Source: Geomonas subterranea (lineage in GTDB: Bacteria > Desulfobacterota > Desulfuromonadia > Geobacterales > Geobacteraceae). Taken from it: 64,000 bases of DNA. Positions within the stretch are counted from its first letter, which is position 1; every line of letters starts with the position of its first letter. Shown in pieces: positions 1 to 64,000 of this stretch. The notes beneath the pieces were generated by a model. It was not told where the DNA came from, made no database searches, and saw nothing but the letters and a program-made list of their open reading frames with translations. The position numbers and the translations under genes are program-made. Location: NCBI RefSeq assembly GCF_019063845.1, contig NZ_CP077683.1, positions 186,001-250,000 of the forward strand, written 5' to 3'.

Positions 1-1
1 C

Positions 2-1492
<1,491 letters not shown>

Positions 1493-1511
1493 AAAAAAAA
1501 TTAGAAAAAGG

Positions 1512-1541
1512 TTGACACTCCGAACGAAGCTCTGGTATATA
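1512..1541 (+). promoter_or_regulatory. Sigma-70 type promoter of the HU gene
   Basis: TTGACA at 1512-1517 and TATATA at 1536-1541 are separated by 18 bases. They lie about 40 bases upstream of the HU start, which has a very strong ribosome site (AGGAGGAG, 1569-1576). The match to the consensus is seen directly; use of the site is inferred. Confidence 0.75.
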
Positions 1542-1579
1542 GTGTCTTCACTTTTGCGATGCAAACCTAGGAGGAGCTA

Positions 1580-1855
1580 ATGAACAAGGCAGAGCTGGTA
1601 GGCGCAATTGCCGAAGAAGCACAGTTGACGAAGGTTGATGCTGACAAGGCCCTCTCCGGGATTCTCGACGCACTCACCAACTGCCTCGCCGACGGCGACA
1701 AGGTGACCCTGGTCGGCTTCGGTACCTTCAGCGTCGCGGAGCGCGCCGCTCGCACCGGTCAGAATCCGCAGACCGGGAAGAAGATCGAGATCGCCGCTTC
1801 GATCGCCCCGAAATTCAAGCCGGGCAACACGCTGAAGGCATTGATCAACGGTTAA
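1580..1855 (+). CDS. hup: HU family DNA-binding protein
   Basis: Small nucleoid protein of 91 residues, the usual HU length, which binds and bends DNA as a dimer. The HU signature is clear: GFGTF near residues 46-50 followed by the DNA-contacting arm with RTGQNPQTGKKI. It starts at ATG 1580, with AGGAGGAG six to eleven bases upstream. It has its own promoter and is followed by the tRNA cluster. HU next to lon is a common bacterial arrangement, as in lon-hupB of enterobacteria. It could equally be labelled hupA or hupB; the sequence alone does not decide the paralogue. Confidence 0.95.
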   Translation: MNKAELVGAIAEEAQLTKVDADKALSGILDALTNCLADGDKVTLVGFGTFSVAERAARTGQNPQTGKKIEIAASIAPKFKPGNTLKALING

Positions 1856-1888
1856 CAAGATCCCGGGTTCCCGGGATGCAGTAGATGC

Positions 1889-1965
1889 GGGGTTGTAGCT
1901 CAGTTGGTTAGAGTGCCAGCCTGTCACGCTGGAAGTCGCGGGTTCGAGCCCCGTCAACCCCGCCA
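1889..1965 (+). tRNA. tRNA-Asp (anticodon GTC), copy 1
   Basis: A 77-nt cloverleaf with acceptor stem GGGGTTG paired to CAACCCC, discriminator G, encoded CCA at 1963-1965, anticodon loop CTGTCAC containing GTC, and T loop GGTTCGAGCC. It is identical over its full length to the copy at 2158-2234. Confidence 0.97.
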
Positions 1966-1978
1966 TATAAAATTCAAT

Positions 1979-2054
1979 GGGTGAATAGCTCAGCTGGGAG
2001 AGCGCCAGCCTTACAAGCTGGATGTCGGGGGTTCGATCCCCTCTTCACCCACCA
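1979..2054 (+). tRNA. tRNA-Val (anticodon TAC)
   Basis: A 76-nt cloverleaf with acceptor stem GGGTGAA paired to TTCACCC, discriminator A, encoded CCA at 2052-2054, anticodon TAC in the loop CTTACAA, and T loop GTTCGATCC. It lies 13 bases after the first tRNA-Asp, so the two are probably co-transcribed. Confidence 0.97.
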
Positions 2055-2061
2055 CAAAAAC

Positions 2062-2134
2062 AAGTTCTACGTTGCAGGTGCTAAGTTCTACGTCTTAGTC
2101 TCCGGTTCCAGCGTAGAACCTAGAACGTAGAACC
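2062..2134. repeat. Short direct and inverted TTCTACG repeats between tRNA genes
   Basis: AAGTTCTACGT occurs twice (about 2062-2072 and 2083-2093) and is followed by inverted copies GCGTAGAACC (2111-2120) and AACGTAGAACC (about 2124-2134). The segment can fold into alternative hairpins between tRNA-Val and the second tRNA-Asp. It could be a processing spacer or a small dispersed repeat; the sequence does not decide. Confidence 0.55.
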
Positions 2135-2157
2135 GATTCTCAACCGGTTTAAAGTTG

Positions 2158-2234
2158 GGGGTTGTAGCTCAGTTGGTTAGAGTGCCAGCCTGTCACGCTG
2201 GAAGTCGCGGGTTCGAGCCCCGTCAACCCCGCCA
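2158..2234 (+). tRNA. tRNA-Asp (anticodon GTC), copy 2
   Basis: A 77-nt cloverleaf identical to the copy at 1889-1965, with encoded CCA at 2232-2234. A terminator follows within ten bases, marking the end of the tRNA transcript. Confidence 0.97.
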
Positions 2235-2240
2235 TCAAAA

Positions 2241-2279
2241 GGAAAGGCCGCCACGTCAGGCGGCCTTTCCTTTTTTTTT
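2241..2279 (+). terminator. Rho-independent terminator of the tRNA cluster
   Basis: A 12-bp perfect stem (GGAAAGGCCGCC, 2241-2252, paired with 2259-2270) with a 6-base loop, followed by a long run of T to 2279. Confidence 0.92.
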
Positions 2280-2346
2280 GCCGCAAAAAGCCTCGCCTGC
2301 TGGAGCTGCGGCCACCTCTCCCCCTGCAAGCCGCGATCCCTTTAGC

Positions 2347-2376
2347 TTGACTTGCCCAAGCTAAATCGTTTATCCT
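2347..2376 (+). promoter_or_regulatory. Candidate promoter upstream of the mannosyltransferase gene
   Basis: TTGACT (2347-2352) and TATCCT (2371-2376) are separated by 18 bases, in the gap between the tRNA terminator and the glycosyltransferase start. The -10 is imperfect. Confidence 0.45.
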
Positions 2377-2466
2377 CTGCGAGGTCCGCTCTCGGGCGTT
2401 CAGCTCCAGAAGCGGCCCTGATTTTGCGGTTTTAGCCGTTCAACGTAAACGGAAAGAGAGCCCCCC

Positions 2467-3207
2467 TTGAAACCCATCAAGCCTATCGTGGTGATCCCCA
2501 CCTACAACGAAAGAGACAACCTGGAAAAACTGGTCAGGCAGGTTCTGGCCCTGAACCCCGCCCTCGAGCTCTTGGTGGTGGATGACAATTCCCCCGACGG
2601 CACCGGCGAACTCGCGGAAGCCCTTGCGGCCGAAACGGGACGGGTTTCGGTGTTGCACCGTAGCGGCAAGCTCGGGCTGGGCTCCGCCTACCGCGAGGGG
2701 TTCGCCAAGGCGCTCGCCATGGGCGCCGACCTGGTGGTGCAGATGGACGCCGATTTCTCCCACGACCCCGCCATGATCCCCTACTTCTTCGAGGAGACCC
2801 GCCAGGCCGACCTGGTGATCGGGTCGCGCTACCTGAACGGGGTGAGCGTGGTGAACTGGCCGCTGCGCCGGCTCATGCTGAGCTACTTCGCCAGCGTCTA
2901 CACCCGGGTGATCACAGGCCTCACCATCTCCGACTGCACCAGCGGCTTCAAATGCTTCCGCGCCGAGGCGCTGAGGGCGATCGACCTCTCCAGCATCCGC
3001 TCGGACGGATACTCCTTCCAGATCGAGATGAACTACCGCTGCAAGGAGAAGGGGTTCCGCATCAGCGAGGTTCCCATCATCTTCATCGACCGTCATGCCG
3101 GCACCTCGAAGATGTCGAAAAAGATCGTTCGCGAGGCGGTGCTCATGGTCTGGAAACTAAAGCTGGGGTCGCTGCTGCGCGCGGTGCTTCCCAAGGGGAG
3201 GGGATAG
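2467..3207 (+). CDS. Polyprenol-phosphate mannosyltransferase-like glycosyltransferase (GT2)
   Basis: Family 2 glycosyltransferase of 246 residues resembling dolichyl/polyprenol-phosphate mannose synthase, which moves a sugar from a nucleotide donor onto a lipid phosphate at the membrane. Motifs in order: VVIPTYNERDNL near the N-terminus, VVDDNSPDGTG (nucleotide-binding Asp residues), QMDADFSHDP (the DxD-type metal site), and SDCTSGFKCF in the acceptor region. It has no C-terminal GtrA-type membrane domain, so it is the short soluble form. The start is TTG at 2467, which opens conserved sequence and follows a purine-rich GGAAAGAGAG. Its stop overlaps the start of the next small membrane protein by one base, so the two are translationally linked. 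The exact sugar and lipid are not determined. Confidence 0.85.
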   Translation: MKPIKPIVVIPTYNERDNLEKLVRQVLALNPALELLVVDDNSPDGTGELAEALAAETGRVSVLHRSGKLGLGSAYREGFAKALAMGADLVVQMDADFSHDPAMIPYFFEETRQADLVIGSRYLNGVSVVNWPLRRLMLSYFASVYTRVITGLTISDCTSGFKCFRAEALRAIDLSSIRSDGYSFQIEMNYRCKEKGFRISEVPIIFIDRHAGTSKMSKKIVREAVLMVWKLKLGSLLRAVLPKGRG

Positions 3208-3392
3208 TGGCCTCGTCGCTGTGGTCGATAATCTGCGTGGCCGGTGTTTGGGGCTTCGTGACCTGCACCATCTTTTTCATCCTGCGCGCCTTCCCGGCCC
3301 GGGACCGGTTCGAGGGGAGGGCGGCCCTCGCGTGGGGTACCGGGGTGCTTCTTTTCTTCGTCGTCTGGATCATCGGTATGACGCAGGCCTGA
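3207..3392 (+). CDS. Small two-helix membrane protein (61 aa), uncharacterised
   Basis: It begins at GTG 3207, which overlaps the TAG stop of the mannosyltransferase (TAGTG), with an AAGGGGAGGGG ribosome site just upstream. The 61-residue product has two hydrophobic segments (roughly residues 6-27 and 42-58) joined by a short polar loop rich in Arg and Asp. Coupling to the glycosyltransferase suggests a membrane anchor or accessory for it, but this is inference; I recognise no named family. A longer in-frame reading upstream is only the shadow of the glycosyltransferase. Confidence 0.7.
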   Translation: MASSLWSIICVAGVWGFVTCTIFFILRAFPARDRFEGRAALAWGTGVLLFFVVWIIGMTQA

Positions 3393-3466
3393 CGCCGTTT
3401 GTAGACAGGAACTGGCGCCCTTTTGCTGTTTTAATTCTCTCACATTTGTGGTACTCATAATACCTT

Positions 3467-4672
3467 ATGCCCGTTTATACCTGTAAAATAGGGTCCTCCG
3501 ACGGCCGAATCCTCACCAAGGAACTCGATTCAGTCAGTGAAGCTCTGCTGCGTCAGAGTCTGGAGGAACAGGGGTATGTGGTATTCGAGGTCCGCAAAAA
3601 GCCTTTTCAGTTCCTGCTGGAGTCGGGAGTCGGCCGCAAGAAGATCGGAAACAAGGACCTGCTGCTGTTCAACCAGGAACTGCTTGTCCTCCTAAAGGCG
3701 GGGCTTCCCATCATCCAGGCGCTGGACACGATCCTCGAGTCCGGCAGCGGGAAACTGAGCGAGATCCTGAACGCGGTCAGGGAGGACATCAAGGGGGGGC
3801 TTGCGCTCTCCACTGCCTTGGAAAAGTACCCGAGGGTCTTCCCGCATCTGTACATCGCGTCGATCAGGGCCGGCGAGCGTACCGGGGACCTCCCCCAGAC
3901 CATCAGGCGCTACATCGCCTTTTTGAAACGGACCGAGGGGTTCCGCGGCAAGATCATCGGTGCCATGTTCTACCCCGCCATCCTGGTCGCCGTCGCCTTC
4001 CTGGCCATCACCGTACTGTTGATCTACGTGGTGCCTACCTTCAGCACCATCTACGCCGACTCCGGCAACGCGCTGCCGGTGCCGACCCAGATGCTGATCG
4101 GTTTCACCGGGTTCCTGCGGCACTACCTGCTCGTCTTCGTGGCGCTCATCTTCGTTGCCATGACCGTCTTCAAGCGCTGGAAGGAGACCGAGTCGGGGCG
4201 TTTCACGGTGGACGGCATGAAGATCAAGACCCCTTTTGTCGGCGCGGTGGTCATCCGTTACGCGCTGGCCGGCTTCACCCGGACCCTGGCCACTGTTCTT
4301 GGCTCCGGCATTCCCATCGTGGAGGCGATGCGGATGTCGGTCGGGACCTTGAACAACAAGGTGCTGGAACGGGGCGTGCTCCTGGCCGTGCACCGGGTCG
4401 AGGAGGGGAGCAAGCTCTCCACGGCGCTGGAAAGCATGAAACTGCTCCCCCCCCTGGCGCTGCGCATGCTCTCGGTGGGGGAGACCACCGGTGCCCTCGA
4501 GGAGATGCTCGGGGACATCTCGGACTACTTCGAGGACGAGATCGAGAGAAGCCTCCAGGTGCTCACGACCGCCATCGAGCCCGCCATCATGATCGTCATG
4601 GGGGTGGTCATCGGCGCCATTATCATCACCATGTACCTGCCGATCTTCAAGATCGCCAGCACCGTCAGCTAG
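3467..4672 (+). CDS. gspF: Type II secretion / type IV pilus inner-membrane platform protein (GspF/PilC family)
   Basis: Polytopic inner-membrane protein of 401 residues that couples the assembly ATPase to pseudopilus growth. An N-terminal soluble domain is followed by two T2SSF domains (about 67-190 and 270-392) sharing the pattern L(L)xxGxPIxxAL; compare LKAGLPIIQAL and LGSGIPIVEAM. Three membrane helices sit near residues 165-190, 215-235 and 370-393, as usual for the family. It is the first gene of a compact operon that runs through two pseudopilins, with only 7 bases before gspE. Start ATG 3467; no strong promoter consensus is visible in the 74-base gap upstream. Confidence 0.93.
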   Translation: MPVYTCKIGSSDGRILTKELDSVSEALLRQSLEEQGYVVFEVRKKPFQFLLESGVGRKKIGNKDLLLFNQELLVLLKAGLPIIQALDTILESGSGKLSEILNAVREDIKGGLALSTALEKYPRVFPHLYIASIRAGERTGDLPQTIRRYIAFLKRTEGFRGKIIGAMFYPAILVAVAFLAITVLLIYVVPTFSTIYADSGNALPVPTQMLIGFTGFLRHYLLVFVALIFVAMTVFKRWKETESGRFTVDGMKIKTPFVGAVVIRYALAGFTRTLATVLGSGIPIVEAMRMSVGTLNNKVLERGVLLAVHRVEEGSKLSTALESMKLLPPLALRMLSVGETTGALEEMLGDISDYFEDEIERSLQVLTTAIEPAIMIVMGVVIGAIIITMYLPIFKIASTVS

Positions 4673-4679
4673 AGGAAAC

Positions 4680-6401
4680 ATGCTGAAGCCGTTCAAAAGA
4701 CAGAGGCTGGGTGACATTCTCCTGGATCAGGGTGAGCTGACCAACGATCAGCTCGCCTATGCCCTGGACAAGCAGCAGAGCACCAAGGAGCGCCTGGGAG
4801 CGATCTGCATCGCGGACGGCCTCATAAGCGACGTGGTGCTGGCGCAGGCGCTGGCGCAGCAGTTCGGCATGGAGTTCATCGACCTCACCGGCGTGCGTCC
4901 GGACGAGTCGCTGTTCAATATCGTCCCCCCCGAGGTGATGTTCCGGTATCACTTCGTGCCCCTGGAACTGCAGGGGGACCTCCTGGTGGTCGCCATCTCC
5001 GACCCCACCGCCGTGCTGCAGCTGGACGAGATTTCCCTGCTCCTGGAGCGGCCGCTCACCTTCAAGGTGGCGGCGGATTCGGAGATCTCCCATCTCCTCA
5101 AGCGGGGTGAGGGGACCAGCCGCGTTTTGAAGGAAGTCTCCGAAGACTTCATGCTGCAACTGGTGACCGAGACCGAGAAGGGGGAGGAGATCCTCTCCGT
5201 CGAGAACGTCTCCGCCGACACCAGCCCCATCATCAAACTGGTCAACTCCACCATCCTGGACGCCCTCACCCGGCGCGCCTCCGACATCCACATCGAGACC
5301 GCCCAGGAAGGGGTCATCATCAAGTACCGCATCGACGGCGTGCTCTACAAGGCGACCGACCCGATCGACAACCACTTCCAGGGGCCGCTCATCTCCAGGC
5401 TCAAGGTCATGAGCGAACTGGACATCTCGGAACGGCGCATCCCGCAGGACGGCAGGTTCAAGGTCAGGATCGGCGCCAAGTCCATCGACTTCCGCGTCTC
5501 CATCATGCCCAGCGCCTTCGGCGAGGACGCGGTCATCCGTATCCTCGACAAGGAGAGCATCGCCAGCGACCTGCGCGGTCTCACCCTGGAGACGCTCGGC
5601 ATGGCCTCCCACGAGATCAAGCGTTTCAGGAAGATGATCAAGGAGCCCTACGGCATGGTGCTGGTCACCGGCCCCACCGGTTCCGGCAAGACCACCACGC
5701 TCTACGGCGCGCTCACCGAGATCCACACCGGCCTGGAGAAGATCATCACCATCGAGGACCCGGTCGAGTACGTCCTCTCCGGCATCACCCAGATCCCGGT
5801 CAACGAGAAGAAGGGGCTCACCTTCGCCCGCGGCCTGCGCTCGGTCTTGCGCCACGACCCGGACAAGATCATGGTCGGCGAGATCCGCGACTCGGAGACG
5901 GCCCAGATCGCCGTGCAGTCGGCGCTCACCGGTCACCTGGTCTTCACCACGGTGCACGCCAACAACGTCTTCGACGTGATCGGGCGTTTCACCCACATGG
6001 GGATCGACCCCTACAACTTCGTCGCCTGCCTGAACTGCGTCATGGCGCAGCGCCTGGTCCGCAAGATCTGCCCCTCCTGCAAAAGGGCCGTCACCGTCTC
6101 CGACGACGAACTGCGCGAGTCGGCCATCGACCCGGAGCGGGCCCGCGGCATCACCCTGTACGAGGCCCGCGGCTGCGACGACTGCAACGGCACCGGCTAC
6201 CGGGGCCGTTCCGCCATCGTGGAACTCCTCGACCTGAACGATGAGATCCGCGAGCTGATCATCTCCAAGGCACCCATCGCCGCCCTGAAAAAGGCCGCCA
6301 AGGCGGCGGGGACCATGTTCCTCAGGGAGTCGGCCGTGGCCAAGGTGCTGGCGGGCGAGACGACGATTAAGGAGATCAACCGTGTCACCTTTGTGGAGTA
6401 G
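4680..6401 (+). CDS. gspE: Secretion/pilus assembly ATPase (GspE/PilB family)
   Basis: Cytoplasmic hexameric ATPase of 573 residues that powers pseudopilus assembly. Order of parts: an N-terminal MshEN-type domain (about 1-150, beginning RLGDILLDQGELTNDQL), an N1E-like linker, then the RecA-like core. Walker A is GPTGSGKT at residues 331-338, followed by the Asp box and TIEDPVEY, and LRHDPDKIMVGEIRD as Walker B. A tetracysteine zinc site is complete: C464, C467, C499, C502. Length and domain set are those of functional GspE/PilB. It follows gspF by 7 bases and abuts the PilM-like gene. PilB versus GspE is decided here only by the neighbouring secretin and pseudopilins. Confidence 0.94.
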   Translation: MLKPFKRQRLGDILLDQGELTNDQLAYALDKQQSTKERLGAICIADGLISDVVLAQALAQQFGMEFIDLTGVRPDESLFNIVPPEVMFRYHFVPLELQGDLLVVAISDPTAVLQLDEISLLLERPLTFKVAADSEISHLLKRGEGTSRVLKEVSEDFMLQLVTETEKGEEILSVENVSADTSPIIKLVNSTILDALTRRASDIHIETAQEGVIIKYRIDGVLYKATDPIDNHFQGPLISRLKVMSELDISERRIPQDGRFKVRIGAKSIDFRVSIMPSAFGEDAVIRILDKESIASDLRGLTLETLGMASHEIKRFRKMIKEPYGMVLVTGPTGSGKTTTLYGALTEIHTGLEKIITIEDPVEYVLSGITQIPVNEKKGLTFARGLRSVLRHDPDKIMVGEIRDSETAQIAVQSALTGHLVFTTVHANNVFDVIGRFTHMGIDPYNFVACLNCVMAQRLVRKICPSCKRAVTVSDDELRESAIDPERARGITLYEARGCDDCNGTGYRGRSAIVELLDLNDEIRELIISKAPIAALKKAAKAAGTMFLRESAVAKVLAGETTIKEINRVTFVE

Positions 6402-7325
6402 GTGCCAGATATGCTAATGTCCGGGAAGAGTCTTGGGCTGGAACTCTCCGCCGCCGGGCTGAGCTTCGCCGTGGTGAGCGGCGGCAAGTCCCCTCTGGTC
6501 GAGGCCGGGCTGTCGCTGCCGTTCGCGCCCGGGATGCTGAGCCTGTCGCGCCGCGACCCCAATGTGACCGATCCCAAGGGGTTCGTCGCCCACCTCAAGG
6601 AGGCGCACCTGCGCCTTCTGACCAAGGAGCGGGGGGTGTGCCTGTCACTTCCCGACGCGGTGGGGCGCGTGGTGCTCCTCGAGCTGGAGGCCCGCTTCAA
6701 GAACCGCGAGGAAGGGCTGGATGTGATCCGCTGGAAGCTCAAAAAGAGCCTCCCCTTCGACATGGGAGCGGTCCACCTCGACTATCAGACCCTGGAGGAG
6801 AAGCAAAACGGCGCGGTTTCGCTGCTGGTCTCGCTCATCTCCCGCCCGGTGGTTCAGCAGTACGAGGAACTCGTCATCGAGGCCGGGCTCGAGCCCAAGC
6901 TGATCGACTTCACTTCCTTCAACCTCTACCGCCTCTACTCCCCGAGACTGGAGCTATCCGAGGACGGCGCCTTCGTCTGCTTCTACCAGGGGGCGATGAC
7001 CGTCCTCATCTTCAACGGCGGGGTGCTCAGCTTCTACCGGACCAAGGAGGGGGTGGCGGACGTGCAGCACCTGTTCCGCGAGGTGAACAGCTCCTTCCTG
7101 GTCTACAGGGACCAGAACCCCGGCCAGAGCGTCAGCGAGGTGTTTTGCGCCGCCTCCCACGACGACGCCGAGTCCTTCCGCGGCCTGGTGGCGGAGGCGA
7201 GCGGCCTGGAACCGGTGTTGCTCGACCTGGAGCGGATGCTCCGGCAGGGGCCGTCCCTGGGACTGGACCGTCCGGGGGTGCACGCGTTGGCCGGGGCGGT
7301 GGGCGCCGCGCTGAGGAGCCTGTGA
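6402..7325 (+). CDS. PilM-like (actin-fold) platform protein of the secretion system
   Basis: 307-residue cytoplasmic protein with the layout of PilM and the cytoplasmic part of GspL: an actin-like fold that docks on the assembly ATPase and binds the PilN partner. Indicative stretches are CLSLPDAVGRVV and the conserved block around IRWKLKKSLPF, which in PilM precedes the pairing surface, and AYQ-type LDYQ after it. It starts at GTG 6402, directly after the gspE stop; ATG at 6411 is an alternative. It ends one base before the PilN-like gene. A GspL would carry its own membrane helix and periplasmic domain; this protein does not, so the split PilM + PilN arrangement applies. Confidence 0.82.
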   Translation: MPDMLMSGKSLGLELSAAGLSFAVVSGGKSPLVEAGLSLPFAPGMLSLSRRDPNVTDPKGFVAHLKEAHLRLLTKERGVCLSLPDAVGRVVLLELEARFKNREEGLDVIRWKLKKSLPFDMGAVHLDYQTLEEKQNGAVSLLVSLISRPVVQQYEELVIEAGLEPKLIDFTSFNLYRLYSPRLELSEDGAFVCFYQGAMTVLIFNGGVLSFYRTKEGVADVQHLFREVNSSFLVYRDQNPGQSVSEVFCAASHDDAESFRGLVAEASGLEPVLLDLERMLRQGPSLGLDRPGVHALAGAVGAALRSL

Positions 7326-7326
7326 C

Positions 7327-7866
7327 ATGAAACTGACCATCAACCTGGCTACCAGGCGCTACGTCAACCTGCGTCAGCTCAACGCCGTCTTGGCCGCCTC
7401 CTTCATCGTCGTGGCGCTGCTGCTGGTGTACCTGGTGCGCGTGGTGGCCAACAACCAGGTCGAGATCAACAAGATCAAGGGGCAGAGTGCCGCCGCGAGC
7501 CGGGGTCCCGCCGGGGCCGCGCCGGTTCCCGCCGAGCAGATGAAGGCGCTGGAGTGGAACATAGCCTTCGCCAACACCCTCATCGACCGCAAGTCCACCA
7601 ACTGGCTCGCGCTCCTGGACAAACTGGAACTCGTGGTCCCCCCCGGGGTGGCCCTCACCCAGGTGGAGCCTTCGTTAGAGGACCCGCAGGCCCTGAAGCT
7701 GGGGGGCGTGGCGCTGACCTTTGAGAACCTGCGCTCCCTGGTGGAGAACATGGAGCAGTCCCCCAATTTTTCGGAGGTGTACCTTTTGGGCCAGAGCGAA
7801 CACAAGGTGGGGAAGACCCAGCGGGGCTACGGCTTCACACTCTCCTGCAAGGTCGGTAAGCGATGA
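7327..7866 (+). CDS. PilN-like inner-membrane platform protein
   Basis: 179-residue bitopic protein. A short cytoplasmic tail containing INLATRRYVN (the PilN motif that inserts into PilM) is followed by one membrane helix at about residues 20-41 and a periplasmic ferredoxin-like region. It overlaps the next gene by ATGA, so the PilM/N/O-type proteins are probably made in equal amounts. It is the counterpart of the periplasmic half of GspL. Assignment is by position, topology and the N-terminal motif; overall sequence is diverged. Confidence 0.8.
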   Translation: MKLTINLATRRYVNLRQLNAVLAASFIVVALLLVYLVRVVANNQVEINKIKGQSAAASRGPAGAAPVPAEQMKALEWNIAFANTLIDRKSTNWLALLDKLELVVPPGVALTQVEPSLEDPQALKLGGVALTFENLRSLVENMEQSPNFSEVYLLGQSEHKVGKTQRGYGFTLSCKVGKR

Positions 7867-8417
7867 ACTACCAGGTGCTACTCGACATGATCGCCGCCCG
7901 GCGCAAGTCCTTCGCTTTCATCGCCTTCCTGGCGCTACTGGCGATCGGGACGGAGGTGTACATCTCCGTCTATCAGCAGCCGGAACTGGAACGGGTTCAG
8001 CAGGCCTGGTTCGCCAAGCGCGACGCGCTGGCCCGCGGTGAGACGCAGGCCGATGCGACCAGGTACCAGCAGGGGGTGCGCGACCTTGAAGAGTTCCGCA
8101 AGCACCTCATCCCGAAGAAGGATTTCGTCGCGCTGCTGGGGCGCATTTACACCACGGCCAAGAGCAACTCGCTGGTTCTGTCGGGCATCAGCTACAAGCC
8201 GAGCAAGGAGAAGGTCAAAGGAACCCAGATGCTGACCTACGGCATCTCCTTCACCGTGGCCGGCAGGTACGCATCGGTGAAGAGCTTTCTGGCTGACCTG
8301 GCGCGCTACCGGGAGATGCTGGTCATAGACGCCCTCTCCCTGAGCAGCTCCAGCTCGACCGAGGAGAAGGTGAACCTCAAGATCCAGACCACGCTCTACA
8401 TGACGGAGGGGGCATGA
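7863..8417 (+). CDS. PilO/GspM-like inner-membrane platform protein
   Basis: 184-residue bitopic protein with one membrane helix at about residues 17-36, a coiled-coil-prone stretch to about residue 85 and a C-terminal ferredoxin-like domain. It sits in the PilO/GspM slot and would pair with the PilN-like protein to form the periplasmic scaffold. It overlaps both neighbours by four bases (ATGA), so it is tightly coupled. PilO versus GspM cannot be separated by sequence inspection alone. Confidence 0.75.
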   Translation: MNYQVLLDMIAARRKSFAFIAFLALLAIGTEVYISVYQQPELERVQQAWFAKRDALARGETQADATRYQQGVRDLEEFRKHLIPKKDFVALLGRIYTTAKSNSLVLSGISYKPSKEKVKGTQMLTYGISFTVAGRYASVKSFLADLARYREMLVIDALSLSSSSSTEEKVNLKIQTTLYMTEGA

Positions 8418-9079
8418 ATCGCCAGAAACTAGCGCTCTTCCTGCTCCTCGTCGTCCTGGCCGGGGCCGTCGTGTACGCTTTCGTGCGGACCCCGAGGCAG
8501 CAGCAGGTGGCCACGCTCAAGAACCAGCCCGGCGCCAAGGCCACCGTACTCAGAAAACAGCCGGGCGCCGCCCCGACCGCGGCGGCCGCGAACGGCGGCG
8601 CGCTGCACCTCGATCTTTTGCGGCGTGAACAGCCGGGCTTCAGCGGCTTCAGGCGCAACATATTCTCCCCCATCTTCAAGGACGAGGAGAAGCAGTCGGC
8701 CCTCAAGCTGCCGCCGCCACCGCCGCCGCCGAAGAAACTGCCCCCCCTGCCGCAACCGCTGCCGGGGGCGTCGCCGCAAGCTCCCCCCCCGCCTCCTCCT
8801 CCGCCGACGCAGGAGCAGCTGGACGACGCCGAACTGGGCAAGTTCGTGTTCATCGGATTCCTGAAGAAAGGGGCGGAGAAGACCGTGTTCCTCTCCAAGG
8901 GGGGCGAGATCTTCCTGGCCAAGAAGGGAGGCCAGGTGGGCCCGAGGTTCCAGGTCTCCAACGTGACCGATGACGCCATCACCATCAAGTCGCTGCAGAG
9001 CGACCGGCAACTGGTGATTCCGCTGGTGGAGAACAGGTCGCTCAGCATCCGTCGTCCCAGCCCCAGTCCCAGGCCTTAA
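8414..9079 (+). CDS. Proline-rich GspC/PilP-like periplasmic connector
   Basis: 221 residues: one N-terminal membrane helix (about 6-24), an Ala-rich stretch, then a strikingly Pro-rich linker (about 97-135) with two runs of eight prolines. A C-terminal beta domain from about residue 140 (KFVFIGFLKKGAEKTVFLSK) looks like the homology-region domain of GspC or PilP that touches the secretin N0 domain. The linker is long enough to span much of the periplasm. It is coupled to the PilO-like gene by ATGA overlap and lies 11 bases before the secretin gene, the usual place for GspC/PilP. The role is inferred from position and layout. Confidence 0.7.
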   Translation: MNRQKLALFLLLVVLAGAVVYAFVRTPRQQQVATLKNQPGAKATVLRKQPGAAPTAAAANGGALHLDLLRREQPGFSGFRRNIFSPIFKDEEKQSALKLPPPPPPPKKLPPLPQPLPGASPQAPPPPPPPPTQEQLDDAELGKFVFIGFLKKGAEKTVFLSKGGEIFLAKKGGQVGPRFQVSNVTDDAITIKSLQSDRQLVIPLVENRSLSIRRPSPSPRP

Positions 9080-9090
9080 GGAGCAACTTC

Positions 9091-11757
9091 ATGCATAGAC
9101 TAAGATCGATCTCAACCCTGATATTGCTGACCGTGGCCCTTTCCGGCTGTGCGGCGGGGCGTACCGCCTTCAGCAAGGCAGAGCAGCTCGAGCGCGAGGG
9201 GAACCTGGACGCCGCGCTGGTCAAGTATGCCGAAGTCGCCTCTAAGCACCCCGATGTCGGCGAGTACCGGGTGAAGCTGATCAACGTCACCGAGGCCGCC
9301 GCCAAGGTGCACTTCAAGAGGGGCGAGGCGTTCTTCGAGAAGAAGAACTACGACGAGGCGTTGCGGGAGTTCGAGAGCGCCTATGCCATGGACCCGACCT
9401 ACGTCGAGGCGAAGGCCCGTGGTGATCAGGCGCTCAAGATGAGAAACGCCCTGACCTACCTCCAGGAGGGGGCGGACTTCGAGCGGGATCACAAGCTGCG
9501 CGAGGCGATGACCTCCTACCAGCACGTACTCCAGTTCCAGCCGGACAACAAGGCCGCCAGGGAGGGGCTCGACCGCATCCTGGCCGGCAAGAAGCAAAAG
9601 CTGGACGGTTTCGAGTTGAACCTCAAGTCGACCAAACCGATCACCTTGAAGTTCAAGGACGCCAAGCTCAAGGACATCTTCAACATCCTCACCCAGCTCT
9701 CCGGGATCAACTTCGTCTTCGACGAGGGGGTGAAGGACGTGAACGTATCGCTGCACCTGGAAAACGGCAGCTTCCAGCAGGCCATGGAGCTCCTCACCGG
9801 GATGCAGAAACTGGACAAGAAGGTGCTCAACGAGAGCACCATCATCATCTATCCCAAGACTCCTGACAAGATCAAGCAGTACGAGGAACTCTTCGTCCAG
9901 ACCTTCTACCTGAACAAGCTCGACGCGAAGAAGGCGGTGAACCTGGTGCGCACCATGCTCCAGGTGAAGAAGATCTACGTGAACGAGGAGGCCAACGCCC
10001 TCGTGATCCGCGACACCCCCGAAGTGGTGGAGGTCGCGCGCAAGATCCTCGAGGCCAACGACGTCCCCGACGCCGAGGTGCTCCTCGAGGTCGAGGTGTT
10101 CGAGCTTTCCAAGAAGGATTCGGAGACTTTCGGGATGCTCCTCTCCCGGTACGCGACCTCGCTCGGGGTGACCGCCCCCGGCACGACGACGTTTCTCTCT
10201 GACAGCCTGAGTTCGACCACGACGACATCCTCGACGACTGCCGGCACGCCGACCTCGACTCCCACCAACATCAGCAACCTGCTGAACGCGTTCAAGGTGA
10301 GAGGCTACAACGGCTGGCTGACGGTGCCGAGCGCGACCTTCAACTTCGGCAAGACCCTCTCCAACGGCGAGACGCTCTCCAACCCGAAGATCAGGGTGAA
10401 GAACCGCGAGAAGGCCAAGTTCAACGTCGGTACCCGCGTGCCGATCACCACGACCTCTTCCACCTCCACCGGCACCAGTGTCAACGTGCAGTACGTGGAC
10501 GTCGGGGTCAAGGTGAACGCCGAGCCGACCATCCAGTTGAACAACGAGGTATCCATCAAGCTCGGTCTTGAGGTGAGCTCGATCCTGCAAAGGGATACCA
10601 TCGGCACCGATCAGGCGACCACCGTGGTCACCATCGGCACCAGGAACCTCGATACCGTGCTCTCGCTCAAGGACGGTGAGACCAGCATCATCGGCGGCCT
10701 GATCCAGAAGAGCAAGACCAACAGCAAAAACAAGGTGTTCCTCCTGGGGGATATCCCGATCCTCGGTACGCTCTTCTCCAACACCGGGGACTCGAACGAC
10801 AAGAGCGAACTGTTGCTGGCCATCACACCGAGGATCGTGCGCGGCGTGACCGTCCCCGAGAACGACGTGGCCGCCTTCTGGTCCGGGCGTGAGGATGAGC
10901 CCTCCACCGACAAGCCGTACAAGTCCTTCATCGAGCCCGAATTCGCCGATACCGCCGCGCCGGCCAAGGGTGCTCCCGCAAAGGCAGCTCCCGCCAAGGC
11001 GGCTCCGGTCAAGAGGATCGCTCCGGCCGCAGCCGCGCCGGCCGCTGCCGCCCCTGGCGCGCCCGCCGCACCGGCTGTCCCGGCTGTTCCCGGTGCTCCC
11101 GCCGCTCCGGGTGCCGCCGCTCCGGCAGCAGAAGCAGTTGCTGTTCCGGGTGCCCCGGCACCGGCCACCGCCGCTGAGGACGAAGATGGCGTCGAGGTGA
11201 CCGAGGGCGCCGAGGCTCCGGCTCCGGCGACGACCACCATCCCGGCCGAGACGCCCGCCCCGGCCGAGCCCGGGGCTGCTGCCAACGCCGCTGCCGCCGC
11301 AAAGGCCGCGACTCCGGCTCCGGCCAAACCGGCCGCCTCCCCGGTCCCGCTGGAGAAGGCACTGCTCGCGCTGAGCCTTCCCGCCTCGGTGAAGTTGAGC
11401 GACCAGTTCACGGTACAGATCAACGCGTCCGGATTGAAGGACCTGGAGAAGGCGGTGCTGGTGCTGAGCTATGACCCCAAAATCCTCGAGGTGGTGTCGC
11501 AGACCGAAGGGGCGCTGCTCAAGGAGAACGGCAAGCCCTCGACCTTCCAATCCTTCGCCGACAAGAAGAAGGGTGAAATCTGGATGTCCGGCAGCAAGAG
11601 CGAGGGGAGCGTTGGTAACGGCGTGCTGGCGCAGGTGACCTTCAAGGCCATCGGACAAGGAAGCACCCCGCTTTCCTTCTCGAACACGAGCTTTACCCAG
11701 AAGGGGGGAGGGACGATCGCCGTGACCCCGTTCAAGTCAGTAGTGGAGGTACAGTAG
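9091..11757 (+). CDS. gspD: Lipoprotein secretin (GspD/PilQ family) with TPR N-terminus and C-terminal cohesin domain
   Basis: Outer-membrane channel of the secretion operon, 888 residues. Order of parts: lipoprotein signal peptide ending LSGC (lipidated C20); TPR-like helices (about 30-170); an N0/STN-like domain near 185-245; an N1-type domain near 265-330; the secretin core, with VPSATFNFGKTLSNGETLSNP and ending at LLLAITPRIVRG near residue 586. Then comes an Ala/Pro-rich low-complexity linker (about 622-750) and a final cohesin-like beta domain (about 757-888, around KLSDQFTVQINASGL and VLSYDPKILEVV). Cohesin domains bind dockerin-type modules, and such a tail is unusual on a secretin. 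Start ATG 9091 has AAGGAGCAA upstream. A similar atypical system (OxpG-type) is known in Geobacter sulfurreducens; homology to it is recalled, not tested. Confidence 0.92.
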   Translation: MHRLRSISTLILLTVALSGCAAGRTAFSKAEQLEREGNLDAALVKYAEVASKHPDVGEYRVKLINVTEAAAKVHFKRGEAFFEKKNYDEALREFESAYAMDPTYVEAKARGDQALKMRNALTYLQEGADFERDHKLREAMTSYQHVLQFQPDNKAAREGLDRILAGKKQKLDGFELNLKSTKPITLKFKDAKLKDIFNILTQLSGINFVFDEGVKDVNVSLHLENGSFQQAMELLTGMQKLDKKVLNESTIIIYPKTPDKIKQYEELFVQTFYLNKLDAKKAVNLVRTMLQVKKIYVNEEANALVIRDTPEVVEVARKILEANDVPDAEVLLEVEVFELSKKDSETFGMLLSRYATSLGVTAPGTTTFLSDSLSSTTTTSSTTAGTPTSTPTNISNLLNAFKVRGYNGWLTVPSATFNFGKTLSNGETLSNPKIRVKNREKAKFNVGTRVPITTTSSTSTGTSVNVQYVDVGVKVNAEPTIQLNNEVSIKLGLEVSSILQRDTIGTDQATTVVTIGTRNLDTVLSLKDGETSIIGGLIQKSKTNSKNKVFLLGDIPILGTLFSNTGDSNDKSELLLAITPRIVRGVTVPENDVAAFWSGREDEPSTDKPYKSFIEPEFADTAAPAKGAPAKAAPAKAAPVKRIAPAAAAPAAAAPGAPAAPAVPAVPGAPAAPGAAAPAAEAVAVPGAPAPATAAEDEDGVEVTEGAEAPAPATTTIPAETPAPAEPGAAANAAAAAKAATPAPAKPAASPVPLEKALLALSLPASVKLSDQFTVQINASGLKDLEKAVLVLSYDPKILEVVSQTEGALLKENGKPSTFQSFADKKKGEIWMSGSKSEGSVGNGVLAQVTFKAIGQGSTPLSFSNTSFTQKGGGTIAVTPFKSVVEVQ

Positions 11758-11778
11758 CCCCTAGGGGCTCGCGCCGCG

Positions 11779-12270
11779 ATGTGGAAGATCCTTGCAGATA
11801 AAAGGGGGCTCAGCCTGATCGAGATGGTGGTGACCATGGTCATTCTCACCATGCTCGCCTCGCTGATCATCCCCTCGGCCCAGATGGCCTCCAAGCGGAC
11901 CAAGGAACTCGAGCTGAGAAGGAACCTGCGCGAGATCAGGACCGCCATAGACGAGTACAAGAAGAACTACGACAAGGCGCTGTCGGACCAGAAAACGGTG
12001 CAGGTGCTTAACGCGACCGGTTACCCGAAGACCCTGGACCTGCTGGTGGAGGGGGACGATTTCGGCGGGCTGACCAAGGAGAAGAAGAAATTCCTGCGCC
12101 GCATCCCCGCCGACCCTTTTCACAAGGCTCAAGCAGGGGAACCCGCGTGGGGGATGCGCTCTCACGCCGACGAGCATGACAGCACCACCTGGGGAGGAGA
12201 GGACGTCTTCGATGTCTACTCCCTGAGCGACGGTGTCGCTATTGACGGTACGAAATACAAGGACTGGTGA
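11779..12270 (+). CDS. Type II secretion pseudopilin, GspG-like (first of two)
   Basis: 163-residue prepilin-like protein. A short leader ends in KRG, followed by LSLIEMVVTMVILTMLASL: prepilin peptidase cleavage is expected after G10, with the conserved Glu at +5 of the mature protein, then a hydrophobic helix and a globular tail. It is built into the periplasmic pseudopilus. The tail (for instance FLRRIPADPFHK, WGMRSHAD, DVFDVYSLSDG) matches the conserved C-terminal GspG region. It overlaps the second pseudopilin by four bases. Position 1 of the mature protein is Leu instead of the usual Phe, which some family members tolerate. No prepilin peptidase gene is in the window. Confidence 0.9.
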   Translation: MWKILADKRGLSLIEMVVTMVILTMLASLIIPSAQMASKRTKELELRRNLREIRTAIDEYKKNYDKALSDQKTVQVLNATGYPKTLDLLVEGDDFGGLTKEKKKFLRRIPADPFHKAQAGEPAWGMRSHADEHDSTTWGGEDVFDVYSLSDGVAIDGTKYKDW

Positions 12271-12689
12271 ACCTCATGTCTAAGAGGATACTGAAAAATC
12301 AACGGGGCTTTACGCTGATAGAGCTGATGATTGTGGTCACCATCATCGGCATCCTTGCGGCCATCAGCGCGCCCAATTACCAGTGGGGTATCATCAGGGC
12401 GCGCGAGGCGGTGCTGCGGGAAGACCTGTACACGATGCGCTCCACCATCGACCAGTACTACGCCGACCAGGGGAAATATCCCGATACGCTGCAGGAACTG
12501 GTCGACAACAAGAACAGGTACCTGAGGGAGATACCCAAGGATCCTTTCACCAAGTCCAAGGATACCTGGGTGGTCACCGCCCCTCCCGCGACCGACACCC
12601 CTTCCGAGGGGGGGAGCGGCGGGGTCTACGACGTGCACAGCGGTTCCACGCTGGTTGGCAGCGACGGCAAGCCGTACAACGAGTGGTAG
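12267..12689 (+). CDS. gspG: Type II secretion pseudopilin, GspG-like (second of two)
   Basis: 140-residue prepilin-like protein with a textbook signal: QRG followed by FTLIELMIVVTIIGILAAI, with cleavage expected after G14, Phe at +1 and Glu at +5. The C-terminal part holds the GspG-type pattern YLREIPKDPFTKSKDTW and VYDVHSGS. It starts at GTG 12267 inside the TGA of the previous pseudopilin (GTGA overlap); ATG 12276 is an alternative. It is the last gene of the secretion block, 19 bases before ftsE. The two tandem pseudopilins differ clearly in sequence, so they are likely to have distinct roles (major and minor). The OxpG pseudopilin of Geobacter sulfurreducens is the likely relative. Confidence 0.92.
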   Translation: MNLMSKRILKNQRGFTLIELMIVVTIIGILAAISAPNYQWGIIRAREAVLREDLYTMRSTIDQYYADQGKYPDTLQELVDNKNRYLREIPKDPFTKSKDTWVVTAPPATDTPSEGGSGGVYDVHSGSTLVGSDGKPYNEW

Positions 12690-12708
12690 TCACGAGGCTT
12701 ACAGACAG

Positions 12709-13431
12709 ATGATCCAAATGCACAACGTTTTCATGTCGTACCAGCCGGAATCGAGCGCGCTGGCAGACATCAACCTCAAGATCCCCAAAGGGGATTTTGT
12801 TTTTTTGACCGGACAGTCGGGGGCGGGGAAGTCGACGCTCTTGAAGCTGATCTACGCCGACCTCACCCCGACCCGCGGCCAGGTGCTGATCGACGGGGTC
12901 AACCTGACCAGGCTCTCCCGCTCGCAGGTGCCCCTGTTGCGTCGCTCCATCGGGGTGGTGTTCCAGGACTACAAGCTGCTCCCCAACCGGACCGTCCTGG
13001 AGAACGTGGCCATAACCCTCGAGGTGCTTGGGTGGGGCAAGCGTGACATCGGCAAGAAGGTGTACCACATCCTTAAACGGATGGGGATCGAGGACAAGAT
13101 CAACGCGACCCCCTTGAGGCTTTCCGGCGGCGAGCAGCAGCGCGTGGCGCTGGCACGCGCCCTGGTGAACGACCCGAAGATCCTGGTGGCCGACGAACCC
13201 ACCGGCAACCTCGATGACGAGAACAAGGAGGCCATCCTCTCCATCTTCAAGGAGGCCAACAACCGCGGGACCACCGTGGTGGTGGCTACCCACGACCGCC
13301 GCGTGATCGAGAACTCCCACCGCAGGGTGATCAGGCTGGACAAGGGGAGCATCGTGCAGACCCCCGATTTCCTGGTCGGCCAGCCGGCCCCGGCGGCCCC
13401 CGTGCTGGAGGTGCCCGATGTCCAAGGGTAA
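12709..13431 (+). CDS. ftsE: Cell division ABC transporter ATP-binding protein FtsE
   Basis: Cytoplasmic ATPase of the FtsEX complex, which transmits ATP-driven changes through FtsX to periplasmic activators of cell-wall hydrolases. 240 residues. Walker A GQSGAGKST at 35-43, Q-loop VFQDYKLL, signature LSGGEQQR, Walker B ILVADEPTGNLD and switch His in ATHDR are all present. ATG 12709 is preferred over an upstream in-frame GTG because it opens the conserved ABC domain and follows GAGG at about 12694. It overlaps ftsX by 14 bases. A C-terminal extension of about 20 Pro/Ala/Val-rich residues goes beyond the usual FtsE end. Confidence 0.96.
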   Translation: MIQMHNVFMSYQPESSALADINLKIPKGDFVFLTGQSGAGKSTLLKLIYADLTPTRGQVLIDGVNLTRLSRSQVPLLRRSIGVVFQDYKLLPNRTVLENVAITLEVLGWGKRDIGKKVYHILKRMGIEDKINATPLRLSGGEQQRVALARALVNDPKILVADEPTGNLDDENKEAILSIFKEANNRGTTVVVATHDRRVIENSHRRVIRLDKGSIVQTPDFLVGQPAPAAPVLEVPDVQG

Positions 13432-14365
13432 CAACGGGGCGGTCCGCCCCAAACTCGAGCAGGAAGGTTTCTTCGGCAGGTTCTCCTATTTCACCCGCCG
13501 CGCCCTGGCGAACCTGCGCCAGAACGTCTTCGTCAGTGCCGTCACGGTCGGGACCATCGCGCTGGCGCTTTTGATCGCCTCGCTGTTTCTGCTGGTCTAC
13601 GTGAACCTCGAGGGGATGGCGGAGGGGTGGAGCGACAAGGTGCAGGTGACCGCGTATTTCGACCAGGAACCCGCGCCCCTCGCCGTCGCCGCGATGAAGG
13701 GGAGGGTGCAGGCCATAGCAGGGACCTCCAAGGTGGTCTTCGTGAGCCAGGCCGAGGCGGAGAAGCGGCTGAGAAGCCGGCTGAAAGGGCAGGAGTCCCT
13801 CCTTGAGGGGATCTCGACGGACGTGCTCCCGGCTTCGCTGGAGATCAGGCTGGACCGCGACCACCGCGACACGGAGTCGGTGACCGCCTACGTCAGGAAG
13901 CTGAAGCAGATCCAGGGGATCAGCGAGGTCCAGTACGGCGAGGAGTGGGTGAAGCGCTTCAACTCCTTCATGAACCTGTTCCGGCTCATGGGGGCGCTTT
14001 TGGGGAGCTTTCTGACCATCACGGTGCTCTTCATCGTCTCCAACACCATCAAGCTCACCATCTACGCCAGAAAGGACGAGCTGGAACTGTTGGGACTGGT
14101 AGGAGCGACCCGCTTCTTCATCAAGGCGCCTTTCCTGATCGAGGGGATACTGCAGGGGGCCGCAGGGGCGGTGATCTCGCTTCTGGCGCTTTCGGGGTGC
14201 TACTTCGCCTTCCTCAAAAACGCGGGCGACTTCCTCGGCATCAACCCGGCTTCGGCCGGGCTCTCCTTCCTCCCCGCCACCCACCTGGCCGGCGTGGTCC
14301 TGGGAGGGGTGCTGCTCGGGTTCATCGGCAGCGCGACCTCGCTCAAGAGGTTCATAAACGTCTAG
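13418..14365 (+). CDS. ftsX: Cell division protein FtsX (permease-like)
   Basis: 315-residue membrane partner of FtsE. After a cytoplasmic N-terminus there is a first membrane helix (about residues 43-67), a periplasmic domain (VQVTAYFDQEP onward), and three more helices in the C-terminal half (around 190-210, 235-260 and 288-308), the FtsX topology. The region ARKDELELLGLVGATRFFI between helices is the typical FtsX/MacB coupling segment. It overlaps ftsE and lies one base before the EnvC-like gene. No hydrolytic activity is expected of FtsX itself; the periplasmic loop recruits the EnvC-type activator. Confidence 0.95.
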   Translation: MSKGNNGAVRPKLEQEGFFGRFSYFTRRALANLRQNVFVSAVTVGTIALALLIASLFLLVYVNLEGMAEGWSDKVQVTAYFDQEPAPLAVAAMKGRVQAIAGTSKVVFVSQAEAEKRLRSRLKGQESLLEGISTDVLPASLEIRLDRDHRDTESVTAYVRKLKQIQGISEVQYGEEWVKRFNSFMNLFRLMGALLGSFLTITVLFIVSNTIKLTIYARKDELELLGLVGATRFFIKAPFLIEGILQGAAGAVISLLALSGCYFAFLKNAGDFLGINPASAGLSFLPATHLAGVVLGGVLLGFIGSATSLKRFINV

Positions 14366-14366
14366 C

Positions 14367-15566
14367 ATGCGCCACTTTACCGCCACAACGCTGCTCGTCC
14401 TCTCCCTCCTGGCCCCCGCGCTTTGCCGCGCCGGCGCCAACGAGGAGTTGCAGAACATCAAGAAGCAGATCAAGGAAAAGAACCGGCTCATCTCCAAGAC
14501 CCAGAAGGTGGAGACCAAGGTCTCCGGGGAACTGGTGCAGATCCAGAAGTCGCTGACCGAGAAGCAGTCGAGCCTCAACACCCTGGGGCGCGATCTCGCC
14601 GGTGTGGAGAAGGGGATCGACAAGACCCACGACGACATCGAGCGCGAACGTCAGGAGGCGGAGCGCAAGAAGGCGCAGATAAACCGCCGCATGGCCGCGC
14701 TCTACAAGGGGGGGGACACCGGCAACCTGCGCGTCTTCTTCTCTTCAGAGTCGTTCCCGCAGATGAGCGAGAACCTGCGCTACATGCGCAGCATCCTGGA
14801 GAACGACAAGAAGCTGTTCCAGCAGTACAACGAGAACCTGGAGCGGCTGAACCATCTGAAGGAGCGCCTGGAGCAGGAGGCGCTCAAGAAGGAAGGGCTG
14901 CGCCGTTCCATAGAGGCGAAAAAGCGCGAGATCGAGCAGGAAAAGAGCCGCAAGGCCACCTACCTGGTCAAGGTGCGCCAGGACAAGCAGGGGTACCTCG
15001 CGTCGCTCAAGGAGCTGCAGGCCAACGCGAGCCGCCTGCAGAGCATGATTCAAAGGCTTGAAGCCAAAAGTAGAAAAGCGTATAGTTCCAAAGGTCGTCC
15101 CGGCAAGGTGAGCGAGCCGGCGCGTCCCGGCGTGACCGCCAAGGCCACCCCGGTCCCCAACCAGGGGCTTGGTGCACAGAAAGGGCGGCTCTCACTGCCG
15201 GTGCGCGGCAACATCGTCGACCGTTTCGGTAGGCATAAACACCCCGATTTCGATTCCTTTACTGTCAGTAACGGGATCTCAGTGGCAGCACCCGCCGGCA
15301 GTGCCATTCACGCGATCTATGACGGCGAAGTGATTTTTGCCGACTATTTCAAAGGCTATGGTAATATGATCATCGTCGATCATGGCGATGGGTTCTTCAG
15401 TCTTTACGCCCACGCCTCGTCCATAGCCAAGAGGGTCGGCGCGAAGGTGTCGAAGAACGATGTCCTTGCCAGCGTGGGCGACCTTGACTCAACCAAGGGG
15501 CCCATGCTCTATTTCGAGATCAGATACCAGGGGAAACCGGTGGATCCGTCCCCCTGGTTCAGATAA
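14367..15566 (+). CDS. EnvC-like murein hydrolase activator (degenerate LytM/M23 domain)
   Basis: 399-residue exported protein: signal peptide ending near RAGA (about residue 20), a long coiled coil (about 22-235), and a C-terminal LytM domain (about 275-399). The LytM zinc ligands are missing: the expected HxGxD region reads HPDFDSFTVSNG without the proper spacing, and the final HLH motif reads MLYFE. This degeneracy matches EnvC, which does not cut peptidoglycan itself but activates amidases under control of FtsEX. The ftsX stop and this start are separated by one base. The relevant amidase is not in the window. NlpD-like activity is an alternative label, but the FtsEX linkage favours EnvC. 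Confidence 0.88.
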   Translation: MRHFTATTLLVLSLLAPALCRAGANEELQNIKKQIKEKNRLISKTQKVETKVSGELVQIQKSLTEKQSSLNTLGRDLAGVEKGIDKTHDDIERERQEAERKKAQINRRMAALYKGGDTGNLRVFFSSESFPQMSENLRYMRSILENDKKLFQQYNENLERLNHLKERLEQEALKKEGLRRSIEAKKREIEQEKSRKATYLVKVRQDKQGYLASLKELQANASRLQSMIQRLEAKSRKAYSSKGRPGKVSEPARPGVTAKATPVPNQGLGAQKGRLSLPVRGNIVDRFGRHKHPDFDSFTVSNGISVAAPAGSAIHAIYDGEVIFADYFKGYGNMIIVDHGDGFFSLYAHASSIAKRVGAKVSKNDVLASVGDLDSTKGPMLYFEIRYQGKPVDPSPWFR

Positions 15567-15599
15567 GCAGGGTATCGCAACAAAATCCAGGGAGGCAAA

Positions 15600-16934
15600 A
15601 TGTTCAAGGGCAGCAAATTCAAGAAGACAACCCTGTTTGTCACTACCGTTGCACTGCTGACGCTCGTCATCGCGTTCGGTGTGCAACGCAGATGCGCCGC
15701 CCAGGGGGGCGGCAACGACTACCAGTCCATCGAGCTGTTCACCGACGTGCTCGCCATCGTGAAGAAGAGCTACGTCGAGGAAGTGGACACGAAGAAGCTG
15801 GTCTACGGCGCCATCAACGGCATGCTCACTTCGCTCGACCCGCACAGTTCCTTCATGCCCCCCGACACCTACAAGGAGATGAAGATCGACACCAAGGGCG
15901 CCTTCGGCGGCCTGGGCATCGAGATCACCGTGAAGGAAGGGATCCTGACCGTCATCTCCCCGATAGAGGACACGCCGGCGTTCCGGGCGGGGATCAAGGC
16001 GGGCGACCAGATCCTCAAGATCGATGACAAGTTCACCAAGGACCTGACCATAACCGACGCGGTGAAAAGGATGCGCGGCGTGAAGGGGACCAAGGTCACC
16101 CTGACCATCATGCGTGAAGGGTTCGACAAGACCAAGGAGTTCGTCCTGGAGCGCGACATCATCCAGGTCAAGAGCGTGAAGTACAAGGTTCTCGACGACG
16201 GCTACGGCTACATCCGGGTCGCCCAGTTCCAGGAGAAGACGGACGACGACCTGGAGAAGGCGCTGCAGGCCCTTCAGGCGGACAAGAAGCAGCTCAGGGG
16301 CCTGGTGCTGGACCTCAGGAACGACCCCGGCGGGCTCCTCGACCAGGCGGTCCGCGTCTGCGAGCACTTCGTCCCGGAAGGGAAGCTGATCGTGTACACA
16401 GAGGGGCGCGAGAAGGACTCCCAGATGCGCTTCACCTCGAGGAAGAGCCACAAGCAGGGTGAATACCCCATCGTGGTGCTGATCAACAGCGGCTCGGCCT
16501 CCGCCTCGGAGATCGTTGCAGGGTGCCTGCAGGATCACAAGCGCGCGGTCATCATGGGGACCCAGAGCTTCGGCAAGGGTAGCGTGCAGACCATCATCCC
16601 GCTTTCCGACAACTCGGGCCTGAGGCTCACCACCGCCCGCTACTTCACCCCGAGCGGCCGCTCCATCCAGGCGAAGGGGATCACCCCGGACATCGTCGCG
16701 GAGCGGGTGGAGATCGCAGCGACCAGCGAGAAACGCGAAGGGATGCACATCCGCGAGAAGGACCTGGAGAACCACTTCGAAGGTGACAAGAAGGACGATC
16801 AGGACGAGAAGAAGGTGAAGCAGGCTCCCTACAAGACCGATGAGATGATCAAAAACGACTCCCAGGTGCTGCGCGCCCTCGATCTCCTCAAGGGGTGGGA
16901 CATCCTGAAGAGCATGGGAAAACTTCCTTCTTAA
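15600..16934 (+). CDS. ctpA: Carboxy-terminal processing protease (S41 family, CtpA/Prc-like)
   Basis: 444-residue periplasmic serine protease that trims or degrades exported proteins from the C-terminus. A signal anchor (about residues 8-30) is followed by the S41 N-terminal helices (VEEVDTKKLVYGAINGML), a PDZ domain (about 85-170, GGLGIEITV onward) and the protease core. The catalytic Ser lies in NSGSASASEIVAG and the catalytic Lys in GTQSFGKGSVQT. AGGGAGG lies six bases upstream of ATG 15600. It is the last gene of the ftsEX-envC group before a terminator. In other bacteria CtpA-type proteases turn over cell-wall hydrolases or their activators, which fits the neighbourhood, but the substrate here is not known. 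Confidence 0.95.
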   Translation: MFKGSKFKKTTLFVTTVALLTLVIAFGVQRRCAAQGGGNDYQSIELFTDVLAIVKKSYVEEVDTKKLVYGAINGMLTSLDPHSSFMPPDTYKEMKIDTKGAFGGLGIEITVKEGILTVISPIEDTPAFRAGIKAGDQILKIDDKFTKDLTITDAVKRMRGVKGTKVTLTIMREGFDKTKEFVLERDIIQVKSVKYKVLDDGYGYIRVAQFQEKTDDDLEKALQALQADKKQLRGLVLDLRNDPGGLLDQAVRVCEHFVPEGKLIVYTEGREKDSQMRFTSRKSHKQGEYPIVVLINSGSASASEIVAGCLQDHKRAVIMGTQSFGKGSVQTIIPLSDNSGLRLTTARYFTPSGRSIQAKGITPDIVAERVEIAATSEKREGMHIREKDLENHFEGDKKDDQDEKKVKQAPYKTDEMIKNDSQVLRALDLLKGWDILKSMGKLPS

Positions 16935-16966
16935 GGGAGGCGAGGTTCCGCACATGGCTGTAAAAG

Positions 16967-16996
16967 AAAGGGGTGGCTCAGCCATCCCTTTTTTTT
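16967..16996 (+). terminator. Rho-independent terminator after ctpA
   Basis: An 11-bp stem with one G-T wobble (GGGGTGGC paired with GCCATCCC, extended by A-T pairs) around a TCA loop, followed by a T-run at 16989-16996. It closes the long secretion-FtsEX-CtpA unit. Confidence 0.88.
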
Positions 16997-17030
16997 ACGC
17001 TTCTGCCTTGTGTCATACCCGGCGGCTTGC

Positions 17031-17059
17031 TTGACAGTATCCGCGGTGCTCAGTAAAGT
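17031..17059 (+). promoter_or_regulatory. Sigma-70 type promoter of the cohesin/dockerin-like protein gene
   Basis: TTGACA (17031-17036) and TAAAGT (17054-17059) with a 17-base spacer, 50 bases upstream of the ATG at 17109. Together with the terminator just before it, this shows that the next gene is its own transcription unit. Confidence 0.7.
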
Positions 17060-17108
17060 AAAAAGCCGGTCCGTTCCTGCAGTTATTCCCACAGGCACCG
17101 AGGTCATC

Positions 17109-18425
17109 ATGATCAGGCAGACGCAGTGGCTGCTTTTCCTCTTACTCCTTCTGACCGCTACTCCCGCTTTTGCCTTGCCGACCCTCTCCATATCCTCACC
17201 CGCTTCAGACGGCGTCTTCGTGCTGCGCGGCGACCAGATGGACGGGGTCGCGGGCCTGGACATCAGCATCGCCTATGATTCGGCCACGCTTGCCAACCCA
17301 CGGGTGACCATGGGGAGGCTGGCGCAGGGGATGATGAGCGCCGCCAACCCCGGCAACCCTGTACGGATCGCCATCGTCGGCACGCGCGCCCTTACCGGCG
17401 GGGGGATCGTCGCCAGCATCGCCTTCGACCGGACCGGCAACTCTCCCGGAATCGTCACCCTGGTCACCGGCACCCTCATCGACGCCAACGGCAGGAAGGT
17501 CGCCATGGCGCAGCCGCTGATCGTCAATCCCTCAACGGTGGTCGCCGCGACTGGAAGTGGCGCCGGAGCGGCGCAGAGCGCGCAGGAGACCAAGAGCGAG
17601 ACCGCCCAGGTAAGCGGGGGGGGCATGGTCCCGCGCTCCCTGCCGGTCGGGGGGACCGTCACCATGCCCGGACAGGAAACGGCGGCCGGGCAGGAGGTGA
17701 TAGCCGCCCCAGAGGGCGCGGTGGTGGTCGAGACCCCCTCCAGCCGTGAGGGGGCGCCGGCGGTCAGGAAACGGCTGCCCACCAAAAAGGCGCAGCTGGA
17801 AGGCGAACAGGCGCCGCTGGACCGTGAGGAGAACCCGCCGCAGGAGAGGGAGAATCCGGCACCCGAGGCTGCGAAGCCCATGCCGCAACTGACCCGGCCG
17901 GTGATGCTCACCAGCGTCCTGGACAGCTTCAAGACCTTTCAGGGCGAGCGTACCCCCGCCAACCTGATCGCCCTTTTTCGTCAACCCCCTCCCGTTCCCT
18001 ACAATCAGCTCCCACCGGTGGCCATCGCCGACGGCAAGGCCACGGTGACTCTGGTGATCGCCATGGCGACAGGCGACGTCACCCCCAGCTTCACCTTCAG
18101 CGATTGCACCTATGTCTCGCACAGACGCACGGAGGCCGGGTGGGAGATCCAGGCCAGGCCGAAGCGGGACGTGGTAAAGGCGAGCGTAACCATGCTCTAC
18201 GGCGGCTTGCGCCAGGAGTTCCCGTTGACGGTGGCGCCCAAGGCCGCACTGGTGCAGGGGAGGTCCCGCCAGGTCAAGGAGAGCGACTTCCAGCGCTTTT
18301 TGAAGGAGCGGGGGACGCCGGCGCGCCCGCGTTTCGACCTCAACAAGGATGGCCGCCGCGACTACGTCGACGACTACATCTATGCCGCCAACTACCTGGC
18401 TCAAGCCGGAGCGCAGGTGCGTTGA
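17109..18425 (+). CDS. Exported protein with N-terminal cohesin-like domain and C-terminal dockerin-like repeat
   Basis: 438 residues. A signal peptide (hydrophobic run to about residue 22, ending TPAFA) is followed by a cohesin-like beta domain (about 25-140: GDQMDGVAGLDISIAYDS, IVASIAFDRTGNSPG), then a disordered Pro/Glu/Ala-rich linker (about 155-265). A second small beta domain follows (about 290-390). The C-terminus is a single dockerin-type calcium loop, DLNKDGRRDYVDD at residues 410-422, with acidic or Asn residues at positions 1, 3, 5, 9 and 12. ATG 17109 is chosen because it opens the signal peptide. It lies next to an operon whose secretin also ends in a cohesin domain, which suggests a binding partner or adaptor; this is inference. 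The role is unknown. Confidence 0.8.
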   Translation: MIRQTQWLLFLLLLLTATPAFALPTLSISSPASDGVFVLRGDQMDGVAGLDISIAYDSATLANPRVTMGRLAQGMMSAANPGNPVRIAIVGTRALTGGGIVASIAFDRTGNSPGIVTLVTGTLIDANGRKVAMAQPLIVNPSTVVAATGSGAGAAQSAQETKSETAQVSGGGMVPRSLPVGGTVTMPGQETAAGQEVIAAPEGAVVVETPSSREGAPAVRKRLPTKKAQLEGEQAPLDREENPPQERENPAPEAAKPMPQLTRPVMLTSVLDSFKTFQGERTPANLIALFRQPPPVPYNQLPPVAIADGKATVTLVIAMATGDVTPSFTFSDCTYVSHRRTEAGWEIQARPKRDVVKASVTMLYGGLRQEFPLTVAPKAALVQGRSRQVKESDFQRFLKERGTPARPRFDLNKDGRRDYVDDYIYAANYLAQAGAQVR

Positions 18426-18541
18426 CGGCTGAACGGGTGACAGTTCCGGAGCGGTGGACAGGATGCCCCCTTCGGCGCGGGTCGAGGGGGGCATCGTCGT
18501 AGCTGCCGCCGGACGTGCGGTGGGGCGGTGCCAGGTTTTAG

Positions 18542-18570
18542 TTGCCGCGACGGCGCCTGTACGGTATACC
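18542..18570 (+). promoter_or_regulatory. Candidate promoter of gabD
   Basis: TTGCCG (18542-18547) and TATACC (18565-18570) with a 17-base spacer, 46 bases before the gabD start. The rest of the gap 18426-18541 shows nothing I recognise. Confidence 0.45.
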
Positions 18571-18616
18571 AAAAGTCCGCCGCGGATCAGTCGGCTCATG
18601 CGCCGGGAGGAAGCAT

Positions 18617-20074
18617 ATGTTAGTTCTGAAAGACAGTGGTCTTTTTCAGCAGCGTTGCTTCATCAACGGAGCCTGGACCGGGGCCGACAGCGGGGAGACC
18701 ATCGATGTCACCAACCCCGCCACGGGGGAAAGCTTGGGGAGCATCCCGAAGATGGGGAGCGCCGAGACCCGGCGCGCCATCGAGGCTGCCCAAGCCGCCC
18801 TGCCGGGGTGGCGCGCCAAGACGGCGCAGGAACGCGCGGTGATCATCAGGCGCTGGTCCGAGCTGCTTGTGGTGCACCAGGACGACCTTGCCGTGCTGAT
18901 GACTGCGGAGCAGGGGAAGCCGCTGGCCGAGGCCCGCGGCGAGACGGTTTACGCGGCGTCTTTTCTGGAGTGGTTCGCCGAGGAGGGGAAGAGAATCTAC
19001 GGTGACGTCATACCGGCGCCGCAAAGCGACAAGCGCATCGTGGTCCTCAAGGAGCCGGTGGGAGTCTGCGTCGCCATTACCCCCTGGAATTTCCCTTCCG
19101 CCATGATCACCCGGAAGGTCGCGCCTGCGCTGGCCGCAGGCTGCACCATGGTGGTGAAGCCCGCAACGGCGACCCCATATTCGGCGCTGGCCCTGGCGGA
19201 ACTGGCCCGGCGCGCGGGAGTCCCCGCCGGAGTCTTTTCGGTGATCACCGGCTCCGCAACCGGCATCGGCGGCGAGATGACCTCCAATCCGCTGGTCCGC
19301 AAGCTCACCTTCACCGGCTCCACCGATGTCGGCAAGAAGCTGATGGCGCAGTGCGCCGGGACGGTCAAGAAGGTTTCGCTGGAGCTTGGCGGCAACGCCC
19401 CCTTCATCGTCTTCGACGACGCCGACCTCGACGCCGCCGTCGAGGGGGCGGTCATATCCAAGTTCCGCAACACCGGCCAGACCTGTGTCTGCTCCAACCG
19501 GTTCCTGGTGCAGGACGGCATCTACGACCGCTTCGCCGAGAAGCTGACGCAAGCCGTCGCGATGCTGAAGGTGGGGGACGGGCTGAAGGGTGAGACCCAG
19601 CTGGGGCCGCTTATCGACATGGCGGCGGTGGAGAAGGTCGAGGAACATATAGCCGACGCCGTCGCCAAGGGGGGACGTGTCGTCATCGGCGGCACGCGGC
19701 ACGCGCTGGGAGGTTCCTTCTTCGAACCCACCGTGCTGACCGGGGTCACTCCGGACATGCTGCTCGCGAGGGAGGAGACGTTCGGTCCGGTGGCGCCGCT
19801 GTTTCGCTTCCGGACCGAGGAAGAAGCCATCCAGTTGGCGAACGCCACCGAGTTTGGCCTGGCCGCCTACTTCTACAGCCGGGACATCGCGCGGGTCTGG
19901 AGGGTGGCCGAGGCGGTGGAGTACGGCATCGTCGGCATCAACACCGGCCTCATTTCCACGGCGGTCGCTCCCTTTGGCGGTATGAAGGAGTCCGGCATCG
20001 GCCGGGAAGGCTCCAAGTACGGCATCGAGGAGTTTCTGGAAGTGAAATACCTCTGCATCGGCGGCATACGATAA
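18617..20074 (+). CDS. gabD: Succinate-semialdehyde dehydrogenase (NAD(P)+)
   Basis: 485-residue aldehyde dehydrogenase that oxidises succinate semialdehyde to succinate. The N-terminus and core follow the GabD pattern closely (IDVTNPATGESLGSIPKMG; AEQGKPLAEARGE). The active-site Cys is C290 in GQTCVCSNR, and the general-base Glu lies in LELGGNAPF. A second Cys sits two residues after the catalytic one, as in GabD. ATG 18617 is supported by GGGAGG at 18605-18610; the longer upstream frame lacks a ribosome site and conserved sequence. The flanking genes (cohesin protein, fdhD) are unrelated, so it is probably a single-gene unit. Substrate choice among related semialdehydes is not proven by sequence. 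Confidence 0.93.
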   Translation: MLVLKDSGLFQQRCFINGAWTGADSGETIDVTNPATGESLGSIPKMGSAETRRAIEAAQAALPGWRAKTAQERAVIIRRWSELLVVHQDDLAVLMTAEQGKPLAEARGETVYAASFLEWFAEEGKRIYGDVIPAPQSDKRIVVLKEPVGVCVAITPWNFPSAMITRKVAPALAAGCTMVVKPATATPYSALALAELARRAGVPAGVFSVITGSATGIGGEMTSNPLVRKLTFTGSTDVGKKLMAQCAGTVKKVSLELGGNAPFIVFDDADLDAAVEGAVISKFRNTGQTCVCSNRFLVQDGIYDRFAEKLTQAVAMLKVGDGLKGETQLGPLIDMAAVEKVEEHIADAVAKGGRVVIGGTRHALGGSFFEPTVLTGVTPDMLLAREETFGPVAPLFRFRTEEEAIQLANATEFGLAAYFYSRDIARVWRVAEAVEYGIVGINTGLISTAVAPFGGMKESGIGREGSKYGIEEFLEVKYLCIGGIR

Positions 20075-20109
20075 ACACCTGAACTGAATCCACAGACAGA
20101 CGTTACTCC

Positions 20110-20180
20110 TGGAGGGGGGAGGTCGGGAGGGGGAACCCATCGGCTTTTCCCCTCCCAGGCCCTCCCCTCCGGGGGAGGGG
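20110..20180. repeat. GC-rich intergenic hairpin repeat
   Basis: Stem arms GGGAGGGGGAA and TTTTCCCCTCCC are followed by a second palindrome CCTCCCCTCCGGGGGAGGGG. It fills the gap between gabD and fdhD and resembles the GC-rich elements at about 44311, 51097 and 58530. It may act as a transcript stabiliser or weak terminator. Confidence 0.55.
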
Positions 20181-20188
20181 AATTTTAG

Positions 20189-20953
20189 GTGCCTATGACC
20201 AACGTTACTACCTACAACGACGGAAAGGTGCTGCGCGGCGAGGTCGACGTGGTGCGGGAATTCCCCCTGGTGCTGCGCGTCAACGATCGTGAGCTCGTCA
20301 CGCTGATCGCCTCGCCCCACGACCTGCGCTTCCTGGTGGCCGGTTTTCTGCGGCTGCAGGGATTCGTCTCGCACCTGGACGACTTCCTGGTGTTGAGCGT
20401 TTGCAACGATTACGGCATCGCCAACGTTCGCATCAAGGGCGAAATCCCCAAGGAGCTGAAACCGGTGCTGACCTCCGGGTGCGGCACCGGCATCACCTTC
20501 TCTCTGCCGGGCACAGACAGCGCGAGGGGGGGGGACGCCGGGGTGCAGGTTGCGGTCGCGGCAATCTTCGAGCTGATGAAGCAACTGGCGATGAACTGCA
20601 CCAGCTATAAGAGCCACGGCGGGGTCCACTCCGCCGCCGTCGGCGCTGTCGACGGGACGCTCGTCCTGCACGCGGAGGACCTTGGTAGGCACAACACCAT
20701 CGATCGTCTGGCCGGGGAGGCCCTGCTGAAGGGCATTCCCCTGTCCGGAACCATCCTGGCCACCTCCGGCCGTGTCTCTGCGGAAATGGCTGCCAAGGCT
20801 GCGCTTTTGGGCATCGCCGTCATCGTTTCCCGCACCTCTCCCACCGACATGGCCATCCGCATCTGCGACGAGGCCGGTATCACCCTGGTCGGCTACCTGC
20901 GCGGTACCAGGTTCACCGTCTACACTCATCCGCACCACATTTTATTTACTTAA
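20189..20953 (+). CDS. fdhD: FdhD-like formate dehydrogenase accessory sulfurtransferase
   Basis: 254-residue cytoplasmic protein of the FdhD/NarQ family, which passes sulfur from a cysteine desulfurase to the molybdenum cofactor of formate dehydrogenase. Family blocks: DFLVLSVCNDYG, GGVHSAAV, EDLGRHNTIDRLAGEALL, ILATSGRVSAEMAAKAA and the C-terminal GYLRGTRFTVYTHP. In E. coli FdhD the reactive motif is CxxC; here the equivalent region reads SGCGTGITF, so only the first Cys is visible. Start GTG 20189 follows a weak ribosome site; ATG 20195 is an alternative. No formate dehydrogenase genes are in the window. Confidence 0.85.
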   Translation: MPMTNVTTYNDGKVLRGEVDVVREFPLVLRVNDRELVTLIASPHDLRFLVAGFLRLQGFVSHLDDFLVLSVCNDYGIANVRIKGEIPKELKPVLTSGCGTGITFSLPGTDSARGGDAGVQVAVAAIFELMKQLAMNCTSYKSHGGVHSAAVGAVDGTLVLHAEDLGRHNTIDRLAGEALLKGIPLSGTILATSGRVSAEMAAKAALLGIAVIVSRTSPTDMAIRICDEAGITLVGYLRGTRFTVYTHPHHILFT

Positions 20954-21061
20954 TATTTCACCTTTCCTCACAGTGATCCAGCTCCTCTGATTCCAGATAA
21001 AACGCCACAGTAACAGCTCCTTCGAGACGGATCTGCGCTATTTTACAGGCGCTTTCAACAA

Positions 21062-21090
21062 TTGACAAAACTGGGTAAAAATTGTATACA
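21062..21090 (+). promoter_or_regulatory. Sigma-70 type promoter of acnB
   Basis: TTGACA (21062-21067) and TATACA (21085-21090) with a 17-base spacer, the best promoter match in the window. An 80-base leader follows, with AGGAGG (21162-21167) before ATG 21172. The remaining part of the gap after fdhD (20954-21061) shows no other signal. Confidence 0.82.
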
Positions 21091-21171
21091 GTATCCGTTC
21101 AAATGAAGTATCAGCTGACAGAAGAGTTTTGATAACTTCCGTAAATAGCTGCACATTATCTAGGAGGAATC

Positions 21172-23691
21172 ATGATCGAAGCGTACCTGAAGCAAGAGGC
21201 AGAAAGAAAGGCACTTGGGATTCCTGCGAAGCCGCTCGACCCTGAGCAGACCGCGGACCTTTGCAAACTGTTGGAAGCGCCCCCGGCAGGCAAGGAGGAG
21301 TTCCTGCTCCACCTCCTGAAGGAAAGGGTTTCTCCGGGCGTCGACCCGGCGGCCGAAGTGAAGGCCGGTTTCCTGGCGGCCATCCTTTCCGGCGCCAAGA
21401 AGTCCCCGCTGGTCTCCAAGAAAGACGCAGTCAAGATCCTCGGCACCATGCTGGGCGGCTACAACGTGGCCCCGCTGGTTGCAGGCCTGAAGGACGCGGA
21501 AGTCGCCGACGAGGCGGTCAAGGCCCTCTGCGGCACCACCCTCGTGTACGATGCCTTCGATGACGTTCTTGAACTCTCCAAGTCCAACGCCGGCGCCAAG
21601 AAGGTGCTCGAGTCCTGGGCCAACGCCGAGTGGTTCACCTCCAAGCCCGGCCTGCCGGAGACCGTGAAGGTGAAGGTCTACAAGGTCGAGGGGGAGATCA
21701 ACACCGACGACTTCTCCCCGGCGGGCGACGCCTGGAGCCGTCCGGACATCCCGCTGCACGCGCTTGCCATGGGCAAGACCCGCTTCCCCGACGGCAACGC
21801 CACCATCGCCAAGTTCAGGGCGGACGGGTTCCAGGTTGCCTTCGTGGGTGACGTCGTGGGTACCGGCTCCTCCCGTAAATCCGCCTGCAACAGCGTCCTC
21901 TGGCACATCGGCCAGGACATCCCGGCGGTTCCGAACAAGCGTCGCGACGGCATCATCATCGGCGGCGTCATCGCACCGATCTTCTTCAACACCGCGCAGG
22001 ATTCCGGCGCCTTCCCGATCAAGACCGACGTGACCAAGATGAAGACCGGCGACGTCATCGTGATCAACTCCAAGAAAGGTGAGATCACCACCGAGGGGGG
22101 CGAAGTTCTCTCCACCTTCACCGTGGCCCCCAACACCCTGTTCGACGAGTTCCGCGCCGGCGGCCGCATTCCGCTGATCATCGGCCGCGCCCTTACCGAC
22201 CGCGCCAGGAAGGCGCTCGGCATGGCCCCGACCGACGTCTTCACCCTGCCGGTCAACCCGGTTGCCAAGCCGGGCCAGGGGTACTCCCTGGCTCAGAAGA
22301 TGGTCGGCCAGGCCTGCGGCGTCGCCGGCGTCCTCCCGGGCACCGCGTGCGAACCGAAGATGACCACCGTCGGTTCCCAGGACACCACGGGACCTATGAC
22401 CGCCGACGAGCTGAAAGAACTCGCCTGCCTGAAGTTCCAGGCGCCGATGTTCATGCAGTCCTTCTGCCACACCGCTGCCTACCCGAAGCCGGCCGACGTC
22501 AAGATGCACAAGACCCTGCCGCAGTTCATCATCGAGCGTGGCGGCGTGCCCCTGAAGCCGGGCGACGGCGTCATCCACTCCTGGCTCAACCGTCTGCTGG
22601 TTCCGGACACCGTCGGTACCGGCGGCGACTCCCACACCCGTTTCCCGATCGGGATCTCCTTCCCGGCGGGTTCCGGCCTGGTCGCCTTCGCAGGCGCCCT
22701 CGGCTTCATGCCGCTGGACATGCCCGAGTCCGTACTGGTCCGCTTCAAGGGCAAGTTCAACCCCGGCATCACCCTGCGCGACGCGGTCAACGCCATCCCG
22801 TACTGGGCGATCAAGCAGGGGCTCCTCACCGTGCCCAAGAAGAACAAGGTCAACATCTTCAACGGCCGCATTCTCGAGATGGAAGGTCTTCCGGAGCTCT
22901 CCGTCGAGCAGGCCTTCGAGCTGACCGACGCCGCCGCCGAGCGTAGCGCCGCCGCAGGCTGCATCAAGCTCTCCGAGCAGTCCGTGGCCACCTACCTCCG
23001 TTCCAACGTAGCTCTCATGAAGCAGATGATCGCCGACGGCTACCAGGACGCACAGACCCTGCAGAACCGCATCGACGCGGTCAACGAGTGGCTGAAGGCT
23101 CCGAAGCTTCTGGAAGCGGACGCCAACGCCGAGTACGCCGCTGTCATCGAGATCGATCTCGCCGAGATCACCGAGCCGATCCTCGCCTGCCCGAACGATC
23201 CGGACGACGTGAAGCTCCTCTCCGAGGTTGCCGGCACCCCGATCCAGGACGTGTTCCTCGGTTCCTGCATGACCAACATCGGTCACTTCCGCGCTGCCGG
23301 TGAGATCTGGAGGGGCCAGAAGTTCAACCCCAACGTCCGCACCTGGATCTGCCCGCCGACCCGCATGGACCAGGCCAAGCTGAAAGACGAGGCGTACTTC
23401 TCCGTCTACAGCGCCATGGGCGCACGCGTCGAGATCGCCGGCTGCTCGCTCTGCATGGGCAACCAGGCACGCGTGCCCGACGGGGTGAACATGTTCTCCA
23501 CCTCGACCCGCAACTTCGACGACAGGATCGGCAATGGCGCCAAGGTGTTCCTGGGCTCCGCCGAGCTCGGTGCCGTCACCGTCAACATGGGCAAGCTCCC
23601 GACCCCGGCCGAGTACCTGGCCGTGTACAAGGAGAAGGTCGAGCCGAACAAGGACAGCGTGTACAAGTACCTCCAGTTCGACGAGATGTAA
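21172..23691 (+). CDS. acnB: Aconitate hydratase B
   Basis: 839-residue TCA-cycle enzyme that interconverts citrate and isocitrate using a [4Fe-4S] cluster; AcnB also acts on 2-methylisocitrate in some bacteria. AcnB layout: an N-terminal HEAT-like helical domain (about 1-160), then the swivel domain, then the catalytic domains. That order differs from AcnA. The cluster Cys residues are visible in [11 protein letters not shown] and in GCSLCMGNQ near the C-terminus. Strong promoter and ribosome site, single-gene unit with terminator. Codon use is highly biased to a few C-ending codons, which fits high expression, as expected for acetate oxidation through the TCA cycle in Geobacter-like bacteria. 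Confidence 0.97.
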
Positions 23692-23716
23692 TCAGAACTG
23701 GCCGCAACGCAGCAGT

Positions 23717-23751
23717 AAAAAAGGCCCGCCGGGAATCCGGCGGGCCTTTTT
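23717..23751 (+). terminator. Rho-independent terminator between acnB and pepF (probably bidirectional)
   Basis: A 12-bp perfect stem AAGGCCCGCCGG (23721-23732) with a GAAT loop; A-run on the left and T-run on the right. It can therefore stop transcription from acnB and from the convergent pepF. Confidence 0.93.
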
Positions 23752-23757
23752 GCGTCA

Positions 23758-23790
23758 CTTGTCCGACCTGTCTGACACGTCGGAGTCCGA
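23758..23790. repeat. Degenerate 9-bp GTCNGAC-type repeat
   Basis: Read on the minus strand this holds TCAGACAGG and TCGGACAAG, close variants of the TCAGACAAG unit repeated in tandem at the end of the window. It lies immediately after the pepF stop codon. Confidence 0.5.
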
Positions 23791-23791
23791 T

Positions 23792-25558
23792 TTACAGCAG
23801 CGCTTTCAACTCCGCGATGAGGTCGGCCAGGAGGTCGTACCCTCCCTGCCAGAAGCTTGGGTCGCTGAAGACGATGCCGGCCGGTGCGAGGGTGTCGCCG
23901 GGGGACTTGGAACCGCCGTCGGCGAGGATCTCGCGGTAGATGGGGACAAAGCTCTCCCGCTCCTTCAGGTAGCGCTGGAACAGCGACAACACCACCAGCT
24001 CGGCGCAGGTGTAGGAGTAGCAGTAGAAACGGGCGTGGATGAAGTGCGAGATGTAGCTCCAGCCGTAGCGGTAGGGTTCGATCATCTCCACGGAGTCCCC
24101 GTACAGCTTCGCGTTCTCCCGCCACCAGAGGTCCGAAAGCTCGGTCGCGGTCAAAAGACCGTTCACCCGCTCCAGGTGCATCTGCTCCTCGAACCTGGTC
24201 AGCACGTTCTGCCGGAAGGTCGTGGCGATGATGTCCTCGATCTTGGCGCACAGAAGCGACTTCTTCACTTCGACGTCGGTCTCCCGCTCCAGGAGCTGGC
24301 GGGTCAGCAGCATCTCCCCGAACACCGATGCGGTTTCCGCCAAGGGGAGCGGCGGGTGGTAGTTCAGCATGGTCTGGCGCTGGGCGAGCTGGTAATGGAT
24401 GCCATGTCCCACCTCGTGGGCGATGGTGGCGACGTCGCGCAGGTTGCCGGTAAAGTTCAGCAGCAGGTACGGGGGAAGCGAAGGAGTCATACCCATGCAG
24501 AAGGCGCCGCCGCTCTTCCCGGGACGGGGCAGCACGTCCACCCGCTTCCCGGTGAAGAAGGAGTCGGCGAGCTGGGCGAACTCCTCGGAGAAGCCGCGGT
24601 AAGCCTCGACCGTCATGGCGCGCGCCTCTTCGAAGCTGTACGTGCGGTCGCTTTCCGTGAGCGGCGCGTAGACGTCGGTGTTCTTAAGTTTGGGGATGCC
24701 GAGCAGCCTGGCCTTGAGGCGGAAGTATTCCTGGGCCAGCGGATAGTTCTTTTCGGAAACCTGCATCAGGCTTTCCACCACCTCGTTGGGGATCTCGTTG
24801 CCGAGGTTGGTCGGCTCCATCGGATGGCTGTAGTTTCTGAGCTCCATCTCCTGGGAATGATCCAGGGCGACGTTGTTGAACACCGCCGAGTAGAGGATGC
24901 TGTGCTCCTCGTGCTTTTTCAGGAAGGTGCCGAAGGCGCGCTCCCTCAATGCCGCATCGGGGTGATGCAAAAGTGCCAGCAGCTCCTCTCCGGTCATCTC
25001 CTTCGTCTCGCCGTCCATCTCCAGGGTGTAGCGCAGCGAGGCGGAGACCTCGTCGAACAGGCGGCAGAAGGCCTGGACGCCGGTAAGGCTCTTCTGGGTA
25101 AGGAGGCTCTCCTCGCGCTCGGACAGGGTGTGCTTCTTGAACTTACGCAGCACCGCCAGGAAGTGCCGGTAATTGCCGAGCACAGGATCCTGCAGCAGCT
25201 GCTGGTACGGTTCCTCCTCCATCTGGATGATCTCGAGATCGAAGAAGAGGAGTTCCCGTCCCATGGCGTTGCCGAACTCCTGGGACTTCTGGGAGAGGCG
25301 CTTGTGCAGGTCGCTTTCGCTGTCGGCAGCGAAGAGCAGGTGCGAGTAGAGCTGTGGTACGGCGAGCTCCTCCTGCAGCTTCTCGTACGCTTGCAGCGCT
25401 TCCAGAAGGGCTGCCGCGGAAAGCCCGGCGACCTTGCCGCGGTAGCGTTCCCTGAATCCTGCGACCTGCACCGTGGCGTCATCGAAGGCCTTGGTCAGTT
25501 CGGGTGCGGAAGGGGAAGGGTAAAGTGGTGTGGTATCCCAATTGAGATCGCTGCTCAT
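23792..25558 (-). CDS. pepF: Oligoendopeptidase F family zinc metallopeptidase (M3B)
   Basis: 588-residue cytoplasmic peptidase that degrades oligopeptides. The zinc motif HEVGH is in VATIAHEVGHGIHYQLAQR, and the family's downstream Glu lies in the helix around AETASVFGEMLL. The N-terminal half is helical, as in PepF. The start is set at the ATG at 25556-25558, preceded by a strong CGAGGAGGA; the frame extends 24 codons further upstream but those lack conservation and a ribosome site. It has its own promoter on the minus strand and is convergent with acnB. The exact peptide specificity is unknown. Confidence 0.93.
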   Translation of the reverse strand: MSSDLNWDTTPLYPSPSAPELTKAFDDATVQVAGFRERYRGKVAGLSAAALLEALQAYEKLQEELAVPQLYSHLLFAADSESDLHKRLSQKSQEFGNAMGRELLFFDLEIIQMEEEPYQQLLQDPVLGNYRHFLAVLRKFKKHTLSEREESLLTQKSLTGVQAFCRLFDEVSASLRYTLEMDGETKEMTGEELLALLHHPDAALRERAFGTFLKKHEEHSILYSAVFNNVALDHSQEMELRNYSHPMEPTNLGNEIPNEVVESLMQVSEKNYPLAQEYFRLKARLLGIPKLKNTDVYAPLTESDRTYSFEEARAMTVEAYRGFSEEFAQLADSFFTGKRVDVLPRPGKSGGAFCMGMTPSLPPYLLLNFTGNLRDVATIAHEVGHGIHYQLAQRQTMLNYHPPLPLAETASVFGEMLLTRQLLERETDVEVKKSLLCAKIEDIIATTFRQNVLTRFEEQMHLERVNGLLTATELSDLWWRENAKLYGDSVEMIEPYRYGWSYISHFIHARFYCYSYTCAELVVLSLFQRYLKERESFVPIYREILADGGSKSPGDTLAPAGIVFSDPSFWQGGYDLLADLIAELKALL

Positions 25559-25609
25559 GAATCCTCCTCGGGGCCTGGATTGTTCAATGATTTCGAATGA
25601 ATGCAACCG

Positions 25610-25638
25610 ATAGTAATGCATGGGGTGCACAGTGTCAA
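25610..25638 (-). promoter_or_regulatory. Sigma-70 type promoter of pepF
   Basis: On the minus strand TTGACA (25638-25633) and TACTAT (25615-25610) are separated by 17 bases, 52 bases before the pepF start. The rest of 25639-25849 contains one weak plus-strand TTGACA (25694-25699) without a good -10. Confidence 0.72.
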
Positions 25639-25849
25639 GGAAGGGGGAGCGAAGGGAGGATCTGCCCCGTCATCGTTCATGCCGTTAACAACCTTGACAT
25701 CCATGGGGGGTGCGATAGAACTAGCAAATGTTAAAAAAATGTAATCATGCAAAGGGTTAGCCGCCGACTGTTCTTCCGGGTGGGAAGTGGATGCATCCGC
25801 TTCCGCAAGTGGTTCCTCAGTTAACCGCTAGCAGGCGAGGATGGACGTC

Positions 25850-26227
25850 ATGAAAAAGCGTCGGGTAGTTGAAGATGCGGCTTGCCGGCTCCCTTTGGGG
25901 AACGGCAGTGAGTTCCGCCCGGTCGGGTGGATAGGTGCTCAATGCGTGGTACTGCAGCGGCTATTCTGCGGCCGGGATGACCTGGCTTTCCCGGGGGGGC
26001 AGCTTCTGCAAAACGGTGAGACCCCCTGCGGCATGGGGGGGGGCGGACCGGGGCACCTGACGCTCAGGGAGGCCCGGGACAGGGTGGAGCGCTACATGGT
26101 GCACGATGCCATCCAGGCATCCGGGGGGAACATGAGCAAGGCGGCTGAGATCCTCGGCGTGAGCCGTCCCGCTCTCTACGACCTGGCCAAGAAGTACGGT
26201 CTGTGCCGGGTCAAGCCCCGGGGGTAG
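25850..26227 (+). CDS. Stand-alone Fis-type helix-turn-helix protein (PrsR-like C-terminal domain)
   Basis: 125 residues. The C-terminal 50 (from LTLREARDRVERYMVHDAI to the HTH NMSKAAEILGVSRPALYDL) match the Fis-type DNA-binding domain of sigma-54 activators, most like the PEP-CTERM-box regulator PrsR. The receiver and AAA+ parts of such regulators are absent. The first 70 residues are Gly/Cys-rich with no recognisable domain. ATG 25850 is preferred: GAGG (25837-25840) is 9 bases away, whereas it abuts the other ATG at 25841. It could be a real small regulator or the remnant of a larger one. Its 3' end overlaps the convergent HAD gene by 17 bases. Confidence 0.65.
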   Translation: MKKRRVVEDAACRLPLGNGSEFRPVGWIGAQCVVLQRLFCGRDDLAFPGGQLLQNGETPCGMGGGGPGHLTLREARDRVERYMVHDAIQASGGNMSKAAEILGVSRPALYDLAKKYGLCRVKPRG

Positions 26228-26924
26228 GTGCGAGCTCGACGCTCATGCCGCCGTCGCGCGGGATCAGTTCGCTGAAATAGTGGATGGAGTGGAAATTTTC
26301 AGAATGGGCCGGCGTCGTTACCGAGCTGAAGCGTCCGACGTGGATCAGGTAGCGGATGCCGAAGCGGCGCGCGGTCTCCAGGTTGGTCTCGCTGTCCTCT
26401 CCCAGCATGGTCCGCTCCGGATCATAGAACACCTTCCGCTGCAGCTTCCCCCAGAAAAGGGGGTCCTCCTTAGGCAGCCCCAGGTCGTGGGCTGAAATAA
26501 TCCCGTCGAAGTAGCTCCCTATCCTGGTCAGGCGCAGCTTGAGGTTCAGGGTCTTGCTGTGGGCGTTGGTGACCAGGTAGATCTTCTTGCCATGCTGGCG
26601 CAAAAAGAGAAGGAACTCGATCACGAAGGGGTGCACCGCGATCAGGTGGTTCACCTCTTCCTTGAGTACCGGGATGTCGAGGCCGAGCTGTGCCGACCAG
26701 TAGTCCAGGTCGGTCCAGTTGAGGGTCTGCTCCTGGGACCGGAACATGCGGTGCAGCTTCTCCTGCGCGGCGTCTTCGCTGATGCCGTTCTTCTCGGCGT
26801 AGCGCCGGGGGACATGCTCCAGCCAGAAGTGGTCGTCGAAGTGCCGGTCGAGCAGGGTGCCGTCCATGTCGAGATGGACGGTATCGATGAGGTTCCAGTC
26901 TACGTGCAGGGGGGGGAGGGGCAT
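26211..26924 (-). CDS. HAD-family hydrolase, GMP/IMP nucleotidase-like (YrfG type)
   Basis: 237-residue haloacid dehalogenase superfamily phosphatase. Motif I is HLDMDGTLLD (nucleophile and acid Asp), motif II VTNA, the motif III Lys in GLPKEDPLFW, and motif IV around TMLGEDSETNLETA. Sequence around FDDHFWLEHVPRRYA resembles E. coli YrfG, a nucleotidase acting on GMP and IMP. The substrate is inferred from this resemblance only. It lies 67 bases downstream of thrC on the same strand, separated by a palindrome, and may be co-transcribed with it. Confidence 0.85.
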   Translation of the reverse strand: MPLPPLHVDWNLIDTVHLDMDGTLLDRHFDDHFWLEHVPRRYAEKNGISEDAAQEKLHRMFRSQEQTLNWTDLDYWSAQLGLDIPVLKEEVNHLIAVHPFVIEFLLFLRQHGKKIYLVTNAHSKTLNLKLRLTRIGSYFDGIISAHDLGLPKEDPLFWGKLQRKVFYDPERTMLGEDSETNLETARRFGIRYLIHVGRFSSVTTPAHSENFHSIHYFSELIPRDGGMSVELAPTPGA

Positions 26925-26945
26925 GGAAAGGTTTCTCTTTTTTGG

Positions 26946-26985
26946 GTCGGACCTGTCGACTAGTGACTAGTGCGACAGGTCCGAC
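26946..26985. repeat. Perfect 13-bp inverted repeat between thrC and the HAD gene
   Basis: GTCGGACCTGTCG (26946-26958) pairs perfectly with CGACAGGTCCGAC (26973-26985) around a 14-base loop that itself repeats ACTAGTG. No T-run follows on the minus strand, so it is not a standard terminator. The arms share the GTCNGAC motif with the repeats at 23758 and 63965. Confidence 0.7.
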
Positions 26986-26991
26986 GTCAGA

Positions 26992-28368
26992 CTAAGCTTT
27001 GGCTTTCACGAACCGCTTCACCAGCTCCTTGTCGGCAGCCATGATCTCGCAGCGGGTTTTCCTGCCCTGAAGGACGGCCAACTGCGGCGGCAGCGGCGCG
27101 GGAGCACCGATGGCGCGCTCGACCGCTTCGCCGAACTTGGCGGGGTGAGCTGTGGCGAGGCAGACCACGGCGGGGTGCCCCTTGACGCACTCCAGGGCTC
27201 CGCGTACGCCGACCGCGGTGTGCGGGTCGAGCAGGTATCCGGTTTCCTTGTTGAAGGAGGCGATGGTCTCCAGGGTCATCTCCTCGCTGACGGTGCAGCT
27301 CAGGAATTCACCATGCACGCGCTGCACCTCTTCGGCGCTGAAGACGATCTTCCCGGTCTGCTGCAGTTCGGCAAAGGCGCTTCTGATCCGCTCCGGGTTC
27401 TCGTTGAACAGATAGTAGAGGTAGCGCTCCAGGTTGGAGGCAAGCTGGATGTCCATGGACGGCGACACGGTCTGCACCACCTGGCCCAGTGAATAGTCGC
27501 CGCTTTGCACGAAGCGGGAGAGGATGTTGTTCTCGTTGGTGGCCAAAAGCAGCTTCTCCACCGGGAGGCCCATCCTCTTCGCCAGGTAACCGGCGAAGAT
27601 GTCGCCGAAGTTGCCGGTCGGTACGGAGAAGACCACCTTTCCCTGCTCGGGGAGCCTGCCCCAGGCGTAGAAATAGTAGACCACCTGCGCCAGCACGCGC
27701 GCCCAGTTGATCGAGTTCACCGCGCCCAGCGCGTACTCCTTTTTGAACTCCAGATCGTTGAACAGGGTCTTGACTATGTTCTGGCAGTCGTCGAAGGTCC
27801 CCTCGATGGCGATGTTGTGCACGTTGTCGTCGAGCACGCTGGTCATCTGCAGCGCCTGGATGGGCGAGGTCTTCAAGTGCGGGTGCAGGATGAAGATGTT
27901 GATATTTTCCTTGCCGCGCACCCCGGCGATGGCCGCGCTGCCGGTGTCGCCGGAGGTGGCGCCGAGGATGTTCATCTTCTCGCCGCGCTCCTTCAGGAGG
28001 TACTCGAACAGGTTGCCGAGCAGCTGCAGCGCCACGTCCTTGAAGGCGAGGGTGGGGCCGTGGAAGAGCTCAAGGATGTACACGCCGTCCTTTTTCACCA
28101 GCGGCGTGGTCTCCTGGTGCTCGAAGCTGCCATAGGAGCGGTCGATGAGCGCCTTCAGGTCGGCGGCTGGTATGTCGGTGGCGAAAAGGGAGATGATATT
28201 GAAGGCGAGCTCGCGGTACGGGAGCTTGGCCCAGGCGGCAAGGGTCTCAGGGGCGATCTGCGGGATGCTCTCCGGCAGGATGAGGCCTCCGTCGGTGGCA
28301 AGTCCCATCATCACGGCTTCCTTGAACCCGATGGGTGCGATGTTTCCCCTGGTGCTTATGTATTTCAT
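26992..28368 (-). CDS. thrC: Threonine synthase
   Basis: 458-residue pyridoxal-phosphate enzyme that converts O-phosphohomoserine to threonine and phosphate, the last step of threonine synthesis. It has the long (E. coli/yeast) class layout: N-terminal MKYISTRG, the PLP Lys in PTLAFKDVALQLLGN, the phosphate-binding loop GATSGDTGSAAI, and SVPTGNFGDIFAGY. Length is normal for the class. It is transcribed from a candidate promoter at 28447-28419, divergent from the rimP operon. Confidence 0.96.
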   Translation of the reverse strand: MKYISTRGNIAPIGFKEAVMMGLATDGGLILPESIPQIAPETLAAWAKLPYRELAFNIISLFATDIPAADLKALIDRSYGSFEHQETTPLVKKDGVYILELFHGPTLAFKDVALQLLGNLFEYLLKERGEKMNILGATSGDTGSAAIAGVRGKENINIFILHPHLKTSPIQALQMTSVLDDNVHNIAIEGTFDDCQNIVKTLFNDLEFKKEYALGAVNSINWARVLAQVVYYFYAWGRLPEQGKVVFSVPTGNFGDIFAGYLAKRMGLPVEKLLLATNENNILSRFVQSGDYSLGQVVQTVSPSMDIQLASNLERYLYYLFNENPERIRSAFAELQQTGKIVFSAEEVQRVHGEFLSCTVSEEMTLETIASFNKETGYLLDPHTAVGVRGALECVKGHPAVVCLATAHPAKFGEAVERAIGAPAPLPPQLAVLQGRKTRCEIMAADKELVKRFVKAKA

Positions 28369-28418
28369 GTTAGTTCTCTTTCCTGGTGCTGGTTTTTGTG
28401 CCGTTGCGGCAACGCCAA

Positions 28419-28447
28419 TATATAGCAGCTAATGCTCTAAAAGTGAA
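28419..28447 (-). promoter_or_regulatory. Candidate promoter of thrC
   Basis: Minus strand TTCACT (28447-28442) and TATATA (28424-28419) with a 17-base spacer, 50 bases before the thrC start. Confidence 0.55.
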
Positions 28448-28684
28448 GAGATTGCTGGGGCCACAGGGTGAATCCGGCTCTTTTATCCGGGGGGCGCGCG
28501 GGGGACTGACAGGAGGAAATCGGGGACGGACAGGAAAAATCATGGTACTCGGTTAAATTTACCCAATGTCATGCATCTGCAGGCTTTATTTGGCAACTTC
28601 GAGACACCACAAAAATGACCTCAGAATCAGCTCCCCGGCAGCCCCGAAAGCTTGAAAAACGGCTTACTTTTATCAAAAAAGCGC

Positions 28685-28713
28685 TTGCATAAACGACTCT
28701 TCCATGTTAAATA
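28685..28713 (+). promoter_or_regulatory. Sigma-70 type promoter of the rimP-nusA-infB operon
   Basis: TTGCAT (28685-28690) and TAAATA (28708-28713) with a 17-base spacer, about 70 bases before rimP. A terminator-like hairpin lies between it and the first gene. Confidence 0.6.
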
Positions 28714-28742
28714 ATGGGTCACATGTTAATGTTCACTCAAAA

Positions 28743-28769
28743 GTGAGCTCCTCCGGCTCGCTTTTTTTT
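28743..28769 (+). terminator. Terminator-like hairpin (possible attenuator) in the rimP leader
   Basis: GTGAGC (28743-28748) pairs with GCTCGC (28756-28761, one G-T wobble), followed by eight T residues (28762-28769). The T-run ends 14 bases before the rimP ATG, so a transcript stopped here would carry no gene. Attenuation sensitive to NusA, which this operon encodes, is a natural guess but not shown. Confidence 0.6.
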
Positions 28770-28783
28770 ATGGGAAAACGCAG

Positions 28784-29263
28784 ATGGCAAAGGTTGATGT
28801 AGCAGAAAGAGTCACAGAGATTGTCGCCGAAATCGGCGGGCCTCTCGGGATCGGCCTGGTGGACCTGGAGTATAAGCGCGAAGGGCGCGACATGGTGCTG
28901 CGGGTCTTCCTGGAAAAGGAGGGGGGCATCACCCTTGACGACTGCGCCGACGTGAGCCGGCAGCTTTCCGACATCCTGGACGTCGAGGACTTCATGCCGG
29001 ATCACTACAACCTGGAGGTTTCCTCCCCCGGGATCTGCCGCCCGCTGAAGAAACTCGCCGACTACCAGCGTTTCCAGGGGCACCTGGTCAAGGTGAAGAC
29101 CTTCGACGTGGTCGCCGACGACGCCGGTAACAAGCGCAAGACCTTCACCGGGAAACTCGTCGAGGTCGGAGAGGGAGTCATCGGCATCGACCTCACCGAG
29201 GGGCAGCACGCCTCGATCCCGCTGGACAAGGTGGCCAAGGCCAACCTCGAATTCGAATTCTAA
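28784..29263 (+). CDS. rimP: Ribosome maturation factor RimP
   Basis: 159-residue factor that assists assembly of the 30S ribosomal subunit. The N-terminal alpha/beta domain (GLVDLEYKREGRDMVLRVFLEKEGGITLDDC) and the conserved junction VSSPGICRPLKK are clear, followed by the SH3-like C-terminal domain. It is first of the rimP-nusA-rnpM-infB-rbfA operon, an order conserved across bacteria. ATG 28784 has only a weak GGGA ahead of it, following the leader hairpin, which suggests limited translation. Confidence 0.95.
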   Translation: MAKVDVAERVTEIVAEIGGPLGIGLVDLEYKREGRDMVLRVFLEKEGGITLDDCADVSRQLSDILDVEDFMPDHYNLEVSSPGICRPLKKLADYQRFQGHLVKVKTFDVVADDAGNKRKTFTGKLVEVGEGVIGIDLTEGQHASIPLDKVAKANLEFEF

Positions 29264-29305
29264 ACTTTACTTTGCAATTATCAGCAAGCAGAAGGAGACC
29301 GTGAC

Positions 29306-30454
29306 GTGGAAACGAGCTTTAACCTCAAGCACACGATCGACCAGATCGTAAAAGAGAAGGGTATTGATAAAGGGATTGTGGTAGAGGCGCTGGAACAGGC
29401 AGTTCTCACCGCGGCCAACAAGAAATTCCGCAATACCCGCGATCTGGAGGCACACTACAACCCCGAGATCGGCGAGGTTGAGTTGTTCGAGTTCGTTACC
29501 GTCGTGGAAGAGGTACAGGATTCATACCGTGAGATCGAGCTCGACGAGGCGCGCGAGGAGGATCCGGAGGTCGAGATCGGCGACTCCATCGGCATGAAGA
29601 TGGACGCTTCCGGCTTTTCCAGGATCGCCGCGCAGACCGCCAAGCAGGTGATCATCCAGCGCGTGCGCGAGGCGGAGCGCGAGACCATCTTCAACGAGTT
29701 CCAGGAGCGCCAGGGCGAGATCGTGAACGGCGTGGTGCGCCGTTTCGAGAAGGGCGACCTGATCGTCGACCTCGGCCGCGCCGAGGCGCTCTTGCCGCAC
29801 AAGGAGCAGGCCCCGCGCGAGGTCTACCGCCAGGGTGACCGCGTCAAGGCCCTGATCACCGAGATCCGCATGACCACCAAGGGGCCCCAGATCATGCTCT
29901 CCCGCACCCATCCCACCATGCTGGCCAAGCTGTTCGAGGCCGAGGTGCCGGAAATCGCGGAAGGGATCGTCGAGATCAAGAGCGTCGTGCGCGAGCCGGG
30001 GGGGCGCGCGAAGATCGCCGTCTACTCGCACGACGGCGACGTCGATCCGGTCGGCGCGTGTGTCGGCATGCGCGGCTCCCGCGTCCAGAACGTGGTATCT
30101 GAGCTGCGCGGCGAGAAGATCGACATCATCCCCTGGAGCGAGGACATCGCCCGCTTCGCCTGCAACGCCCTGGCCCCGGCCGTGGTGACCAAGGTGTACG
30201 TGGACGAGGAGGATTACGCCATGGAAGTGATCGTGGCGGACGACCAGCTCTCGCTCGCCATCGGCAAGCGCGGCCAGAACGTGCGTCTCGCCGCCAAGCT
30301 GACCGGGTGGAAGATCGACATCAAGAGCGAGACCCGCATGGCCGAGGCCGAGCTGCAGCAGTTCGCCTCCTATGACGGCACCGAGGTCGAGGAGGCCGAA
30401 GAGCCCGTCGAGGCTGCCGAGCCGGCAGCGGTAGAGGCGACCGAAGAGGACTAG
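29306..30454 (+). CDS. nusA: Transcription termination/antitermination factor NusA
   Basis: 382-residue RNA polymerase-binding protein that controls pausing, termination and antitermination. N-terminal domain (1-125), S1 domain (about 130-200, [23 protein letters not shown]), KH1 (around [19 protein letters not shown]) and KH2 (around [18 protein letters not shown]) are all present. It ends in an acidic tail rich in Glu and Ala instead of the two AR repeats of E. coli NusA, as in many non-enteric bacteria. Starts at GTG 29306, with AAGGAGA about 10 bases upstream. Confidence 0.97.
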
Positions 30455-30455
30455 C

Positions 30456-31049
30456 ATGCCCAAGGCCACACCACAGAGAAGCTGTCTTGCCTGCCGTGAG
30501 ACCAAGGACAAGGGCGAGCTGCTTCGCTTCGTGCTGGCCCCGGACCGCACCCTGGTCCCCGACCTTCTGAACAAGCTCCCGGGTCGCGGGGCGTACACCT
30601 GCCTGAAGGCGTCCTGCCTGAGACAGGCGGCGCAGAAAAAGCAGTTCTCCCGCGGCTTCAAGGGAGAGGTGCTGGGCGCCGACCCGGAGGGGCTGGTACA
30701 GCAGGTGCTGCACAAGCTCGAGGAGCGCATCGCCTCCTACATCAGCCTGGCCAACAAGGCGGGCAAGGTGGTGTCGGGCTCGGACCAGGTCCAGGATAAG
30801 TTGAAGAAGGGGGGCGCCGGGCTGCTGTTCGTCGCCACCGACATCTCGCCGGACATAGGTGAAAAATTCAGGGGGCTGGCGCAGCTCAAACAGGTCCCCT
30901 GCATCTCCCTGTTCACCAAGGACCGCCTTGGGGAGCTGTTGGGAAAGGAACTCAGAAGCGTCCTGGTTGTTATGGAAAGCGGCTTCGTGGGATCGATTGG
31001 ATTGGAAATGGAAAAGTACAGGAACTTCTTTGAGGAGGAGCGTGAGTAG
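30456..31049 (+). CDS. YlxR (RnpM)-L7Ae family fusion RNA-binding protein
   Basis: 197 residues joining two proteins that are separate in Firmicutes. Residues about 8-80 are YlxR/DUF448 (SCLACRETKDKGELLRFV, PGRGAYTCLKASCL), a family recently linked to RNase P in Bacillus (RnpM). Residues about 95-185 are an L7Ae-like fold (YISLANKAGKVVSGSDQV, GLLFVATDIS) like YlxQ. The gene sits between nusA and infB exactly where ylxR and ylxQ lie in other genomes. It begins one base after the nusA stop and ends just before infB. The fusion means the two domains act together; their target RNA here is unknown. Confidence 0.9.
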   Translation: MPKATPQRSCLACRETKDKGELLRFVLAPDRTLVPDLLNKLPGRGAYTCLKASCLRQAAQKKQFSRGFKGEVLGADPEGLVQQVLHKLEERIASYISLANKAGKVVSGSDQVQDKLKKGGAGLLFVATDISPDIGEKFRGLAQLKQVPCISLFTKDRLGELLGKELRSVLVVMESGFVGSIGLEMEKYRNFFEEERE

Positions 31050-33935
<2,886 letters not shown>

Positions 33936-33948
33936 CAGTAAAGCAAAC

Positions 33949-34001
33949 GGGGAGAGCGGCGTCCCGCGTCCGGCATCCCGGCGGCGGAAGCCGCTCTCCC
34001 C
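33949..34001 (+). terminator. Hairpin after infB, weak terminator
   Basis: GGGGAGAGCGGC (33949-33960) pairs with GCCGCTCTCCCC (about 33990-34001) around a long GC-rich loop. The downstream T content is poor (TTATCGTTTT), so it may only attenuate transcription into rbfA. Confidence 0.5.
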
Positions 34002-34060
34002 TTATCGTTTTATGATGCTGCCCGTTTTGCCTGCCAAGGAGCGAGGTGGGCGGGCAAGGC

Positions 34061-34088
34061 AGGGCGAATGATTATTCGCCCCTACGGG
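34061..34088. repeat. Dispersed palindrome, TTCGCCCCTAC family, copy 1
   Basis: AGGGCGAATGATTATTCGCC followed by CCTACGGG. The same 25-base sequence returns at 40842-40870, and a close inverted relative lies at 40767-40794. It is in the gap between infB and rbfA. Confidence 0.75.
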
Positions 34089-34138
34089 TGAGTGATCCAT
34101 GACAATGGCACCTCCCAGACTGACAAGAGAGAAAGATC

Positions 34139-34498
34139 ATGGTAAAGCGTTCCGACAAGGTTGCCGAAGAGATCCACAAGATCATCTCGGAACTCCTGAT
34201 AAAGGGTCTCAAGGACCCCCGCATTGGCTTTTTGACCATCACCGGTGTCAAGATCACCCCCGATTTGAGGCATGCCACCGTTTATTTCACCGTGCACGGC
34301 GACGATGCCGCCAAGAAGAACAGCGAGGCGGGCCTCAACTCCGCCAAGGGCTACATCCGTAAAGAGATCGGGCAGGCCCTCAAATTGCGTTTCACCCCCG
34401 AGGTGATCTTCAAGTACGACACCTCGTTGGATTATGGCCAGCATATCGAATCGATTCTGAAGGAGATTGGGGCTACGGATGACGGCGACGACAGCTGA
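34139..34498 (+). CDS. rbfA: Ribosome-binding factor A
   Basis: 119-residue KH-type protein needed for late 30S maturation and 16S rRNA processing. Recognised from RSDKVAEEIHKIISELL at the N-terminus, the block GLKDPRIGFLTITGVKITPDLRHATVYF, and LRFTPEVIFKYDTSLDYG near the C-terminus. Normal length. ATG 34139 follows GAGAGAAAG. It overlaps the start of the DHH phosphoesterase gene by 20 bases. Confidence 0.96.
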   Translation: MVKRSDKVAEEIHKIISELLIKGLKDPRIGFLTITGVKITPDLRHATVYFTVHGDDAAKKNSEAGLNSAKGYIRKEIGQALKLRFTPEVIFKYDTSLDYGQHIESILKEIGATDDGDDS

Positions 34499-35447
34499 GA
34501 TTAAGCGGATAGTTGCGGAGATCGAGCAGGCAGACAGCTTTCTTATCACCAGCCACGAGAGCCCCGACCCCGACGCGGTCGGTTCCTCCCTGGCTTTGGC
34601 CAATTACCTCACCGCGCGCGGCAAGGATGTCACCGTCTACCTGTGCGACCCCGTCCCGGACAACTGCTCCTTCCTCCCGATGTCGGAGCAGGTCTACGCC
34701 GAGATGCCCGAGCGCGACTTCGACGTCTGCTTCGTGCTCGACGTCGGGGAGTTCCGGCGCGCCGGCAAGGCTGTCACCGGGAACAAGAGGGTCGGCCGCT
34801 TCATCAACATCGACCATCACCTGGGGTGCGAGAACTTCGGCGTCTGCAACCTGATCGACCCCAAGGCGAGCGCAACTGCCGCCCTCATCTACCGGATCAT
34901 CAAGGCCGCCGGCGACGAGGTCGATTATCCCACCGCGCTCTGCATCTACACCGCGATCCTTTCCGACACCGGGAGCTTCCACTACTCCAACTCCGACCCC
35001 GAGTCCTTCGCCATCGCCGGCGAGATGATCGGCAAGGGGGTGAACGCCTGGAGCGTCAACGAGAACCTCTACGAGAGCGAGCCCCTGCAGAGGATCGCGC
35101 TTCTCGCGCTGGCTCTCTCGGACCTGACCGTCTCCCCCTCGGGCGAGTACGCCTCGGTGACGGTGACCCTGGACATGTACCAAAAGACCGGCGCCACCGC
35201 CCAGGACACCGACCGTTTCATCAACTACCCGCGCTCCATCAAGGGGGTGCAGGTGGCGCTCTTTTTCCGCCAGGTCGACGAGGGGCTCTTCAAGGTCGGC
35301 TTCAGGAGCAAGGGGAAGGTCGACGTCTCCGCGGTATCCGCCTCCTTCGGCGGCGGCGGGCACCACAACGCCGCCGGCTGCATGGTGCGCGGGACGCTCG
35401 CCGAGGTCAAGGCGCAGGTCTTCGACCGGTTGGAGCAGATGCGCTGA
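34479..35447 (+). CDS. nrnA: DHH-family bifunctional oligoribonuclease / PAP phosphatase
   Basis: 322-residue phosphoesterase that degrades very short RNA and dephosphorylates 3'-phosphoadenosine 5'-phosphate. Seen: HESPDPDAVGSSLAL (motif I), FVLDVGE, the DHH motif in NIDHHLGCENFG, SDTGSFHYSN, and a C-terminal DHHA1 domain with GGGGHHNAAG. ATG 34479 is chosen: AAGGAG lies 12 bases upstream, whereas the TTG four codons earlier has no room for one. It overlaps rbfA and its TGA overlaps the truB ATG, so the whole group is translationally coupled. Confidence 0.93.
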   Translation: MTATTAEIKRIVAEIEQADSFLITSHESPDPDAVGSSLALANYLTARGKDVTVYLCDPVPDNCSFLPMSEQVYAEMPERDFDVCFVLDVGEFRRAGKAVTGNKRVGRFINIDHHLGCENFGVCNLIDPKASATAALIYRIIKAAGDEVDYPTALCIYTAILSDTGSFHYSNSDPESFAIAGEMIGKGVNAWSVNENLYESEPLQRIALLALALSDLTVSPSGEYASVTVTLDMYQKTGATAQDTDRFINYPRSIKGVQVALFFRQVDEGLFKVGFRSKGKVDVSAVSASFGGGGHHNAAGCMVRGTLAEVKAQVFDRLEQMR

Positions 35448-36334
35448 TGCTGAACGGCTTTTTCGTGATCGACAAGCCGGCCGGTGTCACCTCGCATGAC
35501 ATCGTGTCCAAGGTCCGTCGCGCCATCAATCAGAAGAAGGTAGGGCACACCGGGACCCTCGATCCCTTTGCCACCGGCGTCTTGCCGGTCGCGGTGGGGG
35601 AGGGGACCAAGGCGATCCAGTTCCTGGACGAGGCGGAGAAGGAATACCGTGCCGTCCTGCGGCTGGGGATCGCCACCGACACCCAGGATCTCACCGGAGA
35701 GGTGATCGCAGAGCGGGAATGGTCGCATCTCGCTCCGGCTGACCTGGAGCGGCTGGTGCCGCGCTTTCTCGGGCTCCAGAAGCAGCTTCCTCCCATGTTC
35801 TCCGCCATCAAGCAGGGGGGCGTGCCGCTCTACAAGCTGGCCCGCAAGGGAATCGAGGTGGAGCGCGAGGCGCGCGAGGTGGAGATCCATGCGCTCACTT
35901 TCGAATGGATCCGGCTCCCCGAGGCCTGTTTCACGGTGCGCTGCTCGCGCGGCACCTACGTGAGGACGCTCGCCTGCGACATCGGCGAGGCGCTCGGCTG
36001 CGGCGCGCATCTGCTGGAGCTGCGGCGCACCAGGAGCGGGCTCTTCAGGGAGGCCGACGCCATCAGCATCGAGACGCTGGCCGGAGCCGCCGACCAGCAG
36101 GCGCTGCTCATGCCCCTGGACCGTGCGCTAGAGCACCTGAAGGCACTTTTCCTCACCGAGGCGGGTGGGAGGAAGGTGTTGAACGGCGTGGTGCCGCAGC
36201 CCCATGATTTCATTGAAGCTCCGGGCGAACTGGCACAAGGGGAACAGGTGCGACTCTATCTGGGGGAGCGTTTCGCGGCAGTAGCCGGGCACGACAAGCT
36301 CAAAGGGCTGCGGCTGGCGCGTGTATTCAATTAG
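35447..36334 (+). CDS. truB: tRNA pseudouridine(55) synthase TruB
   Basis: 295-residue enzyme that makes pseudouridine at position 55 in the T loop of tRNAs. The catalytic Asp lies in GHTGTLDPFATGVLP, and the family blocks GFFVIDKPAGVTSHDIV, YRAVLRLGIATDTQDLTG and RCSRGTYVRTLACDIGE are all present. A C-terminal extension of PUA-like character follows. It starts at ATG 35447 in a TGATG overlap with nrnA. An open frame reaching back to 34643 is only the shadow of nrnA in another frame. Confidence 0.96.
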   Translation: MLNGFFVIDKPAGVTSHDIVSKVRRAINQKKVGHTGTLDPFATGVLPVAVGEGTKAIQFLDEAEKEYRAVLRLGIATDTQDLTGEVIAEREWSHLAPADLERLVPRFLGLQKQLPPMFSAIKQGGVPLYKLARKGIEVEREAREVEIHALTFEWIRLPEACFTVRCSRGTYVRTLACDIGEALGCGAHLLELRRTRSGLFREADAISIETLAGAADQQALLMPLDRALEHLKALFLTEAGGRKVLNGVVPQPHDFIEAPGELAQGEQVRLYLGERFAAVAGHDKLKGLRLARVFN

Positions 36335-36343
36335 TATTCCTTC

Positions 36344-36372
36344 TTTACACGTACTTGCTTTTGTGATAAGAG
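36344..36372 (+). promoter_or_regulatory. Possible promoter ahead of rpsO
   Basis: TTTACA (36344-36349) with TAAGAG (36367-36372) at a 17-base spacer, or GATAAG (36365-36370) at 15. A second TATAAA (36418-36423) lacks a -35. rpsO may instead be read through from truB. Confidence 0.3.
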
Positions 36373-36462
36373 TTAAAGGTCTTGATCTAATCCGCGGGTA
36401 TCTTCTCTGCGGTCAGGTATAAATAAGCAAAATAACTAGGAAGCGGAAGGGGGTGTAACCAC

Positions 36463-36729
36463 ATGCTGCAAACGGAAAAGAAGCAGGAAATCATCACAGC
36501 TCATAAGCTGCACGATTCCGACACGGGTTCGCCGGAAGTGCAGATTGCAATTCTTTCGGAGCGTATCACTTATCTGACTGAGCACTTCAAGACTCACAAG
36601 AAGGATCATCACAGCCGTCGCGGTCTGCTGAAGATCGTCGGTCAGAGAAGGGGTCTGCTTGACTACCTGAAGAAGAAAGACGTCGAAAGGTACAAAGCGA
36701 TCATCGCTAAACTCGGCATCAGAAGGTAA
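36463..36729 (+). CDS. rpsO: Small ribosomal subunit protein S15
   Basis: 88-residue 30S primary binding protein contacting 16S rRNA. Matches along its whole length: [51 protein letters not shown] strong GGAAGGGGG precedes ATG 36463. It is followed by a terminator and then pnp, the classical rpsO-pnp pair. In E. coli S15 represses its own translation; no matching pseudoknot was sought here. Confidence 0.98.
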
Positions 36730-36730
36730 G

Positions 36731-36776
36731 AAAAGGCAGTATACCTCACTGGGGTATATTGCCTTTCCTCTTTTTC
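36731..36776 (+). terminator. Terminator between rpsO and pnp
   Basis: AAAAGGCAGTATACC pairs with GGTATATTGCCTTT (one G-T wobble) around a short loop, followed by CCTCTTTTT. It is probably partial, allowing some read-through to pnp. Confidence 0.82.
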
Positions 36777-36915
36777 ATCATGTAAGGGCCTCGTGCCCTT
36801 TTCTTTGTTGGGGGCGTGGATAAAACTGCCCTGCGGCGCACGGTTACGCCCGCATGGCGCTTTTCTCGGCGGCCCCAACACCAACCAGAACAAAAGCCAA
36901 ATGGAGGCCGTAACA

Positions 36916-39006
36916 ATGGTACACACTGTCCAAGCAGAGTGCTGTGGCAAAACTATCACTATCGAAACAGGCAAGATCGCCAAGCAGGCAAGCGGCGCGG
37001 TCATGATCAAAAGCGGCGACACCATGGTGCTCGTCACCGCCGTCGCCATGAAAACCGCCAAGGAAGGGCAGGGCTTCTTCCCGCTCACCGTCAACTACCA
37101 GGAGAAAGCGTACGCGGGCGGCCGCATCCCCGGCTCCTTCTTCAAGCGCGAAGGGCGTCCCTCCGACAACGAAACCCTCACCTCCCGTCTCATCGACCGC
37201 CCGATCCGTCCGCTGTTCCCGGAAGGGTTCCTGAACGACACCCAGATCATGGCTACCGTCATGTCGGCTGACAAGGACCACGACCCCGGCATCCTCGCCA
37301 TGATCGGCGCTTCCGCCGCACTCATGGTCTCCGACGCCCCCTTCGCGGGCCCCATTGCCGGCGTCAAAGTCGGCCGCGTCGACGGCCAGTTCATCGCCAA
37401 CCCGACCGCCGAGCAGGAAGAGAAGAGCGACATGGAGATCGTGATCGCCGCCTCCAAGGACGCGATCCTGATGGTGGAAGGTAGCGCCTCCGAAGTGTCC
37501 GAGGACGACCTCCTCGAAGCGATCTTCTTCGGCAAGGAAGCGGTGCAGGGGATCCTGGCAGCGCAGGAAGAGCTGGCCGCCAAGGTCGGCGTCGCAAAGC
37601 GCGACGTCCCGGCGCCGGTAGTGAACGAGGCCCTGAAAGCCCGCGTCGACGCCCTCGCCAAAGAGGAGATGAAGGCTGCGGTCCGCATCAAGGCCAAAGG
37701 CGAGCGTCACGACGCCATCGACGCCATCACCGAGAAGACCGTGGCGGCGCTGGCCGAGGAGTTCGAAGGCTCCGAGAAAGAGGTCAAGGCCTTCATCGAA
37801 GACCTCGAGTACAATCTGGTGCGTGAGCACATCATCAAGGACGGCTCCAGGATCGACGGCCGCGACACCAAGACCATCCGTAACATCGCCACCGAAGTCG
37901 GCTTCCTGCCGCGCGCTCACGGCTCCGCCCTGTTCACCCGCGGTGAGACCCAGTCCATCGTGGCCGCCACCCTGGGCACCTCGGTCGACGAGCAGCGCAT
38001 CGACTCGCTCTACGGCGATTCCAGGAAGAAGTTCCTCCTGCACTACAACTTCCCGCCGTACTCCGTCGGCGAGACCAGCTTCCGCCTCGCCCCGGGGCGC
38101 CGCGAAATCGGCCACGGCATGCTGGCCGAGCGCGCGCTGCAGCAGGTGCTCCCGAAGCACGACGACTTCCCCTACACCATCCGTATCGTCTCGGACATCA
38201 CCGAGAGCAACGGCTCCTCCTCCATGGCCACCGTCTGCGGCGGCTCCATGTCCATGATGGACGCCGGCATCCCGATCAAGGCACCGGTCGCGGGTATCGC
38301 CATGGGCCTCATCAAGGAAGGCGACGAGTACGCCATCCTCTCCGACATCCTTGGTGACGAAGACCACCTGGGCGACATGGACTTCAAAGTGGCCGGTACC
38401 GCCGAAGGCGTCACCGCGCTGCAGATGGACATCAAGATCGGCGGCGTGACCCGCGAGATCATGGGTGCCGCGCTGGCACAGGCAAAGGCAGGCCGCGTCC
38501 ACATCCTGGGCGAAATGGCCAAAACCCTCGCGACCCCGCGCGGCGACCTCTCCGCTTTCGCACCGCGCATCACCACCATCTGGGTCAAGGTCGACAAGAT
38601 CCGCGACGTTATCGGTAGCGGCGGCAAGAACATCAGGAGCGTCACCGAGGCGACCGGCGTAGCCATCGACATCGAGGACACCGGCAAGATCAACATCGCC
38701 TCCAACAACAAGGAAGCCTGCGACCTCGCCATCAAGATGATCCGCAACCTCACCGCGGAAGCCGAAGAAGGGAAGCTCTACATGGGCACCGTGAAGAAGA
38801 TCATGGAGTTCGGCGCATTCGTCGAGATCTTCCCGGGCACCGACGGCCTGGTGCACGTCTCCGAGCTCGACACCGAGCGCGTGAAGAACGTGAGCGACAT
38901 CCTCAAGGAAGGGGACAAGGTGCTGGTGAAGTGCATCGGCATCGACAAGCAGGGCAAGATCAAGCTCTCCCGCAAAGAGGCTCTGGGCCAGACTTTCACC
39001 GAATAA
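36916..39006 (+). CDS. pnp: Polyribonucleotide nucleotidyltransferase (PNPase)
   Basis: 696-residue 3'-5' phosphorolytic exoribonuclease. Two RNase PH domains flank a helical domain; then come a KH domain ([20 protein letters not shown]) and an S1 domain ([27 protein letters not shown]). The N-terminus [20 protein letters not shown] aligns with other PNPases. ATG 36916 has GGAGG 8 bases upstream and is preferred over ATG 36901 and over an open extension to 36793 that is not conserved. The 180-base leader after the rpsO terminator might carry RNase III or autoregulatory structure, which was not resolved. Confidence 0.96.
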
Positions 39007-39059
39007 TTTCTCTCATTTGAAAACTGGCAATTCATGGGTTTCCCGGTATAGTTCTAGCC

Positions 39060-40316
39060 ATGATTAAAAAGACCACCCTAAATAACGGTATCCGCGTCAT
39101 CACCGAGCGGATACCGTATGCCAGCTCGGTTTCCATCGGAATTTGGGTCGCCAACGGCTCCCGCCACGAACGGCGGGAGTCGAACGGCGTCGCCCATTTC
39201 ATCGAACATCTCCTCTTTAAAGGCACCGAACGCCGCTCCTCATTGGATATTGCCCGCGAAATCGACTCCGTGGGGGGCGTCCTGAATGCCTTCACCAGCC
39301 GCGAGTACGTCTGCTACTACGCCAAGGTTCTGGACAAGTTTCTCCCCCGTGCGGTCGACCTTTTGACCGACATCTTCCTCCATTCCACCTTCGACAGCGA
39401 AGAGATCGAAAAGGAACGCCGCGTGGTGCTCCAGGAGATCAACATGATGGAGGACACCCCCGACGATCTGATCCACGACCTGTTCCACCAGCATTTCTGG
39501 AAGGGGCACCCGCTGGGGATGTCCATCCTGGGCGACGCAGAGAGCGTCACCGGGCTATCACGCGACGCGATCATCGCCTACAAGGACCAGATGTACCGCG
39601 CCGACGACGTCATCGTCACCGCCGCCGGCAACGTCACCCACGAAAAGCTCACCGCGCTTCTGGAGGAGTTCCTGCATGGAGTGGAGCCGGGGCACGGCAG
39701 GAGCGAATCGGTGCCGCCGGTGTACGAGCGCAGAATAGAGCTGGTCGAGAAGGACCTGGAGCAGATCCATGTCTGCCTCGGGCTGAAGGGTGTACAGCAG
39801 AGCCACCCGCAGCGCTATGACGCCTTCATTATGAACGCGATCCTGGGTGGTTCCATGAGTTCCCGCCTGTTCCAGGAGGTGCGCGAGAAGAGCGGGCTTG
39901 CCTACTCGGTCTACTCCTACATCGCCTCCCACGCCGACGCCGGTTCCCTGGTGGTCTACGCGGGCGCCAGCCCGGAAAACTCCAAGGAACTCCTCGAGAT
40001 CATGCTGCGCGAGATCGGCCGTTTCAAGCACGAGCCCGTTTCGGCCGACCAGCTCGAGGCCGCCCGGGAACAGTTGAAGGGGAACCTCCTTCTGTCGCTT
40101 GAGTCCAGTGACAACCGGATGTCCCGCCTGGCCAAGAACGAGATCTACTTCGGCACTCCGCTGCCGCTTACCGAGATCATGGACGGTTTCGACCGCGTCA
40201 CCTCCGACAGCATCATGGAGCTCGCCAACGAGATCCTGGACAACGACGCGCTGACCCTGGTCATGCTGGGCCGGATCGGCACACCCGCCTTCTCAGCTTC
40301 CGACATCAACGTCTGA
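39060..40316 (+). CDS. M16 family zinc metallopeptidase (processing-peptidase type)
   Basis: 418-residue member of the pitrilysin/mitochondrial processing peptidase family. The inverted zinc motif HFIEH is at residues 46-50, followed by LFKGT and, about 75 residues later, the third ligand Glu in the [18 protein letters not shown] region. The C-terminal inactive half ([44 protein letters not shown]) is typical. Location next to pnp and dut is common in many bacteria. It overlaps dut by one base (TGATG). The substrate is unknown. Confidence 0.94.
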
Positions 40317-40756
40317 TGAAAACCGTGCCCATCCGGATAAAGCGCCTGCGGTCGACCCCTCTCCCCTGCTACATGACCGAGCAGGCGGCGGGCGTCGACC
40401 TGTGCGCCGCGCTCGAGGATGAATTCGTGCTGCATCCCGGCGAGCGGGCCCTGGTTCCCACCGGGATTGCCATTGAGATCCCTCCCGGCTTCGAGGCGCA
40501 GGTGCGGCCCAGGAGCGGGCTCGCACTCAGGCACGGCATCGCCCTGGTCAACTCTCCCGGCACCATAGACGCCGACTACCGGGGCGAGATCGGCGTCATC
40601 GTCATCAACCACGGCAGCGAGCCCTTCGTCATCAAGAACGGCGAACGCATCGCCCAGATGGTCTTCGCCCGCTGCGAACGCGCCGGGTTCATCGAGGTGG
40701 ATGAGCTGGGCGAAACCGGCCGCGGCGCAGGCGGGTTCGGGCATACCGGCAGATAA
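40316..40756 (+). CDS. dut: Deoxyuridine 5'-triphosphate nucleotidohydrolase (dUTPase)
   Basis: 146-residue trimeric enzyme that hydrolyses dUTP to dUMP, keeping uracil out of DNA and feeding dTMP synthesis. All five motifs are visible: [33 protein letters not shown] (with the catalytic Asp), GERIAQMVF, and the C-terminal [12 protein letters not shown]. Normal length. It starts at ATG 40316 in a TGATG overlap with the M16 peptidase gene. Confidence 0.97.
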
Positions 40757-40766
40757 GATGTCCACT

Positions 40767-40870
40767 GTAGGGGCGAATAAATATTCGCCCTGACCGTCCT
40801 CCCTCTCCTGGGAAAGGGGCGGGTGAGGTGGCTCTTGCTGGTTAGGGCGAATGATTATTCGCCCCTACGG
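40767..40870. repeat. Composite inverted-repeat element, TTCGCCCCTAC family, copies 2 and 3
   Basis: Two copies of the palindrome face each other: TGTAGGGGCGAATAAATATT onward at 40767 and TTAGGGCGAATGATTATTCG onward at 40842. They flank a GC-rich core (CCCTCTCCTGGGAAAGGGGC and on). The ends form an outer inverted repeat of GTAGGGGCGAAT, giving a roughly 104-base unit with the look of a miniature mobile element. It lies between dut and the M29 aminopeptidase gene. Confidence 0.7.
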
Positions 40871-40949
40871 AATCGGTCATCGCCTGCCGGCCACCTTATG
40901 CCGGGCAGCCGCCTCACCCATTCTTAAGCCAGCTTACGGGGGCACGCAT

Positions 40950-42053
40950 ATGAAAGATCCTCGCGTCAGACAATTCGCCGAAGTACTGGTCAACTACTCG
41001 GCCCGCGTACAGCCGGGCGACGTGGTGCTCATCTCCTGCGCCGGCCTGGAAGGTGCGCCGCTGGTGAAGGAACTCTACGCCCTGTGCCTTGAGAAGGGCG
41101 CCAAGTACGTCGAATACGAGTTCAGCATTCCGGATATCGGCCGCTACTTCTACAACCTCGCCACCCCCGACCAGCTCTCCTTTTTCCCGCAGCACAAGCT
41201 CGATTTCATGAAAGAGGTTGACGTCTACTTCGGCCTCTCCGCCGCGGACAACTCCATGGTGATGGCCAAGGCGAACCAGCAGAGCATGATCGCCTGGTCC
41301 AAGGTGATGCGCCCCATCATCGACCAGCGCGTCAAGGGGACCCGCTGGGTGGTGACCCGCTACCCGACCCACGGCGCCGCGCAGGAAGCGCGCATGAGCC
41401 TGGACGAGTACGAGGATTACCTCTTCGCCGCCTGCTGCATGGACTGGGAGGAGGAATCGAAGAAGCAGGACGCGCTGAAAGCGTGCGTCGATGCCGCGGA
41501 CCGGGTGCGCATCAAGGCCTCGGACACCGACCTCTGCTTCAGCATCAAGGGGCTCCCCGGCATCAAGTGCGACGGGCGCCTGAACATCCCCGACGGCGAG
41601 GTCTTCACCGCGCCGGTGCGCGACTCGGTGGAGGGGTACATCACCTACAACTGCCCGACCGTGTACCAGGGTAAGGAATTCAACAACATCCGCCTGGAGT
41701 TCGAGAAAGGGCGCATCGTGAAGGCGACTTCCCCCGGCATGGACGCGGAACTGAACCGCATCCTCGACACCGACGAGGGGGCGCGCTACGTGGGGGAGTT
41801 TGCCATCGGCGTGAACCCGAAGATCCGGGTGCCGATGCGCAACATCCTCTTCGACGAGAAGATCTTCGGCTCCATCCATTTCACTCCCGGACAGGCCTAC
41901 GACGAGTGCGACAACGGCAACCGCTCCGCCGTCCACTGGGACATGGTGAAGATCCTGGCCGGAGACGGCGAACTGTGGTTCGACGACATCCTGATCCAGA
42001 AGGACGGCCGCTTCGTGCACGAGCCGCTTCTGGGCCTCAACCCGGGTGACTAG
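40950..42053 (+). CDS. M29 family aminopeptidase
   Basis: 367-residue metallo-aminopeptidase of the thermophilic aminopeptidase (AmpS/PepS) family, which removes N-terminal residues from peptides in the cytosol. Recognised from the N-terminal RQFAEVLVNYSARVQPGDVVLI, the central YPTHGAAQEARMSLDEYEDYLFAACCMDW, and the C-terminal metal region EFAIGVNPKIRVPMRNILFDEK, GSIHFTPGQAY and NRSAVHWDMV. ATG 40950 starts conserved sequence; the frame is open back to 40851 through the repeat element, which is not coding. It is followed after two bases by the Sua5-type gene. Confidence 0.92.
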   Translation: MKDPRVRQFAEVLVNYSARVQPGDVVLISCAGLEGAPLVKELYALCLEKGAKYVEYEFSIPDIGRYFYNLATPDQLSFFPQHKLDFMKEVDVYFGLSAADNSMVMAKANQQSMIAWSKVMRPIIDQRVKGTRWVVTRYPTHGAAQEARMSLDEYEDYLFAACCMDWEEESKKQDALKACVDAADRVRIKASDTDLCFSIKGLPGIKCDGRLNIPDGEVFTAPVRDSVEGYITYNCPTVYQGKEFNNIRLEFEKGRIVKATSPGMDAELNRILDTDEGARYVGEFAIGVNPKIRVPMRNILFDEKIFGSIHFTPGQAYDECDNGNRSAVHWDMVKILAGDGELWFDDILIQKDGRFVHEPLLGLNPGD

Positions 42054-42055
42054 CC

Positions 42056-42664
42056 ATGCTGCTTGAAATCAACCCTCAAAACCCGCAGCCGAGGCTGATC
42101 GCCAAGGTGGTCGAGATCCTGAAAAACGGCGGCGTCGTGGCGTATCCCACCGACACCACCTACGGCATCGGCTGCTCCATCTTCAGCAAGAAGGGGATCG
42201 AGCGGATCTACCAGATCAAGCAGCGCGATCGCAAGAAGCCCTTTTCCTTCATCTGCACCGACATGTCGGAGATCGCCCGCTACGCGCGCGTCTCGAACTA
42301 CGCCTTCAAGCAACTGCGCCGCCTGCTCCCCGGGCCCTACACCTTCGTCCTCGAGGCGGCCACGGTGGTCCCGGACCTGTTGCAGACCAAGCAGAAGACG
42401 GTCGGCATCCGCATCCCCAACAACGAGATCTGCCTCGCCATCGTGAGGGAGTTGGGCGCTCCCATCGTCACCACCAGCGCCAACCTCTCCGGCGAGGATC
42501 CGATCGGCAATCCCTGGGCGGTGGAGCACGAACTCGGCAAGCAGCTGGACCTGGTGGTGGACGGCGGCGATCTCTCCGCCGACGTCAGCTCCGTGGTCAG
42601 CCTGATCGGCGACCGCCCCGAGGTGCTCCGCAAGGGGGTCGGGGACGTGAGCTGGTGCGAATAG
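42056..42664 (+). CDS. L-threonylcarbamoyladenylate synthase family protein (Sua5/YciO/YrdC)
   Basis: 202-residue protein of the family that makes threonylcarbamoyl-AMP from threonine, bicarbonate and ATP for the t6A modification of tRNA. Seen: GGVVAYPTDTTYGIGCSIFSKKG, IKQRDRKKPFSFIC, LLPGPYTFVLEA, VGIRIPNN, and TTSANLSG. Length and details are closer to YciO than to TsaC, so activity in the t6A pathway is likely but not certain. Two bases after the M29 gene. Confidence 0.9.
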   Translation: MLLEINPQNPQPRLIAKVVEILKNGGVVAYPTDTTYGIGCSIFSKKGIERIYQIKQRDRKKPFSFICTDMSEIARYARVSNYAFKQLRRLLPGPYTFVLEAATVVPDLLQTKQKTVGIRIPNNEICLAIVRELGAPIVTTSANLSGEDPIGNPWAVEHELGKQLDLVVDGGDLSADVSSVVSLIGDRPEVLRKGVGDVSWCE

Positions 42665-42691
42665 CGGCCTTCCCGCCCGAGGTTATCATTC

Positions 42692-43045
42692 ATGCGTAAA
42701 TCCACGGTGCGTCGCGGTATCAGGTCGATGTGCGCGGGCATCATCGCCCTGATCGCCGCCACCTTCTTCCACAGCGAGCTCTCCACCTTCTTGATGCTCG
42801 GCATCGCCGGGGAGGCGCGCCTCACCTTCCTGGGGTTTTTCCTGGCCGGGATGCTGGGGGGCTTCGGCGCGCTTGTCGCCGCCCTGGGGCTTTTGCAAAG
42901 CGGGGAGGGGCAGCCGCGGGTGCGCCTTCTCCCCACCCTCGTACTCCTGTTCTCGCTGATCGTCCTCTTCTTCGTCCTCACCTATACCTGGATCACCTCG
43001 CCCACCGCTCCGGTTCTCGCGCCGGGAGAAAGCATAAGCATTTGA
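42692..43045 (+). CDS. Three-helix membrane protein (117 aa), uncharacterised
   Basis: 117 residues with three hydrophobic segments (about 13-33, 42-66, 81-102), a positively charged N-terminus (RKSTVRRGIR) and a short polar C-terminal tail. Gly-rich packing in the second helix (FLAGMLGGFGALVAALG). It starts at ATG 42692, 27 bases after the Sua5-type gene and on the same strand. I recognise no family. It may be co-transcribed with the upstream genes; the downstream gap holds AACCTT repeats and a T-run. Confidence 0.75.
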   Translation: MRKSTVRRGIRSMCAGIIALIAATFFHSELSTFLMLGIAGEARLTFLGFFLAGMLGGFGALVAALGLLQSGEGQPRVRLLPTLVLLFSLIVLFFVLTYTWITSPTAPVLAPGESISI

Positions 43046-43109
43046 AAACAGGCCGGGGGGGAAGGTTGAGAGAGGGGGCTCTTTTTTTGGGTTCTCCTCA
43101 ACCTTAACC

Positions 43110-43139
43110 TTAACCTCGACCTGCTTTTCATGATATATT
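43110..43139 (+). promoter_or_regulatory. Possible promoter of queD
   Basis: TTAACC (43110-43115) and TATATT (43134-43139) at an 18-base spacer, 35 bases before the queD ATG. The -10 is good, the -35 weak. The same gap has AACCTT in near-tandem. Confidence 0.35.
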
Positions 43140-43173
43140 GGCGTCACTCAAAATAATGAAAAGGGAGGGTGGC

Positions 43174-43542
43174 ATGTTCCGTCTCACCATTCACACTGCG
43201 TTTGCCGCGGCCCACAATCTGATCAATTACCAGGGGGACTGCGAAAACCTGCACGGCCACAACTGGAAAGTCGAGGTCTCCATCACCACCAACGAGCTGG
43301 ACAAGGCCGGCCTCGGCATCGATTTCAAGATCCTCAAGCGGGAGACCAACGACCTCCTGAAGACGCTGGACCACAAGTACCTCAACGAACTGGCCCCTTT
43401 CTCCGAAGTATCCCCTTCTTCCGAGAACATCGCCCGGTACCTCTACCATGAGCTGACCAAGATCTTCGGTTCGGACAAGGTCAAGGTGGAAATGGTCACG
43501 GTGTGGGAATCCGACTTCGCGGCGGCGAGCTACTATGAGTAA
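43174..43542 (+). CDS. queD: 6-carboxy-5,6,7,8-tetrahydropterin synthase
   Basis: 122-residue enzyme of queuosine synthesis that turns dihydroneopterin triphosphate into carboxytetrahydropterin. Zinc ligands are visible as the His in AAAHNL and the pair in LHGHNW, with a catalytic Cys in GDCENLHGH. ATG 43174 follows AAGGGAGGGTGG; the upstream in-frame start has neither ribosome site nor conservation. It overlaps queE by 8 bases, so the two steps of the pathway are coupled. QueC and QueF are not in the window. Confidence 0.94.
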   Translation: MFRLTIHTAFAAAHNLINYQGDCENLHGHNWKVEVSITTNELDKAGLGIDFKILKRETNDLLKTLDHKYLNELAPFSEVSPSSENIARYLYHELTKIFGSDKVKVEMVTVWESDFAAASYYE

Positions 43543-44287
43543 ACTGCAGGCACCCCTGGTCGAATGCTTCTCCTCCATCCAGGGGGAAGGGGTGCTGGTC
43601 GGTCTGCGCCAGGTCTTCATCCGCTTCTCCGGCTGCAACCTGAACTGCAACTACTGCGACACCCCCGGAATGAGCGCGGTTCCCGACCAGTGCCAGCTGG
43701 AGCTGACTCCCGGCCGGCGCGACTTCTTCAAGGTACCCAACCCGGTTCCGCTTGAGCGCGTGGCGACGCTGATCGAAAGCTGGACCGCCGCCTGGCCTGG
43801 GATCCACCACTCCATCAGCGTCACCGGCGGGGAGCCGCTTCTCTTCGGCACGCTGCTCGAAGAGTGGCTGCCGGTCCTTAAAAAACTGCTCCCCATCTAC
43901 CTGGAGACCAACGGCACGCTCCCCGATGCGCTGGCACCGCTCATCCCGCATCTGGACAGCATCGGCATGGACATCAAGCTCCCCTCGTCGTCCGGCTCCC
44001 CGGAGCTGTGGGACCAGCACCACGCCTTCCTGGAGGTTGCCGCCATGAAGGATGTCTTCGTCAAGATCGTGGTGAGCCAGGGGACCGAGGACTGGGAGAT
44101 CCAACGATCCTGCGCGATGATCGCCGCAGTCGACCCGGCCATTCCGCTCATCCTGCAGCCGATGACCCGCGACGACGGCAGCATCGGCATCGATGCCCTG
44201 CGGACCCTGGAGCTGCAGGAACTCTGCTCCTCGCTCAGGGAGGTGCGGGTCATCCCGCAGACTCACAAGTTCATGGGGCAGTTGTAG
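43535..44287 (+). CDS. queE: 7-carboxy-7-deazaguanine synthase (radical SAM)
   Basis: 250-residue radical SAM enzyme that rearranges carboxytetrahydropterin into 7-carboxy-7-deazaguanine for queuosine. The cluster motif is C34, C38, C41 in SGCNLNCNYCDT (the usual CX3CX2C). SIQGEGVLVG before it and SVTGGEPLL after it are typical. About 40 residues lie between the cluster and the GGE motif, as in the longer QueE forms. It directly follows queD with an 8-base overlap. Confidence 0.94.
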   Translation: MSKLQAPLVECFSSIQGEGVLVGLRQVFIRFSGCNLNCNYCDTPGMSAVPDQCQLELTPGRRDFFKVPNPVPLERVATLIESWTAAWPGIHHSISVTGGEPLLFGTLLEEWLPVLKKLLPIYLETNGTLPDALAPLIPHLDSIGMDIKLPSSSGSPELWDQHHAFLEVAAMKDVFVKIVVSQGTEDWEIQRSCAMIAAVDPAIPLILQPMTRDDGSIGIDALRTLELQELCSSLREVRVIPQTHKFMGQL

Positions 44288-44310
44288 CGGACCGCTGCGC
44301 CTCCGTCCAC

Positions 44311-44440
44311 TGCTCCCTCTCCCCTCGGGAGAGGGGCGGGGTGAGGGCGCTGTCACCTGCCGATTTGCCGATTGCCACAACTTTGCCGGTGGCACCTCCC
44401 TCACCCGGCCTGCGGCCACCCTCTCCCTGGGGGCGAGGGG
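44311..44440. repeat. GC-rich intergenic inverted repeat after queE
   Basis: CCCTCTCCCCTCGGGAGAGG and a following GGGTGAGGG are mirrored by CCCTCACCC and a CCCTCTCCCTGGGGGCGAGGGG block about 90 bases later. Related GC-rich elements occur at 20110, 40798, 51097 and 58530, and a half copy (CTGCGGCCACC) near 2308. Confidence 0.6.
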
Positions 44441-44457
44441 AACCAACAACAGCATCC

Positions 44458-44488
44458 AAGGGCGCCCTTCATGGGCGCCCTTTTCTTT
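44458..44488 (+). terminator. Rho-independent terminator after queE
   Basis: AAGGGCGCCC pairs with GGGCGCCCTT around TTCAT, followed by TTTTCTTTT. A TATAAT follows at 44504-44509 and may be the -10 of the next operon, although no -35 is evident. Confidence 0.85.
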
Positions 44489-44544
44489 TCACGGGGTGGC
44501 CGTTATAATGAGTGGCTGCGGCTTCGCCCCGGGAGGTTGTCAAC

Positions 44545-45489
44545 GTGCATAAGTTAGCCAAGGTGGACGAGATGAACGCGGTGCTGGAGGAGCTCTCCGG
44601 CCAGCACCTCAAAGGCAAGGTGAGGGCTTTGCGACTGAGCCTCATGGCCCTTCTGACCGGAGGGCACATCCTCTTGGAGGACATCCCCGGGCTGGGGAAG
44701 ACCACCATGGCCCTGGCCTTCGCCAGCGCACTCGGACTCTCCTTCGGCCGAGTCCAGTGCACCAGCGACCTCCTCCCCTCCGACATTACCGGCCTCTCCG
44801 TCTTCGACCGCACCGAGGGGCGCTTCAACTTCATCCGGGGGCCGGTCTTCAACAACATCGTCCTCATCGATGAGATCAACCGCGCCATGCCCAAGACCCA
44901 GAGCGCGCTCCTGGAGGCGATGGAGGAGCGGCGCGTCACCGTGGAAGGGGTCACCTACCAGCTCCCCGACCCCTTCCTCGTCCTGGCGACGCAGAACCCG
45001 GTGGAGCAGGTGGGGACCTACCCCCTGCCGGAGTCGCAGATGGACCGCTTCCTGATCCGCACCGGGATAGGCTACCCTCCGGAGGAGATCGAGAAGGGGA
45101 TCCTGAAGCAGGGGAGCATACGGGACGAGATCCTGCACATTCCGGCGCTGGTGCGCATCGACGACCTCAAGACGGCGATCGACTGCGTGAAGAACGAGGT
45201 GTACGTCGGCGAGAAGGTGACCGACTACGTCTACGCCATCATCAAGGCGACCAGGAACCACCCGCTGATCCAGGCCGGCCTTTCCACCCGCGGCGGCATC
45301 GGTGTGGTCGACGCCGCCAAGGCCGCCGCCTATCTGCACGGCCGCGACTTTGTCGCGCCCGAGGACGTCAGGGACGTGGTCCACGCCGTCTGTCCGCATC
45401 GTCTCATCTTCCGCCCGGAGCACGAAGGGGTGGACAAGGGGCACGTATTAAACGCGATCTTAAAGGGGATTCCTCTCCCGCTCACATAA
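44545..45489 (+). CDS. MoxR family AAA+ ATPase
   Basis: 314-residue AAA+ ATPase of the MoxR/RavA group, thought to act as chaperone for metal-binding or von Willebrand-type partners. Walker A DIPGLGKTT at about 46-54, Walker B NIVLIDEINRAMP, sensor 1 LATQNPVEQVGTYPLPESQMDRF and the C-terminal lid HPLIQAGLSTRGG are complete. GTG 44545 is preferred over the GTG at 44512 because GGGAGG lies 8 bases upstream. Its TAA overlaps the probable start of the DUF58 gene. MoxR-DUF58-transglutaminase is a common linked trio. Confidence 0.92.
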   Translation: MHKLAKVDEMNAVLEELSGQHLKGKVRALRLSLMALLTGGHILLEDIPGLGKTTMALAFASALGLSFGRVQCTSDLLPSDITGLSVFDRTEGRFNFIRGPVFNNIVLIDEINRAMPKTQSALLEAMEERRVTVEGVTYQLPDPFLVLATQNPVEQVGTYPLPESQMDRFLIRTGIGYPPEEIEKGILKQGSIRDEILHIPALVRIDDLKTAIDCVKNEVYVGEKVTDYVYAIIKATRNHPLIQAGLSTRGGIGVVDAAKAAAYLHGRDFVAPEDVRDVVHAVCPHRLIFRPEHEGVDKGHVLNAILKGIPLPLT

Positions 45490-46352
45490 GGTTCACGAAG
45501 GGAGGGGGGCTGTACGTCGCTGCCACCCTGCTGCTGGGGGTCTCCGCGGTCAACACCGGCAACAACCTCCTCTTTCTCATCGTCGCCGCCATGCTTTCCT
45601 TCATGGCGACCACCGGTGTCCTGGGGTGGCTGAACATCCGGGGGCTCGCCCTCAGCGTGCATCTGCCCGACGAGGTCTATGCCGGCACCGAAACCTTCCT
45701 TTCGGTCACCCTCGCCAATAGCAAGAAGTTCCTCCCTTCCTTCCTGATCCGGGTTACCGTGTCGGGACGTGCAACCACCTTTTTGATGGTCGAGAAGGGG
45801 AGGGCGCAATCGGGCTCCCTGCTCCTTTCCTTCCCCCTGCGCGGCCCCCTGCAGACGCTCCCCGCCTCGGTGAGCTCGCCTTTCCCGGTGAACTTCTTCG
45901 TCCGTGCCGCCGCGGTCACCGTTTTCCAGAGCTGCACCGTGTTCCCGGCGCCTCGCGGGGGGATGGTGCCGCCGCCGGGCGGCAAACCGGATGCCGGGGA
46001 GGCGGCTTCCGTCGCCGCCTCCGGCTACGACGGGGAACTGGCCAAGATCTCGGACTACCGTGGCGGCGAGCCCCTGAAACTCATCCACTGGCGCCTGTCC
46101 GCCAAGCACGAGGTCTTGAAGGTGAAGGAGTTGACCGCGACGGCAGCAGAGCCGCTGCTGCTCGACCTCGACCTGATCCCGGGGCGCGACCTGGAACAGC
46201 GCCTTTCCTTCTGCACCTTCCTGGTGAACCGCCTCATCAAGGGGGGGCGCCCGGTCGGCCTGAAGCTGGGGGAGCGGGTCATCCCTCCCGCCACCACCCG
46301 GGCCCATCGGCTCAGACTGCTCACGGAGCTCGCCGGCTATGGTAAGGATTGA
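45486..46352 (+). CDS. DUF58 domain protein (membrane anchored, partner of MoxR); start codon unusual
   Basis: About 288 residues. Two adjoining hydrophobic helices in the first 55 residues (VAATLLLGVSAVNTGNNLLF onward) are followed by a beta domain and the DUF58 core, including DYRGGEPLKLIHWRLSAKH. Homologues begin MRFTREG; here the matching codons read ATA AGG TTC ACG AAG, with ATA at 45486 overlapping the TAA of moxR. No ATG, GTG or TTG in frame lies before 45591, which would lose the helices. CTG 45510 is another possible start. It overlaps the next gene by 14 bases. Coding is certain, the start is not. The role is probably in envelope assembly or stress. Confidence 0.82.
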   Translation: MRFTKGGGLYVAATLLLGVSAVNTGNNLLFLIVAAMLSFMATTGVLGWLNIRGLALSVHLPDEVYAGTETFLSVTLANSKKFLPSFLIRVTVSGRATTFLMVEKGRAQSGSLLLSFPLRGPLQTLPASVSSPFPVNFFVRAAAVTVFQSCTVFPAPRGGMVPPPGGKPDAGEAASVAASGYDGELAKISDYRGGEPLKLIHWRLSAKHEVLKVKELTATAAEPLLLDLDLIPGRDLEQRLSFCTFLVNRLIKGGRPVGLKLGERVIPPATTRAHRLRLLTELAGYGKD

Positions 46353-48225
46353 CCTCCTCTTGAGCGGGCTCACCGCCTGCATCGCGCTCGTCGGTTACCT
46401 GCCGCTGCAGGCCTACCTCGACCCCTTCGCGCGCTACTTCTTCCCGGTGGCGCTCGTTGCGGCGTCCCTCCTCCATCTGCGGGGACGGGCCCTGCCGCCG
46501 CGGCTGTTGACGCCGGGCTCGATACTGCTTTTCCTGTACCTCGCCTCCGGATTTTCCATGAGCCGGCTGGTCCCGGTGACCGCCGACCTGCTGGTGGTTT
46601 TTCTCGGCGTGAGGCTTCTGGGGGAACGGACCGCCCGCAACTACCTGCAGGCATTCGCCCTGTCCCTGTTCTGCCTGGCCGCCTCTTCCCTCTACGAGAT
46701 CTCCGCCCAGTTCCTGATTTACCTCTTCTCCCTGCTGCTGCTGCTCGCGGTGGCCCTGGTGCTTTTGACCTTCCACGCCGACGACCCGGCCAGCGTCCTC
46801 ACCGGCACGGAGGCGCGCAAGGTTCTCGGTGTCGCCGCACTGTTGCCGGTCGCGTCCCTGCCGCTGCTCATTTTTTTCTTCTTCTTTCTCCCCAGGACCC
46901 AGTTTCCGATCTGGAACTTCATGAACGCGCCGGTGGGGAAGAAAACCGGGGTGTCGGACACGGTGCAACCGGGGAGCGCTCAGGCGGTCGCGGAGGTGAA
47001 AGGGGTGGTGCTGCGGGCGGTCGCCCCGAAGGTGCCGGAGGAGAAGCTCTACTGGCGCGCGGTGGTCTTGAACGCCTTCAGGGAGGACGCCTGGGTGAGG
47101 GAGGCTGTGCCGGCGGACACCCCGGCGCTGGTCGGGGGGCAGACTGTGCTCCAGGAGATCTACCCGGAACGCTCCGACACGCCCTATCTCCCGGCGCTCA
47201 ACGTACCCAGGTCCGTCACCGGGTTGCGCAACGACGAGGCCAGCGACGGCGTCTTCAAGACGCGCCGCCCCCTGGACAAGAAGGTCAGGTACCTGGCCGG
47301 TTCCGGGCTCACCGGCACGGTCCAGGTGCGGGGCATCGACCGCGCCTTCTACCTGAGGCTCCCGGCGCACATCTCCCGGCGTATCGTCTCGCAGGGGCGG
47401 GCCCTGGCTCAGCCGGGCCGGAGTGCCGAGGACAAGATGAGGGCGCTTGAGTCGTTTTTTCGCGGGCAGCGCATCACCTACTCCAACACCGGTCTTCCCG
47501 TGGGGGGGGACCCGCTCGGCTCCTTCCTCTTCGACAAGAAACGGGGCAACTGCGAATACTTCGCCTCCAGCTACGCGATTCTGCTGCGCCTGTCCGGCAT
47601 CCCCTCGCGCCTGGTGGGCGGGTACCGCGGGGGGAGCTACAACGCCATGGGGGGGTATTACCTGGTCACCGAGGACATGGCGCACGTCTGGGTCGAGGCC
47701 TACCTGGACGGGGTGGGGTGGCGAACGGTGGACCCGAGTGCCTGGGCGCTGGGAGCGGTGCGCGGCACGCAGGCCCACGGGCTTTCCATGTACATCGACA
47801 TGGCCGGGTTCTACTGGGACAAGGCCGTGGTTACCTATGACCTTGACAAACAGCTGGCCTTGGTGCGAAATGCCGGAGACAAGGCGCGCGACCTGCGGCT
47901 CCCCCGCGGGTTCGGCAGGGGGGTGTTGCTGGCCCTCCCGGCGCTGGTGCCGCTGGCGCTTTGGGTTCTCTGGCGCAGGCGTCGCCCCCCCAGCATCGAG
48001 GCGCGCCTTTTGCAGCGTATGCTCCGCATTCTGGCCCGGCGCTATCCGGGCGAGATACAGGGGGGGGAGGGGCTCTTCGAGCTCTCGGCCCGGCTGCACG
48101 ACCCGCACCTCGCGCGGTTCGTCGCCGTGTACGGTTCCGCACTCTATCACGACCGCCCCTTGACCAGGGGCGAGGCGGCGCAGCTCCGTGAAATCCTTCG
48201 TGAGGCATCCCAGGATGGTTCTTGA
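46339..48225 (+). CDS. Transglutaminase-like membrane protein (DUF3488/TgpA family)
   Basis: 628 residues: five or six N-terminal membrane helices (to about 185), a periplasmic transglutaminase-like domain, one more membrane helix near 535-552, and a C-terminal DUF4129-like tail. The catalytic triad is visible as C405 (RGNCEYFA), H449 (MAHVWVEAY) and D465 (RTVDPS). In Pseudomonas TgpA is essential and linked to cell-wall processes; function here is inferred from this family. It overlaps the DUF58 gene, completing the MoxR-DUF58-TgpA set. A promoter for the next gene lies in its last codons. Confidence 0.9.
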   Translation: MVRIDLLLSGLTACIALVGYLPLQAYLDPFARYFFPVALVAASLLHLRGRALPPRLLTPGSILLFLYLASGFSMSRLVPVTADLLVVFLGVRLLGERTARNYLQAFALSLFCLAASSLYEISAQFLIYLFSLLLLLAVALVLLTFHADDPASVLTGTEARKVLGVAALLPVASLPLLIFFFFFLPRTQFPIWNFMNAPVGKKTGVSDTVQPGSAQAVAEVKGVVLRAVAPKVPEEKLYWRAVVLNAFREDAWVREAVPADTPALVGGQTVLQEIYPERSDTPYLPALNVPRSVTGLRNDEASDGVFKTRRPLDKKVRYLAGSGLTGTVQVRGIDRAFYLRLPAHISRRIVSQGRALAQPGRSAEDKMRALESFFRGQRITYSNTGLPVGGDPLGSFLFDKKRGNCEYFASSYAILLRLSGIPSRLVGGYRGGSYNAMGGYYLVTEDMAHVWVEAYLDGVGWRTVDPSAWALGAVRGTQAHGLSMYIDMAGFYWDKAVVTYDLDKQLALVRNAGDKARDLRLPRGFGRGVLLALPALVPLALWVLWRRRRPPSIEARLLQRMLRILARRYPGEIQGGEGLFELSARLHDPHLARFVAVYGSALYHDRPLTRGEAAQLREILREASQDGS

Positions 48226-48250
48226 CACGGGACCGGCTTTGATTTAGTTT
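48222..48250 (+). promoter_or_regulatory. Sigma-70 type promoter of the TPR protein gene
   Basis: TTGACA (48222-48227), which overlaps the stop codon of the transglutaminase gene, and TAGTTT (48245-48250) with a 17-base spacer; the TPR gene begins 37 bases further on. Confidence 0.65.
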
Positions 48251-48286
48251 TAGCTTTCCGTAATTCTAGGGGTATGAGGCGTTAAC

Positions 48287-50200
48287 TTGGCTTCCAAAAA
48301 AGACAAAATTCTCGAGAGTGCCCAGCGCTTCGTGCTGAAGGGGCAGATCGACAAGGCGATCAAGGACTACCAGCAGGTGGTTGCCATGGAGCCTGGGGAC
48401 ATCAGGCCCCGCCAGCGTCTGGCCGAGCTCCTGGTGCGCGACAACCGCAAGGATGAGGCGATCCAGCAGTACGAGGATATCGGCAAGCACTACGCCGACA
48501 ACTGCTACTTCCTCAAGGCCATCGCCATCTACAAGCAGATCCAGCGCCTGAACCCCGGCAATCCCGCCACCGCGCTCACTATCGCGCATCTGAACCACCA
48601 GCAGGGGCTGATCGGCAACGCCCTGGCGGAATACGCACAGGTGGCGGCGCTTTACGAGAAGGAAGGTGACCTGAAAGAGGCGCTCAAGGTGGTGGAGAAG
48701 ATGCTGGGCGTCGATGCCGAGCATGTCGCCACCAGGATGAAGCACGCGGAACTGCTGTATTCGACCGGGTCGGCGGACCAGTCCCGCCAGGCTTTCGCCG
48801 AGCTGGCCGGCACCCTGCGTGGGCGCGGCCTGCAGCAGGATGCCGCGTCGGTGGACGCGCGCGCCCGGGAACTCTTCCCGGAAGAGGACACGCTGCAGCC
48901 GGCACCGTACTTTGACGGTAAGGAACTCTCCGCAGACGGTTTCGGGGGGGGGGAGGAGGTGCCCGGCGTGCAGGGACCAGCCGCCGCCCCGTGGGAGTCA
49001 CCCATCGAGGAGCCGGTCCTCCCTGACTGGGACGCTCCGGGGGGTGAACTTCCCGACCCCTTCGCGGCGCCTGCCGCGACGTCGCAACCCGAACCCGCAC
49101 CTGCCGCCGGGACGGCATCCCCGGCCACCTACGAGGCTCCTGCGCCTTGGGACACGGAGCAAAACGAAGATGAGGCTGAAGGCTCTATAGCCTGGGAAGA
49201 GGAGATCGAACTCGATCTCGACGACGACATGTTCGATGCGGCGCCGGCTCCCGAACCGGCACAGGGAGGCGAACTGCCCGCGGCCTTTCCCGAACCGGCC
49301 CCCGCCCCGTCCGCGAACGTGGAACTTCCGCTTGATTTCTCGCTGGAACTGAACTTTGACGAGGTGGGTGAGGAACTGGATGGGGGCGAGCCGGAGGAGA
49401 CCGCTCCGGTGGTTGAGCTCGACCTTGACCAGGGGGGGGAGCTGGAGTTGACCCTGCCTGAACAGGAAGCGCCCTTCGGCGATTTTTCCTGGGGCGAACA
49501 AGAGGGCGCGGAGCCGCAGCAAGAGCCCGATGAACAGGAGCCTGCTCAGCTGGCTGACTACGAGGAGGCCGAGCTCGAACTCGAACCGGAACCGGAGACG
49601 GAGCTGGAGTTGGAACTGGAGCCTGAGTCAGAGCTGGAGCTGGAGCCGGAGCCGGAGTTAGAGCTTGAGCCGGAGGCGGAGCTGGAACCGGCGCCCGAAC
49701 CGGCAGCACCCGACGCTGCGGAGCCCGTCCAGGTGCGGGGCTGGGAGGAAATCTTCCCCGAAGCGGCGGGAAGCGGCGCCGACTTCGACATCGAGGAACT
49801 GGAGTCACATTACGACCTGGGGATCGGCTACAAGGAGATGGGGATGTACGCCGGTGCCATCAAGGAGTTCCAGATCGCCGCGGCCAACCCGCAGCGCCGT
49901 TTCGACTGCATGACCCTGCAGGCCATCTGCTATCGCGACAAGGGGGAGGCGGCCCAGGCCGAGGAACTCCTGCGGCGCGGCCTCGACCTGACCGTCATAA
50001 CCAGGGACGAGCGCACCTGTCTCAACTACGAGCTGGCCGTACTCGCGGAGGGACGCGGCGCGGTGGATGAGGCGATCGGGTTGTACCGTGAGGTGATACG
50101 CGCCAATCCCGGCTATCAGGACGCCTCGGACAGGCTTTCCGCCCTTTCCGGCGAAGAGGTCCCGGACATCATCGACCTGGAGCTGGAAGAGGGGAGCTGA
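48287..50200 (+). CDS. Tetratricopeptide repeat protein with Glu-rich central segment
   Basis: 637 residues. N-terminal TPR-type helices (about 1-205, beginning AQRFVLKGQIDKAIKDYQQV), an acidic disordered middle with long Pro/Glu/Leu stretches (about 215-490), and C-terminal TPRs (about 500-625, LGIGYKEMGMYAGAIKEFQIA). The segment at about 425-470 is a near-perfect alternation of ELE and EPE units. Starts at TTG 48287 with GAGG 8 bases upstream and its own promoter. No signal peptide, so cytoplasmic. Geobacter and Myxococcus genomes carry similar TPR proteins near pilus and motility genes, but the role is not known. It converges on tonB with a 3-base gap. Confidence 0.85.
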   Translation: MASKKDKILESAQRFVLKGQIDKAIKDYQQVVAMEPGDIRPRQRLAELLVRDNRKDEAIQQYEDIGKHYADNCYFLKAIAIYKQIQRLNPGNPATALTIAHLNHQQGLIGNALAEYAQVAALYEKEGDLKEALKVVEKMLGVDAEHVATRMKHAELLYSTGSADQSRQAFAELAGTLRGRGLQQDAASVDARARELFPEEDTLQPAPYFDGKELSADGFGGGEEVPGVQGPAAAPWESPIEEPVLPDWDAPGGELPDPFAAPAATSQPEPAPAAGTASPATYEAPAPWDTEQNEDEAEGSIAWEEEIELDLDDDMFDAAPAPEPAQGGELPAAFPEPAPAPSANVELPLDFSLELNFDEVGEELDGGEPEETAPVVELDLDQGGELELTLPEQEAPFGDFSWGEQEGAEPQQEPDEQEPAQLADYEEAELELEPEPETELELELEPESELELEPEPELELEPEAELEPAPEPAAPDAAEPVQVRGWEEIFPEAAGSGADFDIEELESHYDLGIGYKEMGMYAGAIKEFQIAAANPQRRFDCMTLQAICYRDKGEAAQAEELLRRGLDLTVITRDERTCLNYELAVLAEGRGAVDEAIGLYREVIRANPGYQDASDRLSALSGEEVPDIIDLELEEGS

Positions 50201-50203
50201 CCG

Positions 50204-50935
50204 CTACCAGGAGAGGAGGTTGAGCGGCGGGACCAGGCGTATCGGCGCCTGGAAGAAGTCGCCGATGAAGTTGGCGGGTACCGGGGGGAGCGGACCTGCC
50301 GCCTCCAGCGTTCTCTGAACGGCCCGGTCGTAGACGATGTTGCCCGAACTTTCCAAAATGGTGCTGCCGATGATCTCGCCGCTGCGGGTTATGGTGACGT
50401 TGACCACGATCGGCGCCACCTTCTGATCCTTCTGTTCCAACCACCACTTCTCGTTCACCCCCTGCAGCAGCCGAATGTAATACTCCTTGATCTCCGGACG
50501 GAGCGTCTCGCCGTCGCTGAGAGGCTTGAAGTACCCTTTGGTGAGCCCCATCCCGAAGGTGGTGCGTGACCTTTCCTCCATGGCGGTCTGGGGCTGCGCG
50601 GGTTGCGGTACCGGAGCCGCGGGCTGCGCGGCCTGTGCCTGCTGCTGTGGCGGGGTCGGCGGGAGCGGCTCCGCCTCTTCCTGGGGCTGTTCCGGCTCGG
50701 GGTCCGGCTCGGGCTGGGGCTTGACTGCGGGAGCGGCCGGGACGGGTGCGGGGATGGTGTTGAGGTCGACGTAGGTCACGGCCGGGCGGGCGGGCTCGCC
50801 TCCGCCGGGGATGCCGAGAAGGAGCGCGGCGCAGACCAGGTGCAAAGCGAGCGAGACCGCGAGCCCGGTGAGCAGCTGCTTATTGAGGCTGGTAGGGTAT
50901 TCCTCTTCCTCGAGCGGATCTAACGCGTCTTGCAT
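50204..50935 (-). CDS. TonB family energy transducer
   Basis: 243-residue inner-membrane protein with a cytoplasmic N-terminus, one membrane helix (about 22-42), a Pro/Glu-rich periplasm-spanning linker (about 60-115, PEPDPEPEQPQEEAE), and a TonB/TolA-type C-terminal domain (about 150-243, VNVTITRSGEIIGSTILESSGN and YDRAVQRTLEAAGPLPPVP). TonB passes proton-motive energy from ExbB-ExbD to outer-membrane receptors; no exbB, exbD or receptor gene is in the window. The C-terminal domain resembles the TolA-like TonB group of Deltaproteobacteria. It has its own promoter on the minus strand. Confidence 0.87.
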   Translation of the reverse strand: MQDALDPLEEEEYPTSLNKQLLTGLAVSLALHLVCAALLLGIPGGGEPARPAVTYVDLNTIPAPVPAAPAVKPQPEPDPEPEQPQEEAEPLPPTPPQQQAQAAQPAAPVPQPAQPQTAMEERSRTTFGMGLTKGYFKPLSDGETLRPEIKEYYIRLLQGVNEKWWLEQKDQKVAPIVVNVTITRSGEIIGSTILESSGNIVYDRAVQRTLEAAGPLPPVPANFIGDFFQAPIRLVPPLNLLSW

Positions 50936-50995
50936 GGCTGCTGCCGTCCTTCTCCGGCCCCTAATCTGGGCGTCAGGCGTGGTTGGTGTCCGTCA

Positions 50996-51025
50996 TGTAT
51001 AGCAAATTGGCGGCTGCTCTGGCAA
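50996..51025 (-). promoter_or_regulatory. Candidate promoter of the tonB-like gene
   Basis: Minus strand TTGCCA (51025-51020) and TATACA (51001-50996) with an 18-base spacer, 60 bases before the start codon. Confidence 0.55.
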
Positions 51026-51052
51026 CCAAAGAAAGACGTTTGAGGAAAAAGG

Positions 51053-51079
51053 AAGGGACCCCGGCGGGGGTCCCTTTTT
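51053..51079. terminator. Strong hairpin between tonB and maeB
   Basis: AAGGGACCCC (51053-51062) pairs with GGGGTCCCTT (51067-51076) around a 4-base loop, with T-run to 51079 and A-run on the left side. Read leftward it can stop transcription from maeB before tonB. Confidence 0.8.
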
Positions 51080-51096
51080 ACGTTCGTTCGCAGCAG

Positions 51097-51190
51097 TCCC
51101 CCCTCCACGTGGGGGAGGGGTAGGATGCCATCATTTCCCTCGGTTGCGGCTTCACCCACCCCCCGTCCCCCTCCCGTCTAGGGTGGGGGA
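51097..51190. repeat. GC-rich intergenic repeat after maeB
   Basis: CCCCCCTCCACGTGGGGGAG forms one hairpin and CCCCCTCCCGTCTAGGGTGGG a second; between them is GATGCCATC and TGCGGCTTCACCCACCCCCC. The pair GATGCCATC / TGCGGCTTCAC recurs at 58568-58600, showing that these are copies of one element. Confidence 0.65.
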
Positions 51191-51218
51191 GTTCCGGCAG
51201 GCAATCCGGCTTGTCCCG

Positions 51219-53468
<2,250 letters not shown>

Positions 53469-53608
53469 GACATCCTCCTCAAACAGGGGTGACGGTGAAC
53501 TATCCTGACTATGAAAACGGCTGAAGCGAACTTCACGAATGAAAGAAGGAAACGGTGCTGCCACATCGAGATGCGTCAGAAATAGGAGGTTTAGATGGGG
53601 GATGCGAA

Positions 53609-53636
53609 ATTATAGCATGTGACCTCACCGGATCAA
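53609..53636 (-). promoter_or_regulatory. Sigma-70 type promoter of maeB
   Basis: Minus strand TTGATC (53636-53631) and a perfect TATAAT (53614-53609) with a 16-base spacer. It gives a leader of about 135 bases. Confidence 0.68.
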
Positions 53637-53711
53637 TCTCCGGTCGCTCCGCCAGATCAAGATCATTTCCAGCGCGAGCCTCGGCTCCACTCTTGTAGTG
53701 ACAGGTCGTGG

Positions 53712-53739
53712 TTGTAAATTGAGAGAATCTGGATAATAA
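53712..53739 (+). promoter_or_regulatory. Possible promoter of the HIT hydrolase gene
   Basis: TTGTAA (53712-53717) and TAATAA (53734-53739) with a 16-base spacer, 38 bases before the ATG. Confidence 0.4.
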
Positions 53740-53776
53740 TCTTGGCGGCTATAACAGGAAACGATGGGGAGGAGTC

Positions 53777-54259
53777 ATGGACAGGCTTTGGGCGCCCTGG
53801 AGGATGGAATACCTGACGCAGCCGCCGGCGCCGGGCTGCATATTCTGCGCTGAGGGGGACGACCGGGAGCTACTGATCATCCACCGCACCCCGTCGGCCC
53901 GGGTCATGCTGAACCGCTACCCGTACTGCAACGGTCACCTGCTGGTTTCGCTGCACCGTCACACGGCCGAGCTGAACGATCTGACTGGCGACGAGATGCA
54001 GGAGCTTTTCCGCGTCGTCGCCCTGTGCAAGGAGGTGCTCGCCCGCTCCAGCAGTCCCGACGGTTTCAATATCGGCATGAATCTCGGGAAGGCGGCCGGG
54101 GCCGGCGTCGTGGACCATCTCCACCTGCACGTGGTGCCGCGCTGGAACGGCGACAGCAACTTCATGTCCGTGGTGGCGGAGGCGCGGGTGCTCCCCGAGG
54201 CCCTGCTGGCGACCTACGACCGGCTGCTCCCCTTCTTTCCGAAAGCGGAGGTGGCGTGA
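53777..54259 (+). CDS. HIT family hydrolase (diadenosine polyphosphate hydrolase-like)
   Basis: 160-residue histidine-triad protein; relatives cleave AppppA-type dinucleotides or nucleoside phosphoramidates. The triad HLHLH is at residues 114-118, followed by VVPRWNGDSNFM, typical of the Fhit/Ap4A-phosphorylase-like branch. A Cys pair CIFC at residues 21-24 together with His residues could bind zinc, as in many bacterial HIT proteins. Starts at ATG 53777 behind GGGAGGAG. Overlaps the ROK kinase gene by GTGA. Confidence 0.92.
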   Translation: MDRLWAPWRMEYLTQPPAPGCIFCAEGDDRELLIIHRTPSARVMLNRYPYCNGHLLVSLHRHTAELNDLTGDEMQELFRVVALCKEVLARSSSPDGFNIGMNLGKAAGAGVVDHLHLHVVPRWNGDSNFMSVVAEARVLPEALLATYDRLLPFFPKAEVA

Positions 54260-55155
54260 CCCGGGAATTGTGCATCGGCGTCGATCTCGGCGGAAGCAAC
54301 CTGAGGATGGCCCTGGTGGACCGTCAGGGGAGTGTGCTGGCGCGCAGCGCGGAGCCGACCCTGCCGGCGGCGGGGCTCGACTCACTGCTCTCGCGGCTCC
54401 TGGCCGGGGTCGGGAGGTTGCAAGGGGAGGCGACCCGCATCGGCGCCCGCACCGTGGCGCTCGCGGTCGGGGTTCCGGGGCTGGTATGCAGCGACGGCGT
54501 CGTGCGCGCCAGCGTCAACGTCCCCGGGCTCGAGGGGGTGCCCCTGGCCCGGGAGCTCTCCCTCGCGACGGGGCTGCCGGTGGCGGCCCTCAACGATGCC
54601 AACGCCTGCGCGGTGGGCGAAAAACGCTACGGCGCCGGGCGCGACTACCGCTCCCTCATCGCGCTCACCATAGGGACCGGCGTCGGGGCCGGGCTGATCC
54701 TTGACGGCAAACTCTGGACCGGGGCCGACGGCGCGGCGGGGGAGTTCGGTCACATCCCGGTCGAACCCGAGGGGCGCCCCTGCGGCTGCGGTAGCCGTGG
54801 ATGTCTGGAGCAGTACGCTTCGGCTGGCGCCATCGCCGGGGAGGGGGGCGATGCCGCCGTGGTCGCTAACCGGGCGCGGCTGGGGGATGCCGCGGCGCTT
54901 GCCGTCTTCGCCGAGGCGGGACGCTACCTCGGCATCGCCATGGCGGGGGTGGTGAACCTGCTGAACCTGGAAGCCGTGATCGTGTGCGGCGGCGTGGCGC
55001 GGAGCTTCGACCTGCTGGCGCCCGCCCTGCTCCGGGAGCTCGACTCCCGCACCTTTTCCGTTGCCGGCGGCCGGGTCCGTGTCGAACCCGGGATGCTGGG
55101 AGACGACGCCGGCGTACTGGGGGCGGCGGCCACCGCGTTCGAAACCGTTCTTTAG
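54256..55155 (+). CDS. ROK family sugar kinase (glucokinase-like)
   Basis: 299-residue ATP-dependent sugar kinase, probably acting on glucose. ATP motif GVDLGGSNLRMAL at the N-terminus, catalytic Asp in LNDANACAVGE, IGTGVGAGLILDG, and the ROK zinc site with C176, C178 and C183 in CGCGSRGCLEQYAS. GEFGHIPV precedes the zinc site with the expected Glu and His. GTG 54256 overlaps the TGA of the HIT gene (GTGA) and starts the conserved sequence. The variant GGSN for the usual GGTN or GGTK is tolerated in the family. Confidence 0.92.
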   Translation: MTRELCIGVDLGGSNLRMALVDRQGSVLARSAEPTLPAAGLDSLLSRLLAGVGRLQGEATRIGARTVALAVGVPGLVCSDGVVRASVNVPGLEGVPLARELSLATGLPVAALNDANACAVGEKRYGAGRDYRSLIALTIGTGVGAGLILDGKLWTGADGAAGEFGHIPVEPEGRPCGCGSRGCLEQYASAGAIAGEGGDAAVVANRARLGDAAALAVFAEAGRYLGIAMAGVVNLLNLEAVIVCGGVARSFDLLAPALLRELDSRTFSVAGGRVRVEPGMLGDDAGVLGAAATAFETVL

Positions 55156-55255
55156 GAAAAACGCTCATTATTCAAGCGCCGTCTGCGGCGAAGCTATGTT
55201 ATAGTTACCGCTGTCCCGCCGGGCGGGGCTTCATAATTGATCACTGGAGGCGCCC

Positions 55256-55963
55256 ATGTCGTTTAGAAGGATCTTTACACCACTGTTCACCGCGTGCGTT
55301 TTGTTCGCCCTGGCGGCAACATCGTTCGCCGCTGCCCCGGTCAAGCCCGAGGAGTCTTTCCGCAACGCATTCCCCACGGTTCCCGTGGACAGCATGACTC
55401 CGACCGAAATCCCGGGACTCTACGAGGTGATCTCGGGCCAGCGCATCTTCTACTACTACCCGGACAAGGAACTGGTGCTGACCGGCGAGATCGTGGGGAA
55501 GGATCTGAAGAGCCGCACCGCCGAGCGCAAGGGGGCCATCATGGCCAAGGTGGTCAAGGACCTGCCTTTGGACAAGGCGCTCAAGATCGGCGACGGCAAG
55601 AAGATAGTGGTGGAGTTCACCGACCCGGACTGCCCCTTCTGCCGCAGGGGCGCCGAGTACTTCACCAAGAGGACCGACGTGACCCAGTACATCTTCTTCG
55701 CGCCTCTGGCACACCCGGGGGCGATCACCAAGATCGAGTACATCCTTTCGGCGGAAAACAAGGTGCAGGCCTACGACGCCATGATGCTGGGGCAGGATAT
55801 CCCGGCCAACGCGAAACCCGCCTCACCCGAGATCAAGCGCCTGGCCCAGGAACACATGGAGCTGGCCAGGAAATCCGGCGTCACCGGGACCCCCACCTTC
55901 TTCGTCAACGGGCAGATGGTGGTGGGAGCCGACCTGGCCAGGCTGGACGAACTGCTCAAGTAG
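55256..55963 (+). CDS. DsbC-like periplasmic thiol-disulfide isomerase
   Basis: 235-residue exported thioredoxin-fold protein. Signal peptide (about 1-25, ending SFAAA), an N-terminal DsbC-type dimerisation region (about 40-85: MTPTEIPGLYEVISGQRIFYY), a linker helix, and a catalytic domain with C126-P-F-C129 and the cis-Pro loop TGTPTFFVNGQ. It would repair mispaired disulfides or maintain haem-binding Cys pairs in periplasmic proteins, a plausible need in cytochrome-rich bacteria. The gene is preceded by a 100-base gap with TATAGT near 55200. Its 3' end overlaps the convergent EndoQ-like gene by 8 bases. Confidence 0.9.
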   Translation: MSFRRIFTPLFTACVLFALAATSFAAAPVKPEESFRNAFPTVPVDSMTPTEIPGLYEVISGQRIFYYYPDKELVLTGEIVGKDLKSRTAERKGAIMAKVVKDLPLDKALKIGDGKKIVVEFTDPDCPFCRRGAEYFTKRTDVTQYIFFAPLAHPGAITKIEYILSAENKVQAYDAMMLGQDIPANAKPASPEIKRLAQEHMELARKSGVTGTPTFFVNGQMVVGADLARLDELLK

Positions 55964-57203
55964 CGTCGCCATCAGGCGCTGAGACCGAGACGGTGCCGAA
56001 TTTGCCGTCGTAGCCGGCCTTGATCTCCACCTCACCCGAACGCATCCTCCCTATACCCGCCGCCAGCGTCGTCGTCGACCTGGCGGCTATTTTTTCGAGC
56101 GACGCCTCGAGCAGGATGTGGAATTCGTTCCCAAGCCCGCGCAACAGCTCGAAGTAGAGCGCCTCGGCCTTCTTGCTGGAGCACCCGACCCGCAGCGCCC
56201 CCCCGATCAGATCTATGAGCGGAATCACGGACCGGAACGGGGGTGCCTCCCCGGGCCTCGCGCCGGCCGGGCGGTCGGCCAGAAGTTCGACCCGGTGCAG
56301 CACCCCCACCGTCAGCTTCCCTCCGCAGGCGGGGCAGCGATAGCCGTGCGCGATGGTTTCCCGGGGGGAGAGCCTCACCCCGCAGCATCTGTGGCCGTCG
56401 GCGTGATATTTCCCCTGCTCCGGGAAGAACTCTATGGTCCCCGCCACCCCCTTGCCGCCGGCTATGGCCCGGTAGATCCCGTCGTAAGAAAGTTCGGTAT
56501 CGAAGATGGTCGCCTCGCGTCCAAGCTTGCTGGCGGAGTGCGCGTCCGAGTTGGAGATGAGCGTGATACCGTCCAGGACCGACCAGCGCCAGTTCATGGC
56601 GGGGTCGGAGGAGAGGCCGGTTTCGATGGCGTGGACCTCGGGGGCGAGCTCCTCGAAGCATTCCTCCAGGGACTCGAAGCCGGAACAGGCGCCGAAGATG
56701 GAGAAGTGGGGGGTCCAGGCGTGGGCGGGGATGAGGAGCCCGTGCGGAGATGCCTGGAGAACCATGGCGAGGAGGTCCTTGGCGTCCAGTTTCAGGATCG
56801 GTCTGCCATCGGAGGCCAGGTTGCCTACGCGGGAGAGCGCGAGGTTCAGCCGGTGCGCCGCCCCGAAGTCGGGTAGCAGCACCAGGCAATGCACCTTCCT
56901 GGTGCGTCCCCCCTTGCGGTAGATGCAGCTGATCTCGCCGCTGATCAGGAAGGAGACCGGGGCGCGGCAACTGTCCGGCACCTGGCTCTGGGGAGGCTCC
57001 CGGCGCAGGCGCAGCAGTCCCGGTTCGGCAGGGATCAGTTCCCGCTCCAGTTCGGCAAGCCATTCGGGATGGGTGCAATCCCCGGTGCCGACCACCCGGA
57101 TCCCCTTCAACTGCGCCCAGCGCCAGAGTTGGTCGAGGCCCAGGTCGCGGCTGGTCGCCCTGGAGAAGCGGGAGTGGATGTGCAGGTCTGCGGTGAATTT
57201 CAT
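55956..57203 (-). CDS. EndoQ-like PHP-domain nuclease
   Basis: 415 residues. The N-terminal PHP metal-binding domain begins ADLHIHSRFSRATSRD, with later motifs HAWTPHFSIFG and SNSDAHS. A zinc finger lies near residues 270-300 (CCGVRLS and CPAC). This layout matches endonuclease Q, an archaeal and sporadic bacterial enzyme that nicks DNA 5' to deaminated bases such as uracil and hypoxanthine. Assignment is by motif order from memory. Start ATG at 57203. It lies 71 bases downstream of the merR gene on the same strand, so the two may be co-transcribed. Confidence 0.8.
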   Translation of the reverse strand: MKFTADLHIHSRFSRATSRDLGLDQLWRWAQLKGIRVVGTGDCTHPEWLAELERELIPAEPGLLRLRREPPQSQVPDSCRAPVSFLISGEISCIYRKGGRTRKVHCLVLLPDFGAAHRLNLALSRVGNLASDGRPILKLDAKDLLAMVLQASPHGLLIPAHAWTPHFSIFGACSGFESLEECFEELAPEVHAIETGLSSDPAMNWRWSVLDGITLISNSDAHSASKLGREATIFDTELSYDGIYRAIAGGKGVAGTIEFFPEQGKYHADGHRCCGVRLSPRETIAHGYRCPACGGKLTVGVLHRVELLADRPAGARPGEAPPFRSVIPLIDLIGGALRVGCSSKKAEALYFELLRGLGNEFHILLEASLEKIAARSTTTLAAGIGRMRSGEVEIKAGYDGKFGTVSVSAPDGDAT

Positions 57204-57274
57204 GTGAGGTGGCTCGGGGGGGCGCCTGGGCCGTCGTCGAGGGGGAAGGGCAGACGCCGGAAGGGGCGGCGCCG

Positions 57275-57688
57275 TCAGGCGCCGCTGGCTTGGGAGGAGC
57301 CGAACTTGCTGACCATGTGCTGCCGGTAGCTCGCGATGTCGCTACGCAGCGAGGCGAGCCGGGCCATCTTGTCGTCGATCTTCTCGATGTGCTCGTCCAG
57401 GATTTCGACCAGCCTGGGCACCATGCGCTCGGTCTGCTTGGCCTCGCCGTACGCCGCGTAGAGGTCCTGCATCTCCTTGATGGTGAGCCCCAGTTCCTTG
57501 AGCTTGATGATGAACTTGATGCGGCGCACGTAATAGGGGGTGAAGCCGCGCGTGGCGCCGTCGCTTCTGGGCACGCTTTCGATGATGCCGACTTCCTCCC
57601 AATAGCGGATGGTCCTGGTGGTAAGCCCCAGCGCAGCGGCGACGTCCCCGATCGAGGTTATCTCTTCGCCGTCCTTCATGATGTCCAT
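57275..57688 (-). CDS. MerR family transcriptional regulator
   Basis: 137-residue regulator: winged HTH (about 9-78, TSIGDVAAALGLTTRTIRYWEEVGIIESV, then VRRIKFIIKLKELGLTIKEMQDL) and a C-terminal coiled coil (about 85-125). No cysteine cluster for metal sensing is visible. It starts at the ATG at 57688, with a promoter 35 bases upstream. Divergent from the nitroreductase gene, which it may control. A longer open frame reaching 58525 is a shadow. Ligand unknown. Confidence 0.9.
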   Translation of the reverse strand: MDIMKDGEEITSIGDVAAALGLTTRTIRYWEEVGIIESVPRSDGATRGFTPYYVRRIKFIIKLKELGLTIKEMQDLYAAYGEAKQTERMVPRLVEILDEHIEKIDDKMARLASLRSDIASYRQHMVSKFGSSQASGA

Positions 57689-57722
57689 TGAAAAACCTCG
57701 TGGTCGAAATGAATGCCCAGCT

Positions 57723-57751
57723 AATCTAGAACATGGCGTTCTGAGTGTCAA
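57723..57751 (-). promoter_or_regulatory. Sigma-70 type promoter of the merR-like gene
   Basis: Minus strand TTGACA (57751-57746) and TAGATT (57728-57723) with a 17-base spacer, 35 bases before the start. The spacer is normal, not the 19-20 bases of MerR-activated promoters. Confidence 0.65.
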
Positions 57752-57868
57752 TCGCTTTTCCGGCGGGAATGCCAGCTTTGGTGAAAACGCTTCCATACAA
57801 AATGCGACATTTACAAAACGGTGTTTTTGGTGTATCAAGTGAGACAGCAGATAAAGGGAGATCGTAAA

Positions 57869-58405
57869 TTGGACATTTTTCAGGCCATAACCGGCAGGCG
57901 CAGCATAAGAAAGTACAAGCCTGCGCCCGTCGAGCCCGCGAAAATAAAACAGGTGCTCAATATGGCCCGGCTGGCGCCATCCTGGAAGAACATGCAGTGC
58001 TGGCGCTTCCTGGTGCTGACCGGGTCCGGGCCGAGGGGCGCGCTGGCCGGTGCCTTTCCCGATGACAATCCGGGCAAGAAGGCCCTCGTTTCGGCTCCCT
58101 GCATCATCGTCGTCTGTGCCGATCCTGGCGAGAGCGGCGTCGAGAACGGCATCGAGTACTACGTCGCCGACACGGCCCTGGCCTTTGACCACCTCTGCCT
58201 CGCCGCCCACGGCCTCGGCCTGGGCACCTGCTGGATGGGGTGGTTCGACGAGGGGGAGATCAAGCGCGCCCTGGACATTCCGGAGGGGATCCGGGTGGTG
58301 GGGATCACGCCGCTTGGCTATCCGGACCAGTCGCCCAACCCGCGCCCGCGCAAGGAGCTCGCGCAGATCGCCTTTTGCGAAAAGTGGGATAACCCGTACC
58401 AGTAG
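57869..58405 (+). CDS. Nitroreductase family flavoprotein
   Basis: 178-residue FMN-dependent NAD(P)H oxidoreductase of the nitroreductase fold. N-terminal RRSIRKYKPAPV (FMN phosphate contact), APSWKNMQCWRF, and GLGTCWMGWFDE near the C-terminal part are typical. It starts at TTG 57869 behind AAGGGAG at 57854-57860; the ATG-like upstream starts at 57821 lack a ribosome site. Divergent from a MerR gene, terminator downstream. The natural substrate is unknown. Confidence 0.9.
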   Translation: MDIFQAITGRRSIRKYKPAPVEPAKIKQVLNMARLAPSWKNMQCWRFLVLTGSGPRGALAGAFPDDNPGKKALVSAPCIIVVCADPGESGVENGIEYYVADTALAFDHLCLAAHGLGLGTCWMGWFDEGEIKRALDIPEGIRVVGITPLGYPDQSPNPRPRKELAQIAFCEKWDNPYQ

Positions 58406-58469
58406 CGACAGGCGCTTGTGCGTCCACACCGGTCTGTGATCGGCCCTTTCTGCCGGCCGTCCAACACTG

Positions 58470-58500
58470 GGGGCAATCGACGGGTTGCCCCTCTTTTTTT
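58470..58500 (+). terminator. Rho-independent terminator after the nitroreductase gene
   Basis: GGGGCAA (58470-58476) pairs with TTGCCCC (58485-58491), followed by TCTTTTTTT. Confidence 0.87.
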
Positions 58501-58529
58501 GCCTTTCCAGCACTTTTGAACACACCGTC

Positions 58530-58636
58530 GTTGTCCCCTTTCCCTTGCGGGAGGTGGCAAGAGGGAAGATGCCATCGCGTATGCACCTGCGGCTTCACGC
58601 CCCCCCCCGGCACCCACCCCGTCAAGGAAGGGGGAG
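58530..58636. repeat. GC-rich intergenic repeat before the pseudouridine synthase gene
   Basis: TCCCCTTTCCCTTGCGGGAG palindrome, then GATGCCATC, TGCGGCTTCAC, a C-run and CACCCCGTCAAGGAAGGGGG. It shares its middle (GATGCCATC, TGCGGCTTCAC) with the element at 51097-51190. Confidence 0.65.
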
Positions 58637-58829
58637 CCCCCGTGAGTTCTTTCCCCGTAGCTGTCCCAGGAACTCGTGTCCCACCGGGACTTCCCCCGCT
58701 CTGCGGCGGTGCCGGTCAGCGCGATTGCCTGTGCCGCCGGTCCGTGGTATCCTGCCCGTGCGCCGGTTTTCCCGGCAGCGGTCCGTTGCCCTCTCCGCAA
58801 CGCCGCCATCCTCCTTGCCAAGGCCAGCC

Positions 58830-59711
58830 ATGTCCATCTCGCAGTATCCCGCCAAGGTGACCATGCCCAGGCTCGATGAGCCGTATCCCACCGTGTTCGC
58901 CTTTTTGGTGGATCGTTTCCCCAGGATCCCGCGAGAGGTGTGGGAGGCGCGCATCGCGCAGGGTAAGGTGCTCGGCGAGGATGGTTCCCCGGTAAGCATC
59001 GCCACTCCGTACGCAGCGCAAAAAAGGGTCTTCTATTTCAGGGAGATGGACGAGGAGAGGGTGATCCCGTTTCCGGAAGAGATCCTGTTTCAAAACGACG
59101 AGCTGCTGGTGGCATGCAAGCCTCATTTCCTGCCGGTTACCCCTGGCGGCGCCTACCTCGACCAGAGCCTGTTGCACCGGCTCAGGAAGCGGACCGGCAT
59201 CCATCACCTGGTGCCGCTGCACCGGATCGATCGCGAGACCGCCGGCCTCGTGCTCTTCTCGGTGAACCCGGAAACGCGCGGCCGTTACGCGGGGCTTTTC
59301 CGGGAGGGCCGCATCGAGAAGGAGTACCGGGCGGTCGGCCTGGGGCCGGTCCCCGACGGCAGGGAGAGCTGGCTGGTGGAGAGCAGGCTGGTGCCGGGGG
59401 AGCCGTGGTTCGTCATGGGCACCGAGCCGGGGGAGGTCAACGCGCGCTCGCGGATCCGGCTGCTCGAACAGCGGGAGGGGCGGTCCCTGTTCTCGCTGAG
59501 CCCGCTCACCGGCAAGACCCACCAGCTGCGGGTCCACATGAGCTCGCTGGGGATGCCGATCCTCAACGACAGACTCTACCCGCGGTTGCAGCCCCGGCAG
59601 CCCGATGACTTCGACAGGCCGCTGCAGCTTCTTGCGCGATGGCTCCGATTCAAGGACCCCGTTTCCGGGAAGTGGCTGGAGTTCAAGTCTGATAGGGAAC
59701 TTTTGTGGTAA
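58830..59711 (+). CDS. RluA-family RNA pseudouridine synthase
   Basis: 293-residue RNA modification enzyme. The catalytic Asp lies in HRIDRETAGLVLFS (the HRLDxxTSG motif of RluA relatives). IEKEYRAVGLG and GKTHQLRVHMSSLGMPILNDRLY are the other conserved blocks. There is a short N-terminal domain in place of S4 (about 1-65). ATG 58830 is chosen because it opens the conserved region, although its ribosome site is weak; the upstream extension is the GC-rich intergenic repeat. Target RNA (tRNA position 32 or 23S) cannot be decided by sequence. Confidence 0.9.
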   Translation: MSISQYPAKVTMPRLDEPYPTVFAFLVDRFPRIPREVWEARIAQGKVLGEDGSPVSIATPYAAQKRVFYFREMDEERVIPFPEEILFQNDELLVACKPHFLPVTPGGAYLDQSLLHRLRKRTGIHHLVPLHRIDRETAGLVLFSVNPETRGRYAGLFREGRIEKEYRAVGLGPVPDGRESWLVESRLVPGEPWFVMGTEPGEVNARSRIRLLEQREGRSLFSLSPLTGKTHQLRVHMSSLGMPILNDRLYPRLQPRQPDDFDRPLQLLARWLRFKDPVSGKWLEFKSDRELLW

Positions 59712-59767
59712 TCTAGAACGGTTCGCGGGCTCACTGGCGCGGCAGCCGGCTCATAGGGAGGTGTGAC

Positions 59768-60043
59768 ATGGGCAAGAACGTGCTCCTGCTGGTCGATTAC
59801 GGCGTCAACAACAGCATTCACATCGGGCTGTTCAAGATCCGGCTCAAGGAGGCGGGATGGCGCCCGGGCCTCGTGGAAGGGGCGTTCGAGAAGAACCTCG
59901 ATCTGCCGGATTCACTGATCGAGACGACGGTGCAGGAGGAAGTCGACAGCGCCGCCAATCTGGCCGCCTTCAAGAAGACCTGTTGCGAGCTATTTGTCAC
60001 AGAGGATGAACTGAAGTTCTGTTGGGACTGGAACACGCCTTGA
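59768..60043 (+). CDS. Uncharacterised 91-aa protein
   Basis: 91 residues, soluble, no signal peptide. It begins MGKNVLLLVDYGVNNSIHI and ends with an aromatic motif FCWDWNTP; two adjoining Cys (TCCELF) and one more Cys near the end are present. A good AGGGAGGTG precedes ATG 59768. It stands alone between the pseudouridine synthase and a 52-aa membrane protein. I recognise no family. Length, ribosome site and codon use support a real gene. Confidence 0.7.
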   Translation: MGKNVLLLVDYGVNNSIHIGLFKIRLKEAGWRPGLVEGAFEKNLDLPDSLIETTVQEEVDSAANLAAFKKTCCELFVTEDELKFCWDWNTP

Positions 60044-60128
60044 TCACTACCCATTTTCGCACCAGCTTCTGCCACCGTAGATCTAAAATCTCTGGACAAC
60101 GTCCTGAAAGTTTAGTTACTATCCCGCT

Positions 60129-60287
60129 ATGAACAAAACCGCTGCAGCATTGATCATTTTATTTACAGTCGCAGTGATATCTTTCGGTACCTGGCAGCTT
60201 TTCAAAGGGAACTTCGAGGCGGCATTTTCTTCCTTTCCGTTCCTGCTGATAATCTACTTTTTCATCAAGCCATTTCGTAACTCATAA
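60129..60287 (+). CDS. Very small membrane protein (52 aa), uncharacterised
   Basis: 52 codons from ATG 60129 to TAA 60285-60287. Two hydrophobic helices (about residues 5-24 and 33-47) with a short polar turn KGNFE and a basic C-terminus (KPFRNS). The base composition (AT-richer than neighbours) is as expected for hydrophobic codons. The ribosome site is weak (GAAAG about 20 bases upstream). Nothing else of sense is in this 85-358-base gap. A hairpin-forming small membrane protein is plausible; function unknown. Confidence 0.55.
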   Translation: MNKTAAALIILFTVAVISFGTWQLFKGNFEAAFSSFPFLLIIYFFIKPFRNS

Positions 60288-60401
60288 GGTACAGGCCGCA
60301 GGGGTGTTGGCTGCTCGCTGTGTTTTTCCGGCGGTGCCCGCGACCGCAGGGAAGGCATCGACGACGCTGCCGCCGTACCAGCCATGCCGATGGGAGACTT
60401 C

Positions 60402-61322
60402 ATGTCCAGTTGCGCGCTCGTGATCGATGATTCGGCTGCCATTCGGGAGCAGGTAATACGGACTTTGCAGGACGTAGGGCTTTTCGAGGAGTACCGGGAA
60501 GCGAAGGACGGGATGGAGGGGTTCAAGACCTTGATCGAGTCCAAGGCCGACCTGGTGATCTGTGACGTCGAGATGCCGCGCATGGACGGTTACAAGTTCC
60601 TGCAACTGGTCGCCTCGCGCCCCGACCTGCAGGGGCTTCCCATCATCATGCTGACCGGCAAGATGGACTTCAACTCCAAGATCAGGGGGCTCGAGCAGGG
60701 CGCCAGCGACTACCTCACCAAGCCCTTTGACGCCGGCGAACTGGTGGCGCGCGTCAAGGTTCAACTCAAGATCAAGTCCCTGCAGGACGAGCTGAAAACG
60801 GCCAACGAGCAACTCAAGCGGCTCACCAACATAGACCACCTCACCGGGCTCTTCAACCGGCGCTACCTCGCGGAGGTGCTCGAGGCCGAGTTCTTCAGGG
60901 CCAGGCGCAATCGCGAGAGCCTTTCCCTGGTCATGGTCGACATCGATTTCTTCAAGCAGGTCAACGACACCTACGGTCATCAAAACGGCGACCTCGTCCT
61001 TTCCTCGGTCGCCGGTCTGGTGCAGCAGCAGATGCGCGCCTACGACAGCGCCGCGCGCTACGGCGGCGAGGAGTTCGCCCTGGTCTTCCCCGGCACCTCG
61101 CTGAACGGTGGGGTGGTCGCCGCCGAACGCCTGCGGCAGGCGGTGCTCGATTTTTCATTCCCACCTCCTCTCGAGGACCTGACGGTCACCGTCAGCGCCG
61201 GGGTCGCCACCTATCCCTCCCCGCAGGTCGACAACATCGACTCGTTGTTCCGCCGGGCCGACGAGGCGCTTTACCGCGCCAAGCAGAACGGGCGCAACAG
61301 GGTAGAGACCATGCCCACGTGA
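60402..61322 (+). CDS. Diguanylate cyclase response regulator (REC-GGDEF)
   Basis: 306 residues: N-terminal receiver with phosphoacceptor D55 (VICDVEMPRMDGY) and the Lys of LTKPF; then a coiled-coil linker (about 125-140) and a GGDEF domain. The active-site motif is GGEEF at 221-225, the accepted variant, and the inhibitory RxxD (RAYD at 212-215) stands five residues before it. It thus makes cyclic di-GMP from GTP with product feedback control when phosphorylated. ATG 60402 has GGGAG five bases upstream; ATG 60384 is an alternative. No partner kinase is adjacent. Confidence 0.94.
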   Translation: MSSCALVIDDSAAIREQVIRTLQDVGLFEEYREAKDGMEGFKTLIESKADLVICDVEMPRMDGYKFLQLVASRPDLQGLPIIMLTGKMDFNSKIRGLEQGASDYLTKPFDAGELVARVKVQLKIKSLQDELKTANEQLKRLTNIDHLTGLFNRRYLAEVLEAEFFRARRNRESLSLVMVDIDFFKQVNDTYGHQNGDLVLSSVAGLVQQQMRAYDSAARYGGEEFALVFPGTSLNGGVVAAERLRQAVLDFSFPPPLEDLTVTVSAGVATYPSPQVDNIDSLFRRADEALYRAKQNGRNRVETMPT

Positions 61323-61431
61323 CGCAGTGATGGTTAGTTTTTTTTAAGAAATTACTTGAAAAAAATTTAATTTGAAGGTAAAGGTTACCTCCTGCTTGCG
61401 CTCCAAGGCGCCACATTCGGGAGGACCTGGT

Positions 61432-61620
61432 ATGGACACCTTTGAAGAGGCTTACGCCAACTATCTGAAACTTCTAGCGAAACTCGACAAGACCGACGAT
61501 ATCTCCGAGAAGAACCTGCTCTTTCGCCAGCTCGCCCAGTTGCTGTGCGACCTGGAGCAGGGGCTAAAGAGCAAAAGGACGCTGGGCGGCGGCCGGGAAG
61601 AGGTCGCCTACTGGCTTTAG
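61432..61620 (+). CDS. Uncharacterised 62-aa protein
   Basis: 62 residues, almost all predicted helix (EEAYANYLKLLAKLDKTDDI and LLFRQLAQLLCDLEQGLK), soluble and acidic, ending in GGGREEVAYWL. ATG 61432 has GGGAGG 7 bases upstream. Located between the diguanylate cyclase and etfB. Such short helical proteins are frequent in Geobacteraceae; I recognise no family. Confidence 0.65.
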   Translation: MDTFEEAYANYLKLLAKLDKTDDISEKNLLFRQLAQLLCDLEQGLKSKRTLGGGREEVAYWL

Positions 61621-61710
61621 CTCCCTTTGCTTCCCACCGAAATCTCCCCGAAAAATCCGGCAGGAACTCCCCGCCTCCTGCCACGACGCCTCACCTGCTC
61701 ATGAAAAAGT

Positions 61711-61738
61711 TTGACACCTCCCGTTCCTCCTATATTCT
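61711..61738 (+). promoter_or_regulatory. Sigma-70 type promoter of etfBA
   Basis: TTGACA (61711-61716) and TATTCT (61733-61738) with a 16-base spacer, 83 bases before etfB. Confidence 0.6.
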
Positions 61739-61821
61739 CTAAGTAAGCGATATCATTCCCGGCTAGTGGTTGGACGGCGCAGGCGTTGCGCGGCTGACAA
61801 TCACGCCGGAGGAGGTTCATT

Positions 61822-62598
61822 ATGAAGATCCTGGTATGCGTCAAGCAGGTGCCCGACATGGAATCGCGTTTCCGTCCCGACGCCGCTGGCGTCTGGTACG
61901 CGGAGACCGACCTCGCCTTTCGCGTCAACGAGTATGACGAGTACGCCATCGAGCAGGCGGTCCTGCTCAAGGAGCAGTTGGGGGGCGAACCCGAGATAAC
62001 CCTGCTTTCGGTGGGACCTGACCGCGTCGTGGAAGCGATAAAGAAGGGGCTGGCCATGGGGGCGGACCGCGCGGTGCACGTGCAGGATCCGGCTTCCCAT
62101 CTGAAGGACCCCTTCCAGATCGCCTCGATCATCGCGGCATATGCCAGGGGAGAGGGATTCGATCTCATCTTCACCGGTATGCAGTCCCTGGACCGCGGTT
62201 CGAGCCAGGTGGGAGTGGCCCTCGCCGAGATGCTGGGATACCCCTGCGCCACGACCGTCGTTGGTTTCGAGTACGCCGACGGGACCGTGACCGTGAAGCG
62301 CGAGCTCGAGGGGGGGGTGAAAGGGATGGTGCGGCTCACGGCGCCGGCCCTGGTGACCTGCCAGCTCGGCCTGAACCAGCCGCGCTACCCGACGCTTCCC
62401 AACATCATGAAGGCGAAGAAGAAAGAGGTGAACGTGATCCCGGTTGAGCAGCTGTTAAAGCAGGAGGCGAGGCTGGTTTTGACCCGGTTTCGCGCCCCGG
62501 CCAAGAAGGGGGGGGGCGTGGTCCTGGAAGGAGACGTTGCGGACCAGGTCGACCGGCTGATCGGGATACTAAAGGACAAGACCGCGGTGTTGCGCTAG
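61822..62598 (+). CDS. etfB: Electron transfer flavoprotein beta subunit
   Basis: 258-residue subunit that passes electrons from acyl-CoA dehydrogenases or similar flavoenzymes. ILVCVKQVPDMESRFRPD at the N-terminus, NEYDEYAIEQAVLLKE, FTGMQSLDRGSSQVGVALAE and the signature LVTCQLGLNQPRYPTLPNIMKAKKK-like region are conserved. It precedes etfA by 10 bases with AGGGAGG between. The acyl-CoA dehydrogenase partner is not in the window. Confidence 0.95.
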   Translation: MKILVCVKQVPDMESRFRPDAAGVWYAETDLAFRVNEYDEYAIEQAVLLKEQLGGEPEITLLSVGPDRVVEAIKKGLAMGADRAVHVQDPASHLKDPFQIASIIAAYARGEGFDLIFTGMQSLDRGSSQVGVALAEMLGYPCATTVVGFEYADGTVTVKRELEGGVKGMVRLTAPALVTCQLGLNQPRYPTLPNIMKAKKKEVNVIPVEQLLKQEARLVLTRFRAPAKKGGGVVLEGDVADQVDRLIGILKDKTAVLR

Positions 62599-62608
62599 GG
62601 AGGCGACC

Positions 62609-63520
62609 ATGAAAGCATTACTCGTCGGCGAATGCCGCGATGGCAAACTGTTGGAGCACAGCCATGAACTGTTCGGTTTCGCCTCGCAACTGGGAGCCGA
62701 GACCGCCATGGTCTTGATCGGCAGCGAAGGGGCGCTGCCCAGTTACGGGGGGACCGTCTACCTGGCGGACGCCTCGAAATACGGGGAATACAACCCGGAC
62801 CTGCACAAGCGGCTGGTGCAGGCGGCGGTGGAACGGGAGAAGCCGGACTACGTGGTTTTCATGCACACCTCGTACGGGTGGGATCTGGCGCCCCGGGTGG
62901 CGGCCCTGCTCCAGGCGCCGCAGGTTTCCGAGGTGGTCGCCCTGGCCGAGGGAGGGTTCGAGCGTCCCTGCTGCAGCCAGAAGATGCGGCAGGTGGTGCA
63001 GGCGGTTGGAAGCCCGGTGGTTCTTACCCTGCAGGGGGGAGCCTTCCCCGCGGTGGTGCCGGGGGGGACGCCGCAGCAGCAGCCGCTGGACGTTGACGGT
63101 AAGGGGCGGGGTGAGTTCCTGGGGTATGAGGCTGCGGCGCGCAAGGGGGTCGATCTCAGCAGGGCGGAGATCATCGTCAGCGCCGGGCGGGGTGTCGGCA
63201 AGAAGGAGAACCTGCCGGTGATCGCGGAGCTGGCCAAGGTATTGGGCGGCGAGGTAGGGGCGAGCCGTCCTGTCGTGGACAGCGGTTGGATGGAGGCGGG
63301 GGCGCAGGTGGGGGTGACCGGTCAGACCGTGAGTCCCAAGCTGTACATCGCCTGCGGCATCAGCGGTGCGATTCAGCATCTGGCCGGGATGAAGAAATCG
63401 GGGTTCATCGTGGCCATCAACAAGGACAGGGATGCCCCCATCGGTGAGGTTGCCGACGTCTTGGTGGTTGCAGACGTGATGCAGTTTGTGCCGGCGCTGA
63501 CCGCCAAGCTGGCGAAGTAG
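62609..63520 (+). CDS. etfA: Electron transfer flavoprotein alpha subunit
   Basis: 303-residue FAD-binding partner of EtfB. N-terminal domain I (VGECRDGKLLEHSHELFGFA) and a C-terminal FAD domain with SAGRGVGKKENL, GASRPVVDSGW, VGVTGQTVSPKLYIACGISGAIQHLAGM and VAINKDRDAPI. No N-terminal ferredoxin-type extension, unlike some anaerobe EtfA forms. Forms an operon with etfB. Confidence 0.95.
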   Translation: MKALLVGECRDGKLLEHSHELFGFASQLGAETAMVLIGSEGALPSYGGTVYLADASKYGEYNPDLHKRLVQAAVEREKPDYVVFMHTSYGWDLAPRVAALLQAPQVSEVVALAEGGFERPCCSQKMRQVVQAVGSPVVLTLQGGAFPAVVPGGTPQQQPLDVDGKGRGEFLGYEAAARKGVDLSRAEIIVSAGRGVGKKENLPVIAELAKVLGGEVGASRPVVDSGWMEAGAQVGVTGQTVSPKLYIACGISGAIQHLAGMKKSGFIVAINKDRDAPIGEVADVLVVADVMQFVPALTAKLAK

Positions 63521-63565
63521 GACTTGGGTGAACGTGTGACAGTCTGACGGTTTTGGGAGGTTGCG

Positions 63566-64000
63566 ATGAACGGCTCGCACGACCTTATTCTGCCGCACGG
63601 AGGGTACCGGAGACTGCGGAGTTTTGCAGTTGCCCTGGCTGCCTACGACGGGACCGTCATCTTTTGCGAGCGTTTTGTTGACAAACGCTCGCGCACCCAT
63701 GACCAGATGGTGCAGGCTGCGCGCAGCGGCGTACAGAACATCGCCGAAGGTTCCTTGGCCTCAGGAACCTCGAAGAAGACCGAACTGAAGCTGACCGGGG
63801 TGGCGCGGGCAAGTCTTGGGGAACTGATCAGGGACTACGAGGACTTCCTGCGGCAAAACAACCTGCCGGTTTGGGACAAGGAGTCACCCAGGGTGCGGGC
63901 CATGCGGGCAAGGCTTGCAGGGAAGCTGACCAAGGCAGTCGGAGTGTCGGATGGGGCCGACAGGTCAGACAAGTCAGACAAGTCAGACAAGTCAGACAAG
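63566..64000 (+). CDS. Four-helix-bundle protein (S23-IVP type) with Ser-Asp-Lys repeat tail, 3' end outside the window
   Basis: 145 codons are open from ATG 63566 (GGGAGG just upstream) to the window end, no stop yet. The core FAVALAAYDGTVIFCERFV, RTHDQMVQAARSGVQNIAEGS and LIRDYEDFLRQ matches the four-helix-bundle family related to 23S rRNA intervening-sequence proteins. The tail becomes DRSDK followed by Ser-Asp-Lys repeats from about residue 132, encoded by the 9-bp tandem repeat. Proteins with this bundle and a variable suffix are seen in Geobacter genomes. Function unknown. Confidence 0.78.
   Translation, partial: MNGSHDLILPHGGYRRLRSFAVALAAYDGTVIFCERFVDKRSRTHDQMVQAARSGVQNIAEGSLASGTSKKTELKLTGVARASLGELIRDYEDFLRQNNLPVWDKESPRVRAMRARLAGKLTKAVGVSDGADRSDKSDKSDKSDK
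63965..64000 (+). repeat. In-frame 9-bp tandem repeat TCAGACAAG, at least four copies
   Basis: Four perfect copies, at 63965, 63974, 63983 and 63992, cut off by the window edge. Each encodes Ser-Asp-Lys in the preceding gene. Single variant units occur elsewhere in the window (23758-23790; arms at 26946-26985). Confidence 0.9.

Follow-up and report, generated by a model that had tools for sequence, protein, structure and literature searches.

How type II secretion systems choose their cargo is an open question, and the window analysed here (64,000 nucleotides of the Geomonas subterranea genome) poses it in concrete terms: could a cohesin domain at the end of an outer-membrane secretin serve as a dock for exported proteins? 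The secretin stands among the following features:

3467-9079, forward strand: type II secretion genes 5' of the secretin (gspF-like, gspE, pilM-, pilN-, pilO- and pilP/gspC-like)
9091-11757, forward strand: secretin of 888 aa, with an LSGC lipoprotein-type N-terminus, TPR, STN, Secretin_N and Secretin domains, linker and cohesin
10966-11355, forward strand: Ala/Pro-rich linker of the secretin (residues 626-755)
11356-11757, forward strand: cohesin domain at the secretin C-terminus (Pfam match at residues 770-872)
11779-12689, forward strand: two pseudopilin genes (11779-12270 and 12267-12689; Pfam N_methyl)
12655-16934, forward strand: ftsE-, ftsX-, envC- and ctpA-like genes, named from sequence reading, between the secretin and the exported protein described below
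17031-17059, forward strand: promoter-like site 5' of the gene for that protein (10/12 matches)

Among the upstream genes, GspE is named by Pfam (T2SSE and MshEN) and PilP by a weak match (E 0.026); the gspF-, pilM-, pilN- and pilO-like names are read off sequence and gene order. The second pseudopilin (12267-12689) scores 20.4 bits against T2SSG, for which the cut-off is 21, and we call it OxpG-like by its place alone. The secretin itself matches the type II secretin profiles, with 140.8 bits for Secretin (Pfam, residues 424-584), 38.3 for Secretin_N and 31.6 for STN, and falls under the NCBIfam cut-offs of TIGR02517 GspD and TIGR02515 PilQ. The original prediction that it extends past its core by an Ala/Pro linker and a cohesin is borne out: the linker is 65% Ala+Pro, and the tail matches Pfam Cohesin PF00963 at 39.0 bits (cut-off 24.1, E 1.2e-9), the sole match to this family at E <=0.001 in the 4,991,523-base genome. 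Modelled alone, the tail adopts the cohesin beta-sandwich fold (pLDDT 94.1), and the best 50 Foldseek rows for this model are all, by title, cohesins or cohesin-containing scaffold entries.

Six genes, rather than the five first counted, lie between the secretin and a gene for an exported protein with both a cohesin and a divergent dockerin, here called the adaptor. This gene was thought to have its own promoter; a promoter-like site does precede it, although such scans prove no function. Behind its signal peptide, the adaptor is laid out as follows:

17109-18425, forward strand: exported cohesin-dockerin protein of 438 aa (adaptor)
17181-17528, forward strand: N-terminal cohesin domain (residues 25-140)
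17532-17948, forward strand: linker, modelled with low confidence and disordered-looking (residues 142-280)
17961-18239, forward strand: conserved alpha/beta domain with no putative function assigned (residues 285-377)
18246-18407, forward strand: C-terminal dockerin-like repeat pair (residues 380-433)
18336-18374, forward strand: intact calcium loop DLNKDGRRDYVDD (residues 410-422)

The Pfam check proposed for both proteins succeeds for the secretin, as described above, but not for the adaptor, which alone has no Pfam or NCBIfam match, cohesin and dockerin PF00404 included. Its cohesin-like N-terminus is nevertheless upheld by its structure and by its family. The top Foldseek matches of its own model are cohesins (best 2xdh, E 5.0e-7), and hhalign aligns the domain with the secretin tail at a probability of 94.6. 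Pfam Cohesin is matched by 14/24 aligned family members at E <=1 (best 9.7e-9), a profile of the 24 sequences retrieves cohesins in the PDB (best E 3.2e-5), and several frames of adaptor-family size score above the PF00963 cut-off in an order-wide search. By contrast, the middle domain was rejected as a further cohesin (hhalign probability of 0.2).

At the other end of the protein, the expected dockerin pattern of calcium ligands is present: positions 1, 3, 5, 9 and 12 of the loop DLNKDGRRDYVDD are D, N, D, D and D in 24/24 aligned sequences, that of G. subterranea included. The first loop of the pair is complete in four of the 24 and lacks only its last ligand in one more; in the G. subterranea protein this repeat is eroded and without its ligands, leaving one intact calcium loop. 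PF00404 is matched by 4/24 family members at E <=1 (best 0.014). Burial of the intact loop in a globular domain, which would have spoken against a dockerin, is not seen in the model, where the loop lies outside the two beta-rich domains, with helices at 391-399 and 419-432, at a pLDDT of 56-67. Docking of the adaptor's own dockerin within the molecule was considered and set aside, as the full-length model (pTM 0.33) does not place the domains in a trustworthy way. We likewise sought other proteins of this genome with the same dockerin, and a 16-row profile retrieved only the adaptor at E <=1; across the order, almost all proteins with this dockerin type are about as large as the adaptor, as judged from open-frame length.

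Dockerin-tagged proteins do exist, as the original prediction supposed, but they carry a dockerin of another type. This second type, here called the tag, is nearly always strictly C-terminal and occurs in 101/141 genomes of the order, with 2 to 18 matches per Geomonas genome. It ends 0 to 3 residues before the stop codon in 30 examined loci of 111 Geomonas matches, many of them orthologues of one protein, and at most 2 residues before it in 19/20 wider loci, four of which had already been seen; these 20 loci, like the 27 unlinked adaptor loci discussed below, were hand-picked from listings and are a non-random sample. Searched against the PDB, the tag profile gives dockerin chains as the best nine of 17 sequences (E 0.004 to 0.072, each weak). 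Against PF00404, the tag of the G. subterranea genome scores 25.3 bits with its frame neighbours and 14.1 for the ORF, and that of locus L139 reaches 21.3 against 22.9. Two tags only are found in the G. subterranea genome, and the reading frame of the gene that carries one of these is interrupted. Treating tag and adaptor dockerin as one family was rejected, since hhalign aligns a single 12-residue loop at a probability of 53.

Most tagged proteins that were scanned are Ig-rich, some have oxidase domains and many have signal-like N-termini (about 14 of the 20 wider loci look clear by a rough rule read by eye). Scans of tagged proteins, some of them in part, show no catalytic glycoside hydrolase domain, but they do show accessory domains that take their names from such enzymes. 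In 8/27 chosen unlinked loci, an OmpB-like multicopper oxidase lies near an adaptor paralogue, and in four of these eight the oxidase is itself tagged; the oxidases seen in three Geomonas genomes and in a second genus of the family carry no tag. Here, OmpB-like means multicopper oxidase domains and mutual similarity, with OmpB itself outside the comparison, and the domains were assigned by Pfam for L103 and L156 and by BLAST to L103 for the remainder. Some tagged or adaptor genes have small CGGGGG lipoproteins as neighbours; these may be surface cohesins, but the two scanned have no Cohesin match, and identity to the first of six aligned is only 21-27%.

Taken together, the arrangement suggests, without proving, plug-and-socket contacts by which Geomonas and its relatives would retain or sort cargo at this channel. 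The adaptor dockerin would plug into the secretin cohesin, and the adaptor cohesin, or the secretin cohesin directly, would hold the C-terminal dockerins of cargo. Our tentative reading, for which the case is nearly balanced, is a cohesin-dockerin docking system built onto a type II secretion system of the Pul/OxpG type in the Geomonas/Geobacter order. In a more direct but improbable version, the secretin cohesin would itself bind the cargo tags, and the adaptor would be a further client, or a plug that fills or controls the sockets. This version is favoured by the more classical character of the tag as a dockerin and by its occurrence together with a PF00963 cohesin in 98/101 tag-positive genomes of the order and 5/5 outside it. 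The tag, however, tracks the adaptor family about as closely (97/101), and adaptor paralogues beside cargo-type genes better fit a bridge.

The co-occurrence of the secretin and the adaptor gene in related genomes, on which the original prediction depended, is observed. The secretin lies upstream of the adaptor gene in 9/9 named relatives, and a cohesin-tailed secretin is found within 14 kb of an adaptor in at least 41 of the 93 genomes of the order in which both are listed; among the matches listed, the other 52 have no such linkage, and some of their contigs are short. This count is based on 111 cohesin rows with open frames of at least 650 aa and on 143 of 148 adaptor-type rows, five weak or partial ones being left out. 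Across the 141 genomes, 119 are cohesin-positive, and all 107 with the adaptor family fall inside those 119; 12 of the 119 lack the adaptor family, 21 lack the tag, and 10 of the 107 adaptor-positive genomes are without a tag. In the strictest table, from which 25 genomes under 90% completeness (including G140, of unstated completeness) and 15 taken as genus g27 are dropped, adaptor and tag are both absent from the five cohesin-negative genomes (four genera, at least 90% complete, outside g27). G135 was put in g27 by its number only, and G135 and G140 were scored negative as the listings imply; the Fisher values calculated on this basis treat the genomes as if they were unrelated.

Outside the order, the picture is different. 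Pfam cohesin is found in 82/136 genomes, and all 16 cohesins inspected are secretin tails, preceded by the same upstream genes and followed by ftsE and/or ctpA genes in 14/16 loci; no adaptor match lies in the 18 kb covered at these loci. In a search limited to the two dockerin types, the tag occurs in 5/136 of these genomes and the adaptor-type dockerin in 9/136; partners with a further dockerin type may exist there. Because the outgroup genomes with a cohesin mostly lack these two dockerins, the secretin cohesin is older than they are and mostly works without them. This spread of cohesin-tailed secretins over the class, as read from sequence matches, argues partly against strict pairing.

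It also lends weight to a rather unlikely alternative, in which two separate things meet at this locus: the secretin cohesin would be an ancient domain that serves structure or assembly in the type II system and binds an unrelated ligand, and the adaptor and tagged proteins would form their own extracellular, cellulosome-like scaffold that uses the system merely for export. Besides the many outgroup cohesins with hardly any of these dockerins, the tails of the 16 outgroup secretins are alike in sequence, suggesting a ligand of their own, and 102/143 adaptor-type dockerin copies in the order have no link to a listed secretin. Against this separation stand the neighbourhood conserved in at least 41 genomes, the nested co-occurrence within the order, where the parts are also absent together, and two tagged proteins that begin with three GspE-N-like repeats, which point to the secretion machine itself.

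If the docking system is real, the next question is on which side of the outer membrane it would act. The original prediction placed it on the cell surface, with the secretin cohesin gripping dockerin-tagged proteins at the channel exit. The tagged proteins that were scanned, with their mostly Ig-rich composition, occasional oxidase domains and frequent signal-like N-termini, are of a kind found on cell surfaces. Solved secretins, however, lie in the periplasm in all but their top rim, with the C-terminal S-domain as the pilotin-binding site, according to the available part of PMC6532946, and secretin C-termini appear to be periplasmic in these known structures; a periplasmic loading dock is therefore likelier than surface retention. 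The two tagged proteins whose N-terminus resembles GspE have one weak hydrophobic segment, so their dockerin would be periplasmic as well. We thus regard surface retention as very improbable. The dock, most likely periplasmic, would concentrate cargo at the channel entrance and form part of a sorting signal. In its fullest form, which we consider possible but doubtful, the C-terminal dockerin would be a type II sorting signal, with cargo caught in the periplasm by secretin cohesins, directly or via the adaptor, and then loaded into the channel.

When compared to cellulosome scaffolds, adaptor scaffoldins included, the proposed docking system has the same folds and the same logic of anchor socket, socket-and-plug adaptor and plugged cargo. 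It differs in that the anchor is a Gram-negative outer-membrane secretin, the cargo is Ig-rich or oxidase-like and the pairing is inferred; with one PF00963 match in the genome, there is no multi-cohesin scaffoldin with dockerin-bearing glycoside hydrolases, as in a cellulosome. A further close system is that of Geobacter, where Mehta and colleagues reportedly found in 2006 that the Pul/OxpG type II system secretes OmpB. The likeness extends to the OmpB-like oxidases near adaptor paralogues here. In the available portion of PMC3543383, OmpB secretion requires the Pul system, whose locus in Geobacter lies near cell-division-type genes, as the present one does; that portion mentions no cohesin tail, adaptor or tag. 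Recognition by the GspC PDZ domain or Ig folds, as described in the accessible text of PMC12369372, similarly has a machine domain pick cargo in the periplasm, whereas the present proposal gives this role to a secretin cohesin and a dockerin at the cargo C-terminus. GC-type dockerin domain-anchored proteins (NCBIfam NF041540) resemble the tag, in that 13/17 tag sequences match at E <=1 (best 0.0038), but the tag of the G. subterranea genome is a non-member (17.6 bits, cut-off 29). Finally, non-cellulosomal cohesins and dockerins of ANME archaea and syntrophic sulphate reducers also serve outside cellulose degradation, although the excerpts of PMC9012536 and PMC10553843 describe no link to a secretin.

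If true, the proposed docking system would bring cohesin-dockerin pairing into an export machine of Gram-negative bacteria, and in its fullest form it would give electroactive bacteria a type II secretion signal that is both defined and portable. With its parts, a secretin cohesin, an adaptor and a removable cargo dockerin of 70 residues, the question of cargo choice could be put to the test through the gain or loss of a single domain. The system would also be relevant to the way in which relatives of Geobacter place oxidases and adhesins outside their cells for metal reduction.

The window covers bases 186001-250000 of a one-contig genome of 4,991,523 bases, and two of its genes are considered here:

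9091-11757 (+), secretin ending in a linker and a cohesin
17109-18425 (+), exported cohesin-dockerin protein of 438 aa, here termed the adaptor

The secretin contains TPR, STN, Secretin_N and Secretin domains (Pfam), followed by an Ala/Pro-rich stretch (residues 626-755, 65% A+P) and a domain at residues 770-872 that scores 39.0 bits for Pfam Cohesin (cut-off 24.1). An AlphaFold2 model of this tail, made from ten homologous tails, has a pLDDT of 94.1, and all 50 of the Foldseek rows listed for it are titled cohesin or cohesin-containing scaffold (best E 2.0e-10). The cohesin-like end assigned to the secretin in the original prediction is thus borne out by score, model and structural matches. 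The N-terminus (9091-9600) has a lipobox-like motif (LSGC) and TPR repeats, like a fused-on pilotin.

By itself, the adaptor has no match in Pfam or NCBIfam. Its relatives are present in 107 of the 141 genomes of the order that includes Geomonas and Geobacter, and 14 of the 24 members in our family alignment match Pfam Cohesin (E up to 1). The family profile recovers cohesins from the PDB (best 2xdh, E 3.2e-5), and a model of the window's protein, with a mean pLDDT of 60 and about 71-85 in the N-terminal domain, has cohesins as its best Foldseek matches, all of which uphold the predicted cohesin-like N-terminus. The dockerin loop predicted at the other end stands in that its calcium ligands are D,N,D,D,D at positions 1,3,5,9,12 in all 24 aligned sequences; it is not recognised by PF00404, and the first-repeat loop, complete in 4/24 sequences and missing the last ligand alone in one further sequence, is eroded in the window's species. 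A profile of this C-terminus matches 15 PDB sequences (E up to 1), including EF-hand proteins and at least four that bear dockerins. We thus call it a putative divergent dockerin from its pattern and place rather than from a curated score.

The proposed genome scan for other proteins with C-terminal dockerin-like ends did find such proteins, which carry a second dockerin type (hereafter, the tag). In the window's genome, PF00404 at E up to 10 gives a single signal, outside the adaptor and at the extreme end of a large ORF. A two-row tag profile (E up to 0.1) has 2 matches in this genome and 2 to 18 per genome in 19 Geomonas genomes; in the 30 loci examined out of these 111 matches, the gap between tag and stop codon is 0 to 3 residues. 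A refined 17-row profile is present in 101/141 genomes of the order, and in the PDB its top nine matches are all dockerin chains, though individually weak (E 0.004 to 0.072). Among 20 loci hand-picked from the match listing, four of them already examined before, the tag is at most 2 residues from the C-terminus in 19 and directly follows the signal peptide in the remaining one. The tagged proteins scanned contain many Ig-like domains, a multicopper oxidase domain in some (Pfam) and, below cut-off, a MauG-like domain in two. One tagged protein of the window's genome, a large beta-propeller (DUF5122) protein at L102:1969-7025 (C1, about 292468-297524), has an interrupted reading frame in this assembly, being spread across two frames that overlap. 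A Geomonas protein of 943 aa (L114:9812-12640) combines a Pfam cohesin and a C-terminal classical dockerin tag on one chain. Genome G102 has nine cohesin matches among those listed, including one (C510, about 281-1870) inside a 6542-aa open frame that is possibly a true scaffold.

Six genes separate secretin and adaptor in the window, rather than the five originally counted. The predicted co-occurrence across relatives is seen, with the cohesin-tailed secretin upstream of the adaptor gene in 9/9 named loci. Cohesin and adaptor lie on the same strand within 14 kb in at least 41 of the 93 order genomes with both among the matches listed, with match starts spaced 6.4 to 10.1 kb apart; the other 52 show no such linkage, partly because contigs are short. 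Across the order, cohesin is found in 119 genomes, including 107/107 with the adaptor family and 98/101 with the tag; the adaptor family is absent from 12/119 cohesin-positive genomes, the tag from 21/119. These counts ignore kinship, and a PF00963 match may stem from the adaptor's own cohesin. In a strict set of 101 genomes, leaving out one genus (g27) and genomes <90% complete, all five cohesin-negative genomes (G018, G059, G061, G068, G099; four genera) lack both adaptor and tag, a pattern in which loss of the tail and loss of the whole system look the same. Downstream of the adaptor (17109-23691) come genes whose sequences read as FdhD-like and aconitase-like (FdhD has Pfam backing in L106 alone); the adaptor copies in L106 and L110 likewise have one of the two as a neighbour. 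In L110 and L111, which come from two further genera, a SARP-like gene with a BTAD domain separates the adaptor from the protease gene (Pfam basis in L110 only). In passages of PMC10599522, pulGPQF are among the genes upregulated in a G. sulfurreducens mutant without the SARP-type regulator GSU1771, which we infer may be the same gene as this SARP-like one.

The remainder of the class weighs against a strict pairing of the secretin cohesin with these dockerins. Pfam cohesin occurs in 82/136 outgroup genomes (201/277 class-wide), and all 16 outgroup cohesins inspected are secretin tails preceded by the same upstream genes, with ftsE and/or ctpA downstream in 14; across the 18 kb examined, none of the 16 loci contains a match to the adaptor. 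The tag is found in just 5/136 outgroup genomes, all cohesin-positive, and the adaptor-type dockerin (E up to 0.01) in 9/136, of which 7 are cohesin-positive. Because so many outgroups have the cohesin yet few have these dockerins, the secretin cohesin is an older, class-wide feature whose original ligand need not be either dockerin type, while the adaptor and tags look like a later addition, mainly in one order.

Links to known cargo come from 27 adaptor loci away from the secretin (7 + 20, chosen from listings). Eight contain an OmpB-like multicopper oxidase gene, so labelled from its domains and mutual similarity rather than comparison with OmpB itself; the oxidase ends in a tag in four (L156, L157, L159, L160) and has none in four (L103, L104, L105, L154). 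Seven of the 27 contain a tagged ORF, and 11 either a tagged ORF or an OmpB-like oxidase. Passages of PMC3543383 describe export of G. sulfurreducens OmpB by the Pul system and pul genes near cell-division genes in Geobacter, a placement that the window's locus fits. Two tagged proteins (L195:428-2122, L197:130-2118) and one without a dockerin (L146:866-3811, in the window's genome, with a tagged gene about 3 kb away) share three GspE-N-terminal-like repeats, a weak hydrophobic segment and Ig-like domains. In the tagged pair, the repeats can be aligned at 32-41% identity (E about 1e-6 to 2e-5) with the first ~50 residues of GspE from the window, and their sole near-cut-off Pfam match is DUF4388, not MshEN. 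If the single weak hydrophobic segment that precedes their Ig-like domains is a membrane anchor, their dockerin would be periplasmic. Small lipoproteins with a Cys-Gly-rich start, possibly anchors, lie beside tagged or adaptor genes (L156:8580-9161, L159:10465-11040, L111:15967-16440, L146:8052-8480). In genus g27, one type II secretion locus that has two secretin genes also includes a gene for a multihaem cytochrome bearing Ig-like domains (L113:11135-13519).

Within the titles, abstract openings and passages covered by our literature search, there was no cohesin-tailed secretin or dockerin-tagged type II cargo, though the Peer 2009 review (PMC3035643) may mention one; domain databases probably already display the secretin architecture. 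In passages of PMC6532946, only the top rim of secretin structures lies outside the periplasm, and pilotins bind the C-terminal S-domain. Because these structures are mostly periplasmic, the cohesins most likely sit in the periplasm on 130-residue tethers, and the surface retention at the channel exit originally proposed has less support than a periplasmic dock. Domain content, domain position and co-occurrence are observed; to these, a periplasmic dock would add binding, its direction and cargo release as inferred steps. The adaptor would then act as a bridge, with the secretin on one side and cargo on the other, and the C-terminal dockerin of the cargo would form part of its sorting signal.
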